Of a stretch of 64,000 nt of DNA, positions 1 through 64,000 are shown piece by piece (positions within the stretch are counted from its first letter, which is position 1; every line of letters begins with the position of its first letter). The notes under the pieces are model-generated. The model ran no database searches. It was given only the letters and a program-made list of their open reading frames with translations, and had not been told where the DNA came from. Source of the DNA: Parablautia sp. Marseille-Q6255 (lineage in GTDB: Bacteria > Bacillota > Clostridia > Lachnospirales > Lachnospiraceae); contig NZ_CATNVD010000016.1 of NCBI RefSeq assembly GCF_951230155.1, positions 1 through 64,000 of the forward strand, in the 5' to 3' direction. The translations under genes and the position numbers were made by a program.

Positions 1-2
1 CA

Positions 3-380
3 CAGGGATTAGAACTGCCAGAGAACCCGGAGGGGCTGGAATACAGAAATATGGGAACGATGGAAAACCATGTATGGAGCGTGATCGCGAAGCGGATGAA
101 ACACAACCATACGAGCTGGAGCAAGCGAGGAGGGAACCATCTGGCAAAGATACTGGCAAAAAAATGCAGTGGAAAACTGTATGAAGTAACACAGAGTCTG
201 AAACAGCCATTGTTTGAGACGGAGACAGTCGAGGAGCTGTATGGGGAGATCCTGTTGTCAGCAAAGGCACCGAAGAAGGATGGGAAAGGTTATGAATATC
301 CGGTGATCGGTCATGTAGTAGGCCTGGAAGGAAAGGTGCGAGGTGACGGACGGAAGCTGTTAGCAATGGCAGGATATTAA
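3..380 (+). CDS. ISLre2-type (UPF0236) transposase, C-terminal part
   Basis: The frame is open from base 3, so this is the 3' part of a gene that begins before the window. The visible 125 or so residues contain the pattern GTMENHVWSVIAKRMK followed by SWSKRGGNHLAKI, which I recognise as the C-terminal region of ISLre2-family transposases (UPF0236). The protein would catalyse insertion-sequence transposition. It reads toward the YitT-type gene. The family is clear from these motifs; whether the missing upstream part is intact cannot be judged from this window. Confidence 0.8.
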   Translation, partial: QGLELPENPEGLEYRNMGTMENHVWSVIAKRMKHNHTSWSKRGGNHLAKILAKKCSGKLYEVTQSLKQPLFETETVEELYGEILLSAKAPKKDGKGYEYPVIGHVVGLEGKVRGDGRKLLAMAGY

Positions 381-600
381 ACAGCCCGGCACAAAAACAG
401 ATACCAAGTGCAACACCTGTGAAGCCGCCGGTACTTAATGAATCAGAGCCGCAGGTGAGATGGATGAGGTCAGCTTCCGCTGCGAGCGAAATGGAGCGGG
501 TGCGTTAGCAGCGTTGACTGTTTCCTGAACGGGCGTATGATAAATCATGTATGAAAAAATTTGCCAACGATTACTTGACAGTAACATTTTTCTAAAATAG
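381..600 (+). mobile_element. Non-coding 3' end of the ISLre2-like element
   Basis: No convincing gene lies between the transposase stop and the YitT-type gene. The bases just after the transposase have no coding sense and resemble the trailing part of an ISLre2-like copy. I could not fix the exact right terminus, because the left end is outside the window and cannot be compared for an inverted repeat. Confidence 0.4.
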
Positions 601-603
601 ATT
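575..603 (+). promoter_or_regulatory. Possible sigma-A promoter upstream of the YitT-type gene
   Basis: TTGACA at 575-580 is followed after 17 bases by TAGATT at 598-603. This is a perfect -35 with a weak -10, about 140 bases before the chosen start of the YitT-type gene. It may lie inside the insertion-sequence end, in which case the element would drive the neighbour. Confidence 0.3.
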
Positions 604-741
604 TTCCCTTTTCCCCCGCTTATGATATACTTTGCTTATAGTAATTTTCAGAAATGTTTTTCCGGCAAGGCATACAGCAGGGTTTTATTTGAAAAAATAG
701 TTTCAACACGGTGTTTTCTATTACAGTCTGGAGGTTCTGTT

Positions 742-1632
742 ATGGTATCTTCTCTTACAAATAACAAAAAACAAAAGGAGTTTCTGGTGGATATCCTGTG
801 CGATATCGCAGGCAGCATCCTGTATTCTGTCGGTATTTACACATTTGCCAAGACAGCAGATTTTGCACCGGGCGGTATTTCCGGCCTTGCGCTTATCATG
901 AACCACCTGTGGGGACTGCCGATCGGTACTATGTCGCTTGTACTCAACATTCCGCTGATCCTCATCAGCTACAAAATCTGCGGCAGGAGCTTTATGATCA
1001 AATCACTGCGCACGATGCTTTTCTGTACCTTTTTTCTCGATATCGTCTTTCCGTTTACGCCTGCCTATACCGGCTCGCCGCTGATGGCTGCCCTGTACTC
1101 CGGCGTTTTCATTGGAGCGGCGCTTGCGATCTTCTACTCCCGCGGCACCTCCTCCGGAGGCACGGATTTTCTGACTGTGACGATCAAGGTGCTGCGCCCG
1201 CACCTGTCCATCGGAGTGGTGACAATGGCGATCGACCTGTTTATTATCGCTCTGGGCGGACCTGTCTTTCGTAATGTAGACGCGATCCTCTACGGTCTGC
1301 TGACGACATTTATCACGTCCATCACCATTGACAAGATCATGTTCGGTATGGCGTCCGGCGCGCTCGCGATCATTATCACAGACAAAGGACAGGAGATTGC
1401 GGACCGGATCGGTACGATCACCGGGCGCGGCTCCACAGCCATCCGCGCAATGGGTACTTACACAAAGCAGGACCGCGACGTATTGCTCTGTGCCTGCTCG
1501 GATGTGCAGTCTCATATGGTCATCCAGACCGTTCACGAAATTGATGAAAATGCTTTTATTATGATGACGAATACGAGTCAGGTGCTCGGCGAAGGTTTCA
1601 TCGAAAAAACAGACAAAAAACAAATTTTTTAA
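742..1632 (+). CDS. YitT family membrane protein (DUF161 + DUF2179)
   Basis: This encodes a polytopic membrane protein of about 296 residues. After a short cytoplasmic N-terminus there are five or six hydrophobic segments (YitT/DUF161 region, with the motif FAPGGISGLALI near the start). A soluble C-terminal DUF2179 domain of about 80 residues follows, containing GRGSTAIRAMGTYT. I chose the ATG at 742 because GGAGG lies just upstream and the family start pattern follows; the frame stays open further upstream from 622. Transport function in the family is not settled. The gene is monocistronic, followed at once by a strong terminator. Confidence 0.85.
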   Translation: MVSSLTNNKKQKEFLVDILCDIAGSILYSVGIYTFAKTADFAPGGISGLALIMNHLWGLPIGTMSLVLNIPLILISYKICGRSFMIKSLRTMLFCTFFLDIVFPFTPAYTGSPLMAALYSGVFIGAALAIFYSRGTSSGGTDFLTVTIKVLRPHLSIGVVTMAIDLFIIALGGPVFRNVDAILYGLLTTFITSITIDKIMFGMASGALAIIITDKGQEIADRIGTITGRGSTAIRAMGTYTKQDRDVLLCACSDVQSHMVIQTVHEIDENAFIMMTNTSQVLGEGFIEKTDKKQIF

Positions 1633-1662
1633 AAATCCCCGCAACAATCCGGGGATTTTTTT
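1631..1662 (+). terminator. Rho-independent terminator of the YitT-type gene
   Basis: AATCCCCG, a short loop, CGGGGATT-type pairing (ATCCCC with GGGGAT) and a run of seven T. It overlaps the YitT stop codon. Confidence 0.85.
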
Positions 1663-1733
1663 GCACTTATTATATGACCAGGACAATCTCGCAGCAGCCG
1701 CTGCTGTCAAACAGCTGTCAGAAAGGAAGATTT

Positions 1734-2255
1734 ATGAACCCAACCCCAGAACTGATCCGGCAGGCAAAGGGAGGCGATGCGCACGCCTTTGCACTGCTCT
1801 ATCAATCCGTTTATAAAGACCTGTACCGGTTTGCACTCTACACACTGCGGCATCCTCAGGACGCGGAGGATACGGTAAGCGAGACAGTACTCGATGCATT
1901 TGCGCAGATCCACACACTTCGGGAGGACGCATCCTTTGGTCCCTGGATCTTTCACATCCTGAGTATAAAATGTCGCCGCCGCATCCGTGAGTATATCCAT
2001 GCGCCTTCTGCGCTCGATGAGACCCGGCCGGAAGAATCCATCTCCGGATGCACTCCCCACAACAGCCTTCCTGAACAGACGGATGTGCGCAGAGCATTTT
2101 TTTCTCTTCCTGAAGAGGACCGTCTGATCATTGCCATGAGCCTGTTTGCGGGATATTCCAGCCAGGAGATCGGCACGCAGCTTGGCATGAACCCAAATAC
2201 TGTGCGTTCCAGACAAAGCCGTGCGCTCAAAAAGCTGGAGGGCCTGCTCTCCTGA
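1734..2255 (+). CDS. ECF-type RNA polymerase sigma factor
   Basis: A 173-residue sigma-70 family protein of ECF size. Region 2 spans roughly residues 8-75 (FALLYQSVYKDLYRFALY, then HPQDAEDTVSETV). Region 4 is at the C-terminus (LPEEDRLIIAMSLFAGYSSQ followed by an HTH with NTVRSRQSRALKKL). The ATG at 1734 is preceded by AAAGGAAG; an upstream in-frame extension to 1674 lacks a ribosome site. The next gene begins 96 bases downstream on the same strand and encodes a membrane-anchored protein with a cytoplasmic head. The two look like a sigma/anti-sigma pair, which is an inference from position and topology. Confidence 0.9.
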   Translation: MNPTPELIRQAKGGDAHAFALLYQSVYKDLYRFALYTLRHPQDAEDTVSETVLDAFAQIHTLREDASFGPWIFHILSIKCRRRIREYIHAPSALDETRPEESISGCTPHNSLPEQTDVRRAFFSLPEEDRLIIAMSLFAGYSSQEIGTQLGMNPNTVRSRQSRALKKLEGLLS

Positions 2256-2351
2256 GTATGCCTGCTCCCCTGTATATACAGCCTGCAAAGTATTTCCGCT
2301 CTCAAAGCAGCGGATCCCATATCCACATCTTTCTAACAGGAGGAAAACTAT

Positions 2352-4442
2352 ATGGATCAGAAAGATCTTTTAGAAAAAATCAAATATGACGCAAAGGATC
2401 TGCCTATTCCTGACAGCCTGCAGCCGGACTCCATTGAAAAGCTGCTGCAGGAGAACAGCCGCAGCCGCTCCACTGATACGACCGATTTCGAACGCGCCGC
2501 AAAACGCAGACAATTGCGCAGACGATGGCTTCGTTTTGGGAGCGCTGCTGCTGTATTCGCGCTGACAGGCGCGCTGCTGTGGCAGTCCTCGCGGATCGAA
2601 AAGTACCAGAAAACAGAAGAAGCACAGGAAATGCAGATGACAGCCGAAACAAAAGAAGCCAGACAGCCTGACCAGACGGACGCTGAAAAAATAAAAGCTG
2701 CTCCGGCTGCTTCCGAAGCCTTCACCTATGCCGAAAGTCCCAAAGCCATCTATGAAGCATTGTACGAACAGTTCTGCTCCCAGACGCCGGAAGCGTATGC
2801 TGCTACATCTATGGCACGGACAGAGCTTTTGCAGTCCGCAGCGGACGTCGAAAGCGCCATAGAAGACACTTCCTACACTGCCCCGGCAGATGCGACCGGC
2901 ACAGATTTCTCGCAGACAAACCTGCAGGAGCTCGGAGTCGATGAGGGAGACATCGTGAAAACAGACGGCGAGTATATCTATATCCTGCGCACTGACCTCT
3001 CTCTTGCGATCGCACAGATCAGACAGGGCAGGGCCTCCCTTCTCGGTGTGACCCCTCTGGGCGCCGGCGATAATGGTTATGCGCATGAGATGTATCTGGA
3101 GGGCGACTGCCTGTATATCATCACCAGCGAATCCGTGACCTCGCTTGAGCAGGATGAGGACGTCTATTATACCAGCACAGGCAGACAGACCATGCTGCTG
3201 ACCTATGATGTCTCCGACCCCGGCGCTCCTGTACAAAAAGGAGCCATCGCTCAGGAGGGTTCGTATGCCGCTTCCCGCAAAAATGACGGATTTATCTATC
3301 TTTTTACAAGCTACTCGCCGGATATCCGCGATACCTTTGAAGACAGCACCATCATGCCCCGAATCAACCAGACAGAACTCTCTGCCGGAGATATCTATCT
3401 CCCGGACTCCATGGAGAGCACTTCTTATCTGGTGATCTCCTCCATGAAAACAGATGCGCCGGATGAGATCTTCGACAGCAAGGCGCTTGTCTCAGGCGCC
3501 AGCCATTATTATGTGAGTCCGGAAAATATTTATATTGCAAATGAACGCTACGATGCATCCTCCGTCCTGACCGAAATCACAAAATTCCACTATGCAGACG
3601 GAGAGATCACCGGCGTCGCGGCAGGCTGTGTGCCAGGATATTTAAACAACTCCTTCTCCATGAATGAATACAATGGCAAGCTGCGTGTTGTATCCACGTA
3701 TACAGATAATAAAGCTGCGAGCGTTTCGGATTCTTCCGGCGCATCCGTCAAAGCCGCTGTCGATCAGGAGGAATACAACGCCCTGTATATACTTGATGAA
3801 GCCATGAAACAGATCGGTGCGATCGAAGATCTTGCAAAAGGAGAAACGATCCGCTCCGCCAGATTTTCAGGCGATACCGGCTACTTTGTAACCTTCGAAC
3901 AGACAGATCCTCTCTTCTGCGTTGATCTGTCTGATCCGGAGCATCCGCAGCTTGTTGGAGAGCTAAAGGTCAGCGGCTTCTCCTCCTACCTGCATTTTTA
4001 CGGGGAAGACCGTCTGCTCGGCATAGGCTATGAGGCCGATCCGGAAACCGGAAGCATCGAAGGGCTCAAGCTGTCCATGTTCGATATTTCTGATCCGGCA
4101 GACATAAAAGAAATCCATCGTACCGTGATCCCCGGCATTACCTGGTGTCCTGCCATCGAGGATCACAAAGCCATCCTTGCTGACGCAAAAAAGAATGTCA
4201 TCGGTTTTTACTGTGACAACCGCTATCTCGTCTTCTCATATGACGAGACAGAGGGCTTTACAAGTGAGCTGGTATATGATTTTTACTCCGATATGCTCGT
4301 CAATCAGGCAGAATACAATACCATGCGCGGACTGTATATTGATGATACCCTTTATCTGGCAGGGGATACCTTCCTGATCTCCTTTGACATGAAAAAAGAC
4401 TTTGAAAAAACAGATGTGATAAAAATTTCAAAAGAAACGTAA
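2352..4442 (+). CDS. Membrane-anchored beta-propeller protein (PF09826-like), probable anti-sigma partner
   Basis: A 696-residue protein. Residues 1-55 are charged and cytoplasmic (DLPIPDSLQPDSIEKLL, typical of short anti-sigma heads). One membrane segment follows at about 58-78, then a Glu/Lys-rich linker. The large extracytoplasmic domain has the diagnostic LGVDEGDIVKTDGEYIYIL near residue 195 and repeated propeller blades. This matches the bacterial beta-propeller family PF09826. The ribosome site AGGAGG lies 9 bases before ATG. It probably sequesters the ECF sigma factor until an envelope signal arrives. The ligand is unknown, and a classical anti-sigma zinc motif is absent. Confidence 0.8.
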   Translation: MDQKDLLEKIKYDAKDLPIPDSLQPDSIEKLLQENSRSRSTDTTDFERAAKRRQLRRRWLRFGSAAAVFALTGALLWQSSRIEKYQKTEEAQEMQMTAETKEARQPDQTDAEKIKAAPAASEAFTYAESPKAIYEALYEQFCSQTPEAYAATSMARTELLQSAADVESAIEDTSYTAPADATGTDFSQTNLQELGVDEGDIVKTDGEYIYILRTDLSLAIAQIRQGRASLLGVTPLGAGDNGYAHEMYLEGDCLYIITSESVTSLEQDEDVYYTSTGRQTMLLTYDVSDPGAPVQKGAIAQEGSYAASRKNDGFIYLFTSYSPDIRDTFEDSTIMPRINQTELSAGDIYLPDSMESTSYLVISSMKTDAPDEIFDSKALVSGASHYYVSPENIYIANERYDASSVLTEITKFHYADGEITGVAAGCVPGYLNNSFSMNEYNGKLRVVSTYTDNKAASVSDSSGASVKAAVDQEEYNALYILDEAMKQIGAIEDLAKGETIRSARFSGDTGYFVTFEQTDPLFCVDLSDPEHPQLVGELKVSGFSSYLHFYGEDRLLGIGYEADPETGSIEGLKLSMFDISDPADIKEIHRTVIPGITWCPAIEDHKAILADAKKNVIGFYCDNRYLVFSYDETEGFTSELVYDFYSDMLVNQAEYNTMRGLYIDDTLYLAGDTFLISFDMKKDFEKTDVIKISKET

Positions 4443-4471
4443 CACCCTCACGAGGCACACGCCTCCCGCAC

Positions 4472-4508
4472 CGGATGCAGGCGCGCGATCAGACGCCGCC
4501 TGCATCCG
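4472..4508. terminator. Hairpin between convergent genes
   Basis: A perfect 12-base inverted repeat, CGGATGCAGGCG (4472-4483) and CGCCTGCATCCG (4497-4508), lies between the convergent beta-propeller and acetyltransferase genes. There is no T-run, so termination efficiency is uncertain. Confidence 0.6.
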
Positions 4509-4517
4509 CGTGCATCA

Positions 4518-5009
4518 TCAGACGTCATCTGCACTGCGCAGGATCTTCTCCATTCCGATCTTTTGTATATGCATCCCTATCTTTTCATAAAAATGGACGG
4601 CATCCTTATTGTCCGCCCATACATTCAGCGTTACATTATAGCATCCGATTTCCCGGGCAAACTCTAAAACATAGTCGTACAAAGCCATTCCGATGTGCTG
4701 TCCTCTTACCGTTTCATCCACACACAGATCATCTATGTAAAGAGTTTTCCTCTTCCTTTGTATACTGCTGTCGATCAGCTCGATGATACAAAAAGCATAG
4801 CCCACAACAGAATCCTGCTCATCTGTGGCAACAAATATTTCCTTCTGACCGTCCTCTAAAATATCCTTCAGGTCGTTGTCATCATATTTTTTTGCGCCCT
4901 GTCTGAATAAATCAGGTCTTGCGTCACTATGCACCTTCTGCACCTGATACAACAGTTTGCTGATTTTGTCAAAATCTTTCTCGTCCGCTTTTCTTATTGT
5001 CATATTCAT
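4518..5009 (-). CDS. GNAT family N-acetyltransferase
   Basis: A 163-residue single-domain acetyltransferase. The acetyl-CoA binding motif is visible as VDETVRGQHIGMALYDYV (Q/R-x-x-G-x-G/A type), preceded by the beta strand IDDLCVD and followed by NVTLNVWADNKDAVHFYEKIG, the usual RimI-like C-terminal motif. The ATG at 5009 has AAGGA four bases upstream; an alternative ATG lies two codons in. The substrate cannot be told from sequence. It is convergent with the beta-propeller gene and 21 bases downstream of the alpha/beta hydrolase gene, so it may be the last gene of that transcript. Confidence 0.85.
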   Translation of the reverse strand: MNMTIRKADEKDFDKISKLLYQVQKVHSDARPDLFRQGAKKYDDNDLKDILEDGQKEIFVATDEQDSVVGYAFCIIELIDSSIQRKRKTLYIDDLCVDETVRGQHIGMALYDYVLEFAREIGCYNVTLNVWADNKDAVHFYEKIGMHIQKIGMEKILRSADDV

Positions 5010-5030
5010 CTATTCCTTCTGCATCAAAAT

Positions 5031-5987
5031 CTAAGAGAGGATCTTCCTGCTCAGCCAGTCATACACATCCGCGTACACCTGCTCCCGGTCCAGCTCATTT
5101 AAAATCTCATGGCGGTCGTCTGCATACAGTCTGCACTCGACGTCCTGTACCCCAAGCGTCTCAAATCGCTTTGCCACACGCAGTACTCCTTTTCCAAAGC
5201 TGCCGACCGGATCGTGGTCTCCGGCAATAAAAAATACCGGGATCTCCCTGGGCATCTGTTCCAGATATGCCCTGCGTCCAAGCTTTGAAATACCAAGGAA
5301 CATATTATAATAGGCATTTGCTGTAAACGCAAACCCACAGCGGCTGTCACTGACGTACGCATCTACCGTGCGCTCATCCCTGCTCAGCCAGTCTGCACAC
5401 GTGCGGTTCGGGGCAAATTTTGCATTGCTGCGTCCGGCGACGATCCACTCCAGAAATCTGCTCCTGTATCTCCATCCATGCAGGAGTGCTCCTGCCTTTG
5501 CCAGACACATCGCAAGCCGCGCCACCGCATACGGATAATCTCCCGTGCCGCAGATCACCGCACCGTCAAGCCCTTTTCCCTCTATGCAAAGATACTGCCT
5601 GACAAGGAAGGACCCCATACTGTGTCCAAAAAGGATATACGGCACATGTCCCCCTCCTTCTGGCGCTTCACAATACTTCCTGCCAGTGAACTGCCGCAGA
5701 TGGTGAATATCCCGGATCAGACACAGATTGCCATTCTCCGCGGCAAAGTACCCGTAATCCGCGGGATCCTTTACCGTATCTCCATGTCCCAGATGATCGT
5801 GACCCGTAACGAGAATCCCCTGTCCGGCCAGATACTGTGCAAACTCCCGGTAGCGTTCTATATACTCTGCCATACCGTGTACGATCTGTACGACCGCGCG
5901 CACACTGCCCGACGGAATCCACCGCACCGCATGACACTTCGCCATCCCCTCACTGGATGTAAAATAGAAATGCTCCTCCCTTACCAT
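5031..5987 (-). CDS. Alpha/beta hydrolase, monoacylglycerol lipase / lysophospholipase-like
   Basis: A 318-residue Hydrolase_4 family protein. The oxyanion region IVHGMAEYIERY, the nucleophile elbow GHSMGS (Ser), the acid in GDHDPVGSFG (Asp) and the histidine in DDRHEILNE form a complete catalytic triad. Such enzymes cleave monoacylglycerols or lysophospholipids in the cytosol. No signal peptide is visible. The start has GGAGGAAGG upstream. Two close paralogues occur at 52716 and 62977. Next to it are housekeeping genes (rsmA, tatD), so its operon context gives no extra clue. Confidence 0.85.
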   Translation of the reverse strand: MVREEHFYFTSSEGMAKCHAVRWIPSGSVRAVVQIVHGMAEYIERYREFAQYLAGQGILVTGHDHLGHGDTVKDPADYGYFAAENGNLCLIRDIHHLRQFTGRKYCEAPEGGGHVPYILFGHSMGSFLVRQYLCIEGKGLDGAVICGTGDYPYAVARLAMCLAKAGALLHGWRYRSRFLEWIVAGRSNAKFAPNRTCADWLSRDERTVDAYVSDSRCGFAFTANAYYNMFLGISKLGRRAYLEQMPREIPVFFIAGDHDPVGSFGKGVLRVAKRFETLGVQDVECRLYADDRHEILNELDREQVYADVYDWLSRKILS

Positions 5988-6041
5988 ATACCTTCCTCCT
6001 TTGCATATCTGCCTGTCCGCCTGCGCGTCTGTTCGCCTGAC

Positions 6042-6923
6042 CTATTCTTCTGCCTGGCCTCTCTGCGCTGCCAGTGCGTCCGCAAGCGCGCCAAACTGCT
6101 CCAGTGTAAGCGCTTCTCCTCTGGTATTCTCCGGCAGACCGGTCTGCTCAAATGCTGCAAGTATCTGCTCCTTCGTAAAGGGCAGGGATGCAGAATTCTT
6201 CAGCCCGTTTACAAGCGTCTTTCTCCTCTGATTAAACGATGCGCGGATCAGCCCAAACAGCAGTTTTTCATCCCGCACCTTTACCGGCGGATCCTGATGT
6301 CTGGTGAGCCGTATCACCGCACTGCCGACATTTGGCCGCGGGATAAAACAGTTCGGCGGAACATTTGCCGCGATGTACGGCTCTGCGTAATACTGCACAG
6401 CCAGAGACAGCGCCCCATAGTCCTTCGTCCCGGGTTCCGCCTGCATCCGCTGCGCAACCTCCTTTTGCACCATGACCGTAATACTGTCAATCGGTACTTT
6501 ACTCTCAAAGAGCCCCATAATGATCGGCGTTGTGATATAATACGGCAGATTCGCCACCACCTTGATCGGACGTCCTGCATTTCTCTCCTGCGCGATCGCC
6601 GCAATATCTGTCTTCAGCACATCCTGATTCAAAACAGTGACATTCTCATACTCTGCCAGCGTCTCAGAAAGGATCGGGATCAGATTGCGATCGATCTCCA
6701 CTGCTGTCACCTCTCTCGCCGCCTCTGCCAGATACTGTGTCATGGTCCCGATCCCCGGCCCGATCTCCAGCACAAAATCCTCTTTGGTGATCTGCGCCGC
6801 TGCAATGATCTTATCAAGCACCCTCGGGTCAATCAGAAAGTTCTGGCCGAATTTTTTCTGAAAATCAAAACCATATTTCTGTATAATCTCTATTGTTTTC
6901 TGTGGATTTGAAAGCTTTTCCAT
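6042..6923 (-). CDS. rsmA: 16S rRNA (adenine-1518/1519 N6) dimethyltransferase
   Basis: A 293-residue KsgA/RsmA protein that dimethylates two adjacent adenines in the 3' hairpin of 16S rRNA during 30S maturation, using S-adenosylmethionine. Visible motifs are KFGQNFLIDPRVLDKI at the N-terminus, the SAM-binding VLEIGPGIGTMT, the acidic EIDRNLIP, and the catalytic NLPYYITTPI. The C-terminal helical domain ends with a family-typical FNQRRKTL region. GGAG precedes the ATG. It lies 20 bases after tatD, a pairing common in Firmicutes. Confidence 0.97.
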   Translation of the reverse strand: MEKLSNPQKTIEIIQKYGFDFQKKFGQNFLIDPRVLDKIIAAAQITKEDFVLEIGPGIGTMTQYLAEAAREVTAVEIDRNLIPILSETLAEYENVTVLNQDVLKTDIAAIAQERNAGRPIKVVANLPYYITTPIIMGLFESKVPIDSITVMVQKEVAQRMQAEPGTKDYGALSLAVQYYAEPYIAANVPPNCFIPRPNVGSAVIRLTRHQDPPVKVRDEKLLFGLIRASFNQRRKTLVNGLKNSASLPFTKEQILAAFEQTGLPENTRGEALTLEQFGALADALAAQRGQAEE

Positions 6924-6943
6924 ATTATCTCCATTCCGTTTTC

Positions 6944-7717
6944 CTATTGTCTGATCCGGTTATAGACACGCAGCGCATTCTCACAGGTCGCTGCCTCTGC
7001 CTCCTGCACCGTGATTCCCTTCAGCTGCGCAATCTGCCCGATCACAAGCGGCAGATACAGGGATGAATTGCGTTTTCCGCGATTGGGAGCCGGAGCCAGA
7101 TACGGACAGTCCGTTTCCACCACGATCCGCTCCAGAGGTATCTTCTCCACCACTTCCTTTAACACCCGCGCATTTTTAAATGTCACCACACCTCCGACGC
7201 CAATATAATATCCGAGCTTTATGTATTCCATTGCCAGCTCTGCCGACGAAGAAAAGCAGTGGATAATACCGCCGGTCGTCCCGGCATGATGCTCCTTTAT
7301 GATGTCAAAGGTATCCTGAGCAGCTTCGCGGCTGTGCACATTGACTGCAAGTCCTGTCTCCTTCGCCATCTCAAGCTGACGGATAAACCATTGCTTCTGA
7401 AGCCCGCGCGCCTCTTTGTCCCAGTAATAATCAAGACCGATCTCTCCGACTGCCACCGTCTTTGGCCTGCGGCACAGCTCATACATCCACATAAGACGTT
7501 CCTCATCAAGCGCTCCTACTTCGTCTGGATGCACCCCCACCGCCGCGTAAATAAACGGATACTTTTCTGCCAGCTCCTGGCTCGCCTTTATACCGCGCAG
7601 CGAGGCTCCTACATTAACGATCCCTCCGATCCCAGACGGCTCCATCTGCGCAAGCAGCTCCTCCCGGTCCTCGTCAAATGCCTGATCATCGTAATGCGCA
7701 TGTGTATCAAAAATCAT
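6944..7717 (-). CDS. tatD: TatD family metal-dependent hydrolase (DNase)
   Basis: A 257-residue TIM-barrel hydrolase of the TatD/YcfH type. Metal ligands are visible in order: DTHAHYDD at the N-terminus, GEIGLDYYW, VNVHSRE, IIHCFSS and VETDCPYLAP. Members have metal-dependent 3'-5' exonuclease or DNase activity and roles in DNA repair or tRNA/DNA turnover. The length is normal. AGGAGG lies directly upstream of the ATG, and rsmA follows 20 bases after the stop. The preceding polyferredoxin gene ends 12 bases upstream, so one transcript may cover both. Confidence 0.95.
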   Translation of the reverse strand: MIFDTHAHYDDQAFDEDREELLAQMEPSGIGGIVNVGASLRGIKASQELAEKYPFIYAAVGVHPDEVGALDEERLMWMYELCRRPKTVAVGEIGLDYYWDKEARGLQKQWFIRQLEMAKETGLAVNVHSREAAQDTFDIIKEHHAGTTGGIIHCFSSSAELAMEYIKLGYYIGVGGVVTFKNARVLKEVVEKIPLERIVVETDCPYLAPAPNRGKRNSSLYLPLVIGQIAQLKGITVQEAEAATCENALRVYNRIRQ

Positions 7718-7729
7718 GCTCCTGCCTCC

Positions 7730-8644
7730 TTATTCTGTATCGTTTTGATCCGCCCGCGTCCCTTTTCCTGCAGGCTTTCTGTGTACCGCGCACGTCGGAC
7801 ATGCCCTCACACACGCTCCGCACCGGATACACTCTCTGCTGTTTGGCTCCTTCCACACCGGAATATCCATTTTACAGACACGCTGACATTTTCCGCAGCG
7901 GGTACATTTCTCCTCATCCACCTCATAGCGGTAGAACGCGATAGGATGAAAAAGCCCGTATACAGCTCCAAGAGGGCAGAGATATTTGCAAAACGGCCTG
8001 TAATACGCAATCGCCCCGACCACGCACACGATCAGTATCAGCAGCTTCCACTGGAACAAAAAGCCGGCTGCCGCACGCAGCGGTTCATTCGTAAGCGTGA
8101 GCGGGATCCCTGCCAGAAGCGTCCCGCTTGGGCAAAGATACTGGCAAAACCACGGTCTCCCCTGGCCTAGGAAATCAGTCGCTACAAGCGGAAGCAGTAT
8201 CACCATCACGACAAGCACCACATATTTCAGATAAACCAGCAGGCGGTGTCCCGGCAGGTTTTTCCGCTTGAACGGAAACGGGATCTTATGCAGCAGATCC
8301 TGTATCAGTCCGAACGGACACAGCCAGCCGCAGACAAAACGCCCGAAAATCGCTCCGATCACCATAAAAAATCCAAGCAGATAAAAAGAAAATCTGAAAT
8401 TGCGTGCTCCAAGCACCGCCTGCAAAGAGCCGATCGGGCAGGATCCCAGCGCCCCCGGGCAGGAATAGCAGTTAAGCCCCGGCACGCATATATTTTTGAG
8501 CGGCCCGGTATAGATTTTTCCCTTTAAAAAGCCGAGCGCATATCCGTTTGTCACAGCCGCGACGATCACCTGCACCCACAGGCGGGGATCACGGGAAACG
8601 CCCTGCCGATTTTTTCCCTGTGTATTTTTCACCTTCTTATCCAA
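7730..8644 (-). CDS. Membrane 4Fe-4S binding protein (NapH/NosR-type polyferredoxin)
   Basis: A 304-residue integral membrane protein with about five or six hydrophobic segments. It has paired CP motifs in loops ([46 protein letters not shown]). A C-terminal ferredoxin-like part carries two clusters ([16 protein letters not shown] and [14 protein letters not shown]). It should move electrons across or along the membrane. The start codon appears to be TTG at 8644, overlapping the end of the CXXC mini-protein gene by eight bases, which suggests translational coupling. With the TlpA-like lipoprotein it forms a redox operon; the quinone or thiol partner is inferred only. Confidence 0.85.
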
Positions 8645-8783
8645 TTCCTATACACTCCAGACATATATTTGTAGCTTTGAGGAACAGCGTTGCCAGCTCT
8701 CCTCTTGCCACACCTACTGCGAGAAACACTGCTCCGCACAGCAGCACAGCTGCTCTCGCATACATTCTCTGACGATCTGTCAT
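8637..8783 (-). CDS. CD1871A-like CXXC mini-protein
   Basis: A 48-residue protein with one predicted membrane helix ([20 protein letters not shown]) and a C-terminal CLECIGIG. The single helix plus terminal C-x-x-C matches the small 'CD1871A family CXXC motif-containing' proteins that sit between a redoxin and a polyferredoxin in many clostridia. The start ATG is at 8783; its 3' end overlaps the TTG start of the polyferredoxin gene. The role is unknown. The CXXC could exchange electrons between the two neighbours, which is an inference from gene order. Confidence 0.75.
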
Positions 8784-8810
8784 AGCTTCACCATCCGATA
8801 TTTTTGTACG

Positions 8811-9488
8811 TTACTGCGCAGCCTCTTCCAGCAGCTCATCTGCAATAGCCGCCCAGTCTGCCTTTGATCTTGCACCTGTATAAATCTCACCGACCTGATT
8901 TCCCTGCTTATCTACGAATACTGTTGTCGGCACAGCCTGCACATTCATCAGATAATTGTAGTACAGACTCTCGGATACAACGAGATGCTGATAATCTGCC
9001 TTCGTCTCTTCTATGATCAGGTGCGCCGTCTCATTGTCCGGATCTGTCGCATCGGAGACAATCCCGATCAGCTGCATCCCTTTGTCCGCATACTCTCTCG
9101 AAAGCTCTCCCAGCTCCGGCATCTCGCTGATACACGGTCCGCAGAAGGTTCCCCAGATGTTGACCATCGTAAGCTCTGCCTGTGCAAAAATATCCTGTGT
9201 CACGGTCTCCCCGTCCAGCGTCTGGGCCTCAAATGTGCCAAAGAGCCCCGAGGAAGCAGCTTTGACTCCGCCTGCGTCCTGCTCCGTCATCTCTGCCGCA
9301 GGCTCCGTCTGCATTTCTGTCTGCGCCAGGCCTTCTGTCTGCTCTGCCGCTTCTTCTGCAGGCTCTGTATGCGTTTCTGTCTGTACCGCTGTCTGTGCCG
9401 TATCCTGCGGCTCCTTATCCTGTGCGCCGCAGCCTGTCAGCATCATTCCTGCAAGTACGCCAATTGCCAGCAAACGTATATTTCTCAT
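8811..9488 (-). CDS. TlpA-like thioredoxin-fold lipoprotein
   Basis: A 225-residue protein with a lipoprotein signal (hydrophobic stretch then LTGC, lipidated Cys at about residue 20). A long Thr/Glu/Gln-rich linker follows to about residue 80, then a thioredoxin fold with the active site GTFCGPCISEMPEL. The cis-proline loop is AVPTTVFVDKQGN near the C-terminus. It should act outside the membrane as a thiol-disulfide oxidoreductase, probably fed by the polyferredoxin encoded downstream. The ribosome site is GGGGAA. The linker is unusually repetitive (AEQTEG, QTEMQTEP). Confidence 0.88.
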   Translation of the reverse strand: MRNIRLLAIGVLAGMMLTGCGAQDKEPQDTAQTAVQTETHTEPAEEAAEQTEGLAQTEMQTEPAAEMTEQDAGGVKAASSGLFGTFEAQTLDGETVTQDIFAQAELTMVNIWGTFCGPCISEMPELGELSREYADKGMQLIGIVSDATDPDNETAHLIIEETKADYQHLVVSESLYYNYLMNVQAVPTTVFVDKQGNQVGEIYTGARSKADWAAIADELLEEAAQ

Positions 9489-9525
9489 ATTTTATTCCCC
9501 TTTCGATAACTGCCTCTATTCTATT

Positions 9526-9556
9526 AAAAAAACGCCGGGAAATCAATATCCCGGCG
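9526..9556 (-). terminator. Terminator of the short-chain dehydrogenase gene
   Basis: On the minus strand CGCCGGGA (9549-9556) pairs with TCCCGGCG (9533-9540) and is followed by a run of T (A-run at 9526-9532 on the plus strand). It separates the dehydrogenase gene from the redox operon. Confidence 0.85.
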
Positions 9557-9609
9557 CAAATCCATTTCTCAGATTATAAACGCTTCACATTTTGTGACAG
9601 TATTTTTCC

Positions 9610-10356
9610 TTACGTCCGCGCCATGCCGTCAACACTCAGGATCACGCCTGTGATATAGGAGGCCTCGTCCGACGCCAGGAATACGAATGCATTTGCAATA
9701 TCCTCCGGCTGTCCGAGACGGCGCAATGGGATCTGTGCGATCAGAGGCTTCAAAACCTCCTGCGGCACTGCCTTCATCATATCTGTCTCTGTGATCCCCG
9801 GCGCTACCGCATTGACGCGGATCCCCTTTGGCCCAAGCTCTCTTGCCAGCGATACCGTAAAGCCATTCACGGCAAACTTGGACGCGGGATAAGCAATACC
9901 GCTTGGCTGTCCGTAAATGCTCACCATCGAAGAAGTACTCAGGATCACTCCTTTTCCTTTTGCGATCATGCACTCAGAAGCAGCCTTTGTGCTGTTAAAC
10001 ACTCCCTTAATGTTCAGATCCATGACCTTGTCAAATGCTTCTTCCGTATATTCTGTAAACGGCGTGCTCTCCGAAACTCCTGCATTATTTACAAGGATCT
10101 CAATACAGCCATACTTCTCACTGACTGCGCGAAATGCCTCCCGCACCTCTGAAAGCTTTCCCAGATTCGGACTGATCCCGTCCACTACCGCATCCGGGTA
10201 CTTTTCCTTAAGCTGTGCGACTGCCTTATCTGCTGTCTCCTGACGGCTGGCTGCCAGGATGACCTTCGCTCCCTCCCGTAAAAAAGCATCTGCCGTTGCA
10301 AAGCCAATCCCTCTGCTTCCGCCTGTGATCACTGCAACTCTGTCTTTTAATCTCAT
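9610..10356 (-). CDS. SDR family NAD(P)-dependent oxidoreductase
   Basis: A 248-residue classical short-chain dehydrogenase. The cofactor site is TGGSRGIGFATA near residue 12, NNAG follows at about 88, and the catalytic triad is Ser in STSSMVS plus YPASK. The end SVDGMA is family-typical. I chose the ATG at 10356 because AGGAGGAAGG lies just upstream; an 11-codon extension is unlikely. The sequence resembles both FabG and BaiA-type hydroxysteroid dehydrogenases. The absence of other fatty-acid synthesis genes argues against a dedicated FabG, so the substrate stays open. It is transcribed alone. Confidence 0.85.
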   Translation of the reverse strand: MRLKDRVAVITGGSRGIGFATADAFLREGAKVILAASRQETADKAVAQLKEKYPDAVVDGISPNLGKLSEVREAFRAVSEKYGCIEILVNNAGVSESTPFTEYTEEAFDKVMDLNIKGVFNSTKAASECMIAKGKGVILSTSSMVSIYGQPSGIAYPASKFAVNGFTVSLARELGPKGIRVNAVAPGITETDMMKAVPQEVLKPLIAQIPLRRLGQPEDIANAFVFLASDEASYITGVILSVDGMART

Positions 10357-10528
10357 ATTCCTTCCTCCTGATAAATAGATATACGGCATTCCTGCCCTGA
10401 TTATTCGTGATATAAATTCCTGTATAAAGCTACGATTTTTTTATGCTCCTATAATACCAGGATCTCATCTATTTATCTGTAACAAAGTCACAATAACAAA
10501 ACTAATTTTTGCATAAGGCTGACGGACT

Positions 10529-10690
10529 TCACAGCATCAATTGTTTCTGCATATCCCCCCCGTCAAACGCATGGAACAGAATGTAGCCTATCATCTTGCC
10601 GTCAGGCAGAAGTTTCGTCATTGTCTGCTCTCTGCGCGAGAATTTGCCATCAAACCACCGCTTTTCGGCAAAAAAGATTGGATATACCAT
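10529..10690 (-). CDS. Small hypothetical ORF downstream of jetD
   Basis: A 53-codon frame begins 12 bases after the jetD stop on the same strand. The product is basic and aromatic-rich (RWFDGKFSRREQT, then MIGYILFHAFDGGD). I recognise no family and see only a weak ribosome site. It may be a remnant or a chance frame. Confidence 0.2.
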   Translation of the reverse strand: MVYPIFFAEKRWFDGKFSRREQTMTKLLPDGKMIGYILFHAFDGGDMQKQLML

Positions 10691-10701
10691 TCTTAATCCC
10701 G

Positions 10702-11919
10702 CTAATAGGATTCTTCCCAATAGCTGATGATCTCCTGCTCCAGTTTTACATTATGATCCAGCATATACCGGACAGTCTGCCCATAAAGCTTGGTGTCAGC
10801 CAGAGAGTTCAGCCGCTTGCGGTCTCTGTCAGTCAGCGGCTGGCAGCAGGTTGAAAATTCTTTCTTTTTAAGCTCTGCTTCCGACATCCGGTACAATCCA
10901 AATGGAATGCCTGTGATCCGGCAGAGGTTTTCGTGGATATAAAATCCCCCCGCATCCAGATCACCGAAATGCAGATATTGTATCGCCGGATTGTCGTGAT
11001 ACACCTTTTTCAGAAAATCCCGCTGGAACCGCGTCGCATATCCTCCCAGATAAAAGAAACTGACCGCCTGATCCCGGCAGCGGTAATAGGAGGTCTTATT
11101 TTCCACCGTCATAAATTTCACGGTGTGGACGCTCACCTGTTCCAGGGCTTCGAGATCCTCGGTGAAAAATTCAATCCCATCTCCAAGGCTTCCTAATTCC
11201 AGCAGCCTTCCGCCGATTTTCAGAGTAATATCCCCTTTCAGGCAGATCTTCTGCCTTTCCGGAATAATAGAATAATCCTGAAGGATTTCGTTTACTAATT
11301 CGTCCTCTTTACAGGGTCTTTTTTTGTATGCGCGAAGCAGACGGCACACACGCTCTAAGGTGTTTTCCTCCAGATATTTGGAGGAGCCATAGATCATCAT
11401 AGAGGCTTCCCGCACATAAAGCTGCCTCTTATTTCGTTCTATAAAGGTGAGCGCTTTCAGGATCTCCTCCGTCTGCTGATAATTATTCGGGATCTTATTT
11501 TCAGCAAGAATCCTTTTCAGCCGTTCGCATTCCCGGTCAGCCGCCGGAGAAATTCCGCTGTAGCGGGCAATCATCTGTTCCACGTACTGTCTCTTCGTGC
11601 GCTTTGGTTCATACCCGTAAGCGGACTCCAGATACGTTTCGATCTCATCTACCTTCTCATCGTTCAGGTAAATCCTTGCGATTTCGTTGCTGAAACCATT
11701 TTCCTCAAAGGTCAGAAATCCATCTTCTGCGCACTGCGCCGCAGCCTGATTGATATTCTCGATCTGATCCATATCGCCGTCATTTTTGCTGTACTTCTTA
11801 TATAGCTCCGAAGGAGAAATGCCCGTCCGCCGGCAGATTACATTCGTTTTACTGTCCTTTTTGCTTTTTCTGTATTTTTCCACCAGCAGCCGCAGCATTT
11901 TTTCTTTATAATCAATCAT
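10702..11919 (-). CDS. jetD: Wadjet defence protein JetD (DUF2220, topoisomerase VI-like nuclease)
   Basis: A 405-residue protein. The N-terminal 150 residues form a helical/wHTH arm region. The C-terminal half carries the Toprim-like domain with QYLHFGDLDAGGFYIHEN, whose DxD matches the metal-binding acidic pair of JetD/topoVI-A folds. In Wadjet systems JetD cleaves circular DNA that the JetABC motor has extruded and bent. The start overlaps the jetC stop by four bases. It is the last gene of the operon. The identification rests on the motif plus gene order and is strong. Confidence 0.92.
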   Translation of the reverse strand: MIDYKEKMLRLLVEKYRKSKKDSKTNVICRRTGISPSELYKKYSKNDGDMDQIENINQAAAQCAEDGFLTFEENGFSNEIARIYLNDEKVDEIETYLESAYGYEPKRTKRQYVEQMIARYSGISPAADRECERLKRILAENKIPNNYQQTEEILKALTFIERNKRQLYVREASMMIYGSSKYLEENTLERVCRLLRAYKKRPCKEDELVNEILQDYSIIPERQKICLKGDITLKIGGRLLELGSLGDGIEFFTEDLEALEQVSVHTVKFMTVENKTSYYRCRDQAVSFFYLGGYATRFQRDFLKKVYHDNPAIQYLHFGDLDAGGFYIHENLCRITGIPFGLYRMSEAELKKKEFSTCCQPLTDRDRKRLNSLADTKLYGQTVRYMLDHNVKLEQEIISYWEESY

Positions 11920-14900
11920 AAGTCCTTTTCCTCGTGAAACTGGACAATACCAAGCTGCATGCTGTCCGGACGCACGCGCAGCACCGGAAGAAGAACCTCA
12001 CACTCATTCCCGATCGTTTCCGTCTTATCCGGAGAACAGAAAATCACCTGCAGCTTCTGTTCTCTCATAAAACGCAGCATCAGCTTTACATTTCCCGGAT
12101 CCATCTTTGCAAACGGCTCATCAATAAATACCAGGCGGGTGGAATTAATCCTCTGATTATAGATCAGAAGCAGCGCCGACGACAGGATCAGCAGATACGG
12201 AATCTGTACCTCTGCGCCGGAGTTAAAGCCCGTCTGTCTCGACAGCTTTGCACGATCCAGGATCTGGTTGCTGACCAGAATTTCATACGTCATATAATTC
12301 CGGTAATCTGCAAAGCGCGCGATGGCTTCCTCACTGTTTTTCTCTATGATCCGGTTGATGATCTTTCGGAGCTCCTTCTCAAGCTCCTCGCCTTCTTCAT
12401 CCGAAACGGAGGTAAACATCTCAAATGTCATCTGCCCCTCTGCAGTGCCAAGCTGCTCCCGCTCATCTAAGTATCTCGCATACTCGATGATCCTGGCGTA
12501 TTCCGTACCGTCCTTTACATAGTGGACATCAAACTGATATCTGGCAGAAAAGTTCAGCTTTGCCAGCTCTGCATTGATCTGCTTCAGATCTTCTCTTGCC
12601 TTCTCGCAGTATTTCCGGATATTTAAAACAAATTCATTTTTGAAAATATCCTCATACCGTCTCGTCTGAGCCTCCAGCTCCTGACGGATCTCCTGCAGAT
12701 TATCCATCCAGATCCGGTCTTTTCTGGCCGCATAAAGCTCTCTGCCTTCTTCCCCCACCGGGAGTCCGCTGTCCGGATACCTGCCGTTGTAGGCTGCCTG
12801 AAGAGAGAAAAGCTCTTTTTTATGCTGCTCCATGCTTCTTACAATGCGGGCCCTTGTTTCCTGTGCCAAAAGTCCGCCCTGCGCGCTTCCTGCCAAAAAC
12901 TTCTCATAGCTTTCCACCGCTCTTTGGACCACGTTATAGAAGCTGATCTCATACTCCCGAAAACGATTTTCTGCTGATACAAGCTCGTCTTTTTTCTGCT
13001 TTGCCTTCTCCCGGCACATCTGGATCGCCACACCCAGAGTGCCGTTTTCCCGGTCATATTCCGCTCTCGCCTGCTTCATACCGGTCTGTTCCGCCTGCAG
13101 GCGTTCCACCAGCTGGCTCAGCTCCAGATATTCCCGGTTATTCTGAAGCGCTTTTTCCAGACGCTTCAGCTGTTTTTCAGAATCCGTACACAGACCGGAT
13201 ACTTCCTGATATTTTGATACAGCCTCATACGCGTATGGGCGGAAAAAGACTTTGTATCCATTTAGCCGGTTCTTTCTGTTTTCCAGCTCCCGGCGGTTTG
13301 TAAGCGCCTCCCGTTTCTCTTCCTGAATGCCGCATATCTTCTTTTCTGCACGGATCCGGTTCAATTCATAGATCTTCTGCCCCAGATAGTAAGAGCCGAT
13401 GCGGTCAAAGCGCAGGAAATAGCTGTCCATGGCTACCGACACGCGTCCCTCTCTGGAAATGGCATTTTCAAAATTCCGAACCTGCTGCAGCTCTGCCGCA
13501 TGTATTCTTCCAAGCTGAAATTCAAAGTATTTTTTTGCCACCTCATTTTTGATCTCAAGCATATGTACGACCGAATCTGCCTCTGGATCTGTCTTTTTCC
13601 TCATCAGCAGCTTCGTATTAAATAAATGGGCATATCTGTGAGAGGAACGGTTCAGCACATCGTCCGCAATGTCGTAATACTGCGGCTCTACGAGGATACT
13701 GTACCGGCGCGGGCCAAGAAACGCTTCTATGGCATCCCGCCAGCTTTCATCCGATAAACTGATCACGTACTCGCAGGCAAACTGCGCCCTGCCCTTAATC
13801 TTCCTCTGTTCAAACTCCCTGTTGATCTCATCGCGCAGACCGACATACTCCGGTATCCGGTCATACGCATTTTTATGCTTCCGGCAGTCTTCCAGAATCT
13901 TTTCCTGTATATTCAGCTTTCGGTTCAGCTCCTCCACCGCCTGATCGAGACGGTCGATTTCACGGATTTTTTCATCGTAGGCCTGCTCCACCAGACGTTT
14001 CAGTCCGTCCGCTGCCGACGCCTTTTCCGCCGCGGAATATACATTTTCGCACAGAGATGCCAGAATTTCTTTTTTCTCTACTTCCCTGCCCTCTTCCATA
14101 AAGCTGTGGAGAATTTCACCAACCTTCGTCTGGAAATCTTCCAGCTCCCGGCATTTAAGCTTCCATACATCTTTTTCTTTTTTCAGTTCGTCCAGCCGTT
14201 TTCGTTCCTCTTCCACCATTCTGGCGCCATCCATCTGGCTTAAGCTGACTCTCGCCTGGACAAGACGATGCTCCAGTTCGTCCAGCCGTTCATCCAGGAT
14301 CTGAAGCTCGCGGGTAACCTCTTCTTTCTTTTTCTCTGCCTCCTCCCGGTCCTGTGACAGGCGCTCCAGATTTGCCTGCAGATCGAGCTTCTTTTTATAA
14401 ACAATCTTGATCTCGTCTGCCCGCAGCCTGTTCGTCTCATTCTCAAGGGTGTCGTATTCTCCAAGGATCTGATCGAGTCGTTCGATCTCCTCCTGCACCA
14501 CACAAAAAGCGGTATTCAGCCGTTCAATATTATTCTTAGCTTCAATCAGCTTGCTGAAATCCACATTTCTCTCTTCCAGAACGCTTTCCCGGATAAACCG
14601 GTCGATCTTTGCCTCCGGATCGTAGGACATAATTCCCCGCAGCTTGCGAAGATAGGTGGGCATCTGATCCAGCCTCAGCTTAAGTCCTGTCATCTGCATA
14701 AACCTTGGCAGCCCCTGCTCCCGGTTCAATAAAGTAAGCCTATAGCGCTTCTGGAGCGCGGAGGCGCTGTAAGGCATCATCATCCCGTCCTGCTTGGACG
14801 TATGCTCCATCTCATCCATGGTCGTTTTGTCCGCCACATATCGGTACGTCTGACAATTGTTCGCCGCATTCGTTTCAATCACGACGCCAAGCAGAAAAGA

Positions 14901-15215
14901 TTTCTCCTCAATCTGGTCAAAAAACTCCAGTACAATATGACTGTATACATTTGGGATCTTCTCCGGCGGACGCATATACGTTCCTGCCGTAGCATCCAGA
15001 AGTCCTCTTGTATAGGAAGAAACCGTCCTGCTTCCCTTTCCTTCGGAAGATTTGTTGAATACCGTATCTCCATAGGCAGCATATTTGATGGCGTCCAGCA
15101 TAGCAGACTTTCCATTTCCATTCTTACCTGCGATCAGTGTAAAAAATCCGATCGGCGCTGTAATAGCTCCAAAACCGTACCAATTGATCAGACGAACTTT
15201 TTTCAGTAAGATCAT
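11916..15215 (-). CDS. jetC: Wadjet defence protein JetC (SMC-like ATPase)
   Basis: A 1099-residue SMC-type ATPase. Walker A is at residues about 29-37 (AGKNGNGKSAMLDAIKY). Long coiled coils run from roughly 240 to 440 and 640 to 920, around a central hinge-like region near 460-620. The C-terminal head has a signature-like LILSSALLLIYNQ and Walker B RLVFIDEPFAKMD. This is the motor subunit of the JetABC complex, which extrudes loops on small circular DNA. It overlaps both jetB and jetD by four bases. The length fits the family. Confidence 0.95.
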   Translation of the reverse strand: MILLKKVRLINWYGFGAITAPIGFFTLIAGKNGNGKSAMLDAIKYAAYGDTVFNKSSEGKGSRTVSSYTRGLLDATAGTYMRPPEKIPNVYSHIVLEFFDQIEEKSFLLGVVIETNAANNCQTYRYVADKTTMDEMEHTSKQDGMMMPYSASALQKRYRLTLLNREQGLPRFMQMTGLKLRLDQMPTYLRKLRGIMSYDPEAKIDRFIRESVLEERNVDFSKLIEAKNNIERLNTAFCVVQEEIERLDQILGEYDTLENETNRLRADEIKIVYKKKLDLQANLERLSQDREEAEKKKEEVTRELQILDERLDELEHRLVQARVSLSQMDGARMVEEERKRLDELKKEKDVWKLKCRELEDFQTKVGEILHSFMEEGREVEKKEILASLCENVYSAAEKASAADGLKRLVEQAYDEKIREIDRLDQAVEELNRKLNIQEKILEDCRKHKNAYDRIPEYVGLRDEINREFEQRKIKGRAQFACEYVISLSDESWRDAIEAFLGPRRYSILVEPQYYDIADDVLNRSSHRYAHLFNTKLLMRKKTDPEADSVVHMLEIKNEVAKKYFEFQLGRIHAAELQQVRNFENAISREGRVSVAMDSYFLRFDRIGSYYLGQKIYELNRIRAEKKICGIQEEKREALTNRRELENRKNRLNGYKVFFRPYAYEAVSKYQEVSGLCTDSEKQLKRLEKALQNNREYLELSQLVERLQAEQTGMKQARAEYDRENGTLGVAIQMCREKAKQKKDELVSAENRFREYEISFYNVVQRAVESYEKFLAGSAQGGLLAQETRARIVRSMEQHKKELFSLQAAYNGRYPDSGLPVGEEGRELYAARKDRIWMDNLQEIRQELEAQTRRYEDIFKNEFVLNIRKYCEKAREDLKQINAELAKLNFSARYQFDVHYVKDGTEYARIIEYARYLDEREQLGTAEGQMTFEMFTSVSDEEGEELEKELRKIINRIIEKNSEEAIARFADYRNYMTYEILVSNQILDRAKLSRQTGFNSGAEVQIPYLLILSSALLLIYNQRINSTRLVFIDEPFAKMDPGNVKLMLRFMREQKLQVIFCSPDKTETIGNECEVLLPVLRVRPDSMQLGIVQFHEEKDL

Positions 15216-15877
15216 AGCTCTTCCTCCTCAAAATCCTCCGGTTCCAGCTCCGGCTGCTCTTTCGCCTGTTCCGCTTCCTCCGTCTTTTGGGAATCCTCCT
15301 CGTTCAGATACTCGCCCACCACCGTCTTAAACTGCGGGATATCCCAGCCGAACTGAAGAGACGGATACAGCTGGATCTTCATATCCTCTCCGTCCTCATC
15401 CTCCGCATAATTGATCAGGCTATGCTTTTTAAACAGCTTAAACGCAGCGGAAAGTTCCGTCCTAACAACGACGACTCCGTAATCTCGGATCTTATCGATC
15501 AGATCGCCCTTTGTGACAAAATTGCCCTCTCCGTACCCCAGATTCTCCAGATATACTTTCCAGAGAACCAGCAGCAGATGATACTGCAGATTTGTAAATG
15601 CGATCACATTTGCCCTCTTCAGTCCGACCGTCTCCAGGTCTTCCTCACTGGCAGTCAGCATAGCCACCCCCACCTTGTCATCCACCAGAAGATCAAACCC
15701 GATCAGCCTGAGATATTCCGAAATATCCTGCCGGTTTGATTCACGGGAAACGAACGCATACAGCTTCTCCTCCCTGTCCCGAAGAATAAAAGTAGATTCC
15801 AGCAGTTTCCTGATGCTTTTTTTGAATAATATGATACTTTCTTCTTTTATCGTTATATGCAGACTGATGTCACTCAT
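15212..15877 (-). CDS. jetB: Wadjet defence protein JetB (KITE-like winged-helix subunit)
   Basis: A 221-residue protein with tandem winged-helix character (ISEYLRLIGFDLLVDD, then TKGDLIDKIRDYGVVVVRTE and AAFKLFKKHSLINY) and a very acidic C-terminal tail. This matches the JetB/DUF4194-DUF6063 type, which plays the role of MukE/KITE proteins and bridges JetA and JetC. Its first codons overlap jetA by eight bases and its stop overlaps jetC by four, so the stoichiometry is probably set by translational coupling. Confidence 0.9.
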   Translation of the reverse strand: MSDISLHITIKEESIILFKKSIRKLLESTFILRDREEKLYAFVSRESNRQDISEYLRLIGFDLLVDDKVGVAMLTASEEDLETVGLKRANVIAFTNLQYHLLLVLWKVYLENLGYGEGNFVTKGDLIDKIRDYGVVVVRTELSAAFKLFKKHSLINYAEDEDGEDMKIQLYPSLQFGWDIPQFKTVVGEYLNEEDSQKTEEAEQAKEQPELEPEDFEEEEL

Positions 15878-17285
15878 CGTTCTTCCTCTTTACCTTAATC
15901 CGGCTGATCGCCGCAACCTCTGTCTCTACCGTTCCTTCTTCAAAAACTACCTCATAGGGAAAGCCCACCGAGCCGGAATAAATGATACTGGCTGCAGCCA
16001 TCATGGCATCCTCTCTCGTGCGGATCCCCCATTCCTCCACAGATATATAACCCTTATCCGGAATCTTCTCATCCAGATAATCGCTCACTCGATCCATACT
16101 GTACCGATCTGGTATGGTAGTCAGCAGCTCATCCGTCAGGCGCATCTTCTCCTCCACAGACAGTTCGTCCAAAGGAATCCCTGCACTTTTCATGTTCGGG
16201 TTCGCCTTTTTGCGCCGCTCAAAGGATTTACGGCTGATATAGCCCACCTGCATCTGACGATGACACGCCGCGATCTGACGAAGCACCACATCCCGCTCCT
16301 CGCCCTCTATTCCCTTTAATAACAACAAAACCCGATTCAGCAGACTTTCCAGATTCGTTCCATTACTTAAAACCATCATCATACGGACCGAATAGAGATT
16401 GTAATACGTATTGATCTTCCTATCAATATACCCCATCTCCTGATCGTATTCCAGGCTGATAAAGCTGTCCAGCTCTGCAAATTGGCGGTCGATCTTCTCC
16501 TTCGCCTGCACCTCTTCGACATTCTTCAGACTTCTGTACTCCTTTATCATCTGGTCATACAATTCAGAATATCTCAATTTCCGGAGCATCCGTTCAATAC
16601 TGGCAATATAGGAGGGAATCAAACCGCTCTTCTTTATGAAAAAATAATCATGAAAGAACCGGTTCAGCAGCTCGTCCTTCAGCAGGAACTGTCCCAGGCT
16701 GTTCGCATCCGTCATCTTCGTCACGGCACGCATGATTTCCTGAACACTGTCCTTCAAAATCAGCAGCTCGTTTTTCAGATCACACTCATGTTCGATCAGG
16801 GGAAGCAGAATGTTAGAATAAGGACGGATAGCACGGATGCTGTCCTTGCCAAACGAAGACTTCAATATTTCATAAATCGAAAAAATATGATTTGTGATCG
16901 CACTGTTGGAGTCCATATCAAAAATTTTATGTATAGCGTCCACCAGCTTCCAGCAATAGGCAGATACGGACGCAATGTTATCCCCACTGCGCCCGATTTC
17001 CTGCGGAGTTATCCACCCGCAGGCACGAAAATACCGGAGAATAGAGGATGCATTTTCCTGAGGCGAGCGCCTGCTGCTGACCTCCTCGCCGATATTCTCC
17101 GTCTCTATCGCATACATACAGTTCTGCAGATAAAGAATCAGACAGTTTCTCGCATCCGCCTCGTACAGTACCGAAATTTCCTTTGATTTCTCAATCAGCA
17201 GGCTGATACACTCAAAATAAATCTCCCTGTTCTGACAGCAAAACGGATTAAAAAATTTGTCATTGATATTCTCAAAAAATGACAT
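15870..17285 (-). CDS. jetA: Wadjet defence protein JetA (kleisin-like subunit)
   Basis: A 471-residue protein beginning MSFFENINDKFFNPF, a start pattern I recognise from JetA-family proteins of the PF18982/DUF5716 type. This suggests a Wadjet type III-like system rather than type I (DUF3375). It is largely helical, with a long predicted coiled segment around residues 180-330, and ends in a basic tail. Its expected role is the kleisin that joins JetB and the JetC heads. GGTAGG precedes the ATG by six bases. It is the first of four overlapping jet genes; the small kinase gene ends 56 bases upstream. Confidence 0.88.
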   Translation of the reverse strand: MSFFENINDKFFNPFCCQNREIYFECISLLIEKSKEISVLYEADARNCLILYLQNCMYAIETENIGEEVSSRRSPQENASSILRYFRACGWITPQEIGRSGDNIASVSAYCWKLVDAIHKIFDMDSNSAITNHIFSIYEILKSSFGKDSIRAIRPYSNILLPLIEHECDLKNELLILKDSVQEIMRAVTKMTDANSLGQFLLKDELLNRFFHDYFFIKKSGLIPSYIASIERMLRKLRYSELYDQMIKEYRSLKNVEEVQAKEKIDRQFAELDSFISLEYDQEMGYIDRKINTYYNLYSVRMMMVLSNGTNLESLLNRVLLLLKGIEGEERDVVLRQIAACHRQMQVGYISRKSFERRKKANPNMKSAGIPLDELSVEEKMRLTDELLTTIPDRYSMDRVSDYLDEKIPDKGYISVEEWGIRTREDAMMAAASIIYSGSVGFPYEVVFEEGTVETEVAAISRIKVKRKNDE

Positions 17286-17341
17286 ATGGAACCTACCTTT
17301 GATGATATATTATTTTGTATTGTAACTGTCTGCCGCTGCTC

Positions 17342-17785
17342 TTACAGTGCATTTATCATACTCTTGACAGAAACACATACTTCATCCAGATCAGCTTGCC
17401 CAGATACTACATGGATATCATGCGCCTCATTATCGAAACAGCCGTGCTTTCTTTCCAGCATAACTGCTACGGGGGCAGGAAGATTACCCCTCATCCGTTG
17501 AGCAAACCTTTCTTTAATTGTATCCAAATCTGCTGTGACAAGGACCCTAAAAGCTTTTTCTGGCAGGAGCGACAAATGCTCTTTTTCAGAAACCACATAG
17601 ATAATGTTTTGACCGGCAACAGCCTCATCCAGTTTCTTCTGAAAGAGTTTTTTTGCAATAGCTTCATTCTTTGCGAGACGCAAGTAATCCTTGCCTGTAT
17701 AAACTTCTGCATTAAACAGACATTTCATCTTATCCGCAAGGGTCGACTTACCCGTGCAGCTTTCACCAATAACTCCAATAACCAT
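17342..17785 (-). CDS. Small P-loop ATPase, nucleoside/cytidylate-kinase-like
   Basis: A 147-residue protein with Walker A GVIGESCTGKSTLADKM at the N-terminus, a central IIYVVSEKEHL strand and RFAQRMRGNLP in the place of a lid region. It resembles short cytidylate-kinase-like or AAA-type nucleotide kinases. I chose the ATG at 17785 because AGGAG lies seven bases upstream; a frame extension to 17836 has no ribosome site. It lies on the same strand just upstream of jetA and could be co-transcribed with the Wadjet genes. The substrate is unknown. Confidence 0.65.
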   Translation of the reverse strand: MVIGVIGESCTGKSTLADKMKCLFNAEVYTGKDYLRLAKNEAIAKKLFQKKLDEAVAGQNIIYVVSEKEHLSLLPEKAFRVLVTADLDTIKERFAQRMRGNLPAPVAVMLERKHGCFDNEAHDIHVVSGQADLDEVCVSVKSMINAL

Positions 17786-17786
17786 T

Positions 17787-17864
17787 TCATTTCTCCTGAC
17801 ATTCTGGCTTAACACGCCAATATCCTTTTGCAGCACGCTGGGCCTGAGCCTCTGCTTCTGTCAT
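17787..17864 (-). CDS. Possible 25-codon leader ORF
   Basis: ATG at 17864 follows GGCGGGAG, and the peptide MTEAEAQAQRAAKGYWRV plus a short tail ends in a TGA that lies immediately before the kinase ATG. The composition looks like real protein rather than noise. It may be a leader peptide or the tail of a gene cut by the neighbouring recombinase scar. No family is recognised. Confidence 0.25.
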   Translation of the reverse strand: MTEAEAQAQRAAKGYWRVKPECQEK

Positions 17865-17986
17865 TCTTCTCCCGCCCAAATCGTTGCAAACATTTCCCTT
17901 ATATCACCTTTGGTATTACTTCGATACGGAGAAAGAAACGACAGCAAGCGCAGCAGCCGAGTACCCGATTGCGATCTTTCGGATTT

Positions 17987-18950
17987 TCAGGTCCTTGCCC
18001 GAAAACGAAACTTTATGTGCTTCAGAAATCTGCCATCTGGCAGCTCCTGCTCGTAAATGTCCACCTGTTCTACAAAGCTGTTAAGAAATCCTTCTTCTCC
18101 AGGCCGGTGAACTTATCATATAGTTTATCAAAATATAAAAGAAATTGATAGACGTTTTCTTCTGATATTTTCTGTTGCTGAATATTCAACAGGCAGTTCT
18201 TGACTTTCTCTATACCGTTCTCCACACCTTCAATCTCTTTTTCTATTTCTTCTGTATCTATTCTTGAACCGATTTTATTCAAGATTGCTTCTTCAAATTT
18301 AGGATTCTTCACCAGCTTCCGAATAACTTCTTCCACTGCGCTGTTAATCTTATCCTCACTCTATTGTTTACGATATCCACATTTATGACCATCTACCAAA
18401 CAACGGTGTTTGCAGGCATAATAAAAATAATCCTTATATAAGGTTCCATCTTTCTTTTTCTTTCGGTTCATGTTTCCACACATACCGCTTCCACATAACG
18501 GGCATCTCAGTATTCCAGATAAGATATGTTCATGATCCGGACTATGCGTCTTTTCATACTTCACGCCTGTTTTTTCTCGTTTTTGATGAGCCAGCTTTCC
18601 ACTATCTTTGGAGCTGTCAATCCCATCCTCGACACAAATCAGGTTCACCCCACAGTCTTGCATCCTCTGCAAAGAATTCAAAACATCTGCCGCATTACGG
18701 CCAAATCTGGAAAGTTTGAATACCAGTACAAACTGTATCTCATCTGTGCCATTCTCTATATTATCCAGCCTTCTCTGAAATTCCGGTCTGCCCTCTACGC
18801 TTTTTCCAGATTTACCTTCATCAGAATACCCATTTACAATTTCCATATTTTGAAATTCCGCATATCTCCTGAGCTTTTCTTTCTGAGCATCCAGACTGTA
18901 GCCATCTACCTGTATGGTTGTAGATACGCTGGTATATATCGCATTTAATC
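17987..18950 (-). pseudogene. Decayed large serine recombinase
   Basis: Pieces of one recombinase lie in order. The N-terminal resolvase part has IYTSVSTTIQVDGYSLDAQ, then FKLSRFGRNAADVLNSL. A zinc-ribbon region follows (CPLCGSGMCGNMN), then a coiled coil. Damage is visible: the start codon is lost where it abuts the helicase gene; the catalytic-motif arginine (Y-x-R-V-S) reads Ser; a large piece between DSGKL and KREKTGV is deleted; a TAG interrupts at 18361; and a one-base loss near 18077 shifts the frame before the end FVEQVDIYEQELPDGR. It cannot be active and marks an old integrative element beside the Wadjet locus. Confidence 0.85.
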
Positions 18951-18953
18951 TTT

Positions 18954-21923
18954 TTATTCACCTTTTCTATCCTCAGAATATCCCAAAGCAATTTCCAACA
19001 ATTCAGTTGCAACTTGAGAATTTCTAATACGCATTAAGTTGTCCCAAACATCAGCTTTTCCAAGAAGATTCATCCCACCATGCCATACTATTTCACCATC
19101 AATAACGGCAAAACATTCTTCTACTTCGGTTCTTGTTATCACATTTATTCCTACCACTTGCATTGTTCTGATTAGTTCATAACATACATCTGACTTTCCA
19201 TAAGTAATATCTTCCGGATCTGTTGTAATAACTGTAATCTTTGCCCCAGCTTCCTGTCTCTTCTTTATCAGTAGTAGAAATCTTTCAATTTTATCCTGTC
19301 TGATATCCGGACTGGAAATTACCACCATTTTTTCTGACTCTACAAGATCTTGCTCAAATTTTTCGGTATAATTTCCGGAATCGAATATTGCATTTATCAT
19401 CTGTTTAGACTGCAACTCTCCCGTCCATATTGAAAATCCTGTCTTTTTGTATGTTCTTAACCTTTTCGCATACATCTTATCAAAGAAGCGGACATGAGAA
19501 TCAATATAATCATACACATAAACAGCTTCTTTTCCGGGATAATCTCTATTCAGTCTTCCCACATACTGTTCAAGACGACCTTCAAAAGACACAGGTGCTG
19601 CAAGCATTAATACATCCAGTCTTGGAAAGTCAAACCCTTCTCCTATTTTCTGACCAGTTGCAACTAAAATAAGCGTTTCATTTTCAGGAACCTGCTTTAA
19701 CCTTACTCGAATTTCTGCATTTTCCTTATCGGAATTATCACCATATAGAAGAAATACATGATCTGCTTCCCCTTTCAAAGCATCATATAAAAATTTTGCA
19801 TGTTCCTTAAATCTTGTCAAAATTACAGGCGTTTGTTTTCTTGTGACACAAGTTATAACATCATCTACGATCATTTCATTTCGCACCTTACTGGTACTAA
19901 TCAAATTATATGCTTTGTTAATATTATCCTTGCTTTCTGCAGTATCAACTACTCTTGTGTATCTTGGGACAAAATAATGTCCAATTCCTTGTTCCTTAGC
20001 TCTCTCCAACGCAGTAAATCTATGTCTCAAAGGTCCAAGCAGCATATAGATAATCCGATCAAGACTGTCTCCACGTTTTGGTGTGGCAGAAACACCATAC
20101 ACATACTTTGCATTCACTTTTCGCAATAATTCCATAGATGTGTTAGAAGCTGCGTGATGACATTCATCCATGATTACCATTCCGTAAGAATTAATCTGCT
20201 CATTAAACTTTCCTCTGCTGTACATCGAACCAACCATTGCAACATCTATAATCCCTGTTAACGTATTTTTACTTCCGTGTAAAACTCCTATGACGCTATC
20301 CCTTTTTTTCTTTCTTCCTGTTTTTGTTTCATATTCCGGCGGTTCTTCTCTTACCTCCAAGAAATTATCCAATTCATCAACCCACTGATTAAGTAAATCT
20401 TTACTTTGCAGCAAAATGAGCGTATTTACTTTTCGCTCTGCAATAAGATAACTACAGACTACAGTCTTTCCAAATGCAGTTGCCGCACTCAGGACCCCAT
20501 CCGAATGTGATAATAATTTTTCTGCCGCTAATTCCTGTTGCATTCGCAAATCACCTTTAAAAGATACTCTGATAGGATGTCCCGTTTCTCTTTGATCTGA
20601 AATATCAACTGAAATGCCTGCTTTTTCACACTCCTGTATAACATTTTCTCGTAGCCCTCTCGGAATCTGTATATATCCATCTATATCCTTACCCAAATAT
20701 ACCGCACTAAAATTATAATAATTAGAATATCCCAGCCTTTTATTTTTATAAAATTCTGGATTATCAAATGCCGCCAAACTACGAATTTGATTTTGTATTC
20801 TTGGCATAAGATTCAGGGTATCAATATAAACTCCATTGCCCAATACCATGTGCAGCCTGCCCACAACATCTGAATTACAAAACTCGCATTTCTTCTTCCA
20901 TGGTTTCGGTCTGACATTCTTCTCAACATTAGTAAGCATTCCTCTGGCTTCTGCTAATTCTCCCTGCCATTTTGCCATGCATTGTTCAATATCTTCTATT
21001 CCCAGCTTTCCGGTCTTATTAAAAAGAGTATCCCATTGATCAGGATATGCATTCCAATTTTCATCTACAAAAGCACTATTTCCATTCCTAAGTGCCTGTC
21101 CCTGTAACGGCAATGCAATCAAATTACCTATGCTGCTTGCCACATCCTGCGAAGGATACATTCTATCATAATAATGAAACGATTTTAGATTGATGGAAGT
21201 TGACCCTTTATCTAATAGGAGAAATCCGAAATTTCTTGCTTTTGCCGCAGGTATTGCCTTTTTAAAGAAAATCCATACGTGAGCACCTTTTCCGGATCGG
21301 GATCTCTCAACTAAAGGTCTGATACCATTAAGCTCACATATTTTTCTAAGCGCATCCACTTCTTTATGCCACTCATTATCCGTATTCGCAAAGTCCGTAA
21401 CTTCTGCTCCTTTTTCATGATTATCAAAATCAAATACAATAAATCTGCATGTACCATTTGGCAGTAAAGGATATACACCTATTACATCTGATCCATCCTC
21501 TTTTGTGCCCAACAAATGAGCAATTATTTTTTTAACATCCAGACTTATCCATTTGGTATTTTCACATTCATCACAAAATACCTTCTCTTTACGTTGCTTA
21601 GGACAAAGCCGGTCATTCCAACGATTCGCACATTGTGGAAAATAGCCCCCGTTCTTTCCCCGTCTGGCATATACATCTTCTCTTCCCCAAAACATCGAAA
21701 AGAAACGTATTGCCATTTTCTCTGTGATATACGGTGGATTTACAATACGATTCCCTTGATCCAGATCATATTCTTCTGCACTTTCTATTTTTTCTTCAAA
21801 AGGATTCACCTCTTCATATGAAATGCCTGCCTTCTTCAATTTACCTTTTAACAACTTGTTCTCATATTCAAGCAACCTAACCATCTTTCTCAATGAATCT
21901 GCATCATACGCTTCTATGTTCAA
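18954..21923 (-). CDS. TOTE-type primase-helicase with PLD-like C-terminus
   Basis: A protein of about 989 residues. A short coiled N-terminus is followed by a zinc-knuckle region (CPKQRKEKVFCDEC). An archaeo-eukaryotic primase domain at about 120-330 has RFIVFDFDNHEKG and RSRSGKGAHVWIFF. An SF2 helicase core starts at about 470, with Walker A AATAFGKTVV, DECHH, SATPKRGD and the arginine-finger motif YVGRLNRDYPGK. A C-terminal PLD-like segment has VIDGEIVWHGGMN, but the HxK of active PLD enzymes is not visible. The family is the TOTE conflict-system AEP/helicase group, thought to act in defence. A TTG at 21923 has AGGTGG upstream; a GTG three codons earlier is possible. Confidence 0.85.
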   Translation of the reverse strand: MNIEAYDADSLRKMVRLLEYENKLLKGKLKKAGISYEEVNPFEEKIESAEEYDLDQGNRIVNPPYITEKMAIRFFSMFWGREDVYARRGKNGGYFPQCANRWNDRLCPKQRKEKVFCDECENTKWISLDVKKIIAHLLGTKEDGSDVIGVYPLLPNGTCRFIVFDFDNHEKGAEVTDFANTDNEWHKEVDALRKICELNGIRPLVERSRSGKGAHVWIFFKKAIPAAKARNFGFLLLDKGSTSINLKSFHYYDRMYPSQDVASSIGNLIALPLQGQALRNGNSAFVDENWNAYPDQWDTLFNKTGKLGIEDIEQCMAKWQGELAEARGMLTNVEKNVRPKPWKKKCEFCNSDVVGRLHMVLGNGVYIDTLNLMPRIQNQIRSLAAFDNPEFYKNKRLGYSNYYNFSAVYLGKDIDGYIQIPRGLRENVIQECEKAGISVDISDQRETGHPIRVSFKGDLRMQQELAAEKLLSHSDGVLSAATAFGKTVVCSYLIAERKVNTLILLQSKDLLNQWVDELDNFLEVREEPPEYETKTGRKKKRDSVIGVLHGSKNTLTGIIDVAMVGSMYSRGKFNEQINSYGMVIMDECHHAASNTSMELLRKVNAKYVYGVSATPKRGDSLDRIIYMLLGPLRHRFTALERAKEQGIGHYFVPRYTRVVDTAESKDNINKAYNLISTSKVRNEMIVDDVITCVTRKQTPVILTRFKEHAKFLYDALKGEADHVFLLYGDNSDKENAEIRVRLKQVPENETLILVATGQKIGEGFDFPRLDVLMLAAPVSFEGRLEQYVGRLNRDYPGKEAVYVYDYIDSHVRFFDKMYAKRLRTYKKTGFSIWTGELQSKQMINAIFDSGNYTEKFEQDLVESEKMVVISSPDIRQDKIERFLLLIKKRQEAGAKITVITTDPEDITYGKSDVCYELIRTMQVVGINVITRTEVEECFAVIDGEIVWHGGMNLLGKADVWDNLMRIRNSQVATELLEIALGYSEDRKGE

Positions 21924-22100
21924 ACCTTCCACCTACAATTCTTATTTTTTTGTGATATGATTTCTATCAAATATCCCAACTTTGTTTTGGTACTTGTTCC
22001 AACTACTTTCAATACTTCTTTTTATTGACATATTTTCGTTTCCCTGTACGATTCTCTCTGGTGCCAAGGTAGTGTTACGAGCTTTCTATCTGGACATTTT

Positions 22101-22142
22101 AGCGTCAGTGGACAAGGGGCAACACGCCTGTTCACTGACGCT
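22101..22142. repeat. 10-base inverted repeat in the intergenic region
   Basis: AGCGTCAGTG (22101-22110) and CACTGACGCT (22133-22142) enclose 22 bases containing GGGGCAACACGCC. It lies upstream of the TOTE helicase gene in a 400-base stretch without a convincing gene. It could be a terminator-like hairpin or a mobile-element end. Confidence 0.6.
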
Positions 22143-22223
22143 ACTGTTAATTATGTCTTTTGAATAAGCCGCAAGTTTTTACTACAATCACAGATATTCG
22201 TTTGTCATTCCCTTTAGCAGACT

Positions 22224-22340
22224 AAAGTCTCACAGCTTCATTTTCCCACTTGAGACTGTGAGACTTTCCCTTGAGATTTTGAGACTAGCTCTTTATTTTA
22301 TTAAAAATCTGTCCTCAGTCTCACTTTTTACTTGAGACTG
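22224..22340. repeat. Cluster of GAGACT hairpins and repeats
   Basis: A perfect 12-base inverted repeat, AAAGTCTCACAG (22224-22235) and CTGTGAGACTTT (22256-22267), is followed by TTGAGATTTTGAGACT and then a second hairpin, CAGTCTCA with TGAGACTG (22317-22340). The second hairpin overlaps the end of the broken AlbA_2 gene and could terminate it on the minus strand. The core TGAGACT recurs at least five times within 120 bases. Confidence 0.7.
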
Positions 22341-23272
22341 GCAAATACCATTCCCCTGTCTTTTTATCATATACTGCTCCGCACTTTTTACGAATTTTAG
22401 CGTAATCACGAAATACTGTTGCTCTTGATATCTTTAAAGCATCCATTACTTCTTCTACTGTTAATTGATTATTTTCTTCAATCAAACTGACAATCTGTTT
22501 TTCACGTTCTGTCAGTTCAGTCTTTTCAACATACTCTTCAACTGCAATCTGCGTAATCGGAATATGAATCCGAAATACATCTGCCTCAATTAATTCCGGC
22601 GTTCCCCCCTTGTGTATATATTGGCGTATATTTAAATAAATTTCTCACGCCAGAACCAATTGTATCAGCCAGACCAAGTGCAACAAAAAAACGTGCCAGA
22701 ATCGGATTCTTCGGATACGGTGTAAATTCGGTTTCAGAAATTTTTCCTTGTCTTCTGGCACGACACCAGTTTTCCGTTTTTATCCAATCGTTTTCAATAA
22801 CTACTTTTGCTGGAAATGCACTGGAAAAGTCTCTATGAACAAGAATATTGCTGACTACTTCACGGGCAATCAAATCTCTTACGCTTGTTCTTACGTTATC
22901 TACCAGGCAAAATTTATCTGAAGTATGTTTCGCAATAAAATCCATCAAAATTTCATAACTATCAATAAGATTTGTTTTTACAATCAAACGATCATCATAT
23001 CTGTCCAGATTTTCTTTTCGACATAATGCATCCGTAACATATCCAGAAACACACGACTGTATCACTTCATCTTTTCCAAATAATAATACTGCTGCAAGAT
23101 TATACCCCTGTTGCCCGGTTACAAAATCCGTTTCATACAATCCTGCACTTACCATAAGCTCCTGATCTGACATTCTCAGCCATTCATGTCGCGGATTCTT
23201 ATTCGAAATCAGGCGGCGCACTTTTTCCATCAAATCCATGCGAAGATGTATAGGAGAATCTGTTATATCCAT
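22321..23272 (-). pseudogene. AlbA_2/RecG-like ATP-binding regulator, broken
   Basis: The visible frame (22586-23272) carries the middle of the 'AlbA_2 / putative DNA-binding plus GHKL-like' family: FGKDEVIQSCVSGYVTDAL, DRYDDRLIVKTNLIDSY, REVVSNILVHRDFSS and NPILARFFVALGLADTIGSG. The N-terminal AlbA_2 domain of about 180 residues is missing. A run of six C (22604-22609, G on the coding strand) shifts the frame. With five, the product continues TQGGTPELIEADVFRIHIP into a C-terminal winged helix (LTVEEVMDALKISRATVFRD) and stops at 22321. Either a pseudogene or, less likely, a slipped-strand switch. Confidence 0.8.
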
Positions 23273-23457
23273 ATCCCCCTCTTCATATCTTCACAAATAC
23301 AATTTTATCATATAGAAAAATATTCTCCATATTTATTCCCTCAATTTATTTTCGGGGTACAACCATATAATAATGATGATAGAGACAGGATTTCTGTCAT
23401 CGAAAATATTGTTCGCCCACCGGTAGCATCTAATAAATGTCCGGCTCGAAAATGTTA

Positions 23458-26007
23458 TTATTCCTTACGAATCCTTTCAACAACGCTCTCCCGACTCATC
23501 TTTTCAAACTGATACCTGGGTATCACATACGCAATTCCAACCAAAATCGGAATCATAAGCACACATGGCACTATCGTAAGGTGCAGCCGAAAGAAAAATG
23601 CTGTACCAATTGTATTTACTAAAATCTTCTCTGCTCCAAACACAACTAACAATACTGCAATTACAAATGCGCCCCCCAAATATAGAAATCCCTCAGCCAC
23701 CAGCATTTTCGATACCTGTTTTTTCGTCATTCCCACGACTTCCAAAAGCGCCAGCTCCTTTTTCCTGCTGATCACAGAAGTGGCTGTTGTATTAAAGAAA
23801 TTCATAATACCGATGAACGCTAAAATAACGACAAGAAAACCACCGATCATATAATATTTGCTGACAAACCGCTGAAAACTCTCCTCCATATCCAGTGCAG
23901 AAAAAACATTGATCATTTCATTTTCTTTCAAAACATTTTCATCAATGTATTTTTTTATCTGCTTATCCGCTCCTTTCTTTGCATCGATGGCAGCATACAT
24001 GGCTGACTCATTTCCCGTCTGGGTAATATACTCATCTTCTGGAACTAATACCGTAATATAGATAAGGTCTGCATACGGATAATCCAATGCATATGGCATC
24101 AGTGCTTCTCCAATGACTTCGTAATCTTTTTGGTTTCCGTTTTTGTACTCCATCTGAAAAACATCCCCGGTCTGATAATAAGAAACCGGATGTTCTGCAT
24201 ATTTATCACCATAATCTACAAGCACATAGTTTCCGCTTTTAAATGTATCCCATGAGCATTTTTCTCCTCTCCATTCTAATTTGTCAAACACCGACTCGCT
24301 GATTCCGAGAAAATGAACACTTACTGTATTGGAAGCCTTTGCCTCTTCCCAAACCTGTTCTTCATAATCGTTCCAGTTTTCTTCATATTTATCAGCAAAT
24401 GCTTCCCATGTTTTCAGAAGTTCCGGCTCCATCTTGTGGGTTTCCTCAGAATAATACACATATCCTGTTTGAGCACTATCAGGGCATTCGTTCAGAATCT
24501 TTTTGATTTCAGGTGTAATACCATTGAAATTCGTGTTCAACAAACTGCCTGTCATCTGATCCAGTTGAAAATCAGAGGCTAAAAACACATTCCGGTAAGA
24601 ATCAAAATCATATCCCTGCACCAACATCACGATACAGTTGACAACCACCATAGAAAGAGCGATAGAAAGCATAACAATCAATCCCTTTTTCCAATTTCGC
24701 AACACATTTTGAACTGCCATCCCCCACCAGGTTACAGAAGTATTCTTTTTTATTTTCCTCTGTGACTGCTCTCCTTCTGCCAGGCGCAGTGCTTCCACCG
24801 GAGATACCCTTTCCACCATTTTACAGGCCTGCAGACTGGAGAGATACACCGTTAAAAGTGTCAAAAGCGCTGCTGAAAGAAAAATCAAAGGATTTGCTGA
24901 TACTACTGTCTGAGCAGTCTTTCCTGCCTGTGCACTGATTTCAGCATCTGCATTCAAGGACGGAGCCATACAAAGACCTGCAAGATAACCACAAAGCAAT
25001 CCGATTGGAATCCCCACTGCTGACAATCTCCATGCCTGCATACGTACAATTTTCTTCAACTGCTTTCCTGTTGTTCCCACGTTCTTTAACAGTCCATAAG
25101 CCCGGATATCCGTTTTCACAGAAATATTAAAGATATTATAAATAATCAGGTATCCTGCCAATATCACAAATAGAATCATTACGATAAGAGAAGAAAAAGA
25201 AAAAGAATCTTCTTCCAAAAGATTATATGCCGGATTGACTTCCATTCCTGTCCCTGCTTTTGTAAATCCCGCTGCCTTAGATATAGTTTCTGTTTTCTTT
25301 TCCAGATTCCAAAGGTTCTTGTACCAGACAGAATACTCTTTCCCTCCATTGTAAATGCCATTTTCTAATTCTTCCTCTGTAACAGGATAACAATTCTCCT
25401 TTGCATAGGCTTCAGATACCCAGACCATCTGTCCTAAAACAGCTTTATCCCCTTGCCAAAATCCACAGATCCGGAACGTATCTGTCTTATATTGCTTCAG
25501 CATTGGATTTACTTCCCAGGTCAGCGTTACTTCTTCCCCAATCTTAGGAGTAACGCCCAGAGTTTCCAGTATCATGCTGCTGAGTGCTACTTCATTTTCT
25601 TTTTCCGGCAGTCTTCCTGTGGTTGGCAGACAATTAAAGCTTTCTGCCATATTTTCATCCGCATATCTGACCTCTACAGAAAAGCCAAACCGCTCATCCA
25701 TTCCGGCTCCCAGGAAAATGCCGGAACCATATCGTTCCACCTCTTCACTCTGTTCGATTGTTTGCTGCAATCGCTTTGCATCTTCTTCTGACAGATTCTG
25801 TGCACTGGCATGGGCAGAATCCATAAATTGTTTGATTTCCGTTGCTCTTTTGGAAAGAATCATGGATACACTCCCCACAAAAAGACTTGTGAATAAAAGG
25901 GAAGTCAGCATGATTGCAATAACAGCAATGATATTTCTGGCACGATTCATTTTCATAAAACGCTTCGTTAATAATCGTAATGTTTCTTTATTCTCTACTT
26001 TTACCAT
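23458..26007 (-). CDS. ABC transporter permease, FtsX/MacB type
   Basis: An 849-residue permease. It has an N-terminal membrane segment, a large extracytoplasmic domain (about 50-270), three membrane segments (270-400), another at about 440, a second external domain (460-700), and three C-terminal segments with the FtsX signature ISRKKELALLEVVGMTKKQV. It lies 14 bases after its ATPase gene. Such permeases with an upstream two-component system usually export or sense antimicrobial peptides or cell-wall-active compounds. The substrate cannot be read from sequence. The ATG has a GGGGGC site upstream. Confidence 0.88.
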   Translation of the reverse strand: MVKVENKETLRLLTKRFMKMNRARNIIAVIAIMLTSLLFTSLFVGSVSMILSKRATEIKQFMDSAHASAQNLSEEDAKRLQQTIEQSEEVERYGSGIFLGAGMDERFGFSVEVRYADENMAESFNCLPTTGRLPEKENEVALSSMILETLGVTPKIGEEVTLTWEVNPMLKQYKTDTFRICGFWQGDKAVLGQMVWVSEAYAKENCYPVTEEELENGIYNGGKEYSVWYKNLWNLEKKTETISKAAGFTKAGTGMEVNPAYNLLEEDSFSFSSLIVMILFVILAGYLIIYNIFNISVKTDIRAYGLLKNVGTTGKQLKKIVRMQAWRLSAVGIPIGLLCGYLAGLCMAPSLNADAEISAQAGKTAQTVVSANPLIFLSAALLTLLTVYLSSLQACKMVERVSPVEALRLAEGEQSQRKIKKNTSVTWWGMAVQNVLRNWKKGLIVMLSIALSMVVVNCIVMLVQGYDFDSYRNVFLASDFQLDQMTGSLLNTNFNGITPEIKKILNECPDSAQTGYVYYSEETHKMEPELLKTWEAFADKYEENWNDYEEQVWEEAKASNTVSVHFLGISESVFDKLEWRGEKCSWDTFKSGNYVLVDYGDKYAEHPVSYYQTGDVFQMEYKNGNQKDYEVIGEALMPYALDYPYADLIYITVLVPEDEYITQTGNESAMYAAIDAKKGADKQIKKYIDENVLKENEMINVFSALDMEESFQRFVSKYYMIGGFLVVILAFIGIMNFFNTTATSVISRKKELALLEVVGMTKKQVSKMLVAEGFLYLGGAFVIAVLLVVFGAEKILVNTIGTAFFFRLHLTIVPCVLMIPILVGIAYVIPRYQFEKMSRESVVERIRKE

Positions 26008-26021
26008 AAAATCGCCCCCTG

Positions 26022-26702
26022 CTATACCAATCCACTGTCTGAAACAATTTTTCCATCTTCGATCTGCAAAATCCGGTCTGCCATCTGGGCAATCTCCTCA
26101 TTATGGGTAATCATTACGATAGTCTGATGAAACCGCTTACTGGTCACTTTTAGAAGTCCCAATACATCCTGACTTGTTTTGGAATCCAGATTTCCGGTCG
26201 GTTCATCAGCCAGCAAAATAGCCGGTTTCGCCGCTAATGCCCTTGCAATCGCCACTCTCTGCTGCTGTCCCCCGGATAAAGCACTTGGCAGATTTTCCAA
26301 TTTTGTCCGAATACCAAGTGTATCAATGATTTCATCTACATATTTCTTTTCAATCTTTTTCCCATCCAGTTTCACGGGAAGAATAATATTCTCCCATACA
26401 TTCAGCATCGGAACCAGATTATACTGTTGGAATACAAACCCAATATTTCTGCGCCTGAAAATGGTAAGCTCTTCATCTGTCATATGGCTTAAGTCCTGTC
26501 CATCCACAATGACCTGCCCGGATGTTGGATTATCCAACCCACCAATGATATGGAGCATCGTGGACTTTCCGCTCCCGGAAGTTCCAACAATCGCTACAAA
26601 TTCCCCTTTTTCCACTGCCAAATTTACACCGTCAAGGGCTCGAACTTCCGTTTCTCCCTGTCCGTATATTTTTTGTAAATCTACTGCTTTTAATATATTC
26701 AT
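26022..26702 (-). CDS. ABC transporter ATP-binding protein (LolD/MacB type)
   Basis: A 226-residue ATPase with Walker A GTSGSGKSTML, Q-loop VFQQYNLVP, signature LSGGQQQRVAIARAL and Walker B ILLADEPTGNLD with the D-loop, then the H-loop MITHN. This subfamily pairs with FtsX-type permeases, and the permease gene follows directly. GGAGG precedes the ATG. A terminator for the upstream kinase gene separates the two transcription units, so ATPase and permease likely have their own promoter in 26703-26730. Confidence 0.95.
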   Translation of the reverse strand: MNILKAVDLQKIYGQGETEVRALDGVNLAVEKGEFVAIVGTSGSGKSTMLHIIGGLDNPTSGQVIVDGQDLSHMTDEELTIFRRRNIGFVFQQYNLVPMLNVWENIILPVKLDGKKIEKKYVDEIIDTLGIRTKLENLPSALSGGQQQRVAIARALAAKPAILLADEPTGNLDSKTSQDVLGLLKVTSKRFHQTIVMITHNEEIAQMADRILQIEDGKIVSDSGLV

Positions 26703-26728
26703 GTTTTCCTCCCTGTCTTATATTGTAA

Positions 26729-26760
26729 AAAAGCCTGTATTGATCTTTACAATACAGACT
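26729..26760 (-). terminator. Terminator of the two-component genes
   Basis: On the minus strand CTGTATTG (26750-26757 reversed) pairs with CAATACAG across seven bases and is followed by GGCTTTTTT. It lies between the histidine kinase gene and the ABC ATPase gene. Confidence 0.8.
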
Positions 26761-26821
26761 TTATCATAACAATGTCTCCATCCGGTTTCTGAAATATCAC
26801 AGTTTTGATACTATTCGCACC

Positions 26822-27718
26822 TTATACGGGAAGAAACACAGAAAATGTGGAACCTTTCCCAATCTCTGATTTCACTTTCACATATCCTTTTTGTGCCTGA
26901 ATAATCTCTCTTGCAAGAAATAAACCAACTCCTACCCCTGGCTGATCCGCTACTGACAGACTTCGGTAAAACCTGCCAAATATCTTTGGTATTTCTTCCT
27001 TTTTGATTCCAATACCATCGTCGATTACATCAACCTTCACAAAGGAAGAATATTTCTCCACCTTCAGCTGAACTGTTCCTCCGCCCGGCGTGTATTTTAT
27101 CGCATTATCTACGATATTTCCAATTGCCTCTGCAGTCCATTTCAGGTCACAGATAACATACAAATCTGTATCGCACATACTTAAGGTAATATTCTTTTCC
27201 CTCGCTTTTGCAGCAAACTGGTGACGAATATCTTGCAGTAATTGCCTGATATTAACCTCTTCCGGATGTACCTCAATAATCCCACTTTCCATCCGGGATA
27301 ATTTGACCAGTGATTGTATCAAAAAATCTAATTTCTCCGTCTGCTCCAAAATGGTATCTATCTCCTCCCGATTTTCATGATTCGTTTCAGAGAGTATTTC
27401 ACCATAAATCTTCAAATTAGATATCGGTGTCAATGTCTGATGCGCAATGTCGGAAATCAGTTTCTGTATCACTTCTTTTTGTTCCTGCTGATTCTTTCTT
27501 GCCAGAAAATTACTGTCCAAATACTGTTTCATGCTGTTTTCAAGGGCAGAATACTTTTCTTCGGAGATTTCTGTCCGTTCCAATTCTCCATCTATCGCAT
27601 GATCCAGCATTTGCTGCAGCCGGTTCAAAAGCCTTTTTTCTTTCTGATAAAAAAGAAAGTACCAAAAAACTCCGCTCAGGACAAATATTCCTGCAATCCA
27701 TATTATTCTTTCGATCAC
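26822..27718 (-). CDS. Sensor histidine kinase
   Basis: A 298-residue kinase with a very short N-terminal membrane region (IIWIAGIFVLSGVFWYFLF, one helix). It then has a HisKA domain with LISDIAHQTLTPISNL (phosphorylated His) and an HATPase_c domain (AIGNIVDNAIKYTPGGG, DDGIGIKKEEIPKIFGRFYR, GVGLFLAREI). I chose the GTG at 27718, which overlaps the regulator stop as GTGA; an ATG five codons upstream is possible. With almost no extracytoplasmic sensor, it probably receives its signal through the neighbouring ABC transporter, as in BceS-type kinases. Confidence 0.9.
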   Translation of the reverse strand: MIERIIWIAGIFVLSGVFWYFLFYQKEKRLLNRLQQMLDHAIDGELERTEISEEKYSALENSMKQYLDSNFLARKNQQEQKEVIQKLISDIAHQTLTPISNLKIYGEILSETNHENREEIDTILEQTEKLDFLIQSLVKLSRMESGIIEVHPEEVNIRQLLQDIRHQFAAKAREKNITLSMCDTDLYVICDLKWTAEAIGNIVDNAIKYTPGGGTVQLKVEKYSSFVKVDVIDDGIGIKKEEIPKIFGRFYRSLSVADQPGVGVGLFLAREIIQAQKGYVKVKSEIGKGSTFSVFLPV

Positions 27719-28401
27719 TCTCTCACCGCCCATGTATAACCAATTCCATAAACTGTCTTGATATATTCAGGCTTCTGCACATCATCTTCTAATTTATCTC
27801 TGAGACGTTTGATCGCAACAGTCAGGGCATGGGCATCCACAAACTCTGTATCCCCCTGCCATACCTCGTCGATCAAGTATTCTCGTTTTAACACCTTACC
27901 TTTATTTTCACACAGCACCCGCAGTAGCTTTTGCTCTGTCTTGCTAAGTTCAATCGGGGCTCCATCTTTGAAAAATTCCATTTTATCAAAATAGAACTCA
28001 AATCCATCAAACTCCATAGAATCCTTAACTGTTACCTCTTTATTTCTAAGCTGCACAGATACTCTTGCACGCAGAACCATCAAACTAAACGGTTTCGTAA
28101 TATAATCATTTGCCCCGGCCTCCAATCCAGTTACAATATCCACTTCCATATTATTTACAGTAAGCAGAATAATCGGCACCTGACTGTTTTTTCTGATCTC
28201 TCTTACAAAATCAATCCCATTTCCATCCGGTAAGTTCACATCTAATAAAACCAATGTGATATCTTCTTTGTTTAGAATCTCTCTCGCCTCCTGCAAGGTT
28301 CTGCACTGATAAAAGAAATAAGAATCATTCTTTAAAGCAAGACGTATTCCATCATTCAATTTTTTGTCATCTTCAACAATCAGTAACTTTTCGCTCATCA
28401 T
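27715..28401 (-). CDS. OmpR-family response regulator
   Basis: A 228-residue regulator. The receiver domain has the acidic pair in IVEDDKK, phospho-acceptor Asp in LVLLDVNLPDGNG, Thr in ILLTVNN and Lys in YITKPFSL. The C-terminal winged helix has LSKTEQKLLRVLCENKGKV and KTVYGIGYTW. It is encoded with the kinase and a four-base overlap, and probably controls the ABC transporter genes downstream. The start at 28401 is one of two adjacent ATG codons. Confidence 0.93.
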   Translation of the reverse strand: MMSEKLLIVEDDKKLNDGIRLALKNDSYFFYQCRTLQEAREILNKEDITLVLLDVNLPDGNGIDFVREIRKNSQVPIILLTVNNMEVDIVTGLEAGANDYITKPFSLMVLRARVSVQLRNKEVTVKDSMEFDGFEFYFDKMEFFKDGAPIELSKTEQKLLRVLCENKGKVLKREYLIDEVWQGDTEFVDAHALTVAIKRLRDKLEDDVQKPEYIKTVYGIGYTWAVRE

Positions 28402-28462
28402 TCGCTCTGCTTTCTTTCAAATTATGCTAATTGTATTATTGCCAGTTTTATAAATCAAACCA

Positions 28463-28658
28463 TTAAGTTAAAATCTCCAACAGAAGACAGAAATCCGGTT
28501 CCCCATCTTCATCCAGCACCACGTTGGCTGCTTCTTTCCATTTTCTCCAGCGTGCTCTTCACCAGGGCAAGCATTTCTGCATCTTCCTTTAAGAAAGGGT
28601 TCACATTTCGGATTTCCCGCATTGTCTGCCTCCAGTTCCCTTTTTCAAACATTGCCAT
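28463..28658 (-). pseudogene. Small hypothetical gene with frameshift
   Basis: ATG at 28658 follows GGAGGGGGC. The first frame reads MAMFEKGNWRQTMREIRNV, runs to residue 49 and stops at 28509. The alternative frame continues with a convincing acidic ending, NVVLDEDGEPDFCLLLEIL, that stops at 28463. A one-base shift near 28530 would join them. No family is recognised; it lies beside a toxin-antitoxin remnant. Confidence 0.45.
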
Positions 28659-28748
28659 AATGCCCCCTCCAATCTTTTCTCAAATGTTTCATAGTACTAC
28701 CAGAGGCGCCTATACCAACTACAAAAACTTTTCCCTTCTCCTTTACGG

Positions 28749-28779
28749 TATAAAGAAATTTTTGTATAATTTCTTTATA
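28749..28779 (+). promoter_or_regulatory. Antitoxin promoter with overlapping palindromic operator
   Basis: TATAAAGAAAT (28749-28759) and ATTTCTTTATA (28769-28779) form a perfect 11-base inverted repeat around TATAAT (28765-28770), a consensus -10. It lies 15 bases before the antitoxin start. This is the arrangement expected for antitoxin autorepression. Confidence 0.75.
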
Positions 28780-28793
28780 AAGGAGGGGCTGAT

Positions 28794-29057
28794 ATGCCAA
28801 CAATCCGTTCAAGCGCAGATTTGCGTAACAGCTACAACGAAATTTCTACTTTCTGCCATGATTATTCTGAACCTGTTTTTATTACCAAAAACGGAAAAGG
28901 CGATCTTGCCGTTATGAGTATTGAAGCCTACGAGCAGCTTGTAGGACGCTTTGAATTATACGAGCTGATCCAGGAAGGTCTTGAAGATGTCGCTGCAGGC
29001 AGGACACGCCCATTTTCAGAAGCAATGGCTGATATAAAAAGCCGTTGCAAACGATGA
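28794..29057 (+). CDS. Phd/YefM-type antitoxin
   Basis: An 87-residue antitoxin. The N-terminal DNA-binding part reads RSSADLRNSYNEISTFCHD and then EPVFITKNGKGDLAVMSIEAYE, the hallmark of Phd/YefM proteins. The C-terminal toxin-binding tail includes EGLEDVAAGRTRPFSEAMAD. AGGAGG is placed well before the ATG. The toxin gene overlaps the stop as ATGA. Since the toxin is truncated, this now looks like an orphan antitoxin, possibly kept for protection against related toxins. Confidence 0.9.
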   Translation: MPTIRSSADLRNSYNEISTFCHDYSEPVFITKNGKGDLAVMSIEAYEQLVGRFELYELIQEGLEDVAAGRTRPFSEAMADIKSRCKR

Positions 29058-29197
29058 ATTATCAGATTCACATTACCCTTACGGCAGAAAAAGATATGAT
29101 TCATGCAGCGGATTATATCGAATTTGTTTTAAAGAACCCGCAATCCGCAGATCATCTGTTAGAGAAAGCGGAACGCCAAATCAACACTCTTTCATAG
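29054..29197 (+). pseudogene. RelE/ParE-type toxin, truncated
   Basis: The frame begins with ATG overlapping the antitoxin stop and reads MNYQIHITLTAEKDMIHAAD, the N-terminus of a RelE/ParE-family toxin, followed by QSADHLLEKAERQINTL. It stops with TAG after 47 residues, about half the family length. The bases beyond do not restore the expected C-terminal strand with catalytic residues. It is probably inactive. Confidence 0.75.
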
Positions 29198-29303
29198 TTT
29201 CCCAGGCATCCGCATTTCTAACAATACAAGTGTTTTTTTAGTGACATCGTATCATATCCACTTTTTACAATATAATACTTTCATTCTTAATACTGCAAAC
29301 TTT

Positions 29304-29943
29304 TTAATTCAATTCATTATTCTGTTCTTCAAGCAACTGTTTCAGTTCTTCCTTACTTGGAAGAACTGTCTGATACTTACTGGAAAATATCTTGATGCTT
29401 TAATTCACCAATCTTCAAATCAAAAAGCACAAAACATCTCAATAAACGATTATAAAAGACCAGATCCACCCGAAAATGCTCCTCGTTGAATGTAAAACGT
29501 ACCTGCCGTCCAATAAAAGCAAATCCTGTACCAAGTTCCAGCAAAAACTTTTGTAAGTGATCAATAATTTGGGTCTCCTGATGCGACCAACTTAGAAAAA
29601 ACTTTCTCCCACTACTTACTGTTGGCAAATTTTTGAATTGGTCAGAGACTGTCTGACCAATTTGATCGTCCACATAAGTCAGATAGAATTTTCGCATCTG
29701 TTTCAAGTTTGTAACCGAAAATCCCTTTCCAAATCGCTTTAACAAATACTCCGACAATTCTTTCAAAAGATACTTTCCATAGTCAGCACGTTCTTTCCCT
29801 TGCTATTCTTCCTCATAAATCCGGCGTCCAATCTCATAGTATGCATAAACCATAGACAAATTAACCGCTGTTTTAGCCTGTTTTCTTGCGCTGTCAAGCA
29901 ATTCAGAAATATCTTGCTAAAAATTCTTATTGATTAAATCCAT
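29304..29943 (-). pseudogene. DUF1016/YhcG PDDEXK nuclease, decayed
   Basis: From ATG 29943 (GGGAGGTGGG upstream) the protein reads MDLINKNF, a stop, then DISELLDSARKQAKTAVN, YAYYEIGRRIYEEE, a second stop, then DYGKYLLKELSEYLLKRFGKGFSVTN. An internal stretch between SWSH and LQKFLLELG is missing, including much of the region before the nuclease core. The core FAFIGRQVRF, RVDLVFYNRLL, VLFDLKIG remains. After another frameshift the typical ending YQTVLPSKEELKQLL appears and stops at 29304. Two nonsense codons, a deletion and a shift make it non-functional. Confidence 0.85.
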
Positions 29944-29976
29944 ATTCCCACCTCCCACTATTTTCCTATTGTTTAT

Positions 29977-30720
29977 TCATACATCAACGCCTTTTTTCTC
30001 AACTAAACTTTTCATACTGATAGGTACTTTAATTTTTTCTTTACTCTTTTTTCTCACATCATTTAATAATTGTTGAAAAATAAGATTAGCCGTATTTGTC
30101 GGGATACTTTTATCAGCTAAGTGATTGAAAAATTCTCCCTTAGTTTGATTTTCATATGCCGCTAATTGCAAATTGGATTTATGAACAAAAGTATTTTGTA
30201 TAAATGCATCAAATACAGCATCAAAATTACTTGGCATATCATTGGTAAATTCATTTTTTATTCTGTCTTTGATTTTTTCATATAGTGTAATGTTTTCTAC
30301 CTGTAACTTCTTGCCATCTTCAATAACTGCCTGCCACAATAAAACTTCCTTATCAAAATCATTGTTTGATACAAAATGACAATGTGAACACTCCGTACCA
30401 AAAGTTAGATAATTGTAGAAAAAAAATCCTAAGAAAGACTTTTTATAACCGCCACTTTTCTTCTTTTCGCGTTTTGACATTTCTGCAACAGTCCAATCAG
30501 ATGGGTCTTCCTTTGTTTTTATTTGATAAAACTGATACTGCTGATTATCGGTAGAAAACTCTGCCATATCATCGTGAAATTCACAGAAGACACTACATTC
30601 TGTATTATCTTGAAGTTTGTCTATTATATGGCACACAATCCAATGAACTTGATATTCAAATCTGTTATAGGAGTCTGAACCTGCTTGCTCACGCTGTTCA
30701 GTTGTAAGTACTATACTCAT
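29977..30720 (-). CDS. DUF4297 (Cap4-like dsDNA nuclease domain) protein
   Basis: A 247-residue protein. The N-terminal region has the DUF4297 pattern: RFEYQVHWIVCHIIDKL, then VFCEFHDDMAEF (acidic metal site) and YQFYQIKTKEDPSDWT (Q-x-K of the restriction-endonuclease fold). The rest is helical. DUF4297 is the nuclease part of Cap4 effectors in CBASS, but here there is no fused sensor domain of known type. The start overlaps the AbiEii stop as ATGA, and AAAGGAG precedes it. It thus appears to be the third gene of an AbiE operon, an arrangement I do not know as standard. Confidence 0.75.
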   Translation of the reverse strand: MSIVLTTEQREQAGSDSYNRFEYQVHWIVCHIIDKLQDNTECSVFCEFHDDMAEFSTDNQQYQFYQIKTKEDPSDWTVAEMSKREKKKSGGYKKSFLGFFFYNYLTFGTECSHCHFVSNNDFDKEVLLWQAVIEDGKKLQVENITLYEKIKDRIKNEFTNDMPSNFDAVFDAFIQNTFVHKSNLQLAAYENQTKGEFFNHLADKSIPTNTANLIFQQLLNDVRKKSKEKIKVPISMKSLVEKKGVDV

Positions 30721-31634
30721 AAATTAGAACTCCTTTCATCTTTAGTCCAGTTCATATTATATTTCCATTGTCTTTGCCATTCTTCTTCATTCACCATCGC
30801 ATCAAACACAGGCTCAAGGAAAGTCTGGATTTCTGCAATGACGAATGGAAACTCAAGCGTATTGTCTTTTATATTCTTCAAAAAGAATTTCCAACGCTTT
30901 TGCATATCCTCATCATCGGCAAGTGCGACAACTCGCTTGAAACTGTTTTTGTCGTAGGGAGTACCACGCCGCTGCAAGGTTTCAAAGATAGCAACTTGCA
31001 ATTTCGCTCCATCAAAATCGAATGTCCTTGAAAGATAGTAAATATCATAAAAATCTTTCATTCTGCCTGTCAGCTCAAATCGTTGCAAAATAGCATCGAA
31101 CTTTTCAGCTATGGTACTTTCAAGGGAATAGGTTTTGATTACTGGTGCTTCAAAGTCTGGAAGCTGCGTATTGATTTTACGCTGTTCTGCCTTTGGCACG
31201 ATAACATCTCCCACACCTATATCAACATTGAATGGTACTCGCACATTCTTTATCTGACCGATAATCTGTGTACTGATACCGTGATACTTTCTCTGCGGAG
31301 AAATCTCCTCAAAGCCTTTTGCTGTCATCTCTATATAATCATTGCCTGTCGGTGTATCAATGATTTTATAAATCAAATCCTTAACATTGTCTATTGAATT
31401 TGAATATCCACGGAGCAGGAAATCAACATCAATAGTGGCTCGACTTTCAAAATTTGTAAGAGTGTAGATAAACAGCCCGCCTTTTAATACAAGGAAATCA
31501 TCGTATCTTGATTTCGAGAGCTTTCTCAAAAATTCTTCTTGCATAAAAAGCTGTAGACACTGCTGATAACTGATACCAGAAACCTTTGCTTTATTTCTGA
31601 GCTTTGCCAAAACAGAAGCCGCTTTATCTGCCAT
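30717..31634 (-). CDS. abiEii: AbiEii/AbiGii-type nucleotidyltransferase toxin
   Basis: A 305-residue protein of the type IV toxin family. The nucleotidyltransferase core reads FLVLKGGLFIYTL, then SRATIDVDFLLRGY with the D-x-D metal-binding pair. Further family motifs are LESTIAEKFDAIL and RMKDFYDIYYLSR. It should modify tRNA by adding nucleotides, halting growth of infected cells. The ATG at 31634 overlaps the AbiEi stop as TAATG, and its own stop overlaps the DUF4297 start, so the three genes are translated as a unit. Confidence 0.92.
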   Translation of the reverse strand: MADKAASVLAKLRNKAKVSGISYQQCLQLFMQEEFLRKLSKSRYDDFLVLKGGLFIYTLTNFESRATIDVDFLLRGYSNSIDNVKDLIYKIIDTPTGNDYIEMTAKGFEEISPQRKYHGISTQIIGQIKNVRVPFNVDIGVGDVIVPKAEQRKINTQLPDFEAPVIKTYSLESTIAEKFDAILQRFELTGRMKDFYDIYYLSRTFDFDGAKLQVAIFETLQRRGTPYDKNSFKRVVALADDEDMQKRWKFFLKNIKDNTLEFPFVIAEIQTFLEPVFDAMVNEEEWQRQWKYNMNWTKDERSSNL

Positions 31635-32242
31635 TACAACCACACTCCAATCAAATCTTTTACTCGTTTTTGCACTCTCAACACTTTTGCATATTGCATA
31701 AGGTTAGGGATGTTCTTTTTAGGGTCTTTCACATAGTTCTGAATTGCTTTATTAAAAATCTCTTTATCCATTTTGTTCATATTTCGCAAAACATCACAAA
31801 TCGTGCGGTCACGATCATAAATGCGGACTTTGTGGAAATCAATTTCACCCTCGGTTTCGCCCAGCGTAACCAACTCTGACTCTACGCGATATACCTTTAT
31901 AAACGGATAATCGATTTTTGTTCGCCGCTTAGAGACATTTTTATCTATTGCAAAGTTCCATTCAGCAGGATTTCTGTCACTGTATCTATAATAGAATAGG
32001 GCAGTCTCCATACAGAGCACTGCATCGGGAAACAATCGATTGATAATGACAACTTCACTTTCTCCATAATCTTGAGTCCAGTGATAGTAACCTCGCCTGA
32101 CTCTTTCAATCACTCCTTCATCTAAAAGTTCTTTTATATCTGCATAGTATAACTTTGAAGCTGTAAGTTCAGCAGTAGTCATAACATAATTATGACTGCT
32201 AAACAACATTCTCAGTGTCTCAATATCTTTATTCTGAAGCAT
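31634..32242 (-). CDS. abiEi: AbiEi-type antitoxin / transcriptional repressor
   Basis: A 202-residue protein. The N-terminal winged helix (LRMLFSSHNYVMTTAELTAS, then YYADIKELLDEGVIERVRRG) is followed by the AbiEi antitoxin C-terminal domain (LFPDAVLCMETALFYY, KVRIYDRDRTICDVLRN). The ATG at 32242 has GAGGTGAAG upstream; the frame extends to 32290 without a ribosome site. Such proteins repress their own promoter through inverted repeats and block the AbiEii toxin. The promoter must lie in 32243-32400. Confidence 0.92.
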   Translation of the reverse strand: MLQNKDIETLRMLFSSHNYVMTTAELTASKLYYADIKELLDEGVIERVRRGYYHWTQDYGESEVVIINRLFPDAVLCMETALFYYRYSDRNPAEWNFAIDKNVSKRRTKIDYPFIKVYRVESELVTLGETEGEIDFHKVRIYDRDRTICDVLRNMNKMDKEIFNKAIQNYVKDPKKNIPNLMQYAKVLRVQKRVKDLIGVWL

Positions 32243-32436
32243 ATCTTCACCTCTATTTAATCGCCCCAAATCAAACCAATGATTGGGCACTTTACTATAT
32301 TATATTTGATTTTTGTCTTTAAGTCAATAATAGCAAAGTGAACGCTTTTAATTGTATTAATTAGGCAGTTTAGTATAAAATCTGTCCTCCGCTTTTATAA
32401 CCAAATAAAATATTGGTCAACGAAAAGACAAATATG

Positions 32437-32475
32437 TAAAAAAATAAGCGTACCACTGTTTTTATGATACGCTCA
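32437..32475 (-). terminator. Terminator of the serine recombinase gene
   Basis: On the minus strand AGCGTA (32468-32473) pairs with TACGCT (32447-32452) across a 15-base loop and is followed by TTATTTTTTT. It lies just after the recombinase stop and separates it from the AbiE operon promoter. Confidence 0.7.
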
Positions 32476-32481
32476 TCATTA

Positions 32482-34560
32482 TTAAATTACCTCAAAATAC
32501 TTCAACGCATCCTTTATAGCTTCCACTTTCTCTGCAGTCGGATGTTTCCTCGGCTGTTTCAGTTCTTCTACCGCATTAGGAGCTTCGTACATCGGCAAGC
32601 CTAAATCCCTTTTTACCTCCGCAATATATGCGGTATGTACTTTGAAGCCGTATTTAGCTTCTATGTACTCCTTTATCATTTTATAGGTCACTCTCTCTTT
32701 CGGCTTGTACACCTCGGCTCTTTTAGCGATATTATCAAGCGGCACTTTGCCCTCACCCTCGCCAAACTCCACTTTTACGCTGATTGTGCTGTCAGTTTTT
32801 TGTGGGAAAGCAGTACTACCGTTTCCACATGTGTTGTCACTAACATAGGAACACACATCCTTTACCTCGTCACGTATATGGGAACACAATTCCTTAGCTT
32901 TATCCCCCATACCCTTTGACTTGTCGAAACGTTCCTTTGCATTTCCAATTTCATTCTTAAATCCTGTTTTATATATGAAAGTTATCTTATAGGGATCTTT
33001 ATATCCATCTTCATCATAGCCACCAACTATGACTTTTTCAATAATACTTTCAAATATTCCTCTGTCAAACTCTTCCAATACCTGATTGTCAGTTAACGCT
33101 TTTCTAAAATCAGAAATCCTTCTCTCTAAAAAACTTTCCTCCTTTAACTGTTGACTCAAATATTGAAGTTTTGCTTTCGCATTCGATAAATCTCTTTGAA
33201 ACCCTACATCAGTTTCTTCATAAATACTTTGTTCAATAATACCATCTAAAAAACTATTAAGTAAACTCTTTCTCTTTACAGAAATTCTATCAATTGTCTT
33301 TTGTAATTTATTTATTTCATCTTCAACAGCATTTTCTCCCAGAGTCTTTTCCGTTCTCTTTAGAAATTCTTCCAGAACATCCTTGTTGTCATTACACAGC
33401 ATCCGATAGGACTCAATAAACGCTTGTTCAATAACTTCCTCTGGAATACCTTTACTATCAGGACAAAAACGCTTTCCATTTTTTGTCGACTTAACACACT
33501 GCCATATCGTTTTCTTATATTTTGAACCACTGTGCCATCGTCTCCGAGATAAATTTGTGCCACAAAATCCACATTCTAACAGACAACTGAATGCATATTG
33601 ACGGCTGAACTTTTCTCTCTTTCCAAGAATAACTTCATGTTTTCTATTGCCATTTCTACGGTTTCTAATTTCCTGCGCTCTCTCAAATGTTTCCTCCGAA
33701 ACAATTGCCTGATGATGATCATGGATGTAATACCTGTCCTCTTCACCCAAATTATCCAATCTTCTTTTTGAAATTGGATCAACCGTAAAAGTTTTTCCTA
33801 ACAGTATATCACCTTTATATTTTTCATTATTGATAATCCCCATTACACTGGATGAAGTCCAAGGATTACCCTTGATTGTCATTATTCCCTGTTCGTTTAA
33901 TTCTCTGGCTATCATTGTACTGCCAGCTCCGGCAACATATCGATCAAATATGTATCGAACAACTTCCGCTCCTTTTTCATTAACAGAAAGAGATTTCGTA
34001 ACCACATCATAGTCATATCCCAGGCATCCCTGAAACCCAACAAGCTCGCCCCGCTTCATTTTCATTTTCAATCCTTTTTTTACATAAGCAGATGTGTTCT
34101 CCACTTCCTGCTGTGCCACAGAGCTTAATATGGTCATCAAAAATTCGCCGTCTTTTAATGTGTTGATTTTTTCAACTTCAAAATATACAGCTACATTCCT
34201 TTCTTTGAGCATACGTACATATTTTAACGTATCTAAGGTATTTCTGGCAAATCTCGGAATACTTTTCGCAATAACCATGTCAATTTTACCATCCAGGCAA
34301 TCCTGTATCAACCGTTGAAATTCATCCCTTTTATCCACTTTTGTACCAGTAATTGCTCTATCCGCATACACTCCGGCAAAAATCCATTGTTTATTATTCT
34401 GAATTAAGTCAGTATAATGCGTAACCATGGAATTATAGCTTTTTATCTGTTCTTCATCGTCTGTGCTCACTCGACAATACGCAGCAACTCTTAAACGATC
34501 AATTCTTTTTTTGGCAGAGCCATCAAATGGATCATTTGCTTTTATTAACTCAACTTCCAT
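32482..34560 (-). CDS. Large serine recombinase (TnpX-like) with extra C-terminal domain
   Basis: A 692-residue site-specific recombinase. The resolvase domain starts at about residue 25 with VAAYCRVSTDDEEQ (catalytic Ser) and has KSIPRFARNTLDTL. The recombinase domain begins near 170 (LGYDYDVVTKSL, GAGSTMIARELNEQGI). A zinc ribbon has CLLECGFCGTNL and later Cys residues, and a coiled coil lies at 400-480. The last 80-130 residues are unusual (TYKMIKEYIEAKYGFKVHTA, ending ALKYFEVI) and resemble the C-terminal extension of Lachnospiraceae RlmD-type methyltransferases. It would excise and insert the surrounding element. GGAGG lies upstream of the ATG. Confidence 0.92.
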   Translation of the reverse strand: MEVELIKANDPFDGSAKKRIDRLRVAAYCRVSTDDEEQIKSYNSMVTHYTDLIQNNKQWIFAGVYADRAITGTKVDKRDEFQRLIQDCLDGKIDMVIAKSIPRFARNTLDTLKYVRMLKERNVAVYFEVEKINTLKDGEFLMTILSSVAQQEVENTSAYVKKGLKMKMKRGELVGFQGCLGYDYDVVTKSLSVNEKGAEVVRYIFDRYVAGAGSTMIARELNEQGIMTIKGNPWTSSSVMGIINNEKYKGDILLGKTFTVDPISKRRLDNLGEEDRYYIHDHHQAIVSEETFERAQEIRNRRNGNRKHEVILGKREKFSRQYAFSCLLECGFCGTNLSRRRWHSGSKYKKTIWQCVKSTKNGKRFCPDSKGIPEEVIEQAFIESYRMLCNDNKDVLEEFLKRTEKTLGENAVEDEINKLQKTIDRISVKRKSLLNSFLDGIIEQSIYEETDVGFQRDLSNAKAKLQYLSQQLKEESFLERRISDFRKALTDNQVLEEFDRGIFESIIEKVIVGGYDEDGYKDPYKITFIYKTGFKNEIGNAKERFDKSKGMGDKAKELCSHIRDEVKDVCSYVSDNTCGNGSTAFPQKTDSTISVKVEFGEGEGKVPLDNIAKRAEVYKPKERVTYKMIKEYIEAKYGFKVHTAYIAEVKRDLGLPMYEAPNAVEELKQPRKHPTAEKVEAIKDALKYFEVI

Positions 34561-34625
34561 CTTCGCCCTCCTTTTGTATTCCTATCGTAGTGTTGATTAT
34601 ATTATATAGCAACACACATACTTCG

Positions 34626-34775
34626 TCAAGCAGTTATATTCGATACAACACCATAATCTTTCATGAGTTTTCTTTGTATTAACTGATATTCGCTTTCATT
34701 GATTAGTTTCTTAGAAAGCAACTGTTTTAACATAGATAACTGCATACTATATCTCAATAATCTATTCCCATCCAT
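34626..34775 (-). CDS. Small SHOCT-like element protein
   Basis: A 49-residue protein reading MDGNRLLRYSMQLSMLKQLL, then INESEYQLIQRKLMKDYGV. The pattern of a leucine-rich helix followed by I-x-E-x-E-Y is SHOCT-like, and such small proteins are common just upstream of recombinase genes in clostridial elements. AAGGGAA precedes the ATG. It may assist the recombinase, but that is inference. Confidence 0.6.
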   Translation of the reverse strand: MDGNRLLRYSMQLSMLKQLLSKKLINESEYQLIQRKLMKDYGVVSNITA

Positions 34776-34997
34776 AATAATTCCCTTTCCTGAAATATAC
34801 TAAAAAATTCCTGCAAGCGGCTATCAGGTATAGCCCCATTGGATTTGCACCATCTTCATCAGACCGGACTCTTGCCGGAAGTATCATTATCAAAAACAGC
34901 ATCTTCGCCACAAAGTACCTATCTCTCTGTCGGGAACAAATAATTGTCGCTCGTACCTTTGCTTCAATGCCCGTAACAGCATTTCCTCGCTTACAAT

Positions 34998-35036
34998 CCT
35001 TCTGACCTCCCGACAATTTGTCGGGAAGCCAGAAGG
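34998..35036. repeat. Strong nested hairpin in a non-coding stretch
   Basis: TCCCGACAA (35008-35016) and TTGTCGGGA (35018-35026) pair around a single base, and CCTTCTG (34998-35004) pairs with CAGAAGG (35030-35036) outside. It lies in the 430-base stretch 34776-35210 where I see no convincing gene. It could be an attenuator between the HTH and recombinase genes or a protein binding site. Confidence 0.75.
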
Positions 35037-35210
35037 ACAGGTAGTCCTGGCGTATCCATTCCATAGCTCAACTGCTCCATACGTCTTGCAGGATCAACCA
35101 TATTCAATTTTCAAGGTGCACTGGATCCCAATCTGCCCTACTCCTGAAAGGGAAAAGAGTAGCAAGCTATGAAGTGCAATCGAACAGTTAAGATCAGAGA
35201 ATTATTTCTC

Positions 35211-35492
35211 CTATTTCCTATTCGCAGCTTTTCCAGTTCCATAAGGAACCGGATCAAAATCCAGTATCTTTGTAATCAGTTTTGTTTCCAAACGCCGACG
35301 CAAAGTCTCATCCACACAGTAATATGCCTGTCCATATTCATCAAATAGCATTCTTGTGGATAAACTGGTTATGTATCCTTCGTAATGCTTCAGCACTACA
35401 TTGATTGCTTCCACATCACCCTCTGATGCTGCCTGAATAATATGGAAAGGCAGCAATTCAGATTCATCAATCTGTCTTTCGTTTTTTCTCAT
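35211..35492 (-). CDS. Tn916-like helix-turn-helix protein (HTH_16 type)
   Basis: A 93-residue protein reading LLPFHIIQAASEGDVEAINV then VLKHYEGYITSLSTR. This is the conserved helix-turn-helix protein encoded next to the sigma-like regulator in Tn916/Tn1549 elements. The ATG at 35492 lies inside the end of the sigma-like gene, giving a 26-base overlap. It probably acts with that regulator in controlling element genes. The C-terminal 30 residues are variable between elements. Confidence 0.8.
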   Translation of the reverse strand: MRKNERQIDESELLPFHIIQAASEGDVEAINVVLKHYEGYITSLSTRMLFDEYGQAYYCVDETLRRRLETKLITKILDFDPVPYGTGKAANRK

Positions 35493-35916
35493 CCGTATTT
35501 GCCTCCATAATTTGTTTGAGTAATTCGAGTGAGCGTTTCCGATGTTCATGGATGGTACTGCGTACAAGGTTCATTTCCCTTGCAATTTCCGCATCACTCA
35601 TATCCATGAAATAGGATAACAGAATGACATTCCGCTTCTTTTCCGTCAGATTTTTTAAGGCTTCCGCAATCAAAACATCTTTAACTTCAATATCATAACC
35701 AAGGACCTGAAAGCGGCATGTTTCCAAATCGTATTCATCCATCGTAAAAAATCTGCTCAACTCCTTCTGCGACAATTCCGACAACATCACTTCGTGCTTT
35801 TGCCGATAGGCCAAATGCCTTTGATAATCAATGACTTCGCCTTTTAATGCCAATTTACATATCCGGTCAAACTGATGTCTGACCGTCCATTCTCTCCAGG
35901 AAGAAGATTGCTCCAT
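35467..35916 (-). CDS. Tn916 ORF7-like sigma-70 family regulator
   Basis: A 149-residue protein with a C-terminal sigma region 4 helix-turn-helix (LTEKKRNVILLSYFMDMSDA, then EIAREMNLVRSTIHEHRKRS). The N-terminal half holds WTVRHQFDRICKLALKGEV and lacks region 2. It matches the sigma-like regulators of Tn916-type elements. GGAAGGAGG precedes the ATG. The following HTH gene overlaps it. Confidence 0.88.
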   Translation of the reverse strand: MEQSSSWREWTVRHQFDRICKLALKGEVIDYQRHLAYRQKHEVMLSELSQKELSRFFTMDEYDLETCRFQVLGYDIEVKDVLIAEALKNLTEKKRNVILLSYFMDMSDAEIAREMNLVRSTIHEHRKRSLELLKQIMEANTDEKKRKTD

Positions 35917-36048
35917 AAGAGTTCACCTCCTTCCCGACCAACTGGTATGAGCGAAATCCTTTATTTCCCTTTCGCTCAATATCCCGATTGGGTATTTTCC
36001 CATGTTGGGGTGAAGTCAAATCTTTTTGAAAAAAATTTTGATGTATGT

Positions 36049-36089
36049 AAAAAGCGTCCAGATAGATATTTATCCACTGGACGCTTTTT
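36049..36089. terminator. Bidirectional terminator-like hairpin
   Basis: A perfect 13-base repeat, AAAAAGCGTCCAG (36049-36061) and CTGGACGCTTTTT (36077-36089), gives T-runs on both strands. It lies in the 530-base gap 35917-36447. The remainder of that gap holds only AT-rich promoter-like sequence for the divergent HTH gene. Confidence 0.8.
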
Positions 36090-36447
36090 ATATCAGGTAT
36101 TAAGTTTTCTCCGCATAATACAGAGGCGTATAATACACTTTCAGAAGCAGAATTAATGGCATTGCACTGAATGTTGATTATCGCCTTCTCCTTCTGCCTT
36201 TAGAATGATATTTCTCTATGGTAGAATAAAAAAATCCCTTGATCTGTCTGGCTTTCATAGACCTCCAAAACACATCAAAGGATAAAAAGTACGTCAAAAA
36301 ACCTTTGAATACTGCGTTTTTTTATATGCATTACCCAAAGTTTTTTATCGTATTATAAAGGGCATTATAACCCTCTATTTTTGTGTATTATCAATGCATT
36401 TTCTTTATTGATTGTGAACTATACACTTATGCACAGGAGGTGTATAT

Positions 36448-36798
36448 ATGACTCAAAAGAGAAAAAAACGTATCAATAAAGAAATGGGATTGATTTTGAA
36501 GAAAGCCCGAACTGACCAGAAATTAACTTATGATGAATTATCCGAATTATCCGGTGTCTCCACCAGATACATAAAAGAGATTGAGAACCGTGGAAATGTA
36601 CCAAGTTTTGAAAAACTCAAACAGTTGGTATGTGCGTTACATATTCCTACCGATCAGTTTTTCTATAATAACTCTGCAGATAACTTGGATTACAAACGGC
36701 TCCAGGTATATCTGTCAGAGTGTACTTCAGACCAGATTACCACTATTCTTGCTATTGTCGAAGCCTATCTTCGTACTTACAAAAATCCCGCAGAATAA
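36448..36798 (+). CDS. XRE-family repressor of the element (Tn916 ORF9-like)
   Basis: A 116-residue regulator. The helix-turn-helix spans residues 13-68 (MGLILKKARTDQKLTYDELS, SGVSTRYIKEIENRG, PSFEKLKQLVCALHIP). The C-terminal half is short (CTSDQITTILAIVEAYL). The ribosome site ACAGGAGGTG is strong. It is divergent from the sigma-like/HTH pair, as ORF9 is in Tn916, and likely represses element transfer genes. A hairpin terminator follows. Confidence 0.88.
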   Translation: MTQKRKKRINKEMGLILKKARTDQKLTYDELSELSGVSTRYIKEIENRGNVPSFEKLKQLVCALHIPTDQFFYNNSADNLDYKRLQVYLSECTSDQITTILAIVEAYLRTYKNPAE

Positions 36799-36858
36799 TA
36801 TATCAAAAAAATGTGGAGATAGTCTGGAAAAATTATGAATCATTGTGATGATAGACAG

Positions 36859-36884
36859 ATGGTGTGCTTTCTATACACACCACC
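36859..36884. terminator. Hairpin between convergent genes
   Basis: GGTGTG (36861-36866) pairs with CACACC (36876-36881), extended by flanking AT/GT pairs. It lies between the stop codons of the HTH gene and the DUF6809-like gene. Confidence 0.55.
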
Positions 36885-36892
36885 TGCTTTAT

Positions 36893-37228
36893 CTATTCTG
36901 CAACTTTACTAATTAGTTTTTTCATATTACCGCCTTTCCTGATCAAGCCAAGGCCACCCAATAATTGGACACCATCCATGATACCCTGATAATATGCCCT
37001 CTGTTCTTCTTTAAAATGGGCGTGTTCCACTGCCTCCTGATATTCCTCCAGAAATGCTTTATCTTTATCCGACAATCCTGTAAGATATTTTCCAAATTTC
37101 TTATTCGCTCTCTTCAGCTCTGCATCCGCTTCTTTCATATCCTCCGGCTTAATCGCATACTCTCTCTCCTCCGGATCACATCGCAACTCCTCCAAAAGAT
37201 TTGCCACTGCTTCATAAAAATCATTCAT
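36893..37228 (-). CDS. DUF6809-like protein
   Basis: A 111-residue, highly charged helical protein. It begins MNDFYEAVANLLEELRCDPE, continues with LSDKDKAFLEEYQEAVEHAH and ends with YYQGIMDGVQLLGGLGLIRK. This pattern is the small DUF6809 family frequent in clostridial mobile elements. Its function is unknown. I chose the ATG at 37228; a 12-codon extension upstream has no ribosome site. It is divergent from the XRE gene at 37405, and the shared gap holds the repeats described separately. Confidence 0.75.
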   Translation of the reverse strand: MNDFYEAVANLLEELRCDPEEREYAIKPEDMKEADAELKRANKKFGKYLTGLSDKDKAFLEEYQEAVEHAHFKEEQRAYYQGIMDGVQLLGGLGLIRKGGNMKKLISKVAE

Positions 37229-37320
37229 AGTTGTTTCCGCCTTTCTCAAAATTAAGTATTTCATGTTACCGCAAATATTATCAATTCTATGGATAATCCG
37301 AACAAAAAAATTTTAAAGAA

Positions 37321-37389
37321 CTTCATCTTTAGAAGTATATTAGCAATATTTCTTCTTAGAATCAATATATAAATACTTCATCTTTAGAA
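37321..37389. promoter_or_regulatory. Direct repeats, probable operators for the XRE regulator
   Basis: CTTCATCTTTAGAA occurs at 37321-37334 and again at 37376-37389. A related TTCTTCTTAGAA lies between them at about 37350. The repeats sit in the gap between the divergent DUF6809-like and XRE genes, a usual place for operators. The second copy overlaps the likely XRE promoter. Confidence 0.6.
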
Positions 37390-37404
37390 AGTCTGAGTGA
37401 TAGA

Positions 37405-37662
37405 ATGATAATATACTGGGATAAGGAAACAAATTCCAAAAACCGCATAGGGAAGCGGGTCCGGGAATTACGGACTGATAAGCAACTCTCGCAAAAAGCT
37501 CTGGCCGAGCAACTCCAGCTTGCCGGTTATGACTTCAACGATTTAACCATTTTGAGAATTGAACAGGGAACCCGCTTTGTTCCCGACTATGAGGTGGTTG
37601 CTATAGCAGAATATTTCAATGTTTCATGCGAATATCTGTTAGGCCGGACAGACATAAAATAA
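37405..37662 (+). CDS. Small XRE-family transcriptional regulator
   Basis: An 85-residue protein that is nearly all helix-turn-helix: RIGKRVRELRTDKQLSQKAL, then FNDLTILRIEQGTRFVPDYE and the typical ending YFNVSCEYLLGRTD. It is probably an autoregulated repressor using the direct repeats just upstream. The start at 37405 has no strong ribosome site, and the N-terminal MIIYWDKETNSKN is unusual. A terminator follows directly. Confidence 0.85.
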   Translation: MIIYWDKETNSKNRIGKRVRELRTDKQLSQKALAEQLQLAGYDFNDLTILRIEQGTRFVPDYEVVAIAEYFNVSCEYLLGRTDIK

Positions 37663-37704
37663 GCAGCAATCTGTTTTTCAGACTGTTGCTTATTTTTCTT
37701 TTAC
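37661..37704 (+). terminator. Terminator of the XRE gene
   Basis: AAGCAGCAATCTG, a TTTTT loop, and CAGACTGTTGCTT pair with two mismatches and are followed by ATTTTTCTTTT. Confidence 0.75.
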
Positions 37705-37807
37705 TGCTGTAACTTTTCCGAGACATAATTATACATAACCTAAATAATTTACAAGCAATAATAGTACTCTCTAAAATAGTTAATGCTTAAACTTAAATAG
37801 GAACACA

Positions 37808-39580
37808 CTAATCACCAATTCCCATTGATATACACATAAATCCTTTTTCATGCATCTTTTTGTTCAAATCTACTGTTAAGTATTTTGCATATAAAGAATC
37901 CGTTTCTTTACGGAACCCCTCTATATAGCCAGCTATATAACATATCCTTTTTGAATTAAACATATTTTCAAAATCTTCCTCTTTTATGGGAATCGTTTTC
38001 TTTTTTGAAACATACAACTCTTCTATTTTTTTATATAATGCTTTAATAAAATTACTCTTTTGAAGCGATGCCAGTTGATGTTGCAAAAAGTCCGCAGACG
38101 CACGAATCTGATTCGTCAAATCTCTACTTCCGCTTCCATCAAAATGATATTTATTACACATCAGATAAATATTTTCAGAATCCCAGAAAAATAAATCTGC
38201 AATTTCAAAATTTGATATCAGTGCTTTATGTCCTACGATTATATTATCATTCTCGTAAAAATCGTTATTATACCTATCCTCTGTAAGCCCACTTTTACAA
38301 AGGCCAAATTTTGCTTTAATCTCTTTTACTTTCTCATACTCGCCATCATAAATGCAATCAAATTCACTTTGTAATATTCCTTTATATTTTTCATCCATAC
38401 AATACCATTGTCCCTGAAAAATATAACATGGTATCTTTTCTGCACCATATTCAATAAAACCTTGAATAGAATTCATAATTGTAATAGGGTATAAAACAAA
38501 TTCACCTGATGAATCTTGGGAACATATTTTCCATTTTTTTAAAAAATTAATTAGGAAGGACTTTGTCACTTTTTTTTCATTCTCTTTAAATGTCTCAAAA
38601 ATATCAGAAAGTTCAATGGGATTGGATGCAGAATAATAAATTTCTCCGGCTTCTGTAGTCAAAGTATATTCTGATGCAGACGTATAATAAGCAAGATAAT
38701 CATCACCCACCAATTGAAAATTATCATACTTGCCATCAATAAAATGATTTATTAATTCATCTAATAATTCACTCGTTTTTATGCCTCTTTTCTTAGCTTG
38801 TATGAAGTATCCTAATGAAAAATTATCTGTTTCTTTTTCAACACGTTCAATTGCTTCTATTACTTTTTTCAATTCGCTCAATGTAAGATGTTTTCTCAGT
38901 ACCAGAGAATCTTTTAATATGACACTTGTTTTTCTATTAACAGAGACTTCTTCACTATAGACAATTCCCATTTTACTACCAATATTTTGATCAACTTCAA
39001 CTGACAATTCCCTAAATATGGTACTCATATCTTGTTCTAATGTAATATTGGTTGTCTTACGATTTGCTTTACTCATGGAACTCGTATTACCAAATAGATT
39101 ATTTTCCTTTAATTGTCTTATTACCCCTGCATCACTTTTCACTAATTTAGGCATTAAATGTAGCCCCCAATTTTTTTCTATGTATTTTTTTATCAAATGG
39201 CTACCATATCCACCTGTCATTACATAAATGCAATTATTATTTACATAGAAAAGGACGTATGAAACATTCACATTAAGCATCAATGAATCAACTTGATTTT
39301 CATCTTTCAGGCACTCCATTAATAAATCTTTTGCCATCTCTTCCCATGCTGGATGATGATATGTTCTGTATATTATTCCTCTAAAACTTTCATGTTCAAC
39401 ATTCCATATATCTGGATTCTCTTTTTGAGAAATTTTCTTTTTAATTTCTTCCAACAAAAAACAGCACATATCCACTGCATATGTCGGTTCTGTTTCCTTT
39501 AATGTAACAGTGTGTTGCTTTTTTACTTCCTGATAATCTATTTTGTATATACTGAATTGTATTCCCTCTCCGCCGCTCAT
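37808..39580 (-). CDS. DUF6119 / TIGR04141-like sporadically distributed protein
   Basis: A 590-residue soluble protein. The region YVMTGGYGSHLIKKYIEKNW, then GLHLMPKLVKSDAGVIRQL and NRKTTNITLEQDMSTIFREL, resembles the conserved core of the sporadically distributed TIGR04141/DUF6119 family. That family is found in accessory islands and is thought to be defence-linked. No catalytic motif is obvious. There is no signal peptide or membrane segment. It is the only large cargo gene in the element, is transcribed alone and has lower GC than neighbours. The family match is from memory of the pattern and moderately sure. Confidence 0.6.
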   Translation of the reverse strand: MSGGEGIQFSIYKIDYQEVKKQHTVTLKETEPTYAVDMCCFLLEEIKKKISQKENPDIWNVEHESFRGIIYRTYHHPAWEEMAKDLLMECLKDENQVDSLMLNVNVSYVLFYVNNNCIYVMTGGYGSHLIKKYIEKNWGLHLMPKLVKSDAGVIRQLKENNLFGNTSSMSKANRKTTNITLEQDMSTIFRELSVEVDQNIGSKMGIVYSEEVSVNRKTSVILKDSLVLRKHLTLSELKKVIEAIERVEKETDNFSLGYFIQAKKRGIKTSELLDELINHFIDGKYDNFQLVGDDYLAYYTSASEYTLTTEAGEIYYSASNPIELSDIFETFKENEKKVTKSFLINFLKKWKICSQDSSGEFVLYPITIMNSIQGFIEYGAEKIPCYIFQGQWYCMDEKYKGILQSEFDCIYDGEYEKVKEIKAKFGLCKSGLTEDRYNNDFYENDNIIVGHKALISNFEIADLFFWDSENIYLMCNKYHFDGSGSRDLTNQIRASADFLQHQLASLQKSNFIKALYKKIEELYVSKKKTIPIKEEDFENMFNSKRICYIAGYIEGFRKETDSLYAKYLTVDLNKKMHEKGFMCISMGIGD

Positions 39581-39696
39581 ATTTTATCCTCTATAGTTTC
39601 CGCTAGTTAAACGAGTATCCATTCCTATATTTATAGTATAATGAAATATTCTATATCATTCAACATATAATTACATTACACAACAATATAGCAAGC

Positions 39697-39782
39697 ACTG
39701 CCGGTGTCATGACAACCGGCTTATTTCCATTGCCCGCCCTCCTGCTCGATTTATGGAAATAGATCAGGGAAGTTTCCCTGGC
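39697..39782. other. Candidate origin of transfer (oriT)
   Basis: Three inverted repeats are packed upstream of mobC: GCCGGT/ACCGGC (39700-39720), TTTCCAT/ATGGAAA (39724-39759, with GC-rich CCCGCCCTCCTGC between) and CAGGGAA/TTCCCTG (39765-39780). A cluster of hairpins immediately upstream of MobC and relaxase genes is the usual oriT layout. The nick site itself is not assigned. The rest of the 400-base gap 39581-39988 is AT-rich. Confidence 0.6.
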
Positions 39783-39988
39783 CCTCTCTGTTTTTTCTGT
39801 TTTTTCTGATTTTTCTGATTTTATTTTTTCTTCACTTGACTGTATTCCGATGCTTTGCTACAATTGTGCATGGACAAATATGCCCAAACAACCGAACATA
39901 AAGTTATCATACTGTTGTAAACCGAACAAGTTGCAACAGTTTTTTTGTACCTTTTTTACCTGCTCAAAAAAAGAAATGAGGAATGAAA

Positions 39989-40330
39989 ATGGCAGAAAGA
40001 ATACGTAAACACCCCGTACAATTTTACCTTAACGATGACGAACAATACATCCTGAATGAAAAATTCCGACTTTCCAGAATGAAAAGTAAATCCGCATTTC
40101 TCCGGAAACTGGTGCTTTATGGTTTTGTCTATGATGTGGACTACTCCCACATCCGGGAAATGAATGCCTTGCTTGGCAACATTGGAAGCAATCTGAACCA
40201 GATTGCCAAACGAGTGAACAGCACAAATACCATTTACAAAAAAGATATGAAAGAGATAAAGGAGTTGATGAATCAGATATGGCAGTTACAAAAATCCATG
40301 GTATCAAAGCAACCGTTGATAAAGCAATAG
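39989..40330 (+). CDS. mobC: MobC-like relaxosome accessory protein
   Basis: A 113-residue basic protein. It begins with a ribbon-helix-helix-like part (HPVQFYLNDDEQYILNEKFR, KSKSAFLRKLVLYG) and ends with the MobC signature region NALLGNIGSNLNQIAKRVNS. It would bind oriT and help the relaxase nick DNA. I chose the ATG at 39989, seven bases after GAGG; an ATG two codons earlier is too close to the ribosome site. It overlaps the relaxase gene by 52 bases. Confidence 0.9.
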   Translation: MAERIRKHPVQFYLNDDEQYILNEKFRLSRMKSKSAFLRKLVLYGFVYDVDYSHIREMNALLGNIGSNLNQIAKRVNSTNTIYKKDMKEIKELMNQIWQLQKSMVSKQPLIKQ

Positions 40331-41685
40331 AATATATCTGCAATCCGGTCAAGACTAATGAACAGATTTATGTCTCATCTTTCGCCTGCTCACCGGAGAC
40401 TGCAGCTTTAGATTTTAAGTACACATTGGACCATGCACGTGAACAGCTTCTTTCTGATGGGCAAATCAGAGAAAATAAGGCTTTTCATCTAATACAGGCC
40501 TTTTCTCCGGGAGAGATTCCCCCTAAAGAAGCACATACCATTGGAAAAGAATTAGCAGACCAACTTCTAGAAGGAAAATACTCTTATGTACTGACCACTC
40601 ACATTGATAAAGGTCATGTACACAATCATCTGATATTCTGTGCTGCTGACAATATTGATCACAACCACTATCACGACTGCAGAAAAAATTACTGGTACAT
40701 CCGAAAACTTAGTGACAGATTATGTACAGAACACGGTCTTTCCGTCATCAAATATTCAGAAAATCGTGGCATGAAATACAATGAATGGTCTGCTAATCAA
40801 AATGAAAAAGGCTGGAAAACTCAAATACGAAAGGATATTAATCAGGCAATTAAAGCATCTTCCACTTATAATGATTTTATCGCACTGATGAATGCCAAAG
40901 GCTATGAAATGAAAAACACTTCGCTGAATGAAAGCGGTGGTAAATATATCGCTTTCCGTCCTGCAGGCAAAGATCGCTTTGTTCGGGGCAGTTCCAAATC
41001 ATTGGGTGGAAATTTTACAAAAGAGCGGATTAAAGAACGAATAGAAAACAAAAAAGAACGAAGAAGCCTATTTACCCAATCTAACCAAATGAGCCAACTT
41101 ATCGACACAACCACAGATGCAACAAAGATTTCTGAAAACATTGGCTTGAGGAAATGGGCTACCAAAGAAAATCTGAAAATTGCTGCCCACACATACAGTA
41201 TCATGAATTCTAAAAACATTCATAATTTTGCAGAATTGAATGAGCGTATCAATGCTCTGAAAAAACAAACCCAGACAGCCAACATCAGTATCATTTCCAT
41301 TGAACACCAGCTCCGGGAGCTGTCCGAAATTATCAAATTTACAGAACAGTATCACGAAAATAAGCCTTATAATGACCGCTATGAAAAAGTGAAAGACAAA
41401 GACAAATTTCTACGTAAATATGAATCACAAATTATTCTTTTTGCCGGTGCGGAACATATGCTCCAACATATGGGAATTGACTCTCAGCATATGAAACTGG
41501 AAAATATGAAAAAACTGTACGACGATCTGAATTTACGGAAGAAACAATTATCTTCACAACATAAAACATCTGCAAGCAGTTTAAAAGAATTAGAACAGAT
41601 AAAAAGAAATATGGAAGAGTATCTCCAAATTTCTCCACAGGATCAGGAAAAACCTTTTGTTTCAAATTCTGTACATGAGTTATGA
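40279..41685 (+). CDS. Relaxase / mobilization nuclease (MobA/VirD2-like)
   Basis: A 468-residue relaxase. The metal-binding three-histidine motif appears as HIDKGHVHNHLIFC, with a second part NIDHNHYHDC. The tyrosine candidate lies near the N-terminus in AIEYICNP. The second half is helical and coiled (about 300-450) and would bind partner proteins. It would nick oriT and pilot the strand into a recipient using the conjugation machinery of a helper. It overlaps mobC by 52 bases. Length and motif order look intact. Confidence 0.93.
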   Translation: MAVTKIHGIKATVDKAIEYICNPVKTNEQIYVSSFACSPETAALDFKYTLDHAREQLLSDGQIRENKAFHLIQAFSPGEIPPKEAHTIGKELADQLLEGKYSYVLTTHIDKGHVHNHLIFCAADNIDHNHYHDCRKNYWYIRKLSDRLCTEHGLSVIKYSENRGMKYNEWSANQNEKGWKTQIRKDINQAIKASSTYNDFIALMNAKGYEMKNTSLNESGGKYIAFRPAGKDRFVRGSSKSLGGNFTKERIKERIENKKERRSLFTQSNQMSQLIDTTTDATKISENIGLRKWATKENLKIAAHTYSIMNSKNIHNFAELNERINALKKQTQTANISIISIEHQLRELSEIIKFTEQYHENKPYNDRYEKVKDKDKFLRKYESQIILFAGAEHMLQHMGIDSQHMKLENMKKLYDDLNLRKKQLSSQHKTSASSLKELEQIKRNMEEYLQISPQDQEKPFVSNSVHEL

Positions 41686-41710
41686 GAGAAAACAGGCAGT
41701 ACTTCTCACT

Positions 41711-42118
41711 TCAGGAAACACTGCCAATTTTTTGATTAAATCGGTATCCGACGCCCCAGACTGTCTGGATGTAAATGGGATTAGCCGGATCATCTTCTAT
41801 TTTTTCACGAATATGACTAATGTGACTTGTGACAATATTGTAATCACCGATGTAAGATTCTTTCCATACCATATCATAGATCTGGTCTTTACTAAATACC
41901 CTACCTGGATTTCTCGCTAAAAGAACCAACATTTCAAATTCTGTATAAGTCAAAAAAATCTCTTTACCATGATGATATACTTTTCTACTATCTACTCGTA
42001 TTTCTAATTCATCAAATTCCAAAACCAATGTCTGTTGAAATTGATATCGCTTAAACCCTGGATGCCTTTCCAATACATCTAAATAATTCTTGAAGAATTG
42101 GTTTTTCATCCTCATCAA
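41711..42118 (-). pseudogene. OmpR-type winged-helix regulator without receiver domain, possibly frameshifted
   Basis: The C-terminal 95 residues are a clear OmpR-type winged helix: LTYTEFEMLVLLARNPGRVF, NIVTSHISHIREKIEDD and YIQTVWGVGYRFN. There is no receiver domain. In the overlapping frame just upstream, the peptide KKEDDYIGYIILAEFDEDEK then PILQELFRCIG reads like real protein and runs out at about 42045, so a one-base shift may have split the gene. The listed frame starts with TTG at 42118. No kinase gene is nearby. The 286 bases before the next gene hold nothing convincing. Confidence 0.6.
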
Positions 42119-42404
42119 ATTCAGCCAATATAATATATCCTATGTAATCATCTTCTTTCTTATATCCTACATTTTAATTGCTCATACGTGCATCTGTATT
42201 AAATATTCTATACCGTCATTATTCCTTCAATGGATCATATACCCACTCTAATGTTAACCAACAGTCCTTAACGACAGAGTAATAATTTCGCATTAACATA
42301 ATCTCCATGGAAAAGCTACAACTTTTCCAGATAACTTCAGAAAGTCTACTTTCACATCAGAAAAACGCCTCTTTTGGAACCGAATAACATAGATATAATT
42401 TAAA

Positions 42405-42932
42405 CTACACGGACTCATCTCTTGTATGTGGAAATAATTTTGCAAAAGGGATGCTGACTGCTATCAGTTCTAATCCTAAAATAACCACATGATTCGAAAA
42501 CTTTTCAAGCGGATTAAACAGAAGAAGTAATGCTAGCGTGATTCGTACCAAAAATTCTATCATTGGTATAACACAATTATTATTTCTACAAAAGAACTGC
42601 CTAATTGCCGCATTCAATGATTTAGATGCCTTTCTTATACCGATAATTGCCCAAGTAATTCCTAATGCCTCCAACGAACTGGATCCTTTCAGCAGAAATG
42701 CAACCCCCATAATAAACATCATAATACTATATGCTAATTCGTCAGCCTGCTTTTCAAAAAACTTTTTTTCCTTAAAATAGCTTACTAACATCAGAGTACC
42801 TACAAGTACCATAGCACTTCCTAATAAATAAGGTAACAGAAGAGTTACTCTATCAGAAAACAATATACAGATTAATCCTAGAGCTGGAAACAATATACTC
42901 TTGACTTTTAATATTCTATTCATTTTTCTCAT
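42405..42932 (-). CDS. DUF308 / HdeD-like membrane protein
   Basis: A 175-residue membrane protein with about six hydrophobic helices in the two-by-three pattern of DUF308 (HdeD-like) proteins. Visible parts are LFPALGLICILFSDRVTLLL, PYLLGSAMVLVGTLMLVSYF and VRITLALLLLFNPLEKF. The first ATG overlaps the stop of the TVP38-type gene by four bases. The exact role of DUF308 proteins is unsettled; several are stress- or acid-linked. Two further DUF308 genes lie at 43686 and 51523. Confidence 0.75.
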   Translation of the reverse strand: MRKMNRILKVKSILFPALGLICILFSDRVTLLLPYLLGSAMVLVGTLMLVSYFKEKKFFEKQADELAYSIMMFIMGVAFLLKGSSSLEALGITWAIIGIRKASKSLNAAIRQFFCRNNNCVIPMIEFLVRITLALLLLFNPLEKFSNHVVILGLELIAVSIPFAKLFPHTRDESV

Positions 42933-43657
42933 TTCTCTCCTGTTCTTTTATTCATATAGTGTTTCAAGACTACAGTTCCGGCAGAAACCAAAATTCTTAA
43001 TAATAATACCATGATAAACTCTATTGAAAACGGATTGCTCAACTTAGTTCCAAGCAAAGTAGTAGTAACAATACTGAGCAAAGAACCGCTTATTCCTGCT
43101 GTCAGATAAGTGGTGAATTTCACTCCACAAGCGCCAAAATACAGGCTGACAATGTCACCTGGCAAAAATCCAACAATTCTGGTTATAAAGCATACAAAAA
43201 AAGCATTTTCATTCTGATATCCTGCCAATTGTTGAACCTTGGGATATCTAGTCCCAATATACTGTATAATATCCTCACCGCTGTATCTTCCGATCCAATA
43301 AGGAATTGTAATGGTTGTCGCCAATCCAACCATACTTACCATCACAGCTATAAATGGTGTAAACAGAACTCCACTGCTCAAATATAAAATCGACAATGGA
43401 AACATAATTGTAAGGCTTTTGAGAGCAAAGAACAAAACTAAAACACACGCAGCCAAAATCATATTTTCAGGTGTATACCTCAATATCGTTTTTACAGACA
43501 AAGGTTCTTCTGATTTTCTTACAATCACAAAAAAAATCAATGTCATCAGAATAATTGCTGCTAAAGGAGTGAGTTTCTTTAGCTTTATTTCTGACTTTTT
43601 CTCACTCTTTTGTTTTTTTTCTTTGTTTCTGATTTTCATCCAACTTTTCTCATTCAT
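42929..43657 (-). CDS. TVP38/TMEM64 (VTT domain) membrane protein
   Basis: A protein of about 242 residues with a basic, lysine-rich N-terminus and six or so membrane segments. The VTT/SNARE-associated domain is visible as LSSGVLFTPFIAVMVSMVGL, then YWIGRYSGEDIIQYIG and the F-x-x-R motif region FFVCFITRIVGFLPGDIVSL. Bacterial relatives of the DedA/VTT superfamily include lipid-flipping proteins, which fits the cardiolipin-synthase context. The start is ambiguous (43657 preferred over a GTG at 43669). It overlaps the next DUF308 gene. Confidence 0.85.
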   Translation of the reverse strand: MNEKSWMKIRNKEKKQKSEKKSEIKLKKLTPLAAIILMTLIFFVIVRKSEEPLSVKTILRYTPENMILAACVLVLFFALKSLTIMFPLSILYLSSGVLFTPFIAVMVSMVGLATTITIPYWIGRYSGEDIIQYIGTRYPKVQQLAGYQNENAFFVCFITRIVGFLPGDIVSLYFGACGVKFTTYLTAGISGSLLSIVTTTLLGTKLSNPFSIEFIMVLLLRILVSAGTVVLKHYMNKRTGEK

Positions 43658-43685
43658 AATTATAATCACAAGATATTTCTTATAT

Positions 43686-44282
43686 CTATTCGTCTATTAT
43701 ATTTCCATTTACTTCATCAAACACATCCTTCATTTCAAGAGCATATTTTTTACCTATTTTACTCAATCGGTATAATATAATAATGTCAATAATGCCATTT
43801 AAAATGAAGATAATTCCTGCCATTAATGCAGCGGCTGAAACTGTATCCGGTGAAAAGAACATCATACTAATTCCAGCCAGAATAATAATACATGATAGAA
43901 TAACATATGATGTACAGCGCACATGAAATATGTCTTTCATACAAACAGCCGTCTCCATACAGATTACTCCATTGATTATGATGAAAATACTAAACACGTA
44001 AGAAAACAACACTATTGTAATTCCAGCATGTGTAATGATAAAGATTCCCAAAATACATTTCAAAATGCCTTCAAATAACAATCCCTGCATAAAATAAGTA
44101 TTCAACCGAAATTTTAAATCATAGAACAAATCAAAAATCCCACTGCACAAAATCATAATACCTGCAATCACTGCAATCACTTTAAATGAATCATAGGGCT
44201 TTATTATGAATAAAACTCCAAGCAATACCGTCATGATTGCATTTATCCACATATCCAGCTTTATTTTTTTCAACGTTTTCAT
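43686..44282 (-). CDS. DUF308 / HdeD-like membrane protein
   Basis: A 198-residue protein with six hydrophobic helices: NAIMTVLLGVLFIIKPYDSF, KVIAVIAGIMILCSGIFDLF, LFEGILKCILGIFIITHAG, MMFFSPDTVSAAALMAGIIF and others. It ends in a charged cytoplasmic tail. The P-x-x-S/T after helix one and repeated G-I-x-x-L-x-G-I motif fit DUF308. It lies 28 bases before the TVP38-type gene and 64 bases after the phospholipase-D-type gene, suggesting one operon. Confidence 0.8.
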   Translation of the reverse strand: MKTLKKIKLDMWINAIMTVLLGVLFIIKPYDSFKVIAVIAGIMILCSGIFDLFYDLKFRLNTYFMQGLLFEGILKCILGIFIITHAGITIVLFSYVFSIFIIINGVICMETAVCMKDIFHVRCTSYVILSCIIILAGISMMFFSPDTVSAAALMAGIIFILNGIIDIIILYRLSKIGKKYALEMKDVFDEVNGNIIDE

Positions 44283-44346
44283 ATTTTACTCCTCCCAGTT
44301 TTAGTAAACTCTCACATTCATCAATAATATTTACTATTTCTGCTTT

Positions 44347-45723
44347 TTATAGCAAATGTCGAAACGGAATAATTAAAATGCGCAGGATTCCATAAAAAAT
44401 CCTTTTTCCTACACTCTGTTCTATTATTTGATAATTTTCTCCATCAATAATCGTTCCGTCCGGAGCAACTTGTCTACTTTTCAGTTTCAATTTCTCTGTA
44501 TGTCCACGGAGAGTTTCATTAAGTTCCTTGCATTCTATAAACAGCATCATTTCTGTATCAAGATACACACTCCTCATATCAAGATTGCAGGATCCTACTA
44601 TACTGAGCGTATCTCCTGCCAATACAGTCTTTGTATGTAATGCCTGGGTTCCAACATATTCATACACATAACTTCCTGTTTGCCTCACAGCTTTCTTCTG
44701 ATTCAAATAATCCGTACATCCGAAAGGATTGGCACCACTTTCTACCGCATTGATTATCAACTCTGTCTTCACACTTTTCGAACATATTGCTTTCAAATCA
44801 CCATACATTTTCTGATTGCATATAACATAAGGGGTTTGTATCACAATGTTGTCCGCTTCTTTCATCTTATTTACCATCCTGTCCCAAACCTGTGGCTGTT
44901 TATTATACGGATCTAAAGGGTTGGTGCAAAGTTCAATACTTTCTGTCTCAATCGTTTCTTCAAACCAATCGATTTCACAAAAAGCTTCTGGATATTTTTC
45001 TCTGACTTCCTGATAGTGTTCTCTTAATCTGCCATTAATTCCTTCATGTTTTCCAGACATTCTACAGCAGGAAAGATTCCATATATTTTTGAAATAATCT
45101 TGAATCTGATTGTAAGAATTACCCTCACCCGGAACCGTTTCATAGACCAGAATATCCCTATCCTCATTATATGAGTCGATATAATTACCAAGAAATAAAT
45201 CATCTGTGTTTCTTCCGCCAAGGATATATGCAAAATCATCTGCAATCAAATATTTGTCATGCATTCTGTAATTATTTTTCCACGGTTTTATCAGCGTAAT
45301 AGGATTGTATAGCTTAACCTCCACATTTTCATGCGACGTAAGTTCCCGAAAATTTCTACTTCCTCTCAAATATAATGTTCCATTTATGCCATCAACTAAT
45401 ATCTGAACCTTTACACCTCTATCTGCAGCATTTAATAGTGCAGCCATCATATCCTGACCACTGTTATCGTCACGAAAATCAAAAGTTGCAAGCACGATAT
45501 TTTCTTTTGCCGATTCGATTAAACGGAGCCGCCACACCAACGCATCCACATTATTTTCTATATTTAATATCCTCTCCTGTCCAGCCATATTTAACGCCCT
45601 TTCACACTCTCTGTTTTCTTCATCAGCTCGTTTGTGATACAGCGGCGGGATCACCAGACATACTATCAAATAAAAGAACCATATTCTCAAAATACCTTTT
45701 ATCATCTTTCCGAATTTTTTCAT
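44347..45723 (-). CDS. Phospholipase D-like / cardiolipin synthase-type protein
   Basis: A 458-residue protein with an N-terminal membrane helix (RIWFFYLIVCLVIPPLY) and two PLD domains. The first HKD motif is MHDKYLIADDFAYILGGRN; the second is LHTKTVLAGDTLSIVGSCN. Both have the H-x-K-x4-D core, so the enzyme should be active on phospholipids, perhaps making or remodelling cardiolipin. I preferred the ATG at 45723; the frame runs on to 45819 without a ribosome site. It is divergent from the TetR gene, which may control it. Confidence 0.85.
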   Translation of the reverse strand: MKKFGKMIKGILRIWFFYLIVCLVIPPLYHKRADEENRECERALNMAGQERILNIENNVDALVWRLRLIESAKENIVLATFDFRDDNSGQDMMAALLNAADRGVKVQILVDGINGTLYLRGSRNFRELTSHENVEVKLYNPITLIKPWKNNYRMHDKYLIADDFAYILGGRNTDDLFLGNYIDSYNEDRDILVYETVPGEGNSYNQIQDYFKNIWNLSCCRMSGKHEGINGRLREHYQEVREKYPEAFCEIDWFEETIETESIELCTNPLDPYNKQPQVWDRMVNKMKEADNIVIQTPYVICNQKMYGDLKAICSKSVKTELIINAVESGANPFGCTDYLNQKKAVRQTGSYVYEYVGTQALHTKTVLAGDTLSIVGSCNLDMRSVYLDTEMMLFIECKELNETLRGHTEKLKLKSRQVAPDGTIIDGENYQIIEQSVGKRIFYGILRILIIPFRHLL

Positions 45724-45793
45724 TATTCTACACCATTGTATCCTTCGACATTTTATGCTACGATATAAAAAAACAAAAAGCGAGTTGATATAT
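45724..45793. promoter_or_regulatory. Divergent promoter region between TetR and PLD-type genes
   Basis: This 70-base gap separates two divergent starts. On the plus strand TTGTAT and TACGAT are spaced by 17 bases. It is the natural site for TetR autoregulation and control of the PLD-DUF308-TVP38-DUF308 operon. I saw no clear palindrome. Confidence 0.4.
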
Positions 45794-46357
45794 ATGAACC
45801 ATACAAAATCTGCCATCATAGATGCTTTCTGGCAGTTGTTGGAAGAACGTCCCTACACCAAGATTACTGTAAGGGATATCGTAGAACTCTGCCAAGTCAA
45901 TCGAAACACCTTTTACTATCATTTTCATGACATTCCTGAGCTTCTGGAAACTACGATAAAATCTGATGTAGATCAAATCATCCAGACTAACGGACATTTT
46001 GGTTCACCGACGGATTGCTTGATTCCAATTGTTGAGCGTTGCTTAAAACGTAAAAAAGCCATGCTCCATATATACCGTTCTGTGAAACGAGATATATTCC
46101 AAAGCGAATTAGAAAGAATCATACTCTACACAGTAACTCAATATGTACATACTGTTACCAAAGATTTGAATATTCCTTCTGAAGATAAAACTATCCTAAT
46201 ACAGTACTATAAATGTTGCCTTCTTGGATACACATTAGATTGGCTGGACAAAAACATGAACTTTGACCTTTTGAAGTCAGTTACTCGTATTACTGATTTG
46301 ATTGGAGATTCTTTGAAGCAGGCATTTCTTGAATTGTCCGAATCTTCAAGGACATAA
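45794..46357 (+). CDS. TetR/AcrR family regulator
   Basis: A 187-residue regulator. The N-terminal HTH has the TetR pattern PYTKITVRDIVELCQVNRNT followed by FYYHFHDIPELL. The C-terminal ligand domain is helical (LKRKKAMLHIYRSVKRDIF, CCLLGYTLDWLDKNM). It resembles the second TetR gene at 62249, notably in the HTH and the YK-x-x-x-x-G-x-x-LDW segment. The ATG at 45794 is supported by family start position. It lies between two minus-strand lipid gene groups and probably senses a lipid-type signal. Confidence 0.85.
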   Translation: MNHTKSAIIDAFWQLLEERPYTKITVRDIVELCQVNRNTFYYHFHDIPELLETTIKSDVDQIIQTNGHFGSPTDCLIPIVERCLKRKKAMLHIYRSVKRDIFQSELERIILYTVTQYVHTVTKDLNIPSEDKTILIQYYKCCLLGYTLDWLDKNMNFDLLKSVTRITDLIGDSLKQAFLELSESSRT

Positions 46358-46371
46358 TACCCGATTAGATT

Positions 46372-46401
46372 GAGCACCGCTTCAACTTGACGGTGCTCTT
46401 T
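46372..46401. terminator. Terminator between convergent TetR and cardiolipin synthase genes
   Basis: GAGCACCG (46372-46379) pairs with CGGTGCTC (46391-46398) across an 11-base loop, followed by TTTACA on the plus strand. Confidence 0.75.
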
Positions 46402-47932
46402 ACATTAGTGGGGCAAATATTCTCAAGATTTCCTGAAATACCCTTATTGGCAACCTTTCTATACACTCTTCTAATGTAATCTGCGTGCACTCATTCAATG
46501 TATCAAAATAATCTTTTTTAATTTGTAATACTGCCTTACTGTTATACATCCATACTCCACATTCGAAATGCAGATAGAGGCTTCTAAAATCTAAATTCGT
46601 TGTTCCTACAGTCGCTATCTGGTCATCGGAAACAAATATTTTAGAATGCATAAATCCTTTTGAATATTCATATATTTTCACACCACCATATATCAATTCC
46701 CTGTAAAATGATCGTGTAGTCAAATGAATCAAGGCCTTGTCATAAATATGAGGAGTGATAATCCGCACATCTACACCGCTTTTAGCCGCTAAGCACAATG
46801 CAGATACCATGCTGTCATCGACAATCAAATATGGCGTACAGATATAGACATAATCCTTAGCATTATTTATAATCTGAAGATATACATGTTCTCCCACGTT
46901 TTCATTATCCACAGGACTATCCGAATAGGGTTGTACAAATCCATCTGATTCTATTCTTTCATCTACTTCATTTTTTGGGAAAAAGCACTCTATGTCATCT
47001 GGTATTCCACAACATAATTCCCACATTTCCAAAAACATTAATGTCAAACTCCATGCAGCTTTCCCTTTGATTTGTATAACTGCATCTTTCCAATACCCAT
47101 GTTTTTCATAAGTATTGATGTACTCATCAGACAGATTTAAGCCTCCAGTAAAAGCAACCTTCCCATCAATTACAGTAATTTTCCTATGATCCCGATTATT
47201 CTGAATAGCCGTAAGAACAGGACGAAATGGATTAAACACTTCACATTTAATACCAATATTTTTCAATTGCATCGCATAGTCTTTCGGTAGTGCGAGAAAA
47301 CATCCAATATCATCATAAATAACTCGCACCTCAACACCTTGAGAAACCTTTTCTTTCAAAATATCCAAAATAGACTGCCACATCAATCCTTCTTTTATAA
47401 TAAAGTATTCTATAAAAATATATTTTTGTGCCTTTTTCAATTCCTCCAGGAAAATAGGAAAAAATTTCTCTCCCGGCGAAAGGTACTCAGTCTGGGTATC
47501 ATCATAAACAGGAAAACCAGCATACTTTAGATACCGGATCTGTGGTATATGAGCAGGAGCCTCATAATATGCAGATTTTTCTGCACTTCCAGGTAATCCA
47601 TAAAGGGTTCTGTTCTTTTGTCCGATCTGAAATATTTTCTGTTCAAATTTTCTTGTAGATGCCTGAAAATTATATAAGATATACAACAGACTTCCAAACA
47701 ACGGAAACAATAAAATCAAAAAAATCCAGATTACTTTATTGGCCCCTTTGTCCTTTTTAGAAATGATATAAAGGACAAGAAACCCACTGATTATATGAAC
47801 AACGCTTCGTAATACTTGTGCAATAAAGCTTTCATTTTGAAAAATAAAGAACAAAAAGCAAAGTTGTAAAATCAACAAGAATAATACTTGTACTCGTCTC
47901 AAGAGCAATGCTCTAAACCATGAACGCTTCAT
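46400..47932 (-). CDS. cls: Cardiolipin synthase (bacterial PLD type)
   Basis: A 510-residue enzyme that joins two phosphatidylglycerols to cardiolipin. Two N-terminal membrane helices (VLFLLILQLCFLFFIF; VIWIFLILLFPLFGSLLYIL) precede two PLD domains. These carry NRDHRKITVIDGKVAFTGG and MHSKIFVSDDQIATVGTTN, both complete HKD motifs. The end RVFQEILRIFAPLM is family-typical. I chose ATG 47932 with GGGGA six bases upstream. DegV lies 17 bases before it, so both may be in the metK transcript. It is the second PLD-type synthase in the cluster. Confidence 0.94.
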   Translation of the reverse strand: MKRSWFRALLLRRVQVLFLLILQLCFLFFIFQNESFIAQVLRSVVHIISGFLVLYIISKKDKGANKVIWIFLILLFPLFGSLLYILYNFQASTRKFEQKIFQIGQKNRTLYGLPGSAEKSAYYEAPAHIPQIRYLKYAGFPVYDDTQTEYLSPGEKFFPIFLEELKKAQKYIFIEYFIIKEGLMWQSILDILKEKVSQGVEVRVIYDDIGCFLALPKDYAMQLKNIGIKCEVFNPFRPVLTAIQNNRDHRKITVIDGKVAFTGGLNLSDEYINTYEKHGYWKDAVIQIKGKAAWSLTLMFLEMWELCCGIPDDIECFFPKNEVDERIESDGFVQPYSDSPVDNENVGEHVYLQIINNAKDYVYICTPYLIVDDSMVSALCLAAKSGVDVRIITPHIYDKALIHLTTRSFYRELIYGGVKIYEYSKGFMHSKIFVSDDQIATVGTTNLDFRSLYLHFECGVWMYNSKAVLQIKKDYFDTLNECTQITLEECIERLPIRVFQEILRIFAPLM

Positions 47933-47949
47933 TTGATTCCCCACTTATT

Positions 47950-48813
47950 CTAAATTCTTATTTTTCTACTTATCCCCATACCGAAAGCCCCTGGTCCTAC
48001 ATGACAGCTGATACTGAAAGTCAGCGGATCGTATTTAACATCTTCCCAAGGAAACATCTCTTGGGCCATTTCCATCCATTCCTGATGTTCTTCTTTTTTT
48101 CCGAAGCTCCCTGCGACGCCAACATATATCTCATCACTATTTTTATGAAATTCATCTGCAATTGTTTTCATTTCCATAAGCAGACGCTTTTTACAGCTTT
48201 TTGTTCCACGAACTTTTGCATAGGCATCTAAACGTTCCCCGGCAATTACAAGCAGTGGTTTTATACTTAACAATGTGCCCATGGCAGCTCCCGCCGGAGT
48301 GACACGTCCTCCCATTTTCAAATATTCTAAGGTTTCCACGCCTACATAGACAATGGATTCATAAGCAGTTTGTTCTAAGGCTTCTTTTATTTCTTTTGCA
48401 GAACACCCTTTTTCTTTCAACATCAGTGCATCCAACACGGACTGCCTCTGGGTGACAGAAATGCGATGATTATCAACCACCTGTACTTTTTCTTCATAAT
48501 CCTGTGCCAGTACCTGAGCTGTTTGACAGGAACCACTAAGTCCGCTGGACATTGGAATATATACAAGCTCATCATATTCGGATAAGAGCAGTTTATCCCA
48601 CATGTCTAAAACTTCTGCTGGTGAAGGCTGAGAACTAAAAACTTCTCTTTTTTCCTCAAGGCATTGATAAAACTCCTCATGAGTTAAATCAATGCCTTCA
48701 TAGTATGTTTTCCCTTCCAGAATCACCGGCATTGGAATGACATGGACACCTAGAATCTTTCCTTCTTCTTCAAAGATCCCACTGTTGCTGTCTGTTACAA
48801 TCGCAACATTCAT
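47950..48813 (-). CDS. DegV family fatty-acid-binding protein
   Basis: A 287-residue protein with the DegV start pattern VAIVTDSNSGIF and VHVIPMPVILEGKTYYEGID. The ligand-contact regions are SSQPSPAEV, PMSSGLSGSCQTA and GGRVTPAGAA. DegV/FakB proteins hold a fatty acid and present it to the FakA kinase, so host or dietary fatty acids enter phospholipid synthesis. No fakA gene is in this window. The ATG at 48813 has AGGAGG upstream. Its place between metK and cls supports a lipid role for the cluster. Confidence 0.92.
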   Translation of the reverse strand: MNVAIVTDSNSGIFEEEGKILGVHVIPMPVILEGKTYYEGIDLTHEEFYQCLEEKREVFSSQPSPAEVLDMWDKLLLSEYDELVYIPMSSGLSGSCQTAQVLAQDYEEKVQVVDNHRISVTQRQSVLDALMLKEKGCSAKEIKEALEQTAYESIVYVGVETLEYLKMGGRVTPAGAAMGTLLSIKPLLVIAGERLDAYAKVRGTKSCKKRLLMEMKTIADEFHKNSDEIYVGVAGSFGKKEEHQEWMEMAQEMFPWEDVKYDPLTFSISCHVGPGAFGMGISRKIRI

Positions 48814-48844
48814 CTCATAATCCTCCTGTGCCATTTTTATACTA

Positions 48845-50038
48845 TTACAAATATTTCTTTAATTCATTTACTTTATCCAGCCTTTCCCATGGAAGATCCA
48901 AATCTTCTCTTCCAAAATGTCCATAAGCAGCTGTCTGTCTGTAAATAGGTCTTCTTAAAGTCAATTCTTTGATAATACCAGCTGGGCGGAAATCAAAGTT
49001 CTCTCTTACAATCTCCGTAATTCTCTCATCTGAAAGTTTTCCTGTTCCAAACGTGTCCACCATAATTGAGGTAGGCTGTGCTACACCAATAGCATAGGAA
49101 AGCTGCACCTCACATTTTTCAGCCAACCCTGACGCTACAATGTTTTTTGCCGCATAACGGGCCGCATATGATGCAGAGCGATCTACCTTAGTACAGTCCT
49201 TTCCCGAAAAAGCTCCACCACCATGCCGCGCATATCCTCCATATGTATCTACAATAATCTTACGGCCTGTCAATCCACTGTCTCCATGCGGTCCACCTAT
49301 TACAAAACGGCCTGTTGGATTGATATAGAATTTTGTATTCTCGTCCACCATTCCACCAGGCAGGATTTCGTCAAACACATATTTTTTAATATCCAACTGA
49401 ATCTGTTCCTGTGTTATTTCCGGATCATGCTGTGTAGAAAGCACTACGGCATCCAGTCTGAGTGGTTTGTCCTTTTCATCATATTCTACAGTTACCTGGG
49501 TTTTTCCATCTGGTCTCAAATATGGAAGTATTCCTTCTTTTCGTACTTTTGTCAGCTGCAATGCCAGCTTATGTGCAAGCTCAATGGGATAGGGCATATA
49601 CGTCTTAGTCTCATTCGTCGCATATCCAAACATCATCCCCTGATCTCCGGCTCCGATGGCTTCAATCTCTTCATCCGACAAATTATGTTCTTTTGCCTCA
49701 AGAGCCTTATCCACACCCATTGCTATATCTGCCGACTGTTCATCAATGGCTGTTAACACACCACAGGTATCTGCATCAAAACCATACTCTGCATTTGTAT
49801 ATCCAATTTCCCTGATTGTATCTCGAACCACCTTCTGGATATCTACATATGCATTGGAAGTAATTTCTCCCATTACCATAACAAGACCCGTAGTCGTTAC
49901 CGTCTCACACGCCACCCGGCTCATAGGATCCTGCTTCAACAATTCATCCAGCACGGCATCTGAAATAGCATCACACATTTTATCTGGATGCCCTTCTGTG
50001 ACAGACTCCGATGTAAAAAATCGTTTACTTTTATTCAT
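48845..50038 (-). CDS. metK: S-adenosylmethionine synthetase
   Basis: A 397-residue enzyme making SAM from methionine and ATP. Visible motifs are [20 protein letters not shown] at the N-terminus, the signature [12 protein letters not shown], and the P-loop-like [16 protein letters not shown]. The length is normal. AAAGGAAA precedes the ATG. It lies 72 bases after the radical SAM gene, with no S-box leader between them. The pairing suggests that SAM supply is tied to that enzyme, or that this is a second metK copy; the window cannot decide. Confidence 0.97.
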
Positions 50039-50110
50039 TTTTCATTTCCTTTCATCTTTTTTCCGATTACCTGAATAAATACTTTGATATTCAAATTCAT
50101 AGTTGTTTCT

Positions 50111-51466
50111 TTAATTTGCGATTCCCTTTTTCGCTCTGTTCTCTTTCCAAAGTTCATCTGCAACTGGCTTCCAATTCTTCGCATACTGGTCACATTTTGC
50201 ACAAAGATGTTCTGCTGTTTCTGGAGATTGAAGATCTGTTGAGTGAGCTCCTGATTTTTCAACCATTGCGCGAAGCTTGTCAGGATTTTCCAGCATAGGA
50301 CACGGACGAAGCATATTATCATTAAATGGCTGATTATCATGGTAAGCCATCATCATCGGTGACTGCAGTGCTTCCAGAAGCGTCTTTTCCCGAATATTAG
50401 AATCTGAATAATGGATAAATACGCAAGGATCGATATTACCGTTAGCATTAATATGTAAGTAGCGATGACCACCAGCGATACATCCACCAACATATTCTGC
50501 ATCATTCTGAAAATCCAGTGCAAATAATGGCTTTGTGGCACGATAACGACGGATTTTCTCATAAACTCCGGTACGCTGCTGCGGTGTAGGCATCAACTCT
50601 GGAACAGCATCGTTTCCTACCGGCATATAATGGAAATACCATACAAAATAGGCGCCCATTTCAATCAATGTATCATAGAATTCCTCTGATGTAATTGAAT
50701 CATAATTGGCACTGGTATAGCAGCAAGAAATTCCATAAATCAGTTTCTTTCTTCTGAGAAGTTCCATGGCTTTACGTACTTTCTGATATACACCAGCTCC
50801 ACGTCGTCCATCAGTTGCCTCTTCAAATCCTTCCAGAGAAATGGCTGGTACAAAATTACCTACACGGAGCATTTCATCCGCAAATTCTTCGTCAATCAAT
50901 GTTGAATTTGTAAAGCAAAGGAATACGCAATCCGAATGCTTTTCACAGATCCGAATCAAGTCTTTTTTACGGACCAGCGGCTCCCCACCAGTGTAAATGT
51001 ACAAATAAACGCCCAATTCTTTTCCCTGGCAGATAATATCATCAATCTCATCATAAGTAAGATTTAATTTGTGTCCATATTCCGCTGCCCAACAACCAGT
51101 ACAGTGCAGATTACAGGCCGATGTGGGATCCAGAAGGATAGCCCATGGAATATTACAGTTATACTTCTTTCTCAGTTCTTCTTCCTTTTTCCAGCCAACC
51201 AGACTGGCATTAATAAAAAGATTCACGGCAAGTGTCTTAGTCACATTGGGATCTACCTCTTTAAAAAGACGGCGGATATAGCTATAATAAGGATGTTCCG
51301 GATCTGTAATTGCTTCCCGAATAATTTTTCTCTGAGAAATAAATTCACCATCAGCAAATTTGTCCGCCCAGTCCATCATCTTCGGCATATGCTTATCCGG
51401 ATCCTTGTAAATATAATTGAATGTCTGCTCAATTCCCAGTTTCTTTAAAGTATTTGATGCGTTCAT
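50111..51466 (-). CDS. Radical SAM enzyme with SPASM-like C-terminus, substrate unknown
   Basis: A 451-residue protein. An N-terminal helical region of about 105 residues (KMMDWADKFADGEFISQRK, YSYIRRLFKEVDPNVTKTLA) precedes the radical SAM core with the cluster motif DPTSACNLHCTGCWAAEYG (C-x3-C-x2-C) and YTGGEP. Further Cys pairs at the end (GGCIAGGH, IDPCVFIHYSDSN, RPCPMLEN, HLCAKCDQY) suggest auxiliary clusters. No peptide substrate gene is nearby. Its neighbours are DUF308, metK, DegV and cardiolipin synthase, so a lipid substrate is an attractive inference. AGGAGG is present. Confidence 0.88.
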   Translation of the reverse strand: MNASNTLKKLGIEQTFNYIYKDPDKHMPKMMDWADKFADGEFISQRKIIREAITDPEHPYYSYIRRLFKEVDPNVTKTLAVNLFINASLVGWKKEEELRKKYNCNIPWAILLDPTSACNLHCTGCWAAEYGHKLNLTYDEIDDIICQGKELGVYLYIYTGGEPLVRKKDLIRICEKHSDCVFLCFTNSTLIDEEFADEMLRVGNFVPAISLEGFEEATDGRRGAGVYQKVRKAMELLRRKKLIYGISCCYTSANYDSITSEEFYDTLIEMGAYFVWYFHYMPVGNDAVPELMPTPQQRTGVYEKIRRYRATKPLFALDFQNDAEYVGGCIAGGHRYLHINANGNIDPCVFIHYSDSNIREKTLLEALQSPMMMAYHDNQPFNDNMLRPCPMLENPDKLRAMVEKSGAHSTDLQSPETAEHLCAKCDQYAKNWKPVADELWKENRAKKGIAN

Positions 51467-51522
51467 AATAGAGTTCCTCCTAAGATTTTATATTTGTTAA
51501 TAATAAATTTTACTTAAACATG

Positions 51523-52107
51523 CTATTCTTCCCAGTCAGTATCTTCCTCGTTCTTTTCCTGTCCTTGGATTTGTTTTGCAATCTTCACCGTCTCCTTGAC
51601 CGTGAGATGGTTCATGAGACCTTCTGCAAAGAAACCGCATCCGATAATGACATGACTGATCTGACTTTCCTGAAACGGCTTTATTATAATTAAGATCCCA
51701 AAAGCAGCTACAATGATGGAAAGTGTCAATATCCATTTCCATATTTCAAGTCCAAATACTTTTGCGTCTTTTGCAGTCTGAACTTTTAATACAGCATCAA
51801 GCAAAATCAACAATCCAAGTCCTGGTGAAAGATATGAACGGATACGCAAATTGCATCCAAGCACTATCACACCAAGCACTATCAGGAATATTCCACAAGC
51901 CAGATCATATTGGAAAGCCAGATCATACAAATCATCTGAAAGATATCCAATAATCTTAACAATTCCATAGGCAACTAATATGATGCCCCCTGTGATACAT
52001 AGCACCAGTGGGGATATAGATGGTATTGTCATACATACGATTCCAGCTATATAGAAAATAATTGAAATCAAAACATACCCATCTCTTGCCATACGAATCT
52101 TTTTCAA
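51523..52107 (-). CDS. DUF308 / HdeD-like membrane protein
   Basis: A 194-residue protein with six hydrophobic helices (YVLISIIFYIAGIVCMTIPS, PLVLCITGGIILVAYGIVKI, IFLIVLGVIVLGCNL and others) and an acidic C-terminal tail. I preferred the TTG at 52107, eight bases after GGAGG; an ATG five codons upstream overlaps the ribosome site. It lies 56 bases before the radical SAM gene and probably opens that operon. It is the third DUF308 member of the cluster. Confidence 0.78.
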   Translation of the reverse strand: MKKIRMARDGYVLISIIFYIAGIVCMTIPSISPLVLCITGGIILVAYGIVKIIGYLSDDLYDLAFQYDLACGIFLIVLGVIVLGCNLRIRSYLSPGLGLLILLDAVLKVQTAKDAKVFGLEIWKWILTLSIIVAAFGILIIIKPFQESQISHVIIGCGFFAEGLMNHLTVKETVKIAKQIQGQEKNEEDTDWEE

Positions 52108-52250
52108 TATTTTCACCTCCATTCTCTTTTTCTTACCTAAATTCTACATACTATTTCATTCTTCTTCTATGGGCAAACGTCTTCTATATATCCAAAAACT
52201 AGGCAATCTTAACATGTTTGTCTGGATTCATTCAAAGTCCTAAATTAATA

Positions 52251-52294
52251 AAAGCTTCCCATTGCCGATATAAGTTTCGACAATGGGAAGCTTT
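52251..52294. terminator. Strong terminator-like hairpin
   Basis: AAAGCTTCCCATTG (52251-52264) pairs perfectly with CAATGGGAAGCTTT (52281-52294). It lies in the 600-base stretch between the DUF308 and hydrolase genes and would end transcription from the hydrolase side. Confidence 0.75.
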
Positions 52295-52299
52295 GGGGT

Positions 52300-52460
52300 A
52301 TTCAAACTTTATGAGGGGCGATTTAAGAGGGTTCTTCGTAAGGGGCTAGTAAAACGAATAGGGTAGAGGAAGTATAAATTTCTCGCCCCTCCCATTGAAC
52401 CGTACATACATGTCTCGTATATGACTCTACAACTTATATTTCAACTTTAACTAAGTAATA
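52300..52460 (-). mobile_element. Group II intron-like 3' end remnant
   Basis: Read on the minus strand, GAGTCATATACGAGACATG followed by TATGTACGGTTC resembles a domain V hairpin of bacterial group II introns. It is followed by GGGAGGGGCG and a pairing CTTCCTCTACCC end. No reverse-transcriptase gene remains. The rest of 52460-52715 shows no convincing gene. The assignment is by pattern only. Confidence 0.4.
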
Positions 52461-52715
52461 GGATAAGGGATTGAGCCATCCTACTCCATCTTTTATCCTA
52501 TTTTCAAGTAAATCTTTACTGATTATGAAATTTACTACATTCATACTCCTAATGCATAAGCCCCCACTTCTTCAATCCAATGTTAAATCCATGGTTCAAA
52601 AGCATGTACCAGTGTCTGCCTCCAATCCATGCACCTCCGAAATGCTCCATTATAATAAGCGCGCATACTTTAAGTAATTCACCGATATCGCCCTTTTTTA
52701 TAGAATTTTTCAATT

Positions 52716-53642
52716 TCAAATTATATTTGCATCCATAAATGCAATAACCCCAGCTTCTACTTCGTCTTTAATCTCCGTATAGTTTAGAATTTCATGACGA
52801 TAACCAGGATAGAGTTTTGTTGTAACACGATGTCCCGTAGAACGTAGCCAATTAGCGACCTCGTATACCCCCTCTCCGTATTCGCCAACTGGATCCATAT
52901 CACCTGCAATGTTATAAATTGGGAGCTCCGTTGGGATTTTTTCAGCCCATTCTTTCCCAGTGATTACATCCATTAACTGTGTAAAATTATACAAAGATTG
53001 ATTATTTGTCGGTTTAGTAAATGCGTCAAAAGGATCGTCCGCATGATCCTGTTGCACATATTCACTATGACAAATCCACTCATTTCCAAGTTTTATTTCT
53101 CCACAATATTCGCACATCCATCCCAGTAATATATTTACAATAGAGGGATCTGCTTCTTTGCCTTTTCCTTCATCAATCAATTTTTTCAAAAATTTGGCAC
53201 TTTCTGCAGAATGACGGAATACACCACATGTGCCACAAATTATCAGTCCATCAAGTTCAGTTCCATATTTCGACGCATAGTCTCTTGCAATCATAGATCC
53301 CATGCTATGTCCGAATAAAAAATATGGAAGCTTTGGATATTTCTCTTTAACAAGAGTTGTAAGGGTATATTCGTCTTCCATCATAGTATGAGCACCTTTG
53401 TCGCCCCAATCTCCCCATGTATTGTTTTCCAATGCCGTTTTACCATGTCCTACATGGTCATCAGCAGCAACAATATAGCCTGCATCCATAAATTTTACAA
53501 TCAAATGTAGATAACGTCTAGAATGCTCTCCAAAACCATGGATTATTTGAACGATTCCTTTTGGCTTTGTGGCTGGAACATAAATCCAACCATAAACTTG
53601 ATCTCTTTCGTTAAAGGATTGAAATTTTACTTCGTGTAACAT
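52716..53642 (-). CDS. Alpha/beta hydrolase, monoacylglycerol lipase-like
   Basis: A 308-residue Hydrolase_4 protein with IIHGFGEHSRRYLHLIVKF, the elbow GHSMGS (Ser), GDMDPVGEYG (Asp) and GYRHEILNY (His), so the triad is complete. It has no signal peptide. The ATG at 53642 has GGAGG nine bases upstream. It directly follows dhaK and gldA on the same strand, 45 bases after the kinase stop. This suggests that the glycerol released by acylglycerol cleavage feeds those two enzymes. It is a paralogue of 5031 and 62977 but the most divergent of the three. Confidence 0.85.
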   Translation of the reverse strand: MLHEVKFQSFNERDQVYGWIYVPATKPKGIVQIIHGFGEHSRRYLHLIVKFMDAGYIVAADDHVGHGKTALENNTWGDWGDKGAHTMMEDEYTLTTLVKEKYPKLPYFLFGHSMGSMIARDYASKYGTELDGLIICGTCGVFRHSAESAKFLKKLIDEGKGKEADPSIVNILLGWMCEYCGEIKLGNEWICHSEYVQQDHADDPFDAFTKPTNNQSLYNFTQLMDVITGKEWAEKIPTELPIYNIAGDMDPVGEYGEGVYEVANWLRSTGHRVTTKLYPGYRHEILNYTEIKDEVEAGVIAFMDANII

Positions 53643-53687
53643 ACACACACACCTCCATTAAAACTTATTAATGCCATTCCTTTTTAT

Positions 53688-55439
53688 TCAAAATACAAGT
53701 GTATTCTTCAAATCTGTAAATATCACACCAAGAGCATACGCGCCTGCATCTGGATATCCAATACTTCTATCACCAACAGTACCTGCACGTCCCATTCTTG
53801 CCGCAATTGTCTCTGTAGCTTTTGCGCCTTGCACTGCTGCCTGCGCTGCTTGTGTAAAAGCATGTTCGAATGTTTCTTTTTTATTTGCACAAGTTGCCCA
53901 AGTATCTGCACACGGGACCAACGCATCAATCAGCGTTTTATCACCCACTACTGCACCTCGTCCAAAAGAATATTCTCCCGTTTTCTGGATTCCTGCTACT
54001 GCCGCCTGCATCATATCCGCAAATTCTAAAATCTCCAGCTCTGTTTTTCCATCTGTCATTTTTCCTGCTGCTCGGAATGCAGAACCCCAGATTGGTCCGG
54101 ACGCCCCTCCACAATGTTCCATAATCACCAATGAACACGCCTGAAGAAATTCTCCTATACTGGATGTATGCTCTTTCGTAAGTTCTTTCCACTCTTTCTT
54201 AAGCTGACGAAATCCTTTTGCCACACTCATTCCAAAATCTCCATCACCGGCATGGGAATCAAGTTCACAGAATGGAACCTCATTTTTGATAATGCAGTGG
54301 CTCATGGTGTCTACCATATAAACGATATTTTCTAGTGTAACTTTTTCATTGTTTACTTCTGCACAAGCTTTATATGGTTCTTCTATCAAATCCTCTTCTT
54401 TTTTACATTCAAGTGTCTCTTCCTCAAGTACAATTTCCGGAACATGCCCCTTTACAGAAAATGCCGGCGCTTCCGATTCTTGATCTAAAAGTTCTTTTAA
54501 TTCTGCATTCATTTTCATAAAAGTTAAAGATGCTCCAAGCATATCAATACTTGTCATATAATTTCCTGCAAAGCTTCTGTAAATACGTATTTTCTTTTCG
54601 CGAAGCACCTTTGCTACTGCATAATTAAAAAGATACAACTCCTGTAAGGGAGTGCTTCCAAATCCATTCACCAGAACGGTCACTTCTTCTCCTTGAGTTA
54701 CATTTAATTCTGTTATCAATGCATCTGTCATTCTTTTAGCCAGCTCATCTGCCGAAGGAATGTTTTCCCTTTGAATTCCAGGTTCTCCGTGAATACCAAC
54801 GCCATACTCCATCTCATGTTCTTTTAATTCAAAGGTTGGAGTTCCTTTTGCCGGAACAGTACATGAACTCAGTGCAAATCCTATGCTTCGCACATTACTT
54901 ATTGCATTTTCCGCCGCAGTTTTCACCTGTTTCAGAGATCCTCCTTTTTCTGCTGCTGCACCTGCTATTTTATGTACTAGGACTGTACCTGCAACACCTC
55001 GCCTGCCTACCGTATAGAGGCTATCCTTAACAGCAATATCATCATCCACCTTTACATAATCTACTTGAATCCCATCTTCTTCTGCAAGGTGAGCTGCATT
55101 TTTGAAATTCATCATATCACCACTATAGTTCTTTATAATCAGAAGTGTACCCTTATCACCGGCAGTTTCCTTAATCGCTTGATACACCTGAATCTGAGAC
55201 GGTGACGCAAAAACATCTCCGCAAACAGCCGCATCCAGCATTCCCTTCCCCACAAATCCTGCGTGTGCCGGTTCGTGACCACTTCCCCCACCACTAATCA
55301 GGCTAACCTTCTTTTTATCAAGAGTTTTTTTTCGAATAATCTTGTATTTTTTTATAAATTCCAAATCCGGATTTGTTAAAGCAAGTCCTTTACACATTTC
55401 TTCCACAACTGTTTCCGGACGGTTAATGATTTTTTTCAT
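53688..55439 (-). CDS. dhaK: Dihydroxyacetone kinase, fused DhaK-DhaL (ATP-dependent type)
   Basis: A 583-residue single-chain kinase. The DhaK half (1-330) has SGGGSGHEPAHAGFVGKGML and the substrate-binding histidine in YGVGIHGEPG. The DhaL half (about 375-583) has the Mg-ADP motif LDSHAGDGDFG and GASGPIWGSAFRAAG. Fusion of both halves is typical of ATP-dependent kinases, as opposed to PTS-dependent DhaKLM. It phosphorylates dihydroxyacetone made by the glycerol dehydrogenase encoded 18 bases upstream. AGGAGG precedes the ATG. No DhaM gene is present. Confidence 0.95.
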   Translation of the reverse strand: MKKIINRPETVVEEMCKGLALTNPDLEFIKKYKIIRKKTLDKKKVSLISGGGSGHEPAHAGFVGKGMLDAAVCGDVFASPSQIQVYQAIKETAGDKGTLLIIKNYSGDMMNFKNAAHLAEEDGIQVDYVKVDDDIAVKDSLYTVGRRGVAGTVLVHKIAGAAAEKGGSLKQVKTAAENAISNVRSIGFALSSCTVPAKGTPTFELKEHEMEYGVGIHGEPGIQRENIPSADELAKRMTDALITELNVTQGEEVTVLVNGFGSTPLQELYLFNYAVAKVLREKKIRIYRSFAGNYMTSIDMLGASLTFMKMNAELKELLDQESEAPAFSVKGHVPEIVLEEETLECKKEEDLIEEPYKACAEVNNEKVTLENIVYMVDTMSHCIIKNEVPFCELDSHAGDGDFGMSVAKGFRQLKKEWKELTKEHTSSIGEFLQACSLVIMEHCGGASGPIWGSAFRAAGKMTDGKTELEILEFADMMQAAVAGIQKTGEYSFGRGAVVGDKTLIDALVPCADTWATCANKKETFEHAFTQAAQAAVQGAKATETIAARMGRAGTVGDRSIGYPDAGAYALGVIFTDLKNTLVF

Positions 55440-55457
55440 ACTTCATTCCTCCTATCC

Positions 55458-56591
55458 TTAACAATTGCGTGTTTTGTATTCTTTTCCAATAGAATCTGCC
55501 AGTTTAATTGCTGCAGCAACCTTTTCCACTGTAACAGGGAATGGCATTGCATAAATAGATTCTTCTGGAATACAAGCCTTTTCTGCCACTTGATATAACT
55601 CTTCTTCTGTGATGTTATTCACTCCAATATCCTCCAAGCAAACCGGAAGTCCAATGGATAAACAGAACTCAAGAACTTCTTCTATTTCTTCCATAGGCGC
55701 ATTTTCAAGCGCAAGCTGTGCTATAGTTCCGAAAGCTACCTTTTCACCATGAAAATATTTATGTGTCCCCTCTAAGATTGTAAGTCCATCATGGATAGCA
55801 TGAGCTGCTGCCAAACCGCCACTCTCAAATCCAAGTCCAGAAAGTAAAATATTGGTCTCAATTATCTTTTCCAGGGATTCTGTTACCACATGATTTTCGC
55901 ATGCAAGCTTTGCTTTCCATCCATCTTCTAAAAGAGATTCATAACAAAGGGAGGCTAACGCAAATGCAGCCTTTGTCCCTCTTGCTTCACCACACACGCC
56001 TTCACGAAAGCCACATGGAAGTCCTGCATTAACTCTTGAATATGATTGTACATTAGCACGTGCTTCGAAAAATGTAGATAATGCATCTCCCATTCCTGAT
56101 ACCAAAAAGCGAACAGGCGCGTTGGCAATTACCGTAGTATCAATTAAAATCACGCTTGGGCTCTGTTTGAAATATGCATAATCATCAAAGGCACCTTCTG
56201 GAGTATATAAAACTGCTGAATGACTGGTTGGTGCATCCGTAGCTGCAATGGTAGGAACAATGATCAGATTTTCTCCCTCTGCCACACACTTTGCTGTATC
56301 AATGGCTTTTCCTCCCCCTAGACCGATGGTACATGTGCAATTACTTTCTTTTGCCAGTTCCTGTAATCTAGAAACTTCTCTTCTTGAACATTCTCCACAG
56401 AATTCACTTTCCACAAAACGAATATTGAATTTTTCTGCAGTACGCTTTAATTTGTCCCCTACTCTTTTTACATCATCCGGATGAGCAATCAAAAGCGCTG
56501 AATCCCCAAATGTTTTTACAAAATAACCAAGATTTAAAATCTCATCTTCTCCCTGTACATATTTTGTTGGACAGATAAATGCTTTTCTCAC
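55458..56591 (-). CDS. gldA: Glycerol dehydrogenase (Fe/Zn alcohol dehydrogenase family)
   Basis: A 377-residue NAD-dependent enzyme oxidising glycerol to dihydroxyacetone. Visible are the NAD loop TIGLGGGKAIDTAKCVAEG, PTIAATDAPTSHSAVLY, and the metal ligands in VSGMGDALSTFFEA (Asp), AAAHAIHDGL (His) and KYFHGEKVAFGT (His). The start is a GTG at 56591 with GGAGGAAA upstream. It is the first gene of the gldA-dhaK-hydrolase operon. The PocR-AraC regulator gene upstream on the same strand is the likely activator. Confidence 0.95.
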   Translation of the reverse strand: MRKAFICPTKYVQGEDEILNLGYFVKTFGDSALLIAHPDDVKRVGDKLKRTAEKFNIRFVESEFCGECSRREVSRLQELAKESNCTCTIGLGGGKAIDTAKCVAEGENLIIVPTIAATDAPTSHSAVLYTPEGAFDDYAYFKQSPSVILIDTTVIANAPVRFLVSGMGDALSTFFEARANVQSYSRVNAGLPCGFREGVCGEARGTKAAFALASLCYESLLEDGWKAKLACENHVVTESLEKIIETNILLSGLGFESGGLAAAHAIHDGLTILEGTHKYFHGEKVAFGTIAQLALENAPMEEIEEVLEFCLSIGLPVCLEDIGVNNITEEELYQVAEKACIPEESIYAMPFPVTVEKVAAAIKLADSIGKEYKTRNC

Positions 56592-56744
56592 AATAATTTC
56601 CTCCTTCTTTCACCGTTTTTTGATAGCATTATCTTATTATATATTTCCGCTAATTTCTGCGTGATTATAAATCTTGTTTTTGTATTTTTTGCTATTACTT
56701 TTTTGCTTTATCGCTTTTCAATTGCACTTTTATGATAAATTGTA

Positions 56745-57662
56745 TTAATTTTTCACTTTTTTATGTACATTCTCCCTATGCTTGCGATACATTCCCGGTG
56801 TCATCCCTACTTTTTTCTTGAATGTTCGAATAAAATATCCCGTTTCATTAAATCCCAACCGATAACTAATATCGCTAACAGACCATTCTTCTATTTCCAA
56901 CCATTCTTTTGCTTTTTCTATTTTTGCATTTGATACATATACCGAAAATCCTTCTCCGGTTTCTTTTATAAACAACCTGCTTAAATGACTGGCACTTACA
57001 TGACAGTTTTTTGCTGTTTCTGCAAGAGTAACATTATTTTCTAAATTCTCTTCAATATATTTCTGTGCCATTTCCACAATTCTATTCTTTTTGACCCTTT
57101 CTTCATTTTCTTTATGAAGAACGAAATCTTCCTCGTGTACACCCATGGCATTTTGATTTTCCCTCTCGACAATATAGTTGCAAATATCATATAACATATA
57201 TGAAACTGTATTAATCTTATTAAAATCCAATTCACGAACCTTCTCATATTCATCTTTTAAAGCTTTCAATTTCCCTTGAATTATTTTATTTTCTGGGGCT
57301 GAAGCAATCTGCTCTAAATCATTATAATCTGTCCTTACTTGTCCGATCATTACTGCACCTAAATATGTCTCTTTAAACACAATGGGAATTGCCACATCCA
57401 CCATTCCAAAGCAACACTTATAAATATATGGCTTGTTTTGTCTCACTGCTTCCGCTCCACCTCGAGAATCACATTTTTCACAATACTTTTTCAAAACCTC
57501 ATCTGATCTTACCTTGTCACAAAACTCACAGCAACAACTATGCTTTGTAATCGGTCTTCCCTTATAATCCACCATCAAAATTGCCATACCTGTTGTTTCT
57601 GCCAAGGAATCCTGTACTATTTCCCATTTTTTTATCGAAAAAACTTGTTCTATTTTAATCAT
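56745..57662 (-). CDS. AraC family regulator with PocR sensor domain
   Basis: A 305-residue regulator. The N-terminal PocR domain (about 1-165) carries a cysteine cluster CCCEFCDKV, YCEKCDSRGG and YIYKCCFGMVDVAIPI, and DLEQIASAPENK. PocR domains sense small diols and glycerol-like compounds. The C-terminal AraC HTH pair is at 200-300 (NNVTLAETAKNCHVSASHLS, WSVSDISYRLGFNETGYFIR). The ATG at 57662 has GGAGG upstream. It probably activates gldA-dhaK in response to glycerol or 1,2-propanediol-type ligands. Confidence 0.92.
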   Translation of the reverse strand: MIKIEQVFSIKKWEIVQDSLAETTGMAILMVDYKGRPITKHSCCCEFCDKVRSDEVLKKYCEKCDSRGGAEAVRQNKPYIYKCCFGMVDVAIPIVFKETYLGAVMIGQVRTDYNDLEQIASAPENKIIQGKLKALKDEYEKVRELDFNKINTVSYMLYDICNYIVERENQNAMGVHEEDFVLHKENEERVKKNRIVEMAQKYIEENLENNVTLAETAKNCHVSASHLSRLFIKETGEGFSVYVSNAKIEKAKEWLEIEEWSVSDISYRLGFNETGYFIRTFKKKVGMTPGMYRKHRENVHKKVKN

Positions 57663-57740
57663 CGATGCCTCCAATTATCTTTCATATACATCATTTTACT
57701 AGAAACCATTTTATATTATTATAGCAAAGGTCATAAACAC

Positions 57741-58141
57741 TTAATAGATAAAAAAGAAAAACCTTACTTTGAAATTAGCCTGAATCATTCCAAGAACAAT
57801 TTCGAATCCTAATAATGATAGTTTGTTTAAAATTTTCCCTTTTGGGGCTGTATTACTTAGACACTCCAGATATTTCTCCTCTTCATTTGTCAGGATAATC
57901 GTTTCTTTTTCATACTTTGACAGTTTCATAGCATTTATCCTCTCCTCCTTTCCATATCCTGCTCCAAATATCTCGGTACCGGTTTTCCAGATTTCACAGC
58001 GATTGCAATCTGTTTTTCCCGTAATCTCTTGATCACCGACTCTCTTTTCTTTGGTTTCTTTTTTGAGGATTGTTCTGATCTTTGTGCCGGCTTTCTTTCC
58101 ACTCTTTCTTCTATTGATAATTTGCATCTTCTCCAACCCAC
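57741..58141 (-). pseudogene. Conjugative-element gene remnants
   Basis: Two fragments overlap in different frames. The first (57935-58141) ends with KKRESVIKRLREKQIAIAV then SGKPVPRYLEQDMERRR, a tail seen in clostridial conjugative-element proteins. The second (57741-57930) begins MKLSKYEKETIILTNEEEKY, the start of a small conserved protein of such elements, but soon departs from the expected sequence. Both look like scars of a lost element between the glycerol and glycogen genes. Confidence 0.5.
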
Positions 58142-58149
58142 TAAAAAGG

Positions 58150-58199
58150 AAAGCGAATGCTATCCTTGATTAAATTCCAAAGATAACCTTCGCTTTTTT
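58150..58199 (+). terminator. Hairpin downstream of glgB
   Basis: AAAGCGAA (58150-58157) pairs with TTCGCTTT (58189-58196), with further imperfect pairing of TATC/GATA inside and a T-run on the plus strand. It can act for both strands and lies just after the glgB stop. Confidence 0.65.
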
Positions 58200-58219
58200 A
58201 CATTTCATAATTTCCAAAT

Positions 58220-60001
58220 TTACTTTATTTCTAACAGAACAGCAGAAAACGGATTTAATGTACAGTTTAGCACACCATTTTTAAGGGTACAGATTTCCAG
58301 ATTTTCTGGGGAATCACCACCAAAACGGTTCCAGTCACTATAAACAAGCATCTTAACCTGTTTTGCCTCTTCAATCTCCACTTCATAATCGTTCTGTATC
58401 TGGTCACTGAAATTAAAGATTGCTGCCAGTTTTTCATCCTTGCCTCTTCTTAAAATTGCATAAATACGTCGGCTCTCCTGATGACAGTCCAACCACGAAA
58501 ATCCTTCTTCCAGATAATCCCAGGAAGACAGCGCCGGATGTTCCAGATAAGCATGATTTAGCTCCTTCATAAATCGATAAAAAGAATCATGAATCGGATA
58601 TTTTCTAAGATTCCAGTCCTGCTCTCTTTTTTCATCCCATTCTCTCAACTGTCCAATTTCATTTCCCATGAAATTGAGTTTTTTTCCGGGATGAATCATC
58701 ATATAAAGATACAGGGCTCTTGCCTGTGGAAATTTATCTTCATATTGCCCATTCATTTTTTGCAAGATTGTGGCTTTTCCATGAACCACTTCATCATGAG
58801 ATAAAGGCAATAAAAAGTTTTCATTCCTAAAATAATGCATGGAGAATGTTAGTTTATGATACTTTTCGCTTCGATTCTGTGGATTCGATTGGAAGTACTC
58901 CAACGTATCATGCATCCAGCCCATATCCCATTTATAGTCAAAGCCAAGTCCACCTTCACATACCGGTTTCGTCACATTTGGAAAATTTGTAGAATCCTCT
59001 GCTACCAGAATACATCCGGAATTTAATCTTTTCAGTTCCTGATTCATAAATTTGATAAACTCCACGGCGTTTCCATTGACACCTCGGTGCTCATCGCCCT
59101 GCCAGTAAATGATGCGACTTATAGCATCCATACGCAGTCCGTCAAAATGAAATTCTTTCATCCAATAATTTGCTGCAGACTGCAGAAAACTTCGTACTTC
59201 TCCCCTGGAATGCATGAAATTATGGCTGCCCCATTCGCTGACTCCCACATCCTTACTTGGATATTCATATAAGCAGCTCCCATCATATTTTGTCAAGCTG
59301 TAATCATCTATAGCAAAATGCACCGGCACAAAATCAAGAATTACTCCAATGTTGTTCTGATGGAGTCTGTCAATCAAGATTTTCAGCTCATTCAGAGTAC
59401 CATATCTGCTGGTAGGTGCAAAAAAACCTGTATTTTGGTAACCCCAGCTTTCATCACAGGGATGCTCACTGATGGGGAGAAATTCCACATAATTATATCC
59501 TGTTTCTTTTAGATAAGTAATCAGGGGTTCTGCAAGCTCATCGTATCGGTACCATTCATAATTCTCTTCAATCTTTCGTTTCCAGGATCCTATATGCAAT
59601 TCATAAATGTTCAGTGGTTCACCTTTCCTGTCATTTCTGGTATCCATCCATGTATCATCCTGAAACTGATAATCATAAAGATTTCTAATCACGGATTGAT
59701 GATCCGGTCTTAGCTGCATTCCAAACCCATAAGGATCACAATGATCCGTGGCACTTCCGTTTTGTCCATAAATACGATATTCGTAGCATTCCCCTTCCTT
59801 TGCACCTTCTACATAAACTTCATAAAAATTTCCATCGTGTATTTTATTCATAGGAATTTCCTGACCATTCCACAAAAGAACTACATCTCTGGCATTTGGT
59901 GCAAAGGTAGAAAACTTTACTCCGCTTTGCATCAGATGGGCTCCCATCCATTCATAAGCATCTAATGTTTTTCCTGTATAAAATCCATAAAAATCTGGCA
60001 T
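58220..60001 (-). CDS. glgB: 1,4-alpha-glucan branching enzyme
   Basis: A 593-residue GH13 enzyme that forms alpha-1,6 branches in glycogen. An N-terminal CBM48 domain (about 20-110, with FSTFAPNARDVVLLWNG) precedes the catalytic barrel with YVEFLPISEHP, FDGLRMDAISRI (nucleophile Asp), ILVAEDSTNFP (Glu) and PLSHDEVVHGK (Asp). The end is a beta domain. At 593 residues it is shorter than many GlgB proteins because it lacks an N1 extension. AGGAGGG lies before the ATG. No other glg genes are near, so it stands alone here. Confidence 0.95.
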   Translation of the reverse strand: MPDFYGFYTGKTLDAYEWMGAHLMQSGVKFSTFAPNARDVVLLWNGQEIPMNKIHDGNFYEVYVEGAKEGECYEYRIYGQNGSATDHCDPYGFGMQLRPDHQSVIRNLYDYQFQDDTWMDTRNDRKGEPLNIYELHIGSWKRKIEENYEWYRYDELAEPLITYLKETGYNYVEFLPISEHPCDESWGYQNTGFFAPTSRYGTLNELKILIDRLHQNNIGVILDFVPVHFAIDDYSLTKYDGSCLYEYPSKDVGVSEWGSHNFMHSRGEVRSFLQSAANYWMKEFHFDGLRMDAISRIIYWQGDEHRGVNGNAVEFIKFMNQELKRLNSGCILVAEDSTNFPNVTKPVCEGGLGFDYKWDMGWMHDTLEYFQSNPQNRSEKYHKLTFSMHYFRNENFLLPLSHDEVVHGKATILQKMNGQYEDKFPQARALYLYMMIHPGKKLNFMGNEIGQLREWDEKREQDWNLRKYPIHDSFYRFMKELNHAYLEHPALSSWDYLEEGFSWLDCHQESRRIYAILRRGKDEKLAAIFNFSDQIQNDYEVEIEEAKQVKMLVYSDWNRFGGDSPENLEICTLKNGVLNCTLNPFSAVLLEIK

Positions 60002-60039
60002 TCCATCCCTCCTGTAACTGCATTGTAGGCTTATGAGTA

Positions 60040-60317
60040 TCTTGTAAAATTTTTTTCAGACTATTACGAAGAAATAATTCACTCTTCATCCCAGAGCTAT
60101 TGAGATGGAAAATATCGATAAAATGATTAACTTTGGGCATCCATCTTTTGGTTGTGCCATGTATGGATGCCCTCACTGTGGAAGACTCAAATTTGTCCCT
60201 TTCACTGTCACATCGGTCTGATATCCTGCCACCTTCTGTACCTTTGGATATTTTCAACAAACATCCTATACGATTTCCTCTCCACTGTATCTTCCAAAAG
60301 TGTCTTTGTACTCTTAG
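60040..60317 (+). pseudogene. Transposase fragment with zinc-binding N-terminus (Y2/IS91-like)
   Basis: The plus-strand frame from 60105 reads IDKMINFGHPSFGCAMYGCP followed by HCGRLKFVPF. This is the zinc-binding N-terminal region of IS91-type (Y2_Tnp) transposases. Before it, a shifted frame gives DYYEEIIHSSSQSY, the expected preceding helix. After VTSV a stop occurs where the next C-x-x-C pair should be. Only about 90 codons survive, squeezed between glgB and the oleate hydratase gene. Confidence 0.6.
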
Positions 60318-60319
60318 CT

Positions 60320-62095
60320 TCAAATAACATGATATTCTTTCAGCAGTTTTTCCACATCTGTGTTTTTGATAAAGTCTAAAGCCTTTTTAACAGCAATCTT
60401 TTCCTTGATTCCCAACTTCATCTGAGTCAGTGGTTCTCCATCGCGCAATTTAACAGTTGCGTTCAAAAGATCCCTCACATCATATGTGCTGCCCCAAACC
60501 TCCGGGACTCCACGATCCACATTAAGCAAGGTATAAACAGCTTCCATACCGGTACGCATAGAATACTCTGTCGTAAAAATAGTATCCCTTGCTGTCTCGG
60601 CAAACTGGCCAATAAATGCAAAGTTTACTGCTCCATCAGGAACAACTTTTGGACGGTCTGTATCATTTCGAGGCATGAAAAAGGCATCAATATAAGGCAT
60701 CATAACAGGAACCGTATTTGCACTATTCGCAGCCAACTCTTCAATTTCACTTTCCGGCACACCAATATGGTACAGCCATTCCATACAGATTTCTTTACCC
60801 GTACAATCTCTCATCGGCTTTTTGACATAGTCACCAGGTCTGTCATTAAAGAGCGCATATATCCAAACGAGACAATGGTCTTTCGGCTGGGAACGGAACT
60901 GTGGCTGACGGTTAATCGTCCAACTCAAAAGCCAGCTGGAATCTTTTACAGATACAATACCGCCGGTGACCACTTTACCAGTAAACGGATCTCTTTTACA
61001 GATATTTGTGATATATGGAATAATTCTTTGATCAAGTGTCTCCACAGTGGCACTCATCCAGTTACACAGTTCACTGTCATAACAGAATTTATCAGGATTT
61101 CCAAAGTCAGGGCTCTGGGCGGCAATACGTCTCCACATATCCCATCCGCCACCTGGCTTGATTTCCGGATTATATGGAGCCGGCGTATTTTGTGATCCCA
61201 TTGCAGAATTTTCCACACATCCTCCATTTGTAATGAATACAAGATCATCCTCTGTGAGATCAACGAAGCGGGTCTCGCCTTCTGTTTCGACTTCAATACG
61301 GGTAGCCTGCTTTCTATCGGATGTAACATCAAACTCAACATTTACAACCTTTGTATTATAGTGGAATACGACACCGGCATTTTCCAGATATTTTACCATA
61401 GGAAGGATCATACTCTCATACTGATTATATTTTGTAAAGCGCAGAGCGGTGAAATCAGGAAGCCCTCCAATATGGTGAATATACCGCTTAATGTAACGCT
61501 TCATTTCCAGTGCGCTGTGCCAGTTTTCAAACGCAAACATCGTCCGCCAGTACAGCCAGAAGTTTGAATCAAATACTTCATCGTCAAAATATTCATCAAT
61601 ACGTTTATCATACAATTCTTCATCCGGCGTGAAAAACAGCCTCATGATCTCCATCTGTGCTTTGTCTGAAACTGCAAATTTCTTATCTGTATGTGCATCC
61701 TGTCCCCGGTTGACAGTAGCACGGCAAAGGGAGTAATTCGGATCTTCTTTATTGAGCCAATAATACTCATCCAGTACACTGACTCCCTCAGTTTCAATAG
61801 ATGGGATAGAATGGAACAAATCCCACATAACTTCAAAATGGTTATCCATTTCACGTCCACCACGCATTACATAACCTACACCCGGATATTCAAACCCATC
61901 ACAGGCACCACCAGGAATCGGATCTTTTTCAAAAATGTGTATACGTTCACCTTTCATCTGACCATCACGGACAAGGTAACATGCGGCTGAAAGTGCTGCC
62001 AGCCCTGTACCAATAATATAAGCTGACTTGTGATCTACTCCTTCTGGTTTCTGCGGATGAGCAAAAGCTTCATAGTTTCCACTTGAATAATACAT
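60320..62095 (-). CDS. ohyA: Oleate hydratase (FAD-dependent)
   Basis: A 591-residue enzyme of the myosin-cross-reactive-antigen family that adds water to the cis-9 double bond of oleate and linoleate, giving 10-hydroxy fatty acids. The FAD fold is visible as YIIGTGLAALSAACYLVRDG, IHIFEKDPIPGGACDG and GYVMRGGREMDNHFEVMWDL. Further family blocks are LVFITNGGCVENSAMGSQNT and AFIGQFAETARDTIFTTEYS. The ATG at 62095 lies seven bases after AGGAGG. The enzyme detoxifies unsaturated fatty acids in gut bacteria. The TetR gene upstream on the same strand is the likely regulator. Confidence 0.96.
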   Translation of the reverse strand: MYYSSGNYEAFAHPQKPEGVDHKSAYIIGTGLAALSAACYLVRDGQMKGERIHIFEKDPIPGGACDGFEYPGVGYVMRGGREMDNHFEVMWDLFHSIPSIETEGVSVLDEYYWLNKEDPNYSLCRATVNRGQDAHTDKKFAVSDKAQMEIMRLFFTPDEELYDKRIDEYFDDEVFDSNFWLYWRTMFAFENWHSALEMKRYIKRYIHHIGGLPDFTALRFTKYNQYESMILPMVKYLENAGVVFHYNTKVVNVEFDVTSDRKQATRIEVETEGETRFVDLTEDDLVFITNGGCVENSAMGSQNTPAPYNPEIKPGGGWDMWRRIAAQSPDFGNPDKFCYDSELCNWMSATVETLDQRIIPYITNICKRDPFTGKVVTGGIVSVKDSSWLLSWTINRQPQFRSQPKDHCLVWIYALFNDRPGDYVKKPMRDCTGKEICMEWLYHIGVPESEIEELAANSANTVPVMMPYIDAFFMPRNDTDRPKVVPDGAVNFAFIGQFAETARDTIFTTEYSMRTGMEAVYTLLNVDRGVPEVWGSTYDVRDLLNATVKLRDGEPLTQMKLGIKEKIAVKKALDFIKNTDVEKLLKEYHVI

Positions 62096-62185
62096 AATCA
62101 TACCTCCTGAATTTCAATTCGTTATATATGTTTTTCAATTACATCCTCAATATACATTGTATGATAACTACTCTCAATCAACAGA

Positions 62186-62222
62186 ATAGCCCCATCATCG
62201 AATTCTTCGATGACAGGGCTAT
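62186..62222. terminator. Hairpin between TetR and oleate hydratase genes
   Basis: ATAGCCC with inner ATCATCGAA pairs with TTCGATGAC and GGGCTAT. A T-run follows on the plus strand only. It may terminate or attenuate transcripts between the regulator and ohyA. Confidence 0.6.
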
Positions 62223-62248
62223 ATTGTTGTTTTTTTCGACAAACTCCC

Positions 62249-62830
62249 TCATTTGCTGATATTATCATATGGCTTATCAATCCGGCATTTTTCAAGCATA
62301 CGAATGATATCTCCCTCTATTAAATTACTCAGTCTGAAAATCATCTTTTCCGGTGATGGTTTCATGTCCTGCCGTATCCAGTCCAGCATCATACCTACAA
62401 AAGCATACTTGTAAAAATCGGCAATAAATTTTTTATCCTCCTCCCTGACACTCATGCCTTGTGCACATTCTTCAACAACGTTAATAATCAATTGATAAAC
62501 AACCCTGTACAGATATTGAATAATCTGTTCCTGACTCACATGACGGTAAACATTAAGTATAAAAGGCTTGTTTTCTTCTACGGCTTGAAAAATATTCAGA
62601 AATCCCTGTTCCCATGTATCATATGTAGTATTTCCATTTGCTGCTATGCGGGAATCCTCCTCACAGGACCATTCAATGAGGTCATAAATATCTTTGAAAT
62701 GATAATAAAAAGTTGCACGATTGACACCACAGTCTTCTGTAATATCATTAATCGTAATTTTGGTAACCGGCTTTTTCAGTAACATCTTTTTGAGAGATGC
62801 CTCTAATGCTCTTTTTGTAATATCCGACAC
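62249..62830 (-). CDS. TetR/AcrR family regulator, probable control of oleate hydratase
   Basis: A 193-residue regulator. The HTH reads KPVTKITINDITEDCGVNRA then TFYYHFKDIYDLIEW. The C-terminal helical domain includes FYKYAFVGMMLDWIRQDM and a tail IRMLEKCRI. The start is a GTG at 62830 with AGGAGGG upstream. It lies 153 bases before ohyA on the same strand. It resembles the TetR at 45794 in both HTH and C-terminal pattern. A fatty acid is a natural guess for the ligand; this is inference from context. Confidence 0.88.
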   Translation of the reverse strand: MSDITKRALEASLKKMLLKKPVTKITINDITEDCGVNRATFYYHFKDIYDLIEWSCEEDSRIAANGNTTYDTWEQGFLNIFQAVEENKPFILNVYRHVSQEQIIQYLYRVVYQLIINVVEECAQGMSVREEDKKFIADFYKYAFVGMMLDWIRQDMKPSPEKMIFRLSNLIEGDIIRMLEKCRIDKPYDNISK

Positions 62831-62911
62831 TTATCAATCCCTCCTGTTCTGTATATCATTCCATTCGTATGAAAAATATTATACCAAACTCACATATTTT
62901 CCACAATGAAC

Positions 62912-62957
62912 AAAAAATAAAGCACTGAAACTTCCTAAAAGCAAAAAATTCAGTGCT
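62912..62957 (-). terminator. Terminator of the third hydrolase gene
   Basis: On the minus strand AGCACTGAA (62949-62957 reversed) pairs with TTCAGTGCT (62921-62929 reversed), followed by TTATTTTTTG. It separates the hydrolase gene from the TetR gene. Confidence 0.8.
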
Positions 62958-62976
62958 ATATTGTAGGTAAATCAAA

Positions 62977-63897
62977 TTACAAATGACAAATCAGCCAATG
63001 CCTGATATCGTCATAAACGTCTTCTTTGTCTGTCTCATTGATCAATTCATGTCTATCATTTTTATAAAGTTTTATCGAAATATCCTTAATTCCTGCTTTT
63101 TTATAGATTTCATAAACATTTTTAACTGCTTTTCCATAATTCCCAACAGGGTCTTCTTCTCCTGCAATCAAAAATACAGGAAGGTTGTTCGGTATTTTTG
63201 CAATATTATTTGAATTCTGTATGAATGACAGCACGTCCAATAAAGTACGGTATCCATTTACCGTGAAGGAATATGTACAATACTTATCTGTGTTATATTT
63301 ATCAACAATAGTTTCATCCTTTGTAAGCCAATCATTTGATGTCCTGACGTTTGAAATATGATCATTATATTTGCTGAAAAACATATTTTTCAGCATCTTG
63401 GATCTATAGCGGTCTCCCTTAAAGAATTTAGTCAGCGATACCATTATTTTACCAGCTTTCAGTACACTTCCAGATTGGTTGCCTGTTCCGGAAATAATCA
63501 CTCCATCCAACTCATTTCCACATGTCATTATATAGCGCCTTGCCATAAATGACCCCATACTGTGTCCAAACAAGAAGTAAGGAACATTAGGGTAATTTTT
63601 CTTTGCAAAACGGGTTACTTCATATAAATCTGCAACGACAGTTTCACTCATGTTGCTTGGACAAAAATACCCCAAATCGTCATCTGTTTTTGCCGTTTCT
63701 CCATGACCAAGATGGTCATTCCCAATTACAAGAATACCATATTGGTTTAAGTACCTTGCAAATTCATCATAGCGTTTTATATATTCAACCATTCCATGGG
63801 AAATCTGAACAATTCCAATTACTGGCATATTTGGCTCCCAAATAACAACGTGCAGATGATTTTTTCCATCCGTGGATGGTAAATAAAATTCCTTCAT
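62977..63897 (-). CDS. Alpha/beta hydrolase, monoacylglycerol lipase / lysophospholipase-like
   Basis: A 306-residue Hydrolase_4 protein. It has QISHGMVEYIKRYDEFARYL, the elbow GHSMGS (Ser), GEEDPVGNYG (Asp) and NDRHELINETD (His), a complete triad. It shares long stretches of pattern with the protein at 5031 (for example the YRSK/YRSR segment and the DWL-x-x-DE-x-x-VD block), and is thus its closest paralogue here. GAGGAG precedes the ATG. It is transcribed alone, upstream of the TetR-ohyA pair, and could supply fatty acids that the oleate hydratase then modifies. The remaining 100 bases to the window end hold only promoter-like AT-rich sequence. Confidence 0.86.
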   Translation of the reverse strand: MKEFYLPSTDGKNHLHVVIWEPNMPVIGIVQISHGMVEYIKRYDEFARYLNQYGILVIGNDHLGHGETAKTDDDLGYFCPSNMSETVVADLYEVTRFAKKNYPNVPYFLFGHSMGSFMARRYIMTCGNELDGVIISGTGNQSGSVLKAGKIMVSLTKFFKGDRYRSKMLKNMFFSKYNDHISNVRTSNDWLTKDETIVDKYNTDKYCTYSFTVNGYRTLLDVLSFIQNSNNIAKIPNNLPVFLIAGEEDPVGNYGKAVKNVYEIYKKAGIKDISIKLYKNDRHELINETDKEDVYDDIRHWLICHL

Positions 63898-64000
63898 AAT
63901 ATTATCTCCTCTTTTTTAATAATCTTTTTATACCTCTTAATCTTAATTCGATTTAAAATAATAGAAGTGTTGCTACAAAAACGAGAAATGCCAGCAAGTT

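Follow-up and report, generated by a model that had tools for sequence, protein, structure and literature searches.

A putative Mss-type radical SAM enzyme in a fatty-acid gene neighborhood of Parablautia sp. Marseille-Q6255

What does a radical SAM enzyme do among genes for membrane lipids? This question is raised by a locus of Parablautia sp. Marseille-Q6255 that lies in an analyzed stretch of 64,000 nucleotides (the window). Five genes of its minus strand follow each other with intergenic gaps of 56, 72, 10 and 5 bp and encode a DUF308 membrane protein (51523-52122), a radical SAM protein of 451 amino acids with a SPASM match (50111-51466; family matches in both cases), methionine adenosyltransferase MetK (48845-50038; TIGR01034, 600.8 bits, cut-off 309.4), a DegV family (FakB-like), presumably fatty-acid-binding protein (47950-48834; TIGR00762, 223.8, cut-off 99.7) and cardiolipin synthase Cls (46400-47944; TIGR04265, 336.3 bits, cut-off 290). 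Next to them, a TetR-type regulator (45755-46357; TetR_N and TetR_C_8) is encoded on the plus strand, followed on the minus strand by genes for a second PLD-type (cardiolipin-synthase-like) protein (44347-45819), a DUF308 membrane protein (43686-44282), a VTT-domain (TVP38-type) membrane protein (42929-43669; PF09335, 53.7 bits) and a further DUF308 membrane protein (42405-42932), the PLD-type and DUF308 proteins being assigned by family matches. All ten genes had been placed at these positions and on these strands in the initial annotation, and their families were confirmed by profile matches. The lipid block outlined there is present as described and extends further, as the window also encodes a true oleate hydratase of the MCRA family (60320-62101, minus strand; 934.6 bits against the equivalog NF010584, cut-off 567; PF06100, 731.2 bits) and, directly upstream of it, another TetR-type regulator (62249-62830, minus strand; TetR_C_8, 131.5 bits). 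The DegV protein exceeds the cut-off of the DegV domain model and stays below that of the FakB1 equivalog NF038249 (124.8 bits, cut-off 350). A hairpin scan revealed an 18-pair terminator-like hairpin upstream of the operon (52251-52294, minus strand); two such sites were found versus 4.0 expected in shuffled sequences, i.e., no excess. Region 42000-63900 gave no megablast match to plasmids. It was also weighed whether the adjacent relaxase element (40279-41685) carries the cluster; no boundary evidence links the two.

The metK gene of the operon is an extra copy. A second metK, 84% identical, is found elsewhere in the genome (G000:C2), two genes away from gyrA/gyrB-like genes (named by eye), which supports the earlier proposal that MetK supplies SAM to the neighboring enzyme.

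The radical SAM protein consists of a helical N-terminal part (about residues 1-102), a core with C118, C122 and C125, and a reduced SPASM-like C-terminal part with C329, C348 and C389. In an alignment of relatives, all of these cysteines, including the CX3CX2C motif of the core, are kept by 72 of 72 sequences, whereas at positions 422 and 425 cysteine is present in just 26 and 45 of the 72, respectively. Instead of the extra cysteine pairs suggested at first, the invariant auxiliary cysteines are thus three single ones (C329, C348, C389), which may bind one cluster together. The PF13186 (SPASM) match barely exceeds its threshold (23.4 versus 21.5). Among the best 25 of 49 NCBIfam families hit, none came near its cut-off, the best being NirJ2 with 73.6 bits (cut-off 500), and PADLOC returned only weak matches to viperins (31.3 and 30.9 bits). 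A close match to a peptide maturase or cofactor enzyme, which the initial annotation had named as evidence against a lipid role, was therefore not found in these families.

A rival reading takes the protein for a RiPP-type SPASM maturase or for a cofactor enzyme, with lipid neighbors that are there by accident. In its favor, SkfB, SuiB and anSME are the nearest solved folds to its structure model (pLDDT 91.4), and SkfB ranks first in the profile search. Judged from this model, the fold by itself does not pick out lipid enzymes: the archaeal tetraether synthase is structurally more distant than SPASM peptide maturases. As the radical SAM fold is common to the matches listed, structure was dropped as a discriminator between readings. 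The identity to the SkfB, SuiB and anSME structures is only 17-20%, however, and the NCBIfam scores mentioned above are far below the cut-offs. Furthermore, SPASM maturases usually carry seven auxiliary cysteines, in contrast to the three that are invariant here. That no peptide substrate gene is present, as claimed earlier, holds for the space between the operon genes on the minus strand, where gaps of at most 72 bp leave no room for a precursor gene. Together with the concentration of DegV, DUF308, LPG_synthase_TM and TetR genes beside the radical SAM gene (see below), these features make a maturase or cofactor enzyme very improbable.

The archaeal tetraether synthase (Tes/GDGT-MAS), in so far as it is described in the accessible sections of PMC9433317 and PMC8941075, differs from the window protein as well: the identity is 14%, and the N-terminal part is helical in the window protein instead. 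The N-terminal rubredoxin and [4Fe-4S]N domains of the Tes type are absent from it, because it has no cysteine before residue 104. For Tes, a carbon-sulfur intermediate has been reported.

Homologs of the radical SAM protein form a large family in Bacillota. In 178 of 398 genomes from across the phylum the best match has an E value of at most 3e-84, and within the taxonomic family to which the window belongs, a near full-length relative with at least 48% identity is encoded in 51 of 150 genomes (both counted from the listed rows). The best 80 relatives include proteins of Caldanaerobacter subterraneus, Moorella mulderi, Tepidanaerobacter, Caloramator, Spirochaetaceae and one Cloacimonadota genome. 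Several genomes possess two or three full-length copies; a second copy of the window gene is 67% identical to it.

This distribution overlaps that of Mss, the bacterial membrane-spanning lipid synthase, reportedly described as a radical SAM protein in the founding paper of Sahonero-Canavesi et al. (2022). Butyrivibrio is a lachnospiraceous genus. According to the accessible part of PMC8788747, labeling demonstrated that Butyrivibrio fibrisolvens joins two C16 chains at their omega-1 positions. In the accessible parts of PMC13274423, PMC11868695 and PMC11604127, Mss is described as alike to Tes, and homologs are defined by a BLASTP E value of at most 1e-30 and more than 30% identity to known Mss (PMC13274423, PMC11868695). 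Table 2 of PMC13274423, as far as accessible, assigns Mss homologs to hundreds of Lachnospiraceae and Oscillospiraceae species as well as to Clostridiaceae, Erysipelotrichia, Tissierellia, Thermoanaerobacteraceae and others; Mss together with Ger homologs is given in the same paper for 561 Lachnospiraceae species (PMC13274423), and matches in Spirochaetota and Cloacimonadota are mentioned in the available text of PMC11868695. The names among our best 80 relatives, matched by eye to the accessible Table 2 of PMC13274423, overlap with this published spread (families of two genomes were checked directly, the others taken from the tree listing). Moreover, C. subterraneus (strain DSM 15729) and M. 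thermoacetica are named as iso-diabolic acid producers with Mss in the sections consulted (PMC13274423). C. subterraneus DSM 13054 has two matches to the window protein, one of them strong by a criterion of 30% identity and 1e-30 (48%, 2.6e-144; the other 28%, 8.5e-8), so that homolog and lipid data (from DSM 15729; PMC13274423, in part) meet at the species level. M. mulderi has two homologs; here the comparison crosses species, as it was M. thermoacetica that provided the lipid data. Compared with Mss in this way by taxa and producer species, the radical SAM protein is probably of the Mss type. PF09989 (PlsA/Ger-type) was dropped as a co-occurrence test: it is present in the window genome, in 9 of 11 chosen genomes and in 148 of 150 genomes of the family, and is uninformative because of this last number.

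Are lipid genes regular neighbors of this family? The order DUF308-radical SAM-metK-DegV-cls, conservation of which the initial annotation had proposed to test, is not a conserved unit: among the mapped loci it occurs in the window and on one 11-kb contig (G118) only, the DNA of which is 96-97% identical to the window and the cls gene cut short (142 amino acids). The identity block common to both ends at the hairpin 52251-52294. Other mapped loci have subsets of this order. The neighborhood is partly conserved in other genomes, and the second observation that the initial annotation had named as refuting, a neighborhood confined to this genome, was thus not made. For statistics, 180 loci were collected; six without a called radical SAM gene and 17 of the remaining 174 as redundant were dropped, and genes beside the radical SAM gene (near) were compared with those a few kilobases away (far) in the resulting 157 loci, window included, on the basis of tblastn. 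DegV/FakB (16 near versus 1 far, p 3.6e-5), DUF308 (12 versus 1, p 6.4e-4), LPG_synthase_TM (9 versus 0, p 8.9e-4) and metK (4 versus 0, p 0.044) are concentrated near; VTT (5 versus 1) is not significant alone. Of the early suggestions, DUF308 is thus supported as a frequent neighbor of the enzyme. Cls/PLD was dropped as a conserved partner (2 versus 2, no enrichment). Longest-ORF gene calls, which are incomplete (e.g., oleate hydratase was missed in L043), gave TetR as the commonest near neighbor of the classes counted (28 near versus 4 far, and 22 versus 3), as well as DUF308 (5 versus 1, p 0.098), VTT (4 versus 1, p 0.18), oleate hydratase (3 versus 0, p 0.094), patatin (3 versus 0, p 0.094) and PLD (1 versus 1, p 1). 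By tblastn, oleate hydratase occurs in 9 of 173 other loci (e.g., Lachnospiraceae bacterium CE91-St56, Fournierella massiliensis), in each case at most 0.9 kb from the radical SAM gene and in none farther, whereas in the window it lies 8 kb upstream.

FakAB and oleate hydratase systems handle exogenous fatty acids. The window resembles them in combining a DegV/FakB-type protein with an oleate hydratase in one region and differs in that these are joined by a radical SAM enzyme and a supplementary metK. This proximity of oleate hydratase in the nine loci, along with the DegV/FakB and TetR neighbors, would also suit an enzyme altering single acyl chains (isomerizing, desaturating, methylating or cross-linking them internally) of hydrated exogenous acids in a module that detoxifies host or dietary fatty acids, and the two or three full-length copies in several genomes may mean more than one substrate. 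We nonetheless regard this as unlikely, as C. subterraneus, a reported iso-diabolic acid species, has a member of this family in which the invariant cysteines are likewise present, and its locus (L173) has no oleate hydratase in the stretch examined. Less probable still is the modification of another membrane component (a polyprenoid, glycolipid or lipid head group), with the fatty-acid genes merely sharing membrane-stress regulation. LPG_synthase_TM/flippase-like and VTT neighbors also suit head-group or glycolipid traffic, and one of the weak NCBIfam matches is to HpnH (40.5 bits, cut-off 225.05), a radical SAM enzyme that modifies isoprenoids, but the ten genes of 42405-52122 include none for isoprenoid synthesis or lipid glycosylation, and DegV and oleate hydratase indicate fatty acids.

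A lipid role of the radical SAM enzyme, as foreseen in the initial annotation, is supported, with C-C joining of tails as the leading chemistry. From the spread of the family, the producer species, the neighbor statistics and the three invariant auxiliary cysteines, we consider it probable that the enzyme is an Mss-type radical SAM enzyme joining lipid tails within a transferable fatty-acid module. We infer the following course of events. The enzyme would generate a 5'-deoxyadenosyl radical from SAM with its [4Fe-4S] cluster; the radical would abstract hydrogen close to the methyl terminus of a phospholipid acyl chain in the membrane, and two chains would be linked by a carbon-carbon bond, resulting in membrane-spanning lipids of the diabolic-acid type. 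A second cluster, presumably bound by C329, C348 and C389, may keep the first chain attached through a carbon-sulfur bond, an intermediate of the kind reported for the archaeal tetraether synthase. The neighboring genes would make up a module that handles fatty acids from outside the cell under regulation: oleate hydratase would act on unsaturated acids, the DegV/FakB protein would deliver acids for the synthesis of phospholipids, which Cls/PLD enzymes and VTT/DUF308 membrane proteins would build and move, the extra metK would keep SAM available, and TetR-type regulators may sense fatty acids.

In some relatives, a paralog without the catalytic cysteines adjoins the enzyme (14 loci, after three of 17 cluster members were dropped for having CX3CX2C); it has lost the CX3CX2C loop and kept the N-terminal domain. 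Two examples scanned reached no Pfam or NCBIfam cut-off, and a structure model based on four sequences (pLDDT 65.9) was set aside. A broader scheme can be put forward tentatively: in gut clostridia, a horizontally transferable TetR-regulated module might take up host or dietary fatty acids, hydrate those that are unsaturated, load the acids into phospholipids and couple the chains through an Mss-type enzyme with its own SAM synthetase, the dead paralog of some relatives being a partner or chain-positioning subunit.

In the accessible text of PMC13274423, PMC11868695 and PMC11604127, the module of oleate hydratase, FakB, extra metK, DUF308 and TetR is not mentioned, and the Mss literature surveyed, as far as accessible, centers on thermophiles, on marine anaerobes and on lipids of palaeoclimate studies. 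For an enzyme family that is still unproven, the neighborhood described here suggests a concrete role that can be tested in gut-type bacteria, the handling of exogenous fatty acids, and names DUF308, FakB, oleate hydratase, LPG_synthase_TM and the extra metK as candidate partners. If this is true, gut bacteria may convert host and dietary fatty acids to bipolar membrane lipids, which would bear on the resilience of their membranes to bile and fatty acids and on the tracing of branched tetraether lipids.

All ten genes that the initial annotation had placed between 42405 and 52107 were found at the coordinates and on the strands assigned to them, and their families were borne out by domain and family scores. 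Five of them form a compact operon on the minus strand, with intergenic gaps of 56, 72, 10 and 5 bp: a DUF308 gene (51523-52122), the radical SAM gene (50111-51466), metK (48845-50038), degV (47950-48834) and cls (46400-47944). The radical SAM protein (451 aa) matches PF04055 with 64.5 bits, and its SPASM domain is marginal (23.4 versus a cut-off of 21.5). Among the best 25 of 49 matching NCBIfam families none came close to its cut-off, the top match being NirJ2 (73.6 bits versus a cut-off of 500).

The lipid role proposed for this enzyme is backed by neighbours that recur across loci. Of 180 loci examined, 174 had a called family member (the other six were left out), and 157 remained after reduction at 90% identity. 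Using tblastn, we counted loci with a match at ≤2.5 kb from the radical SAM gene and loci with one at 4-9 kb (736 and 870 kb covered, respectively; the window is included). DegV (16 near versus 1 far, p = 3.6e-5), DUF308 (12 versus 1, p = 6.4e-4) and LPG_synthase_TM (9 versus 0, p = 8.9e-4) were enriched near the enzyme. Counts for the other classes were 4 versus 0 for metK and for MntP (p = 0.044 each), 5 versus 1 for VTT (p = 0.075), 4 versus 1 for oleate hydratase (p = 0.14; the far case is the window), 2 versus 0 for patatin (p = 0.21) and 2 versus 2 for PLD/Cls (p = 0.62). The controls gave 1/0 (DhaK, the window itself), 1/1 (GlgB) and 0/0 (GldA). By gene position in the same 157 loci, two TetR clusters were found mainly near the enzyme (28 versus 4 and 22 versus 3), and no enrichment was seen for ABC ATPases, response regulators or MATE proteins. 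Note that the neighbour classes were picked after clustering of the neighbours and the p-values are uncorrected and thus descriptive; the enrichments of DegV, DUF308, LPG_synthase_TM and TetR would survive correction for the number of classes. Furthermore, the enzyme is adjoined in 12 of the 157 loci by a protein of 230 aa that weakly matches a helix-turn-helix domain (near in 11 and far in 0 by gene position), mostly immediately downstream (e.g., L138:7471-8166, and 11 more loci).

In bacteria, the joining of fatty acid tails is attributed to the membrane-spanning lipid synthase Mss in PMC13274423, PMC11868695 and PMC11604127. Tables 1 and 2 of the first of these list Caldanaerobacter subterraneus and M. 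thermoacetica among the producers of iso-diabolic acid and report Mss and Ger homologues together in 561 Lachnospiraceae species. The C. subterraneus genome compared here is that of strain DSM 13054, whereas the lipids were analysed in DSM 15729; it has two matches to the window protein, one of which (48% identity, 2.6e-144) passes the published Mss cut-offs (E ≤ 1e-30, >30% identity); the other does not (28%, 8.5e-8). For Butyrivibrio fibrisolvens, PMC8788747 describes labelled palmitate revealing two C16 acids coupled at omega-1, and coupling activity observed with membrane enrichments as well as extracts from Butyrivibrio and Sarcina. Because of the C. subterraneus homologue, the published spread of Mss and these coupling reports, Mss is the best candidate identity for the enzyme, the link being drawn through taxa and published reports.

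The enzyme family is large. Besides the window copy, the same genome encodes another that is 67% identical; 115 of 150 genomes sampled from the window's taxonomic family match at E ≤ 1e-3, and 51 of 150 (by row count) possess a relative of nearly full length (≥48% identical). In the phylum sample, 190 of 398 genomes match at 1e-25 (178 of these with a best E ≤ 3e-84), and 32 of the 47 genomes of the window's genus carry a member of the enzyme family at 1e-30. A scan of named genomes yielded at least 599 stretches; the best 80, ranked against a query headed by a sequence from a different family in the phylum, include Caldanaerobacter subterraneus, Moorella mulderi, Thermoanaerobacter, Tepidanaerobacter, Caloramator, Pelotomaculum, Christensenella, several Oscillospiraceae and Lachnospiraceae, Spirochaetaceae and one Cloacimonadota genome. 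In a quick tree of 159 proteins, the window copy groups with sequences of its own family and with records named Faecalicatena and Eisenbergiella. Two enterobacterial plasmids of the IncF type from bat and bird sources, Klebsiella pFF1023_1 (L248:5881-7182) and Escherichia albertii pEA5_1 (L249:2254-3633), encode relatives with 39-40% identity (71% to each other); the second plasmid had no megablast match in 20,395 E. coli records. A rumen Methanosphaera plasmid (L250:5878-6963) encodes a 35% identical radical SAM protein, with a TetR gene immediately before it.

The gene at 60320-62101 encodes a true oleate hydratase by score, has a TetR-type gene upstream and is separated by 8.2 kb from the DUF308 gene of the operon. 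Between them (52716-60001) are genes for an alpha/beta hydrolase, dihydroxyacetone kinase, glycerol dehydrogenase, a PocR/AraC regulator and GlgB. Oleate hydratase is encoded in the fetched stretch of 9 of 173 other loci (L033, L043, L066, L209, L214, L215, L220, L234, L239), in all of them ≤0.9 kb from the radical SAM gene, adjoining it or one gene off; carriers include Lachnospiraceae bacterium CE91-St56 (a complete genome) and Fournierella massiliensis An912 (an isolate). The enzymes of L043, L209, L214, L215 and L234 form a single group at 90% protein identity although, where named, their records are labelled Lachnospiraceae, Oscillospiraceae, Fournierella and Bacillota, which fits transfer. 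Of the 150 family genomes, 32 encode oleate hydratase and 17 encode it alongside a member of the radical SAM family (intersection of two scans), as neighbours in three (G006, G061, G118). The metK of the operon is an extra copy, a second metK (84% identical) being located two genes from gyrA/gyrB-like genes.

A contig of G118, a genome of another genus, is 96-97% identical at the DNA level to window segments 43820-44071, 45683-46846, 47878-52294 and 60320-62221, which lie drawn together there, the 52716-60001 block being missing. A 4.2-kb comparison gene elsewhere is only 70% identical between these two genomes and 79% identical between the window's genome and its genus mate G143, which had no family match in the search of the 150 genomes. 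This pattern fits a recent transfer of the module, but the G118 contig measures just 11 kb, comes from an assembly of ~320 contigs and may be mis-binned. Adjoining the lipid cluster is a mobile element or its remnant (32482-41685), with a large CcrB-like serine recombinase (32482-34560; 152.7 bits, short of its 900-bit cut-off) and a MobA/VirD2 relaxase (40279-41685).

In 14 loci (L047, L049, L055-L057, L062, L067, L130, L133, L148, L205, L207, L228, L229), a paralogue of 337-353 aa without the CX3CX2C motif is encoded close to the active enzyme, in 12 cases on the opposite strand; it is no more than two genes away in 13 loci and far in one. The three radical SAM cysteines (C118, C122, C125 of the window protein) are absent from all 14 aligned sequences, as are cysteines at the auxiliary positions (C329, C348, C389). 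The N-terminal part is retained (17-26% identity to the window protein), and a profile of four such proteins aligned with the active family over 335 columns (E 1.1e-41). Two examples of the paralogue reached no Pfam or NCBIfam cut-off, and a structure model was too poor in quality for use. No such paralogue was seen in the window's genome, its two matches being the two active copies. In the same search, some genomes (G022, G073) possess the pseudo form but lack a strong active copy, which argues against a strict partnership.

Elsewhere in the window, a complete type I Wadjet system is encoded at 10702-17285 (PADLOC; JetA, JetB, JetC and JetD with 818.8, 306.4, 1744.2 and 520.7 bits), and near it a 992-aa protein with PrimPol-like and helicase-like parts (18954-21932; PADLOC PrimPol, 186.4 bits).

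Among the matches listed from the openly licensed literature, no paper pairs oleate hydratase with the radical SAM enzyme. The finding is real, and the chemistry of the enzyme is most likely of the known Mss type; as far as searched, the novelty lies in the fatty-acid module and its apparent mobility, together with the additional metK and the pseudo-paralogue.
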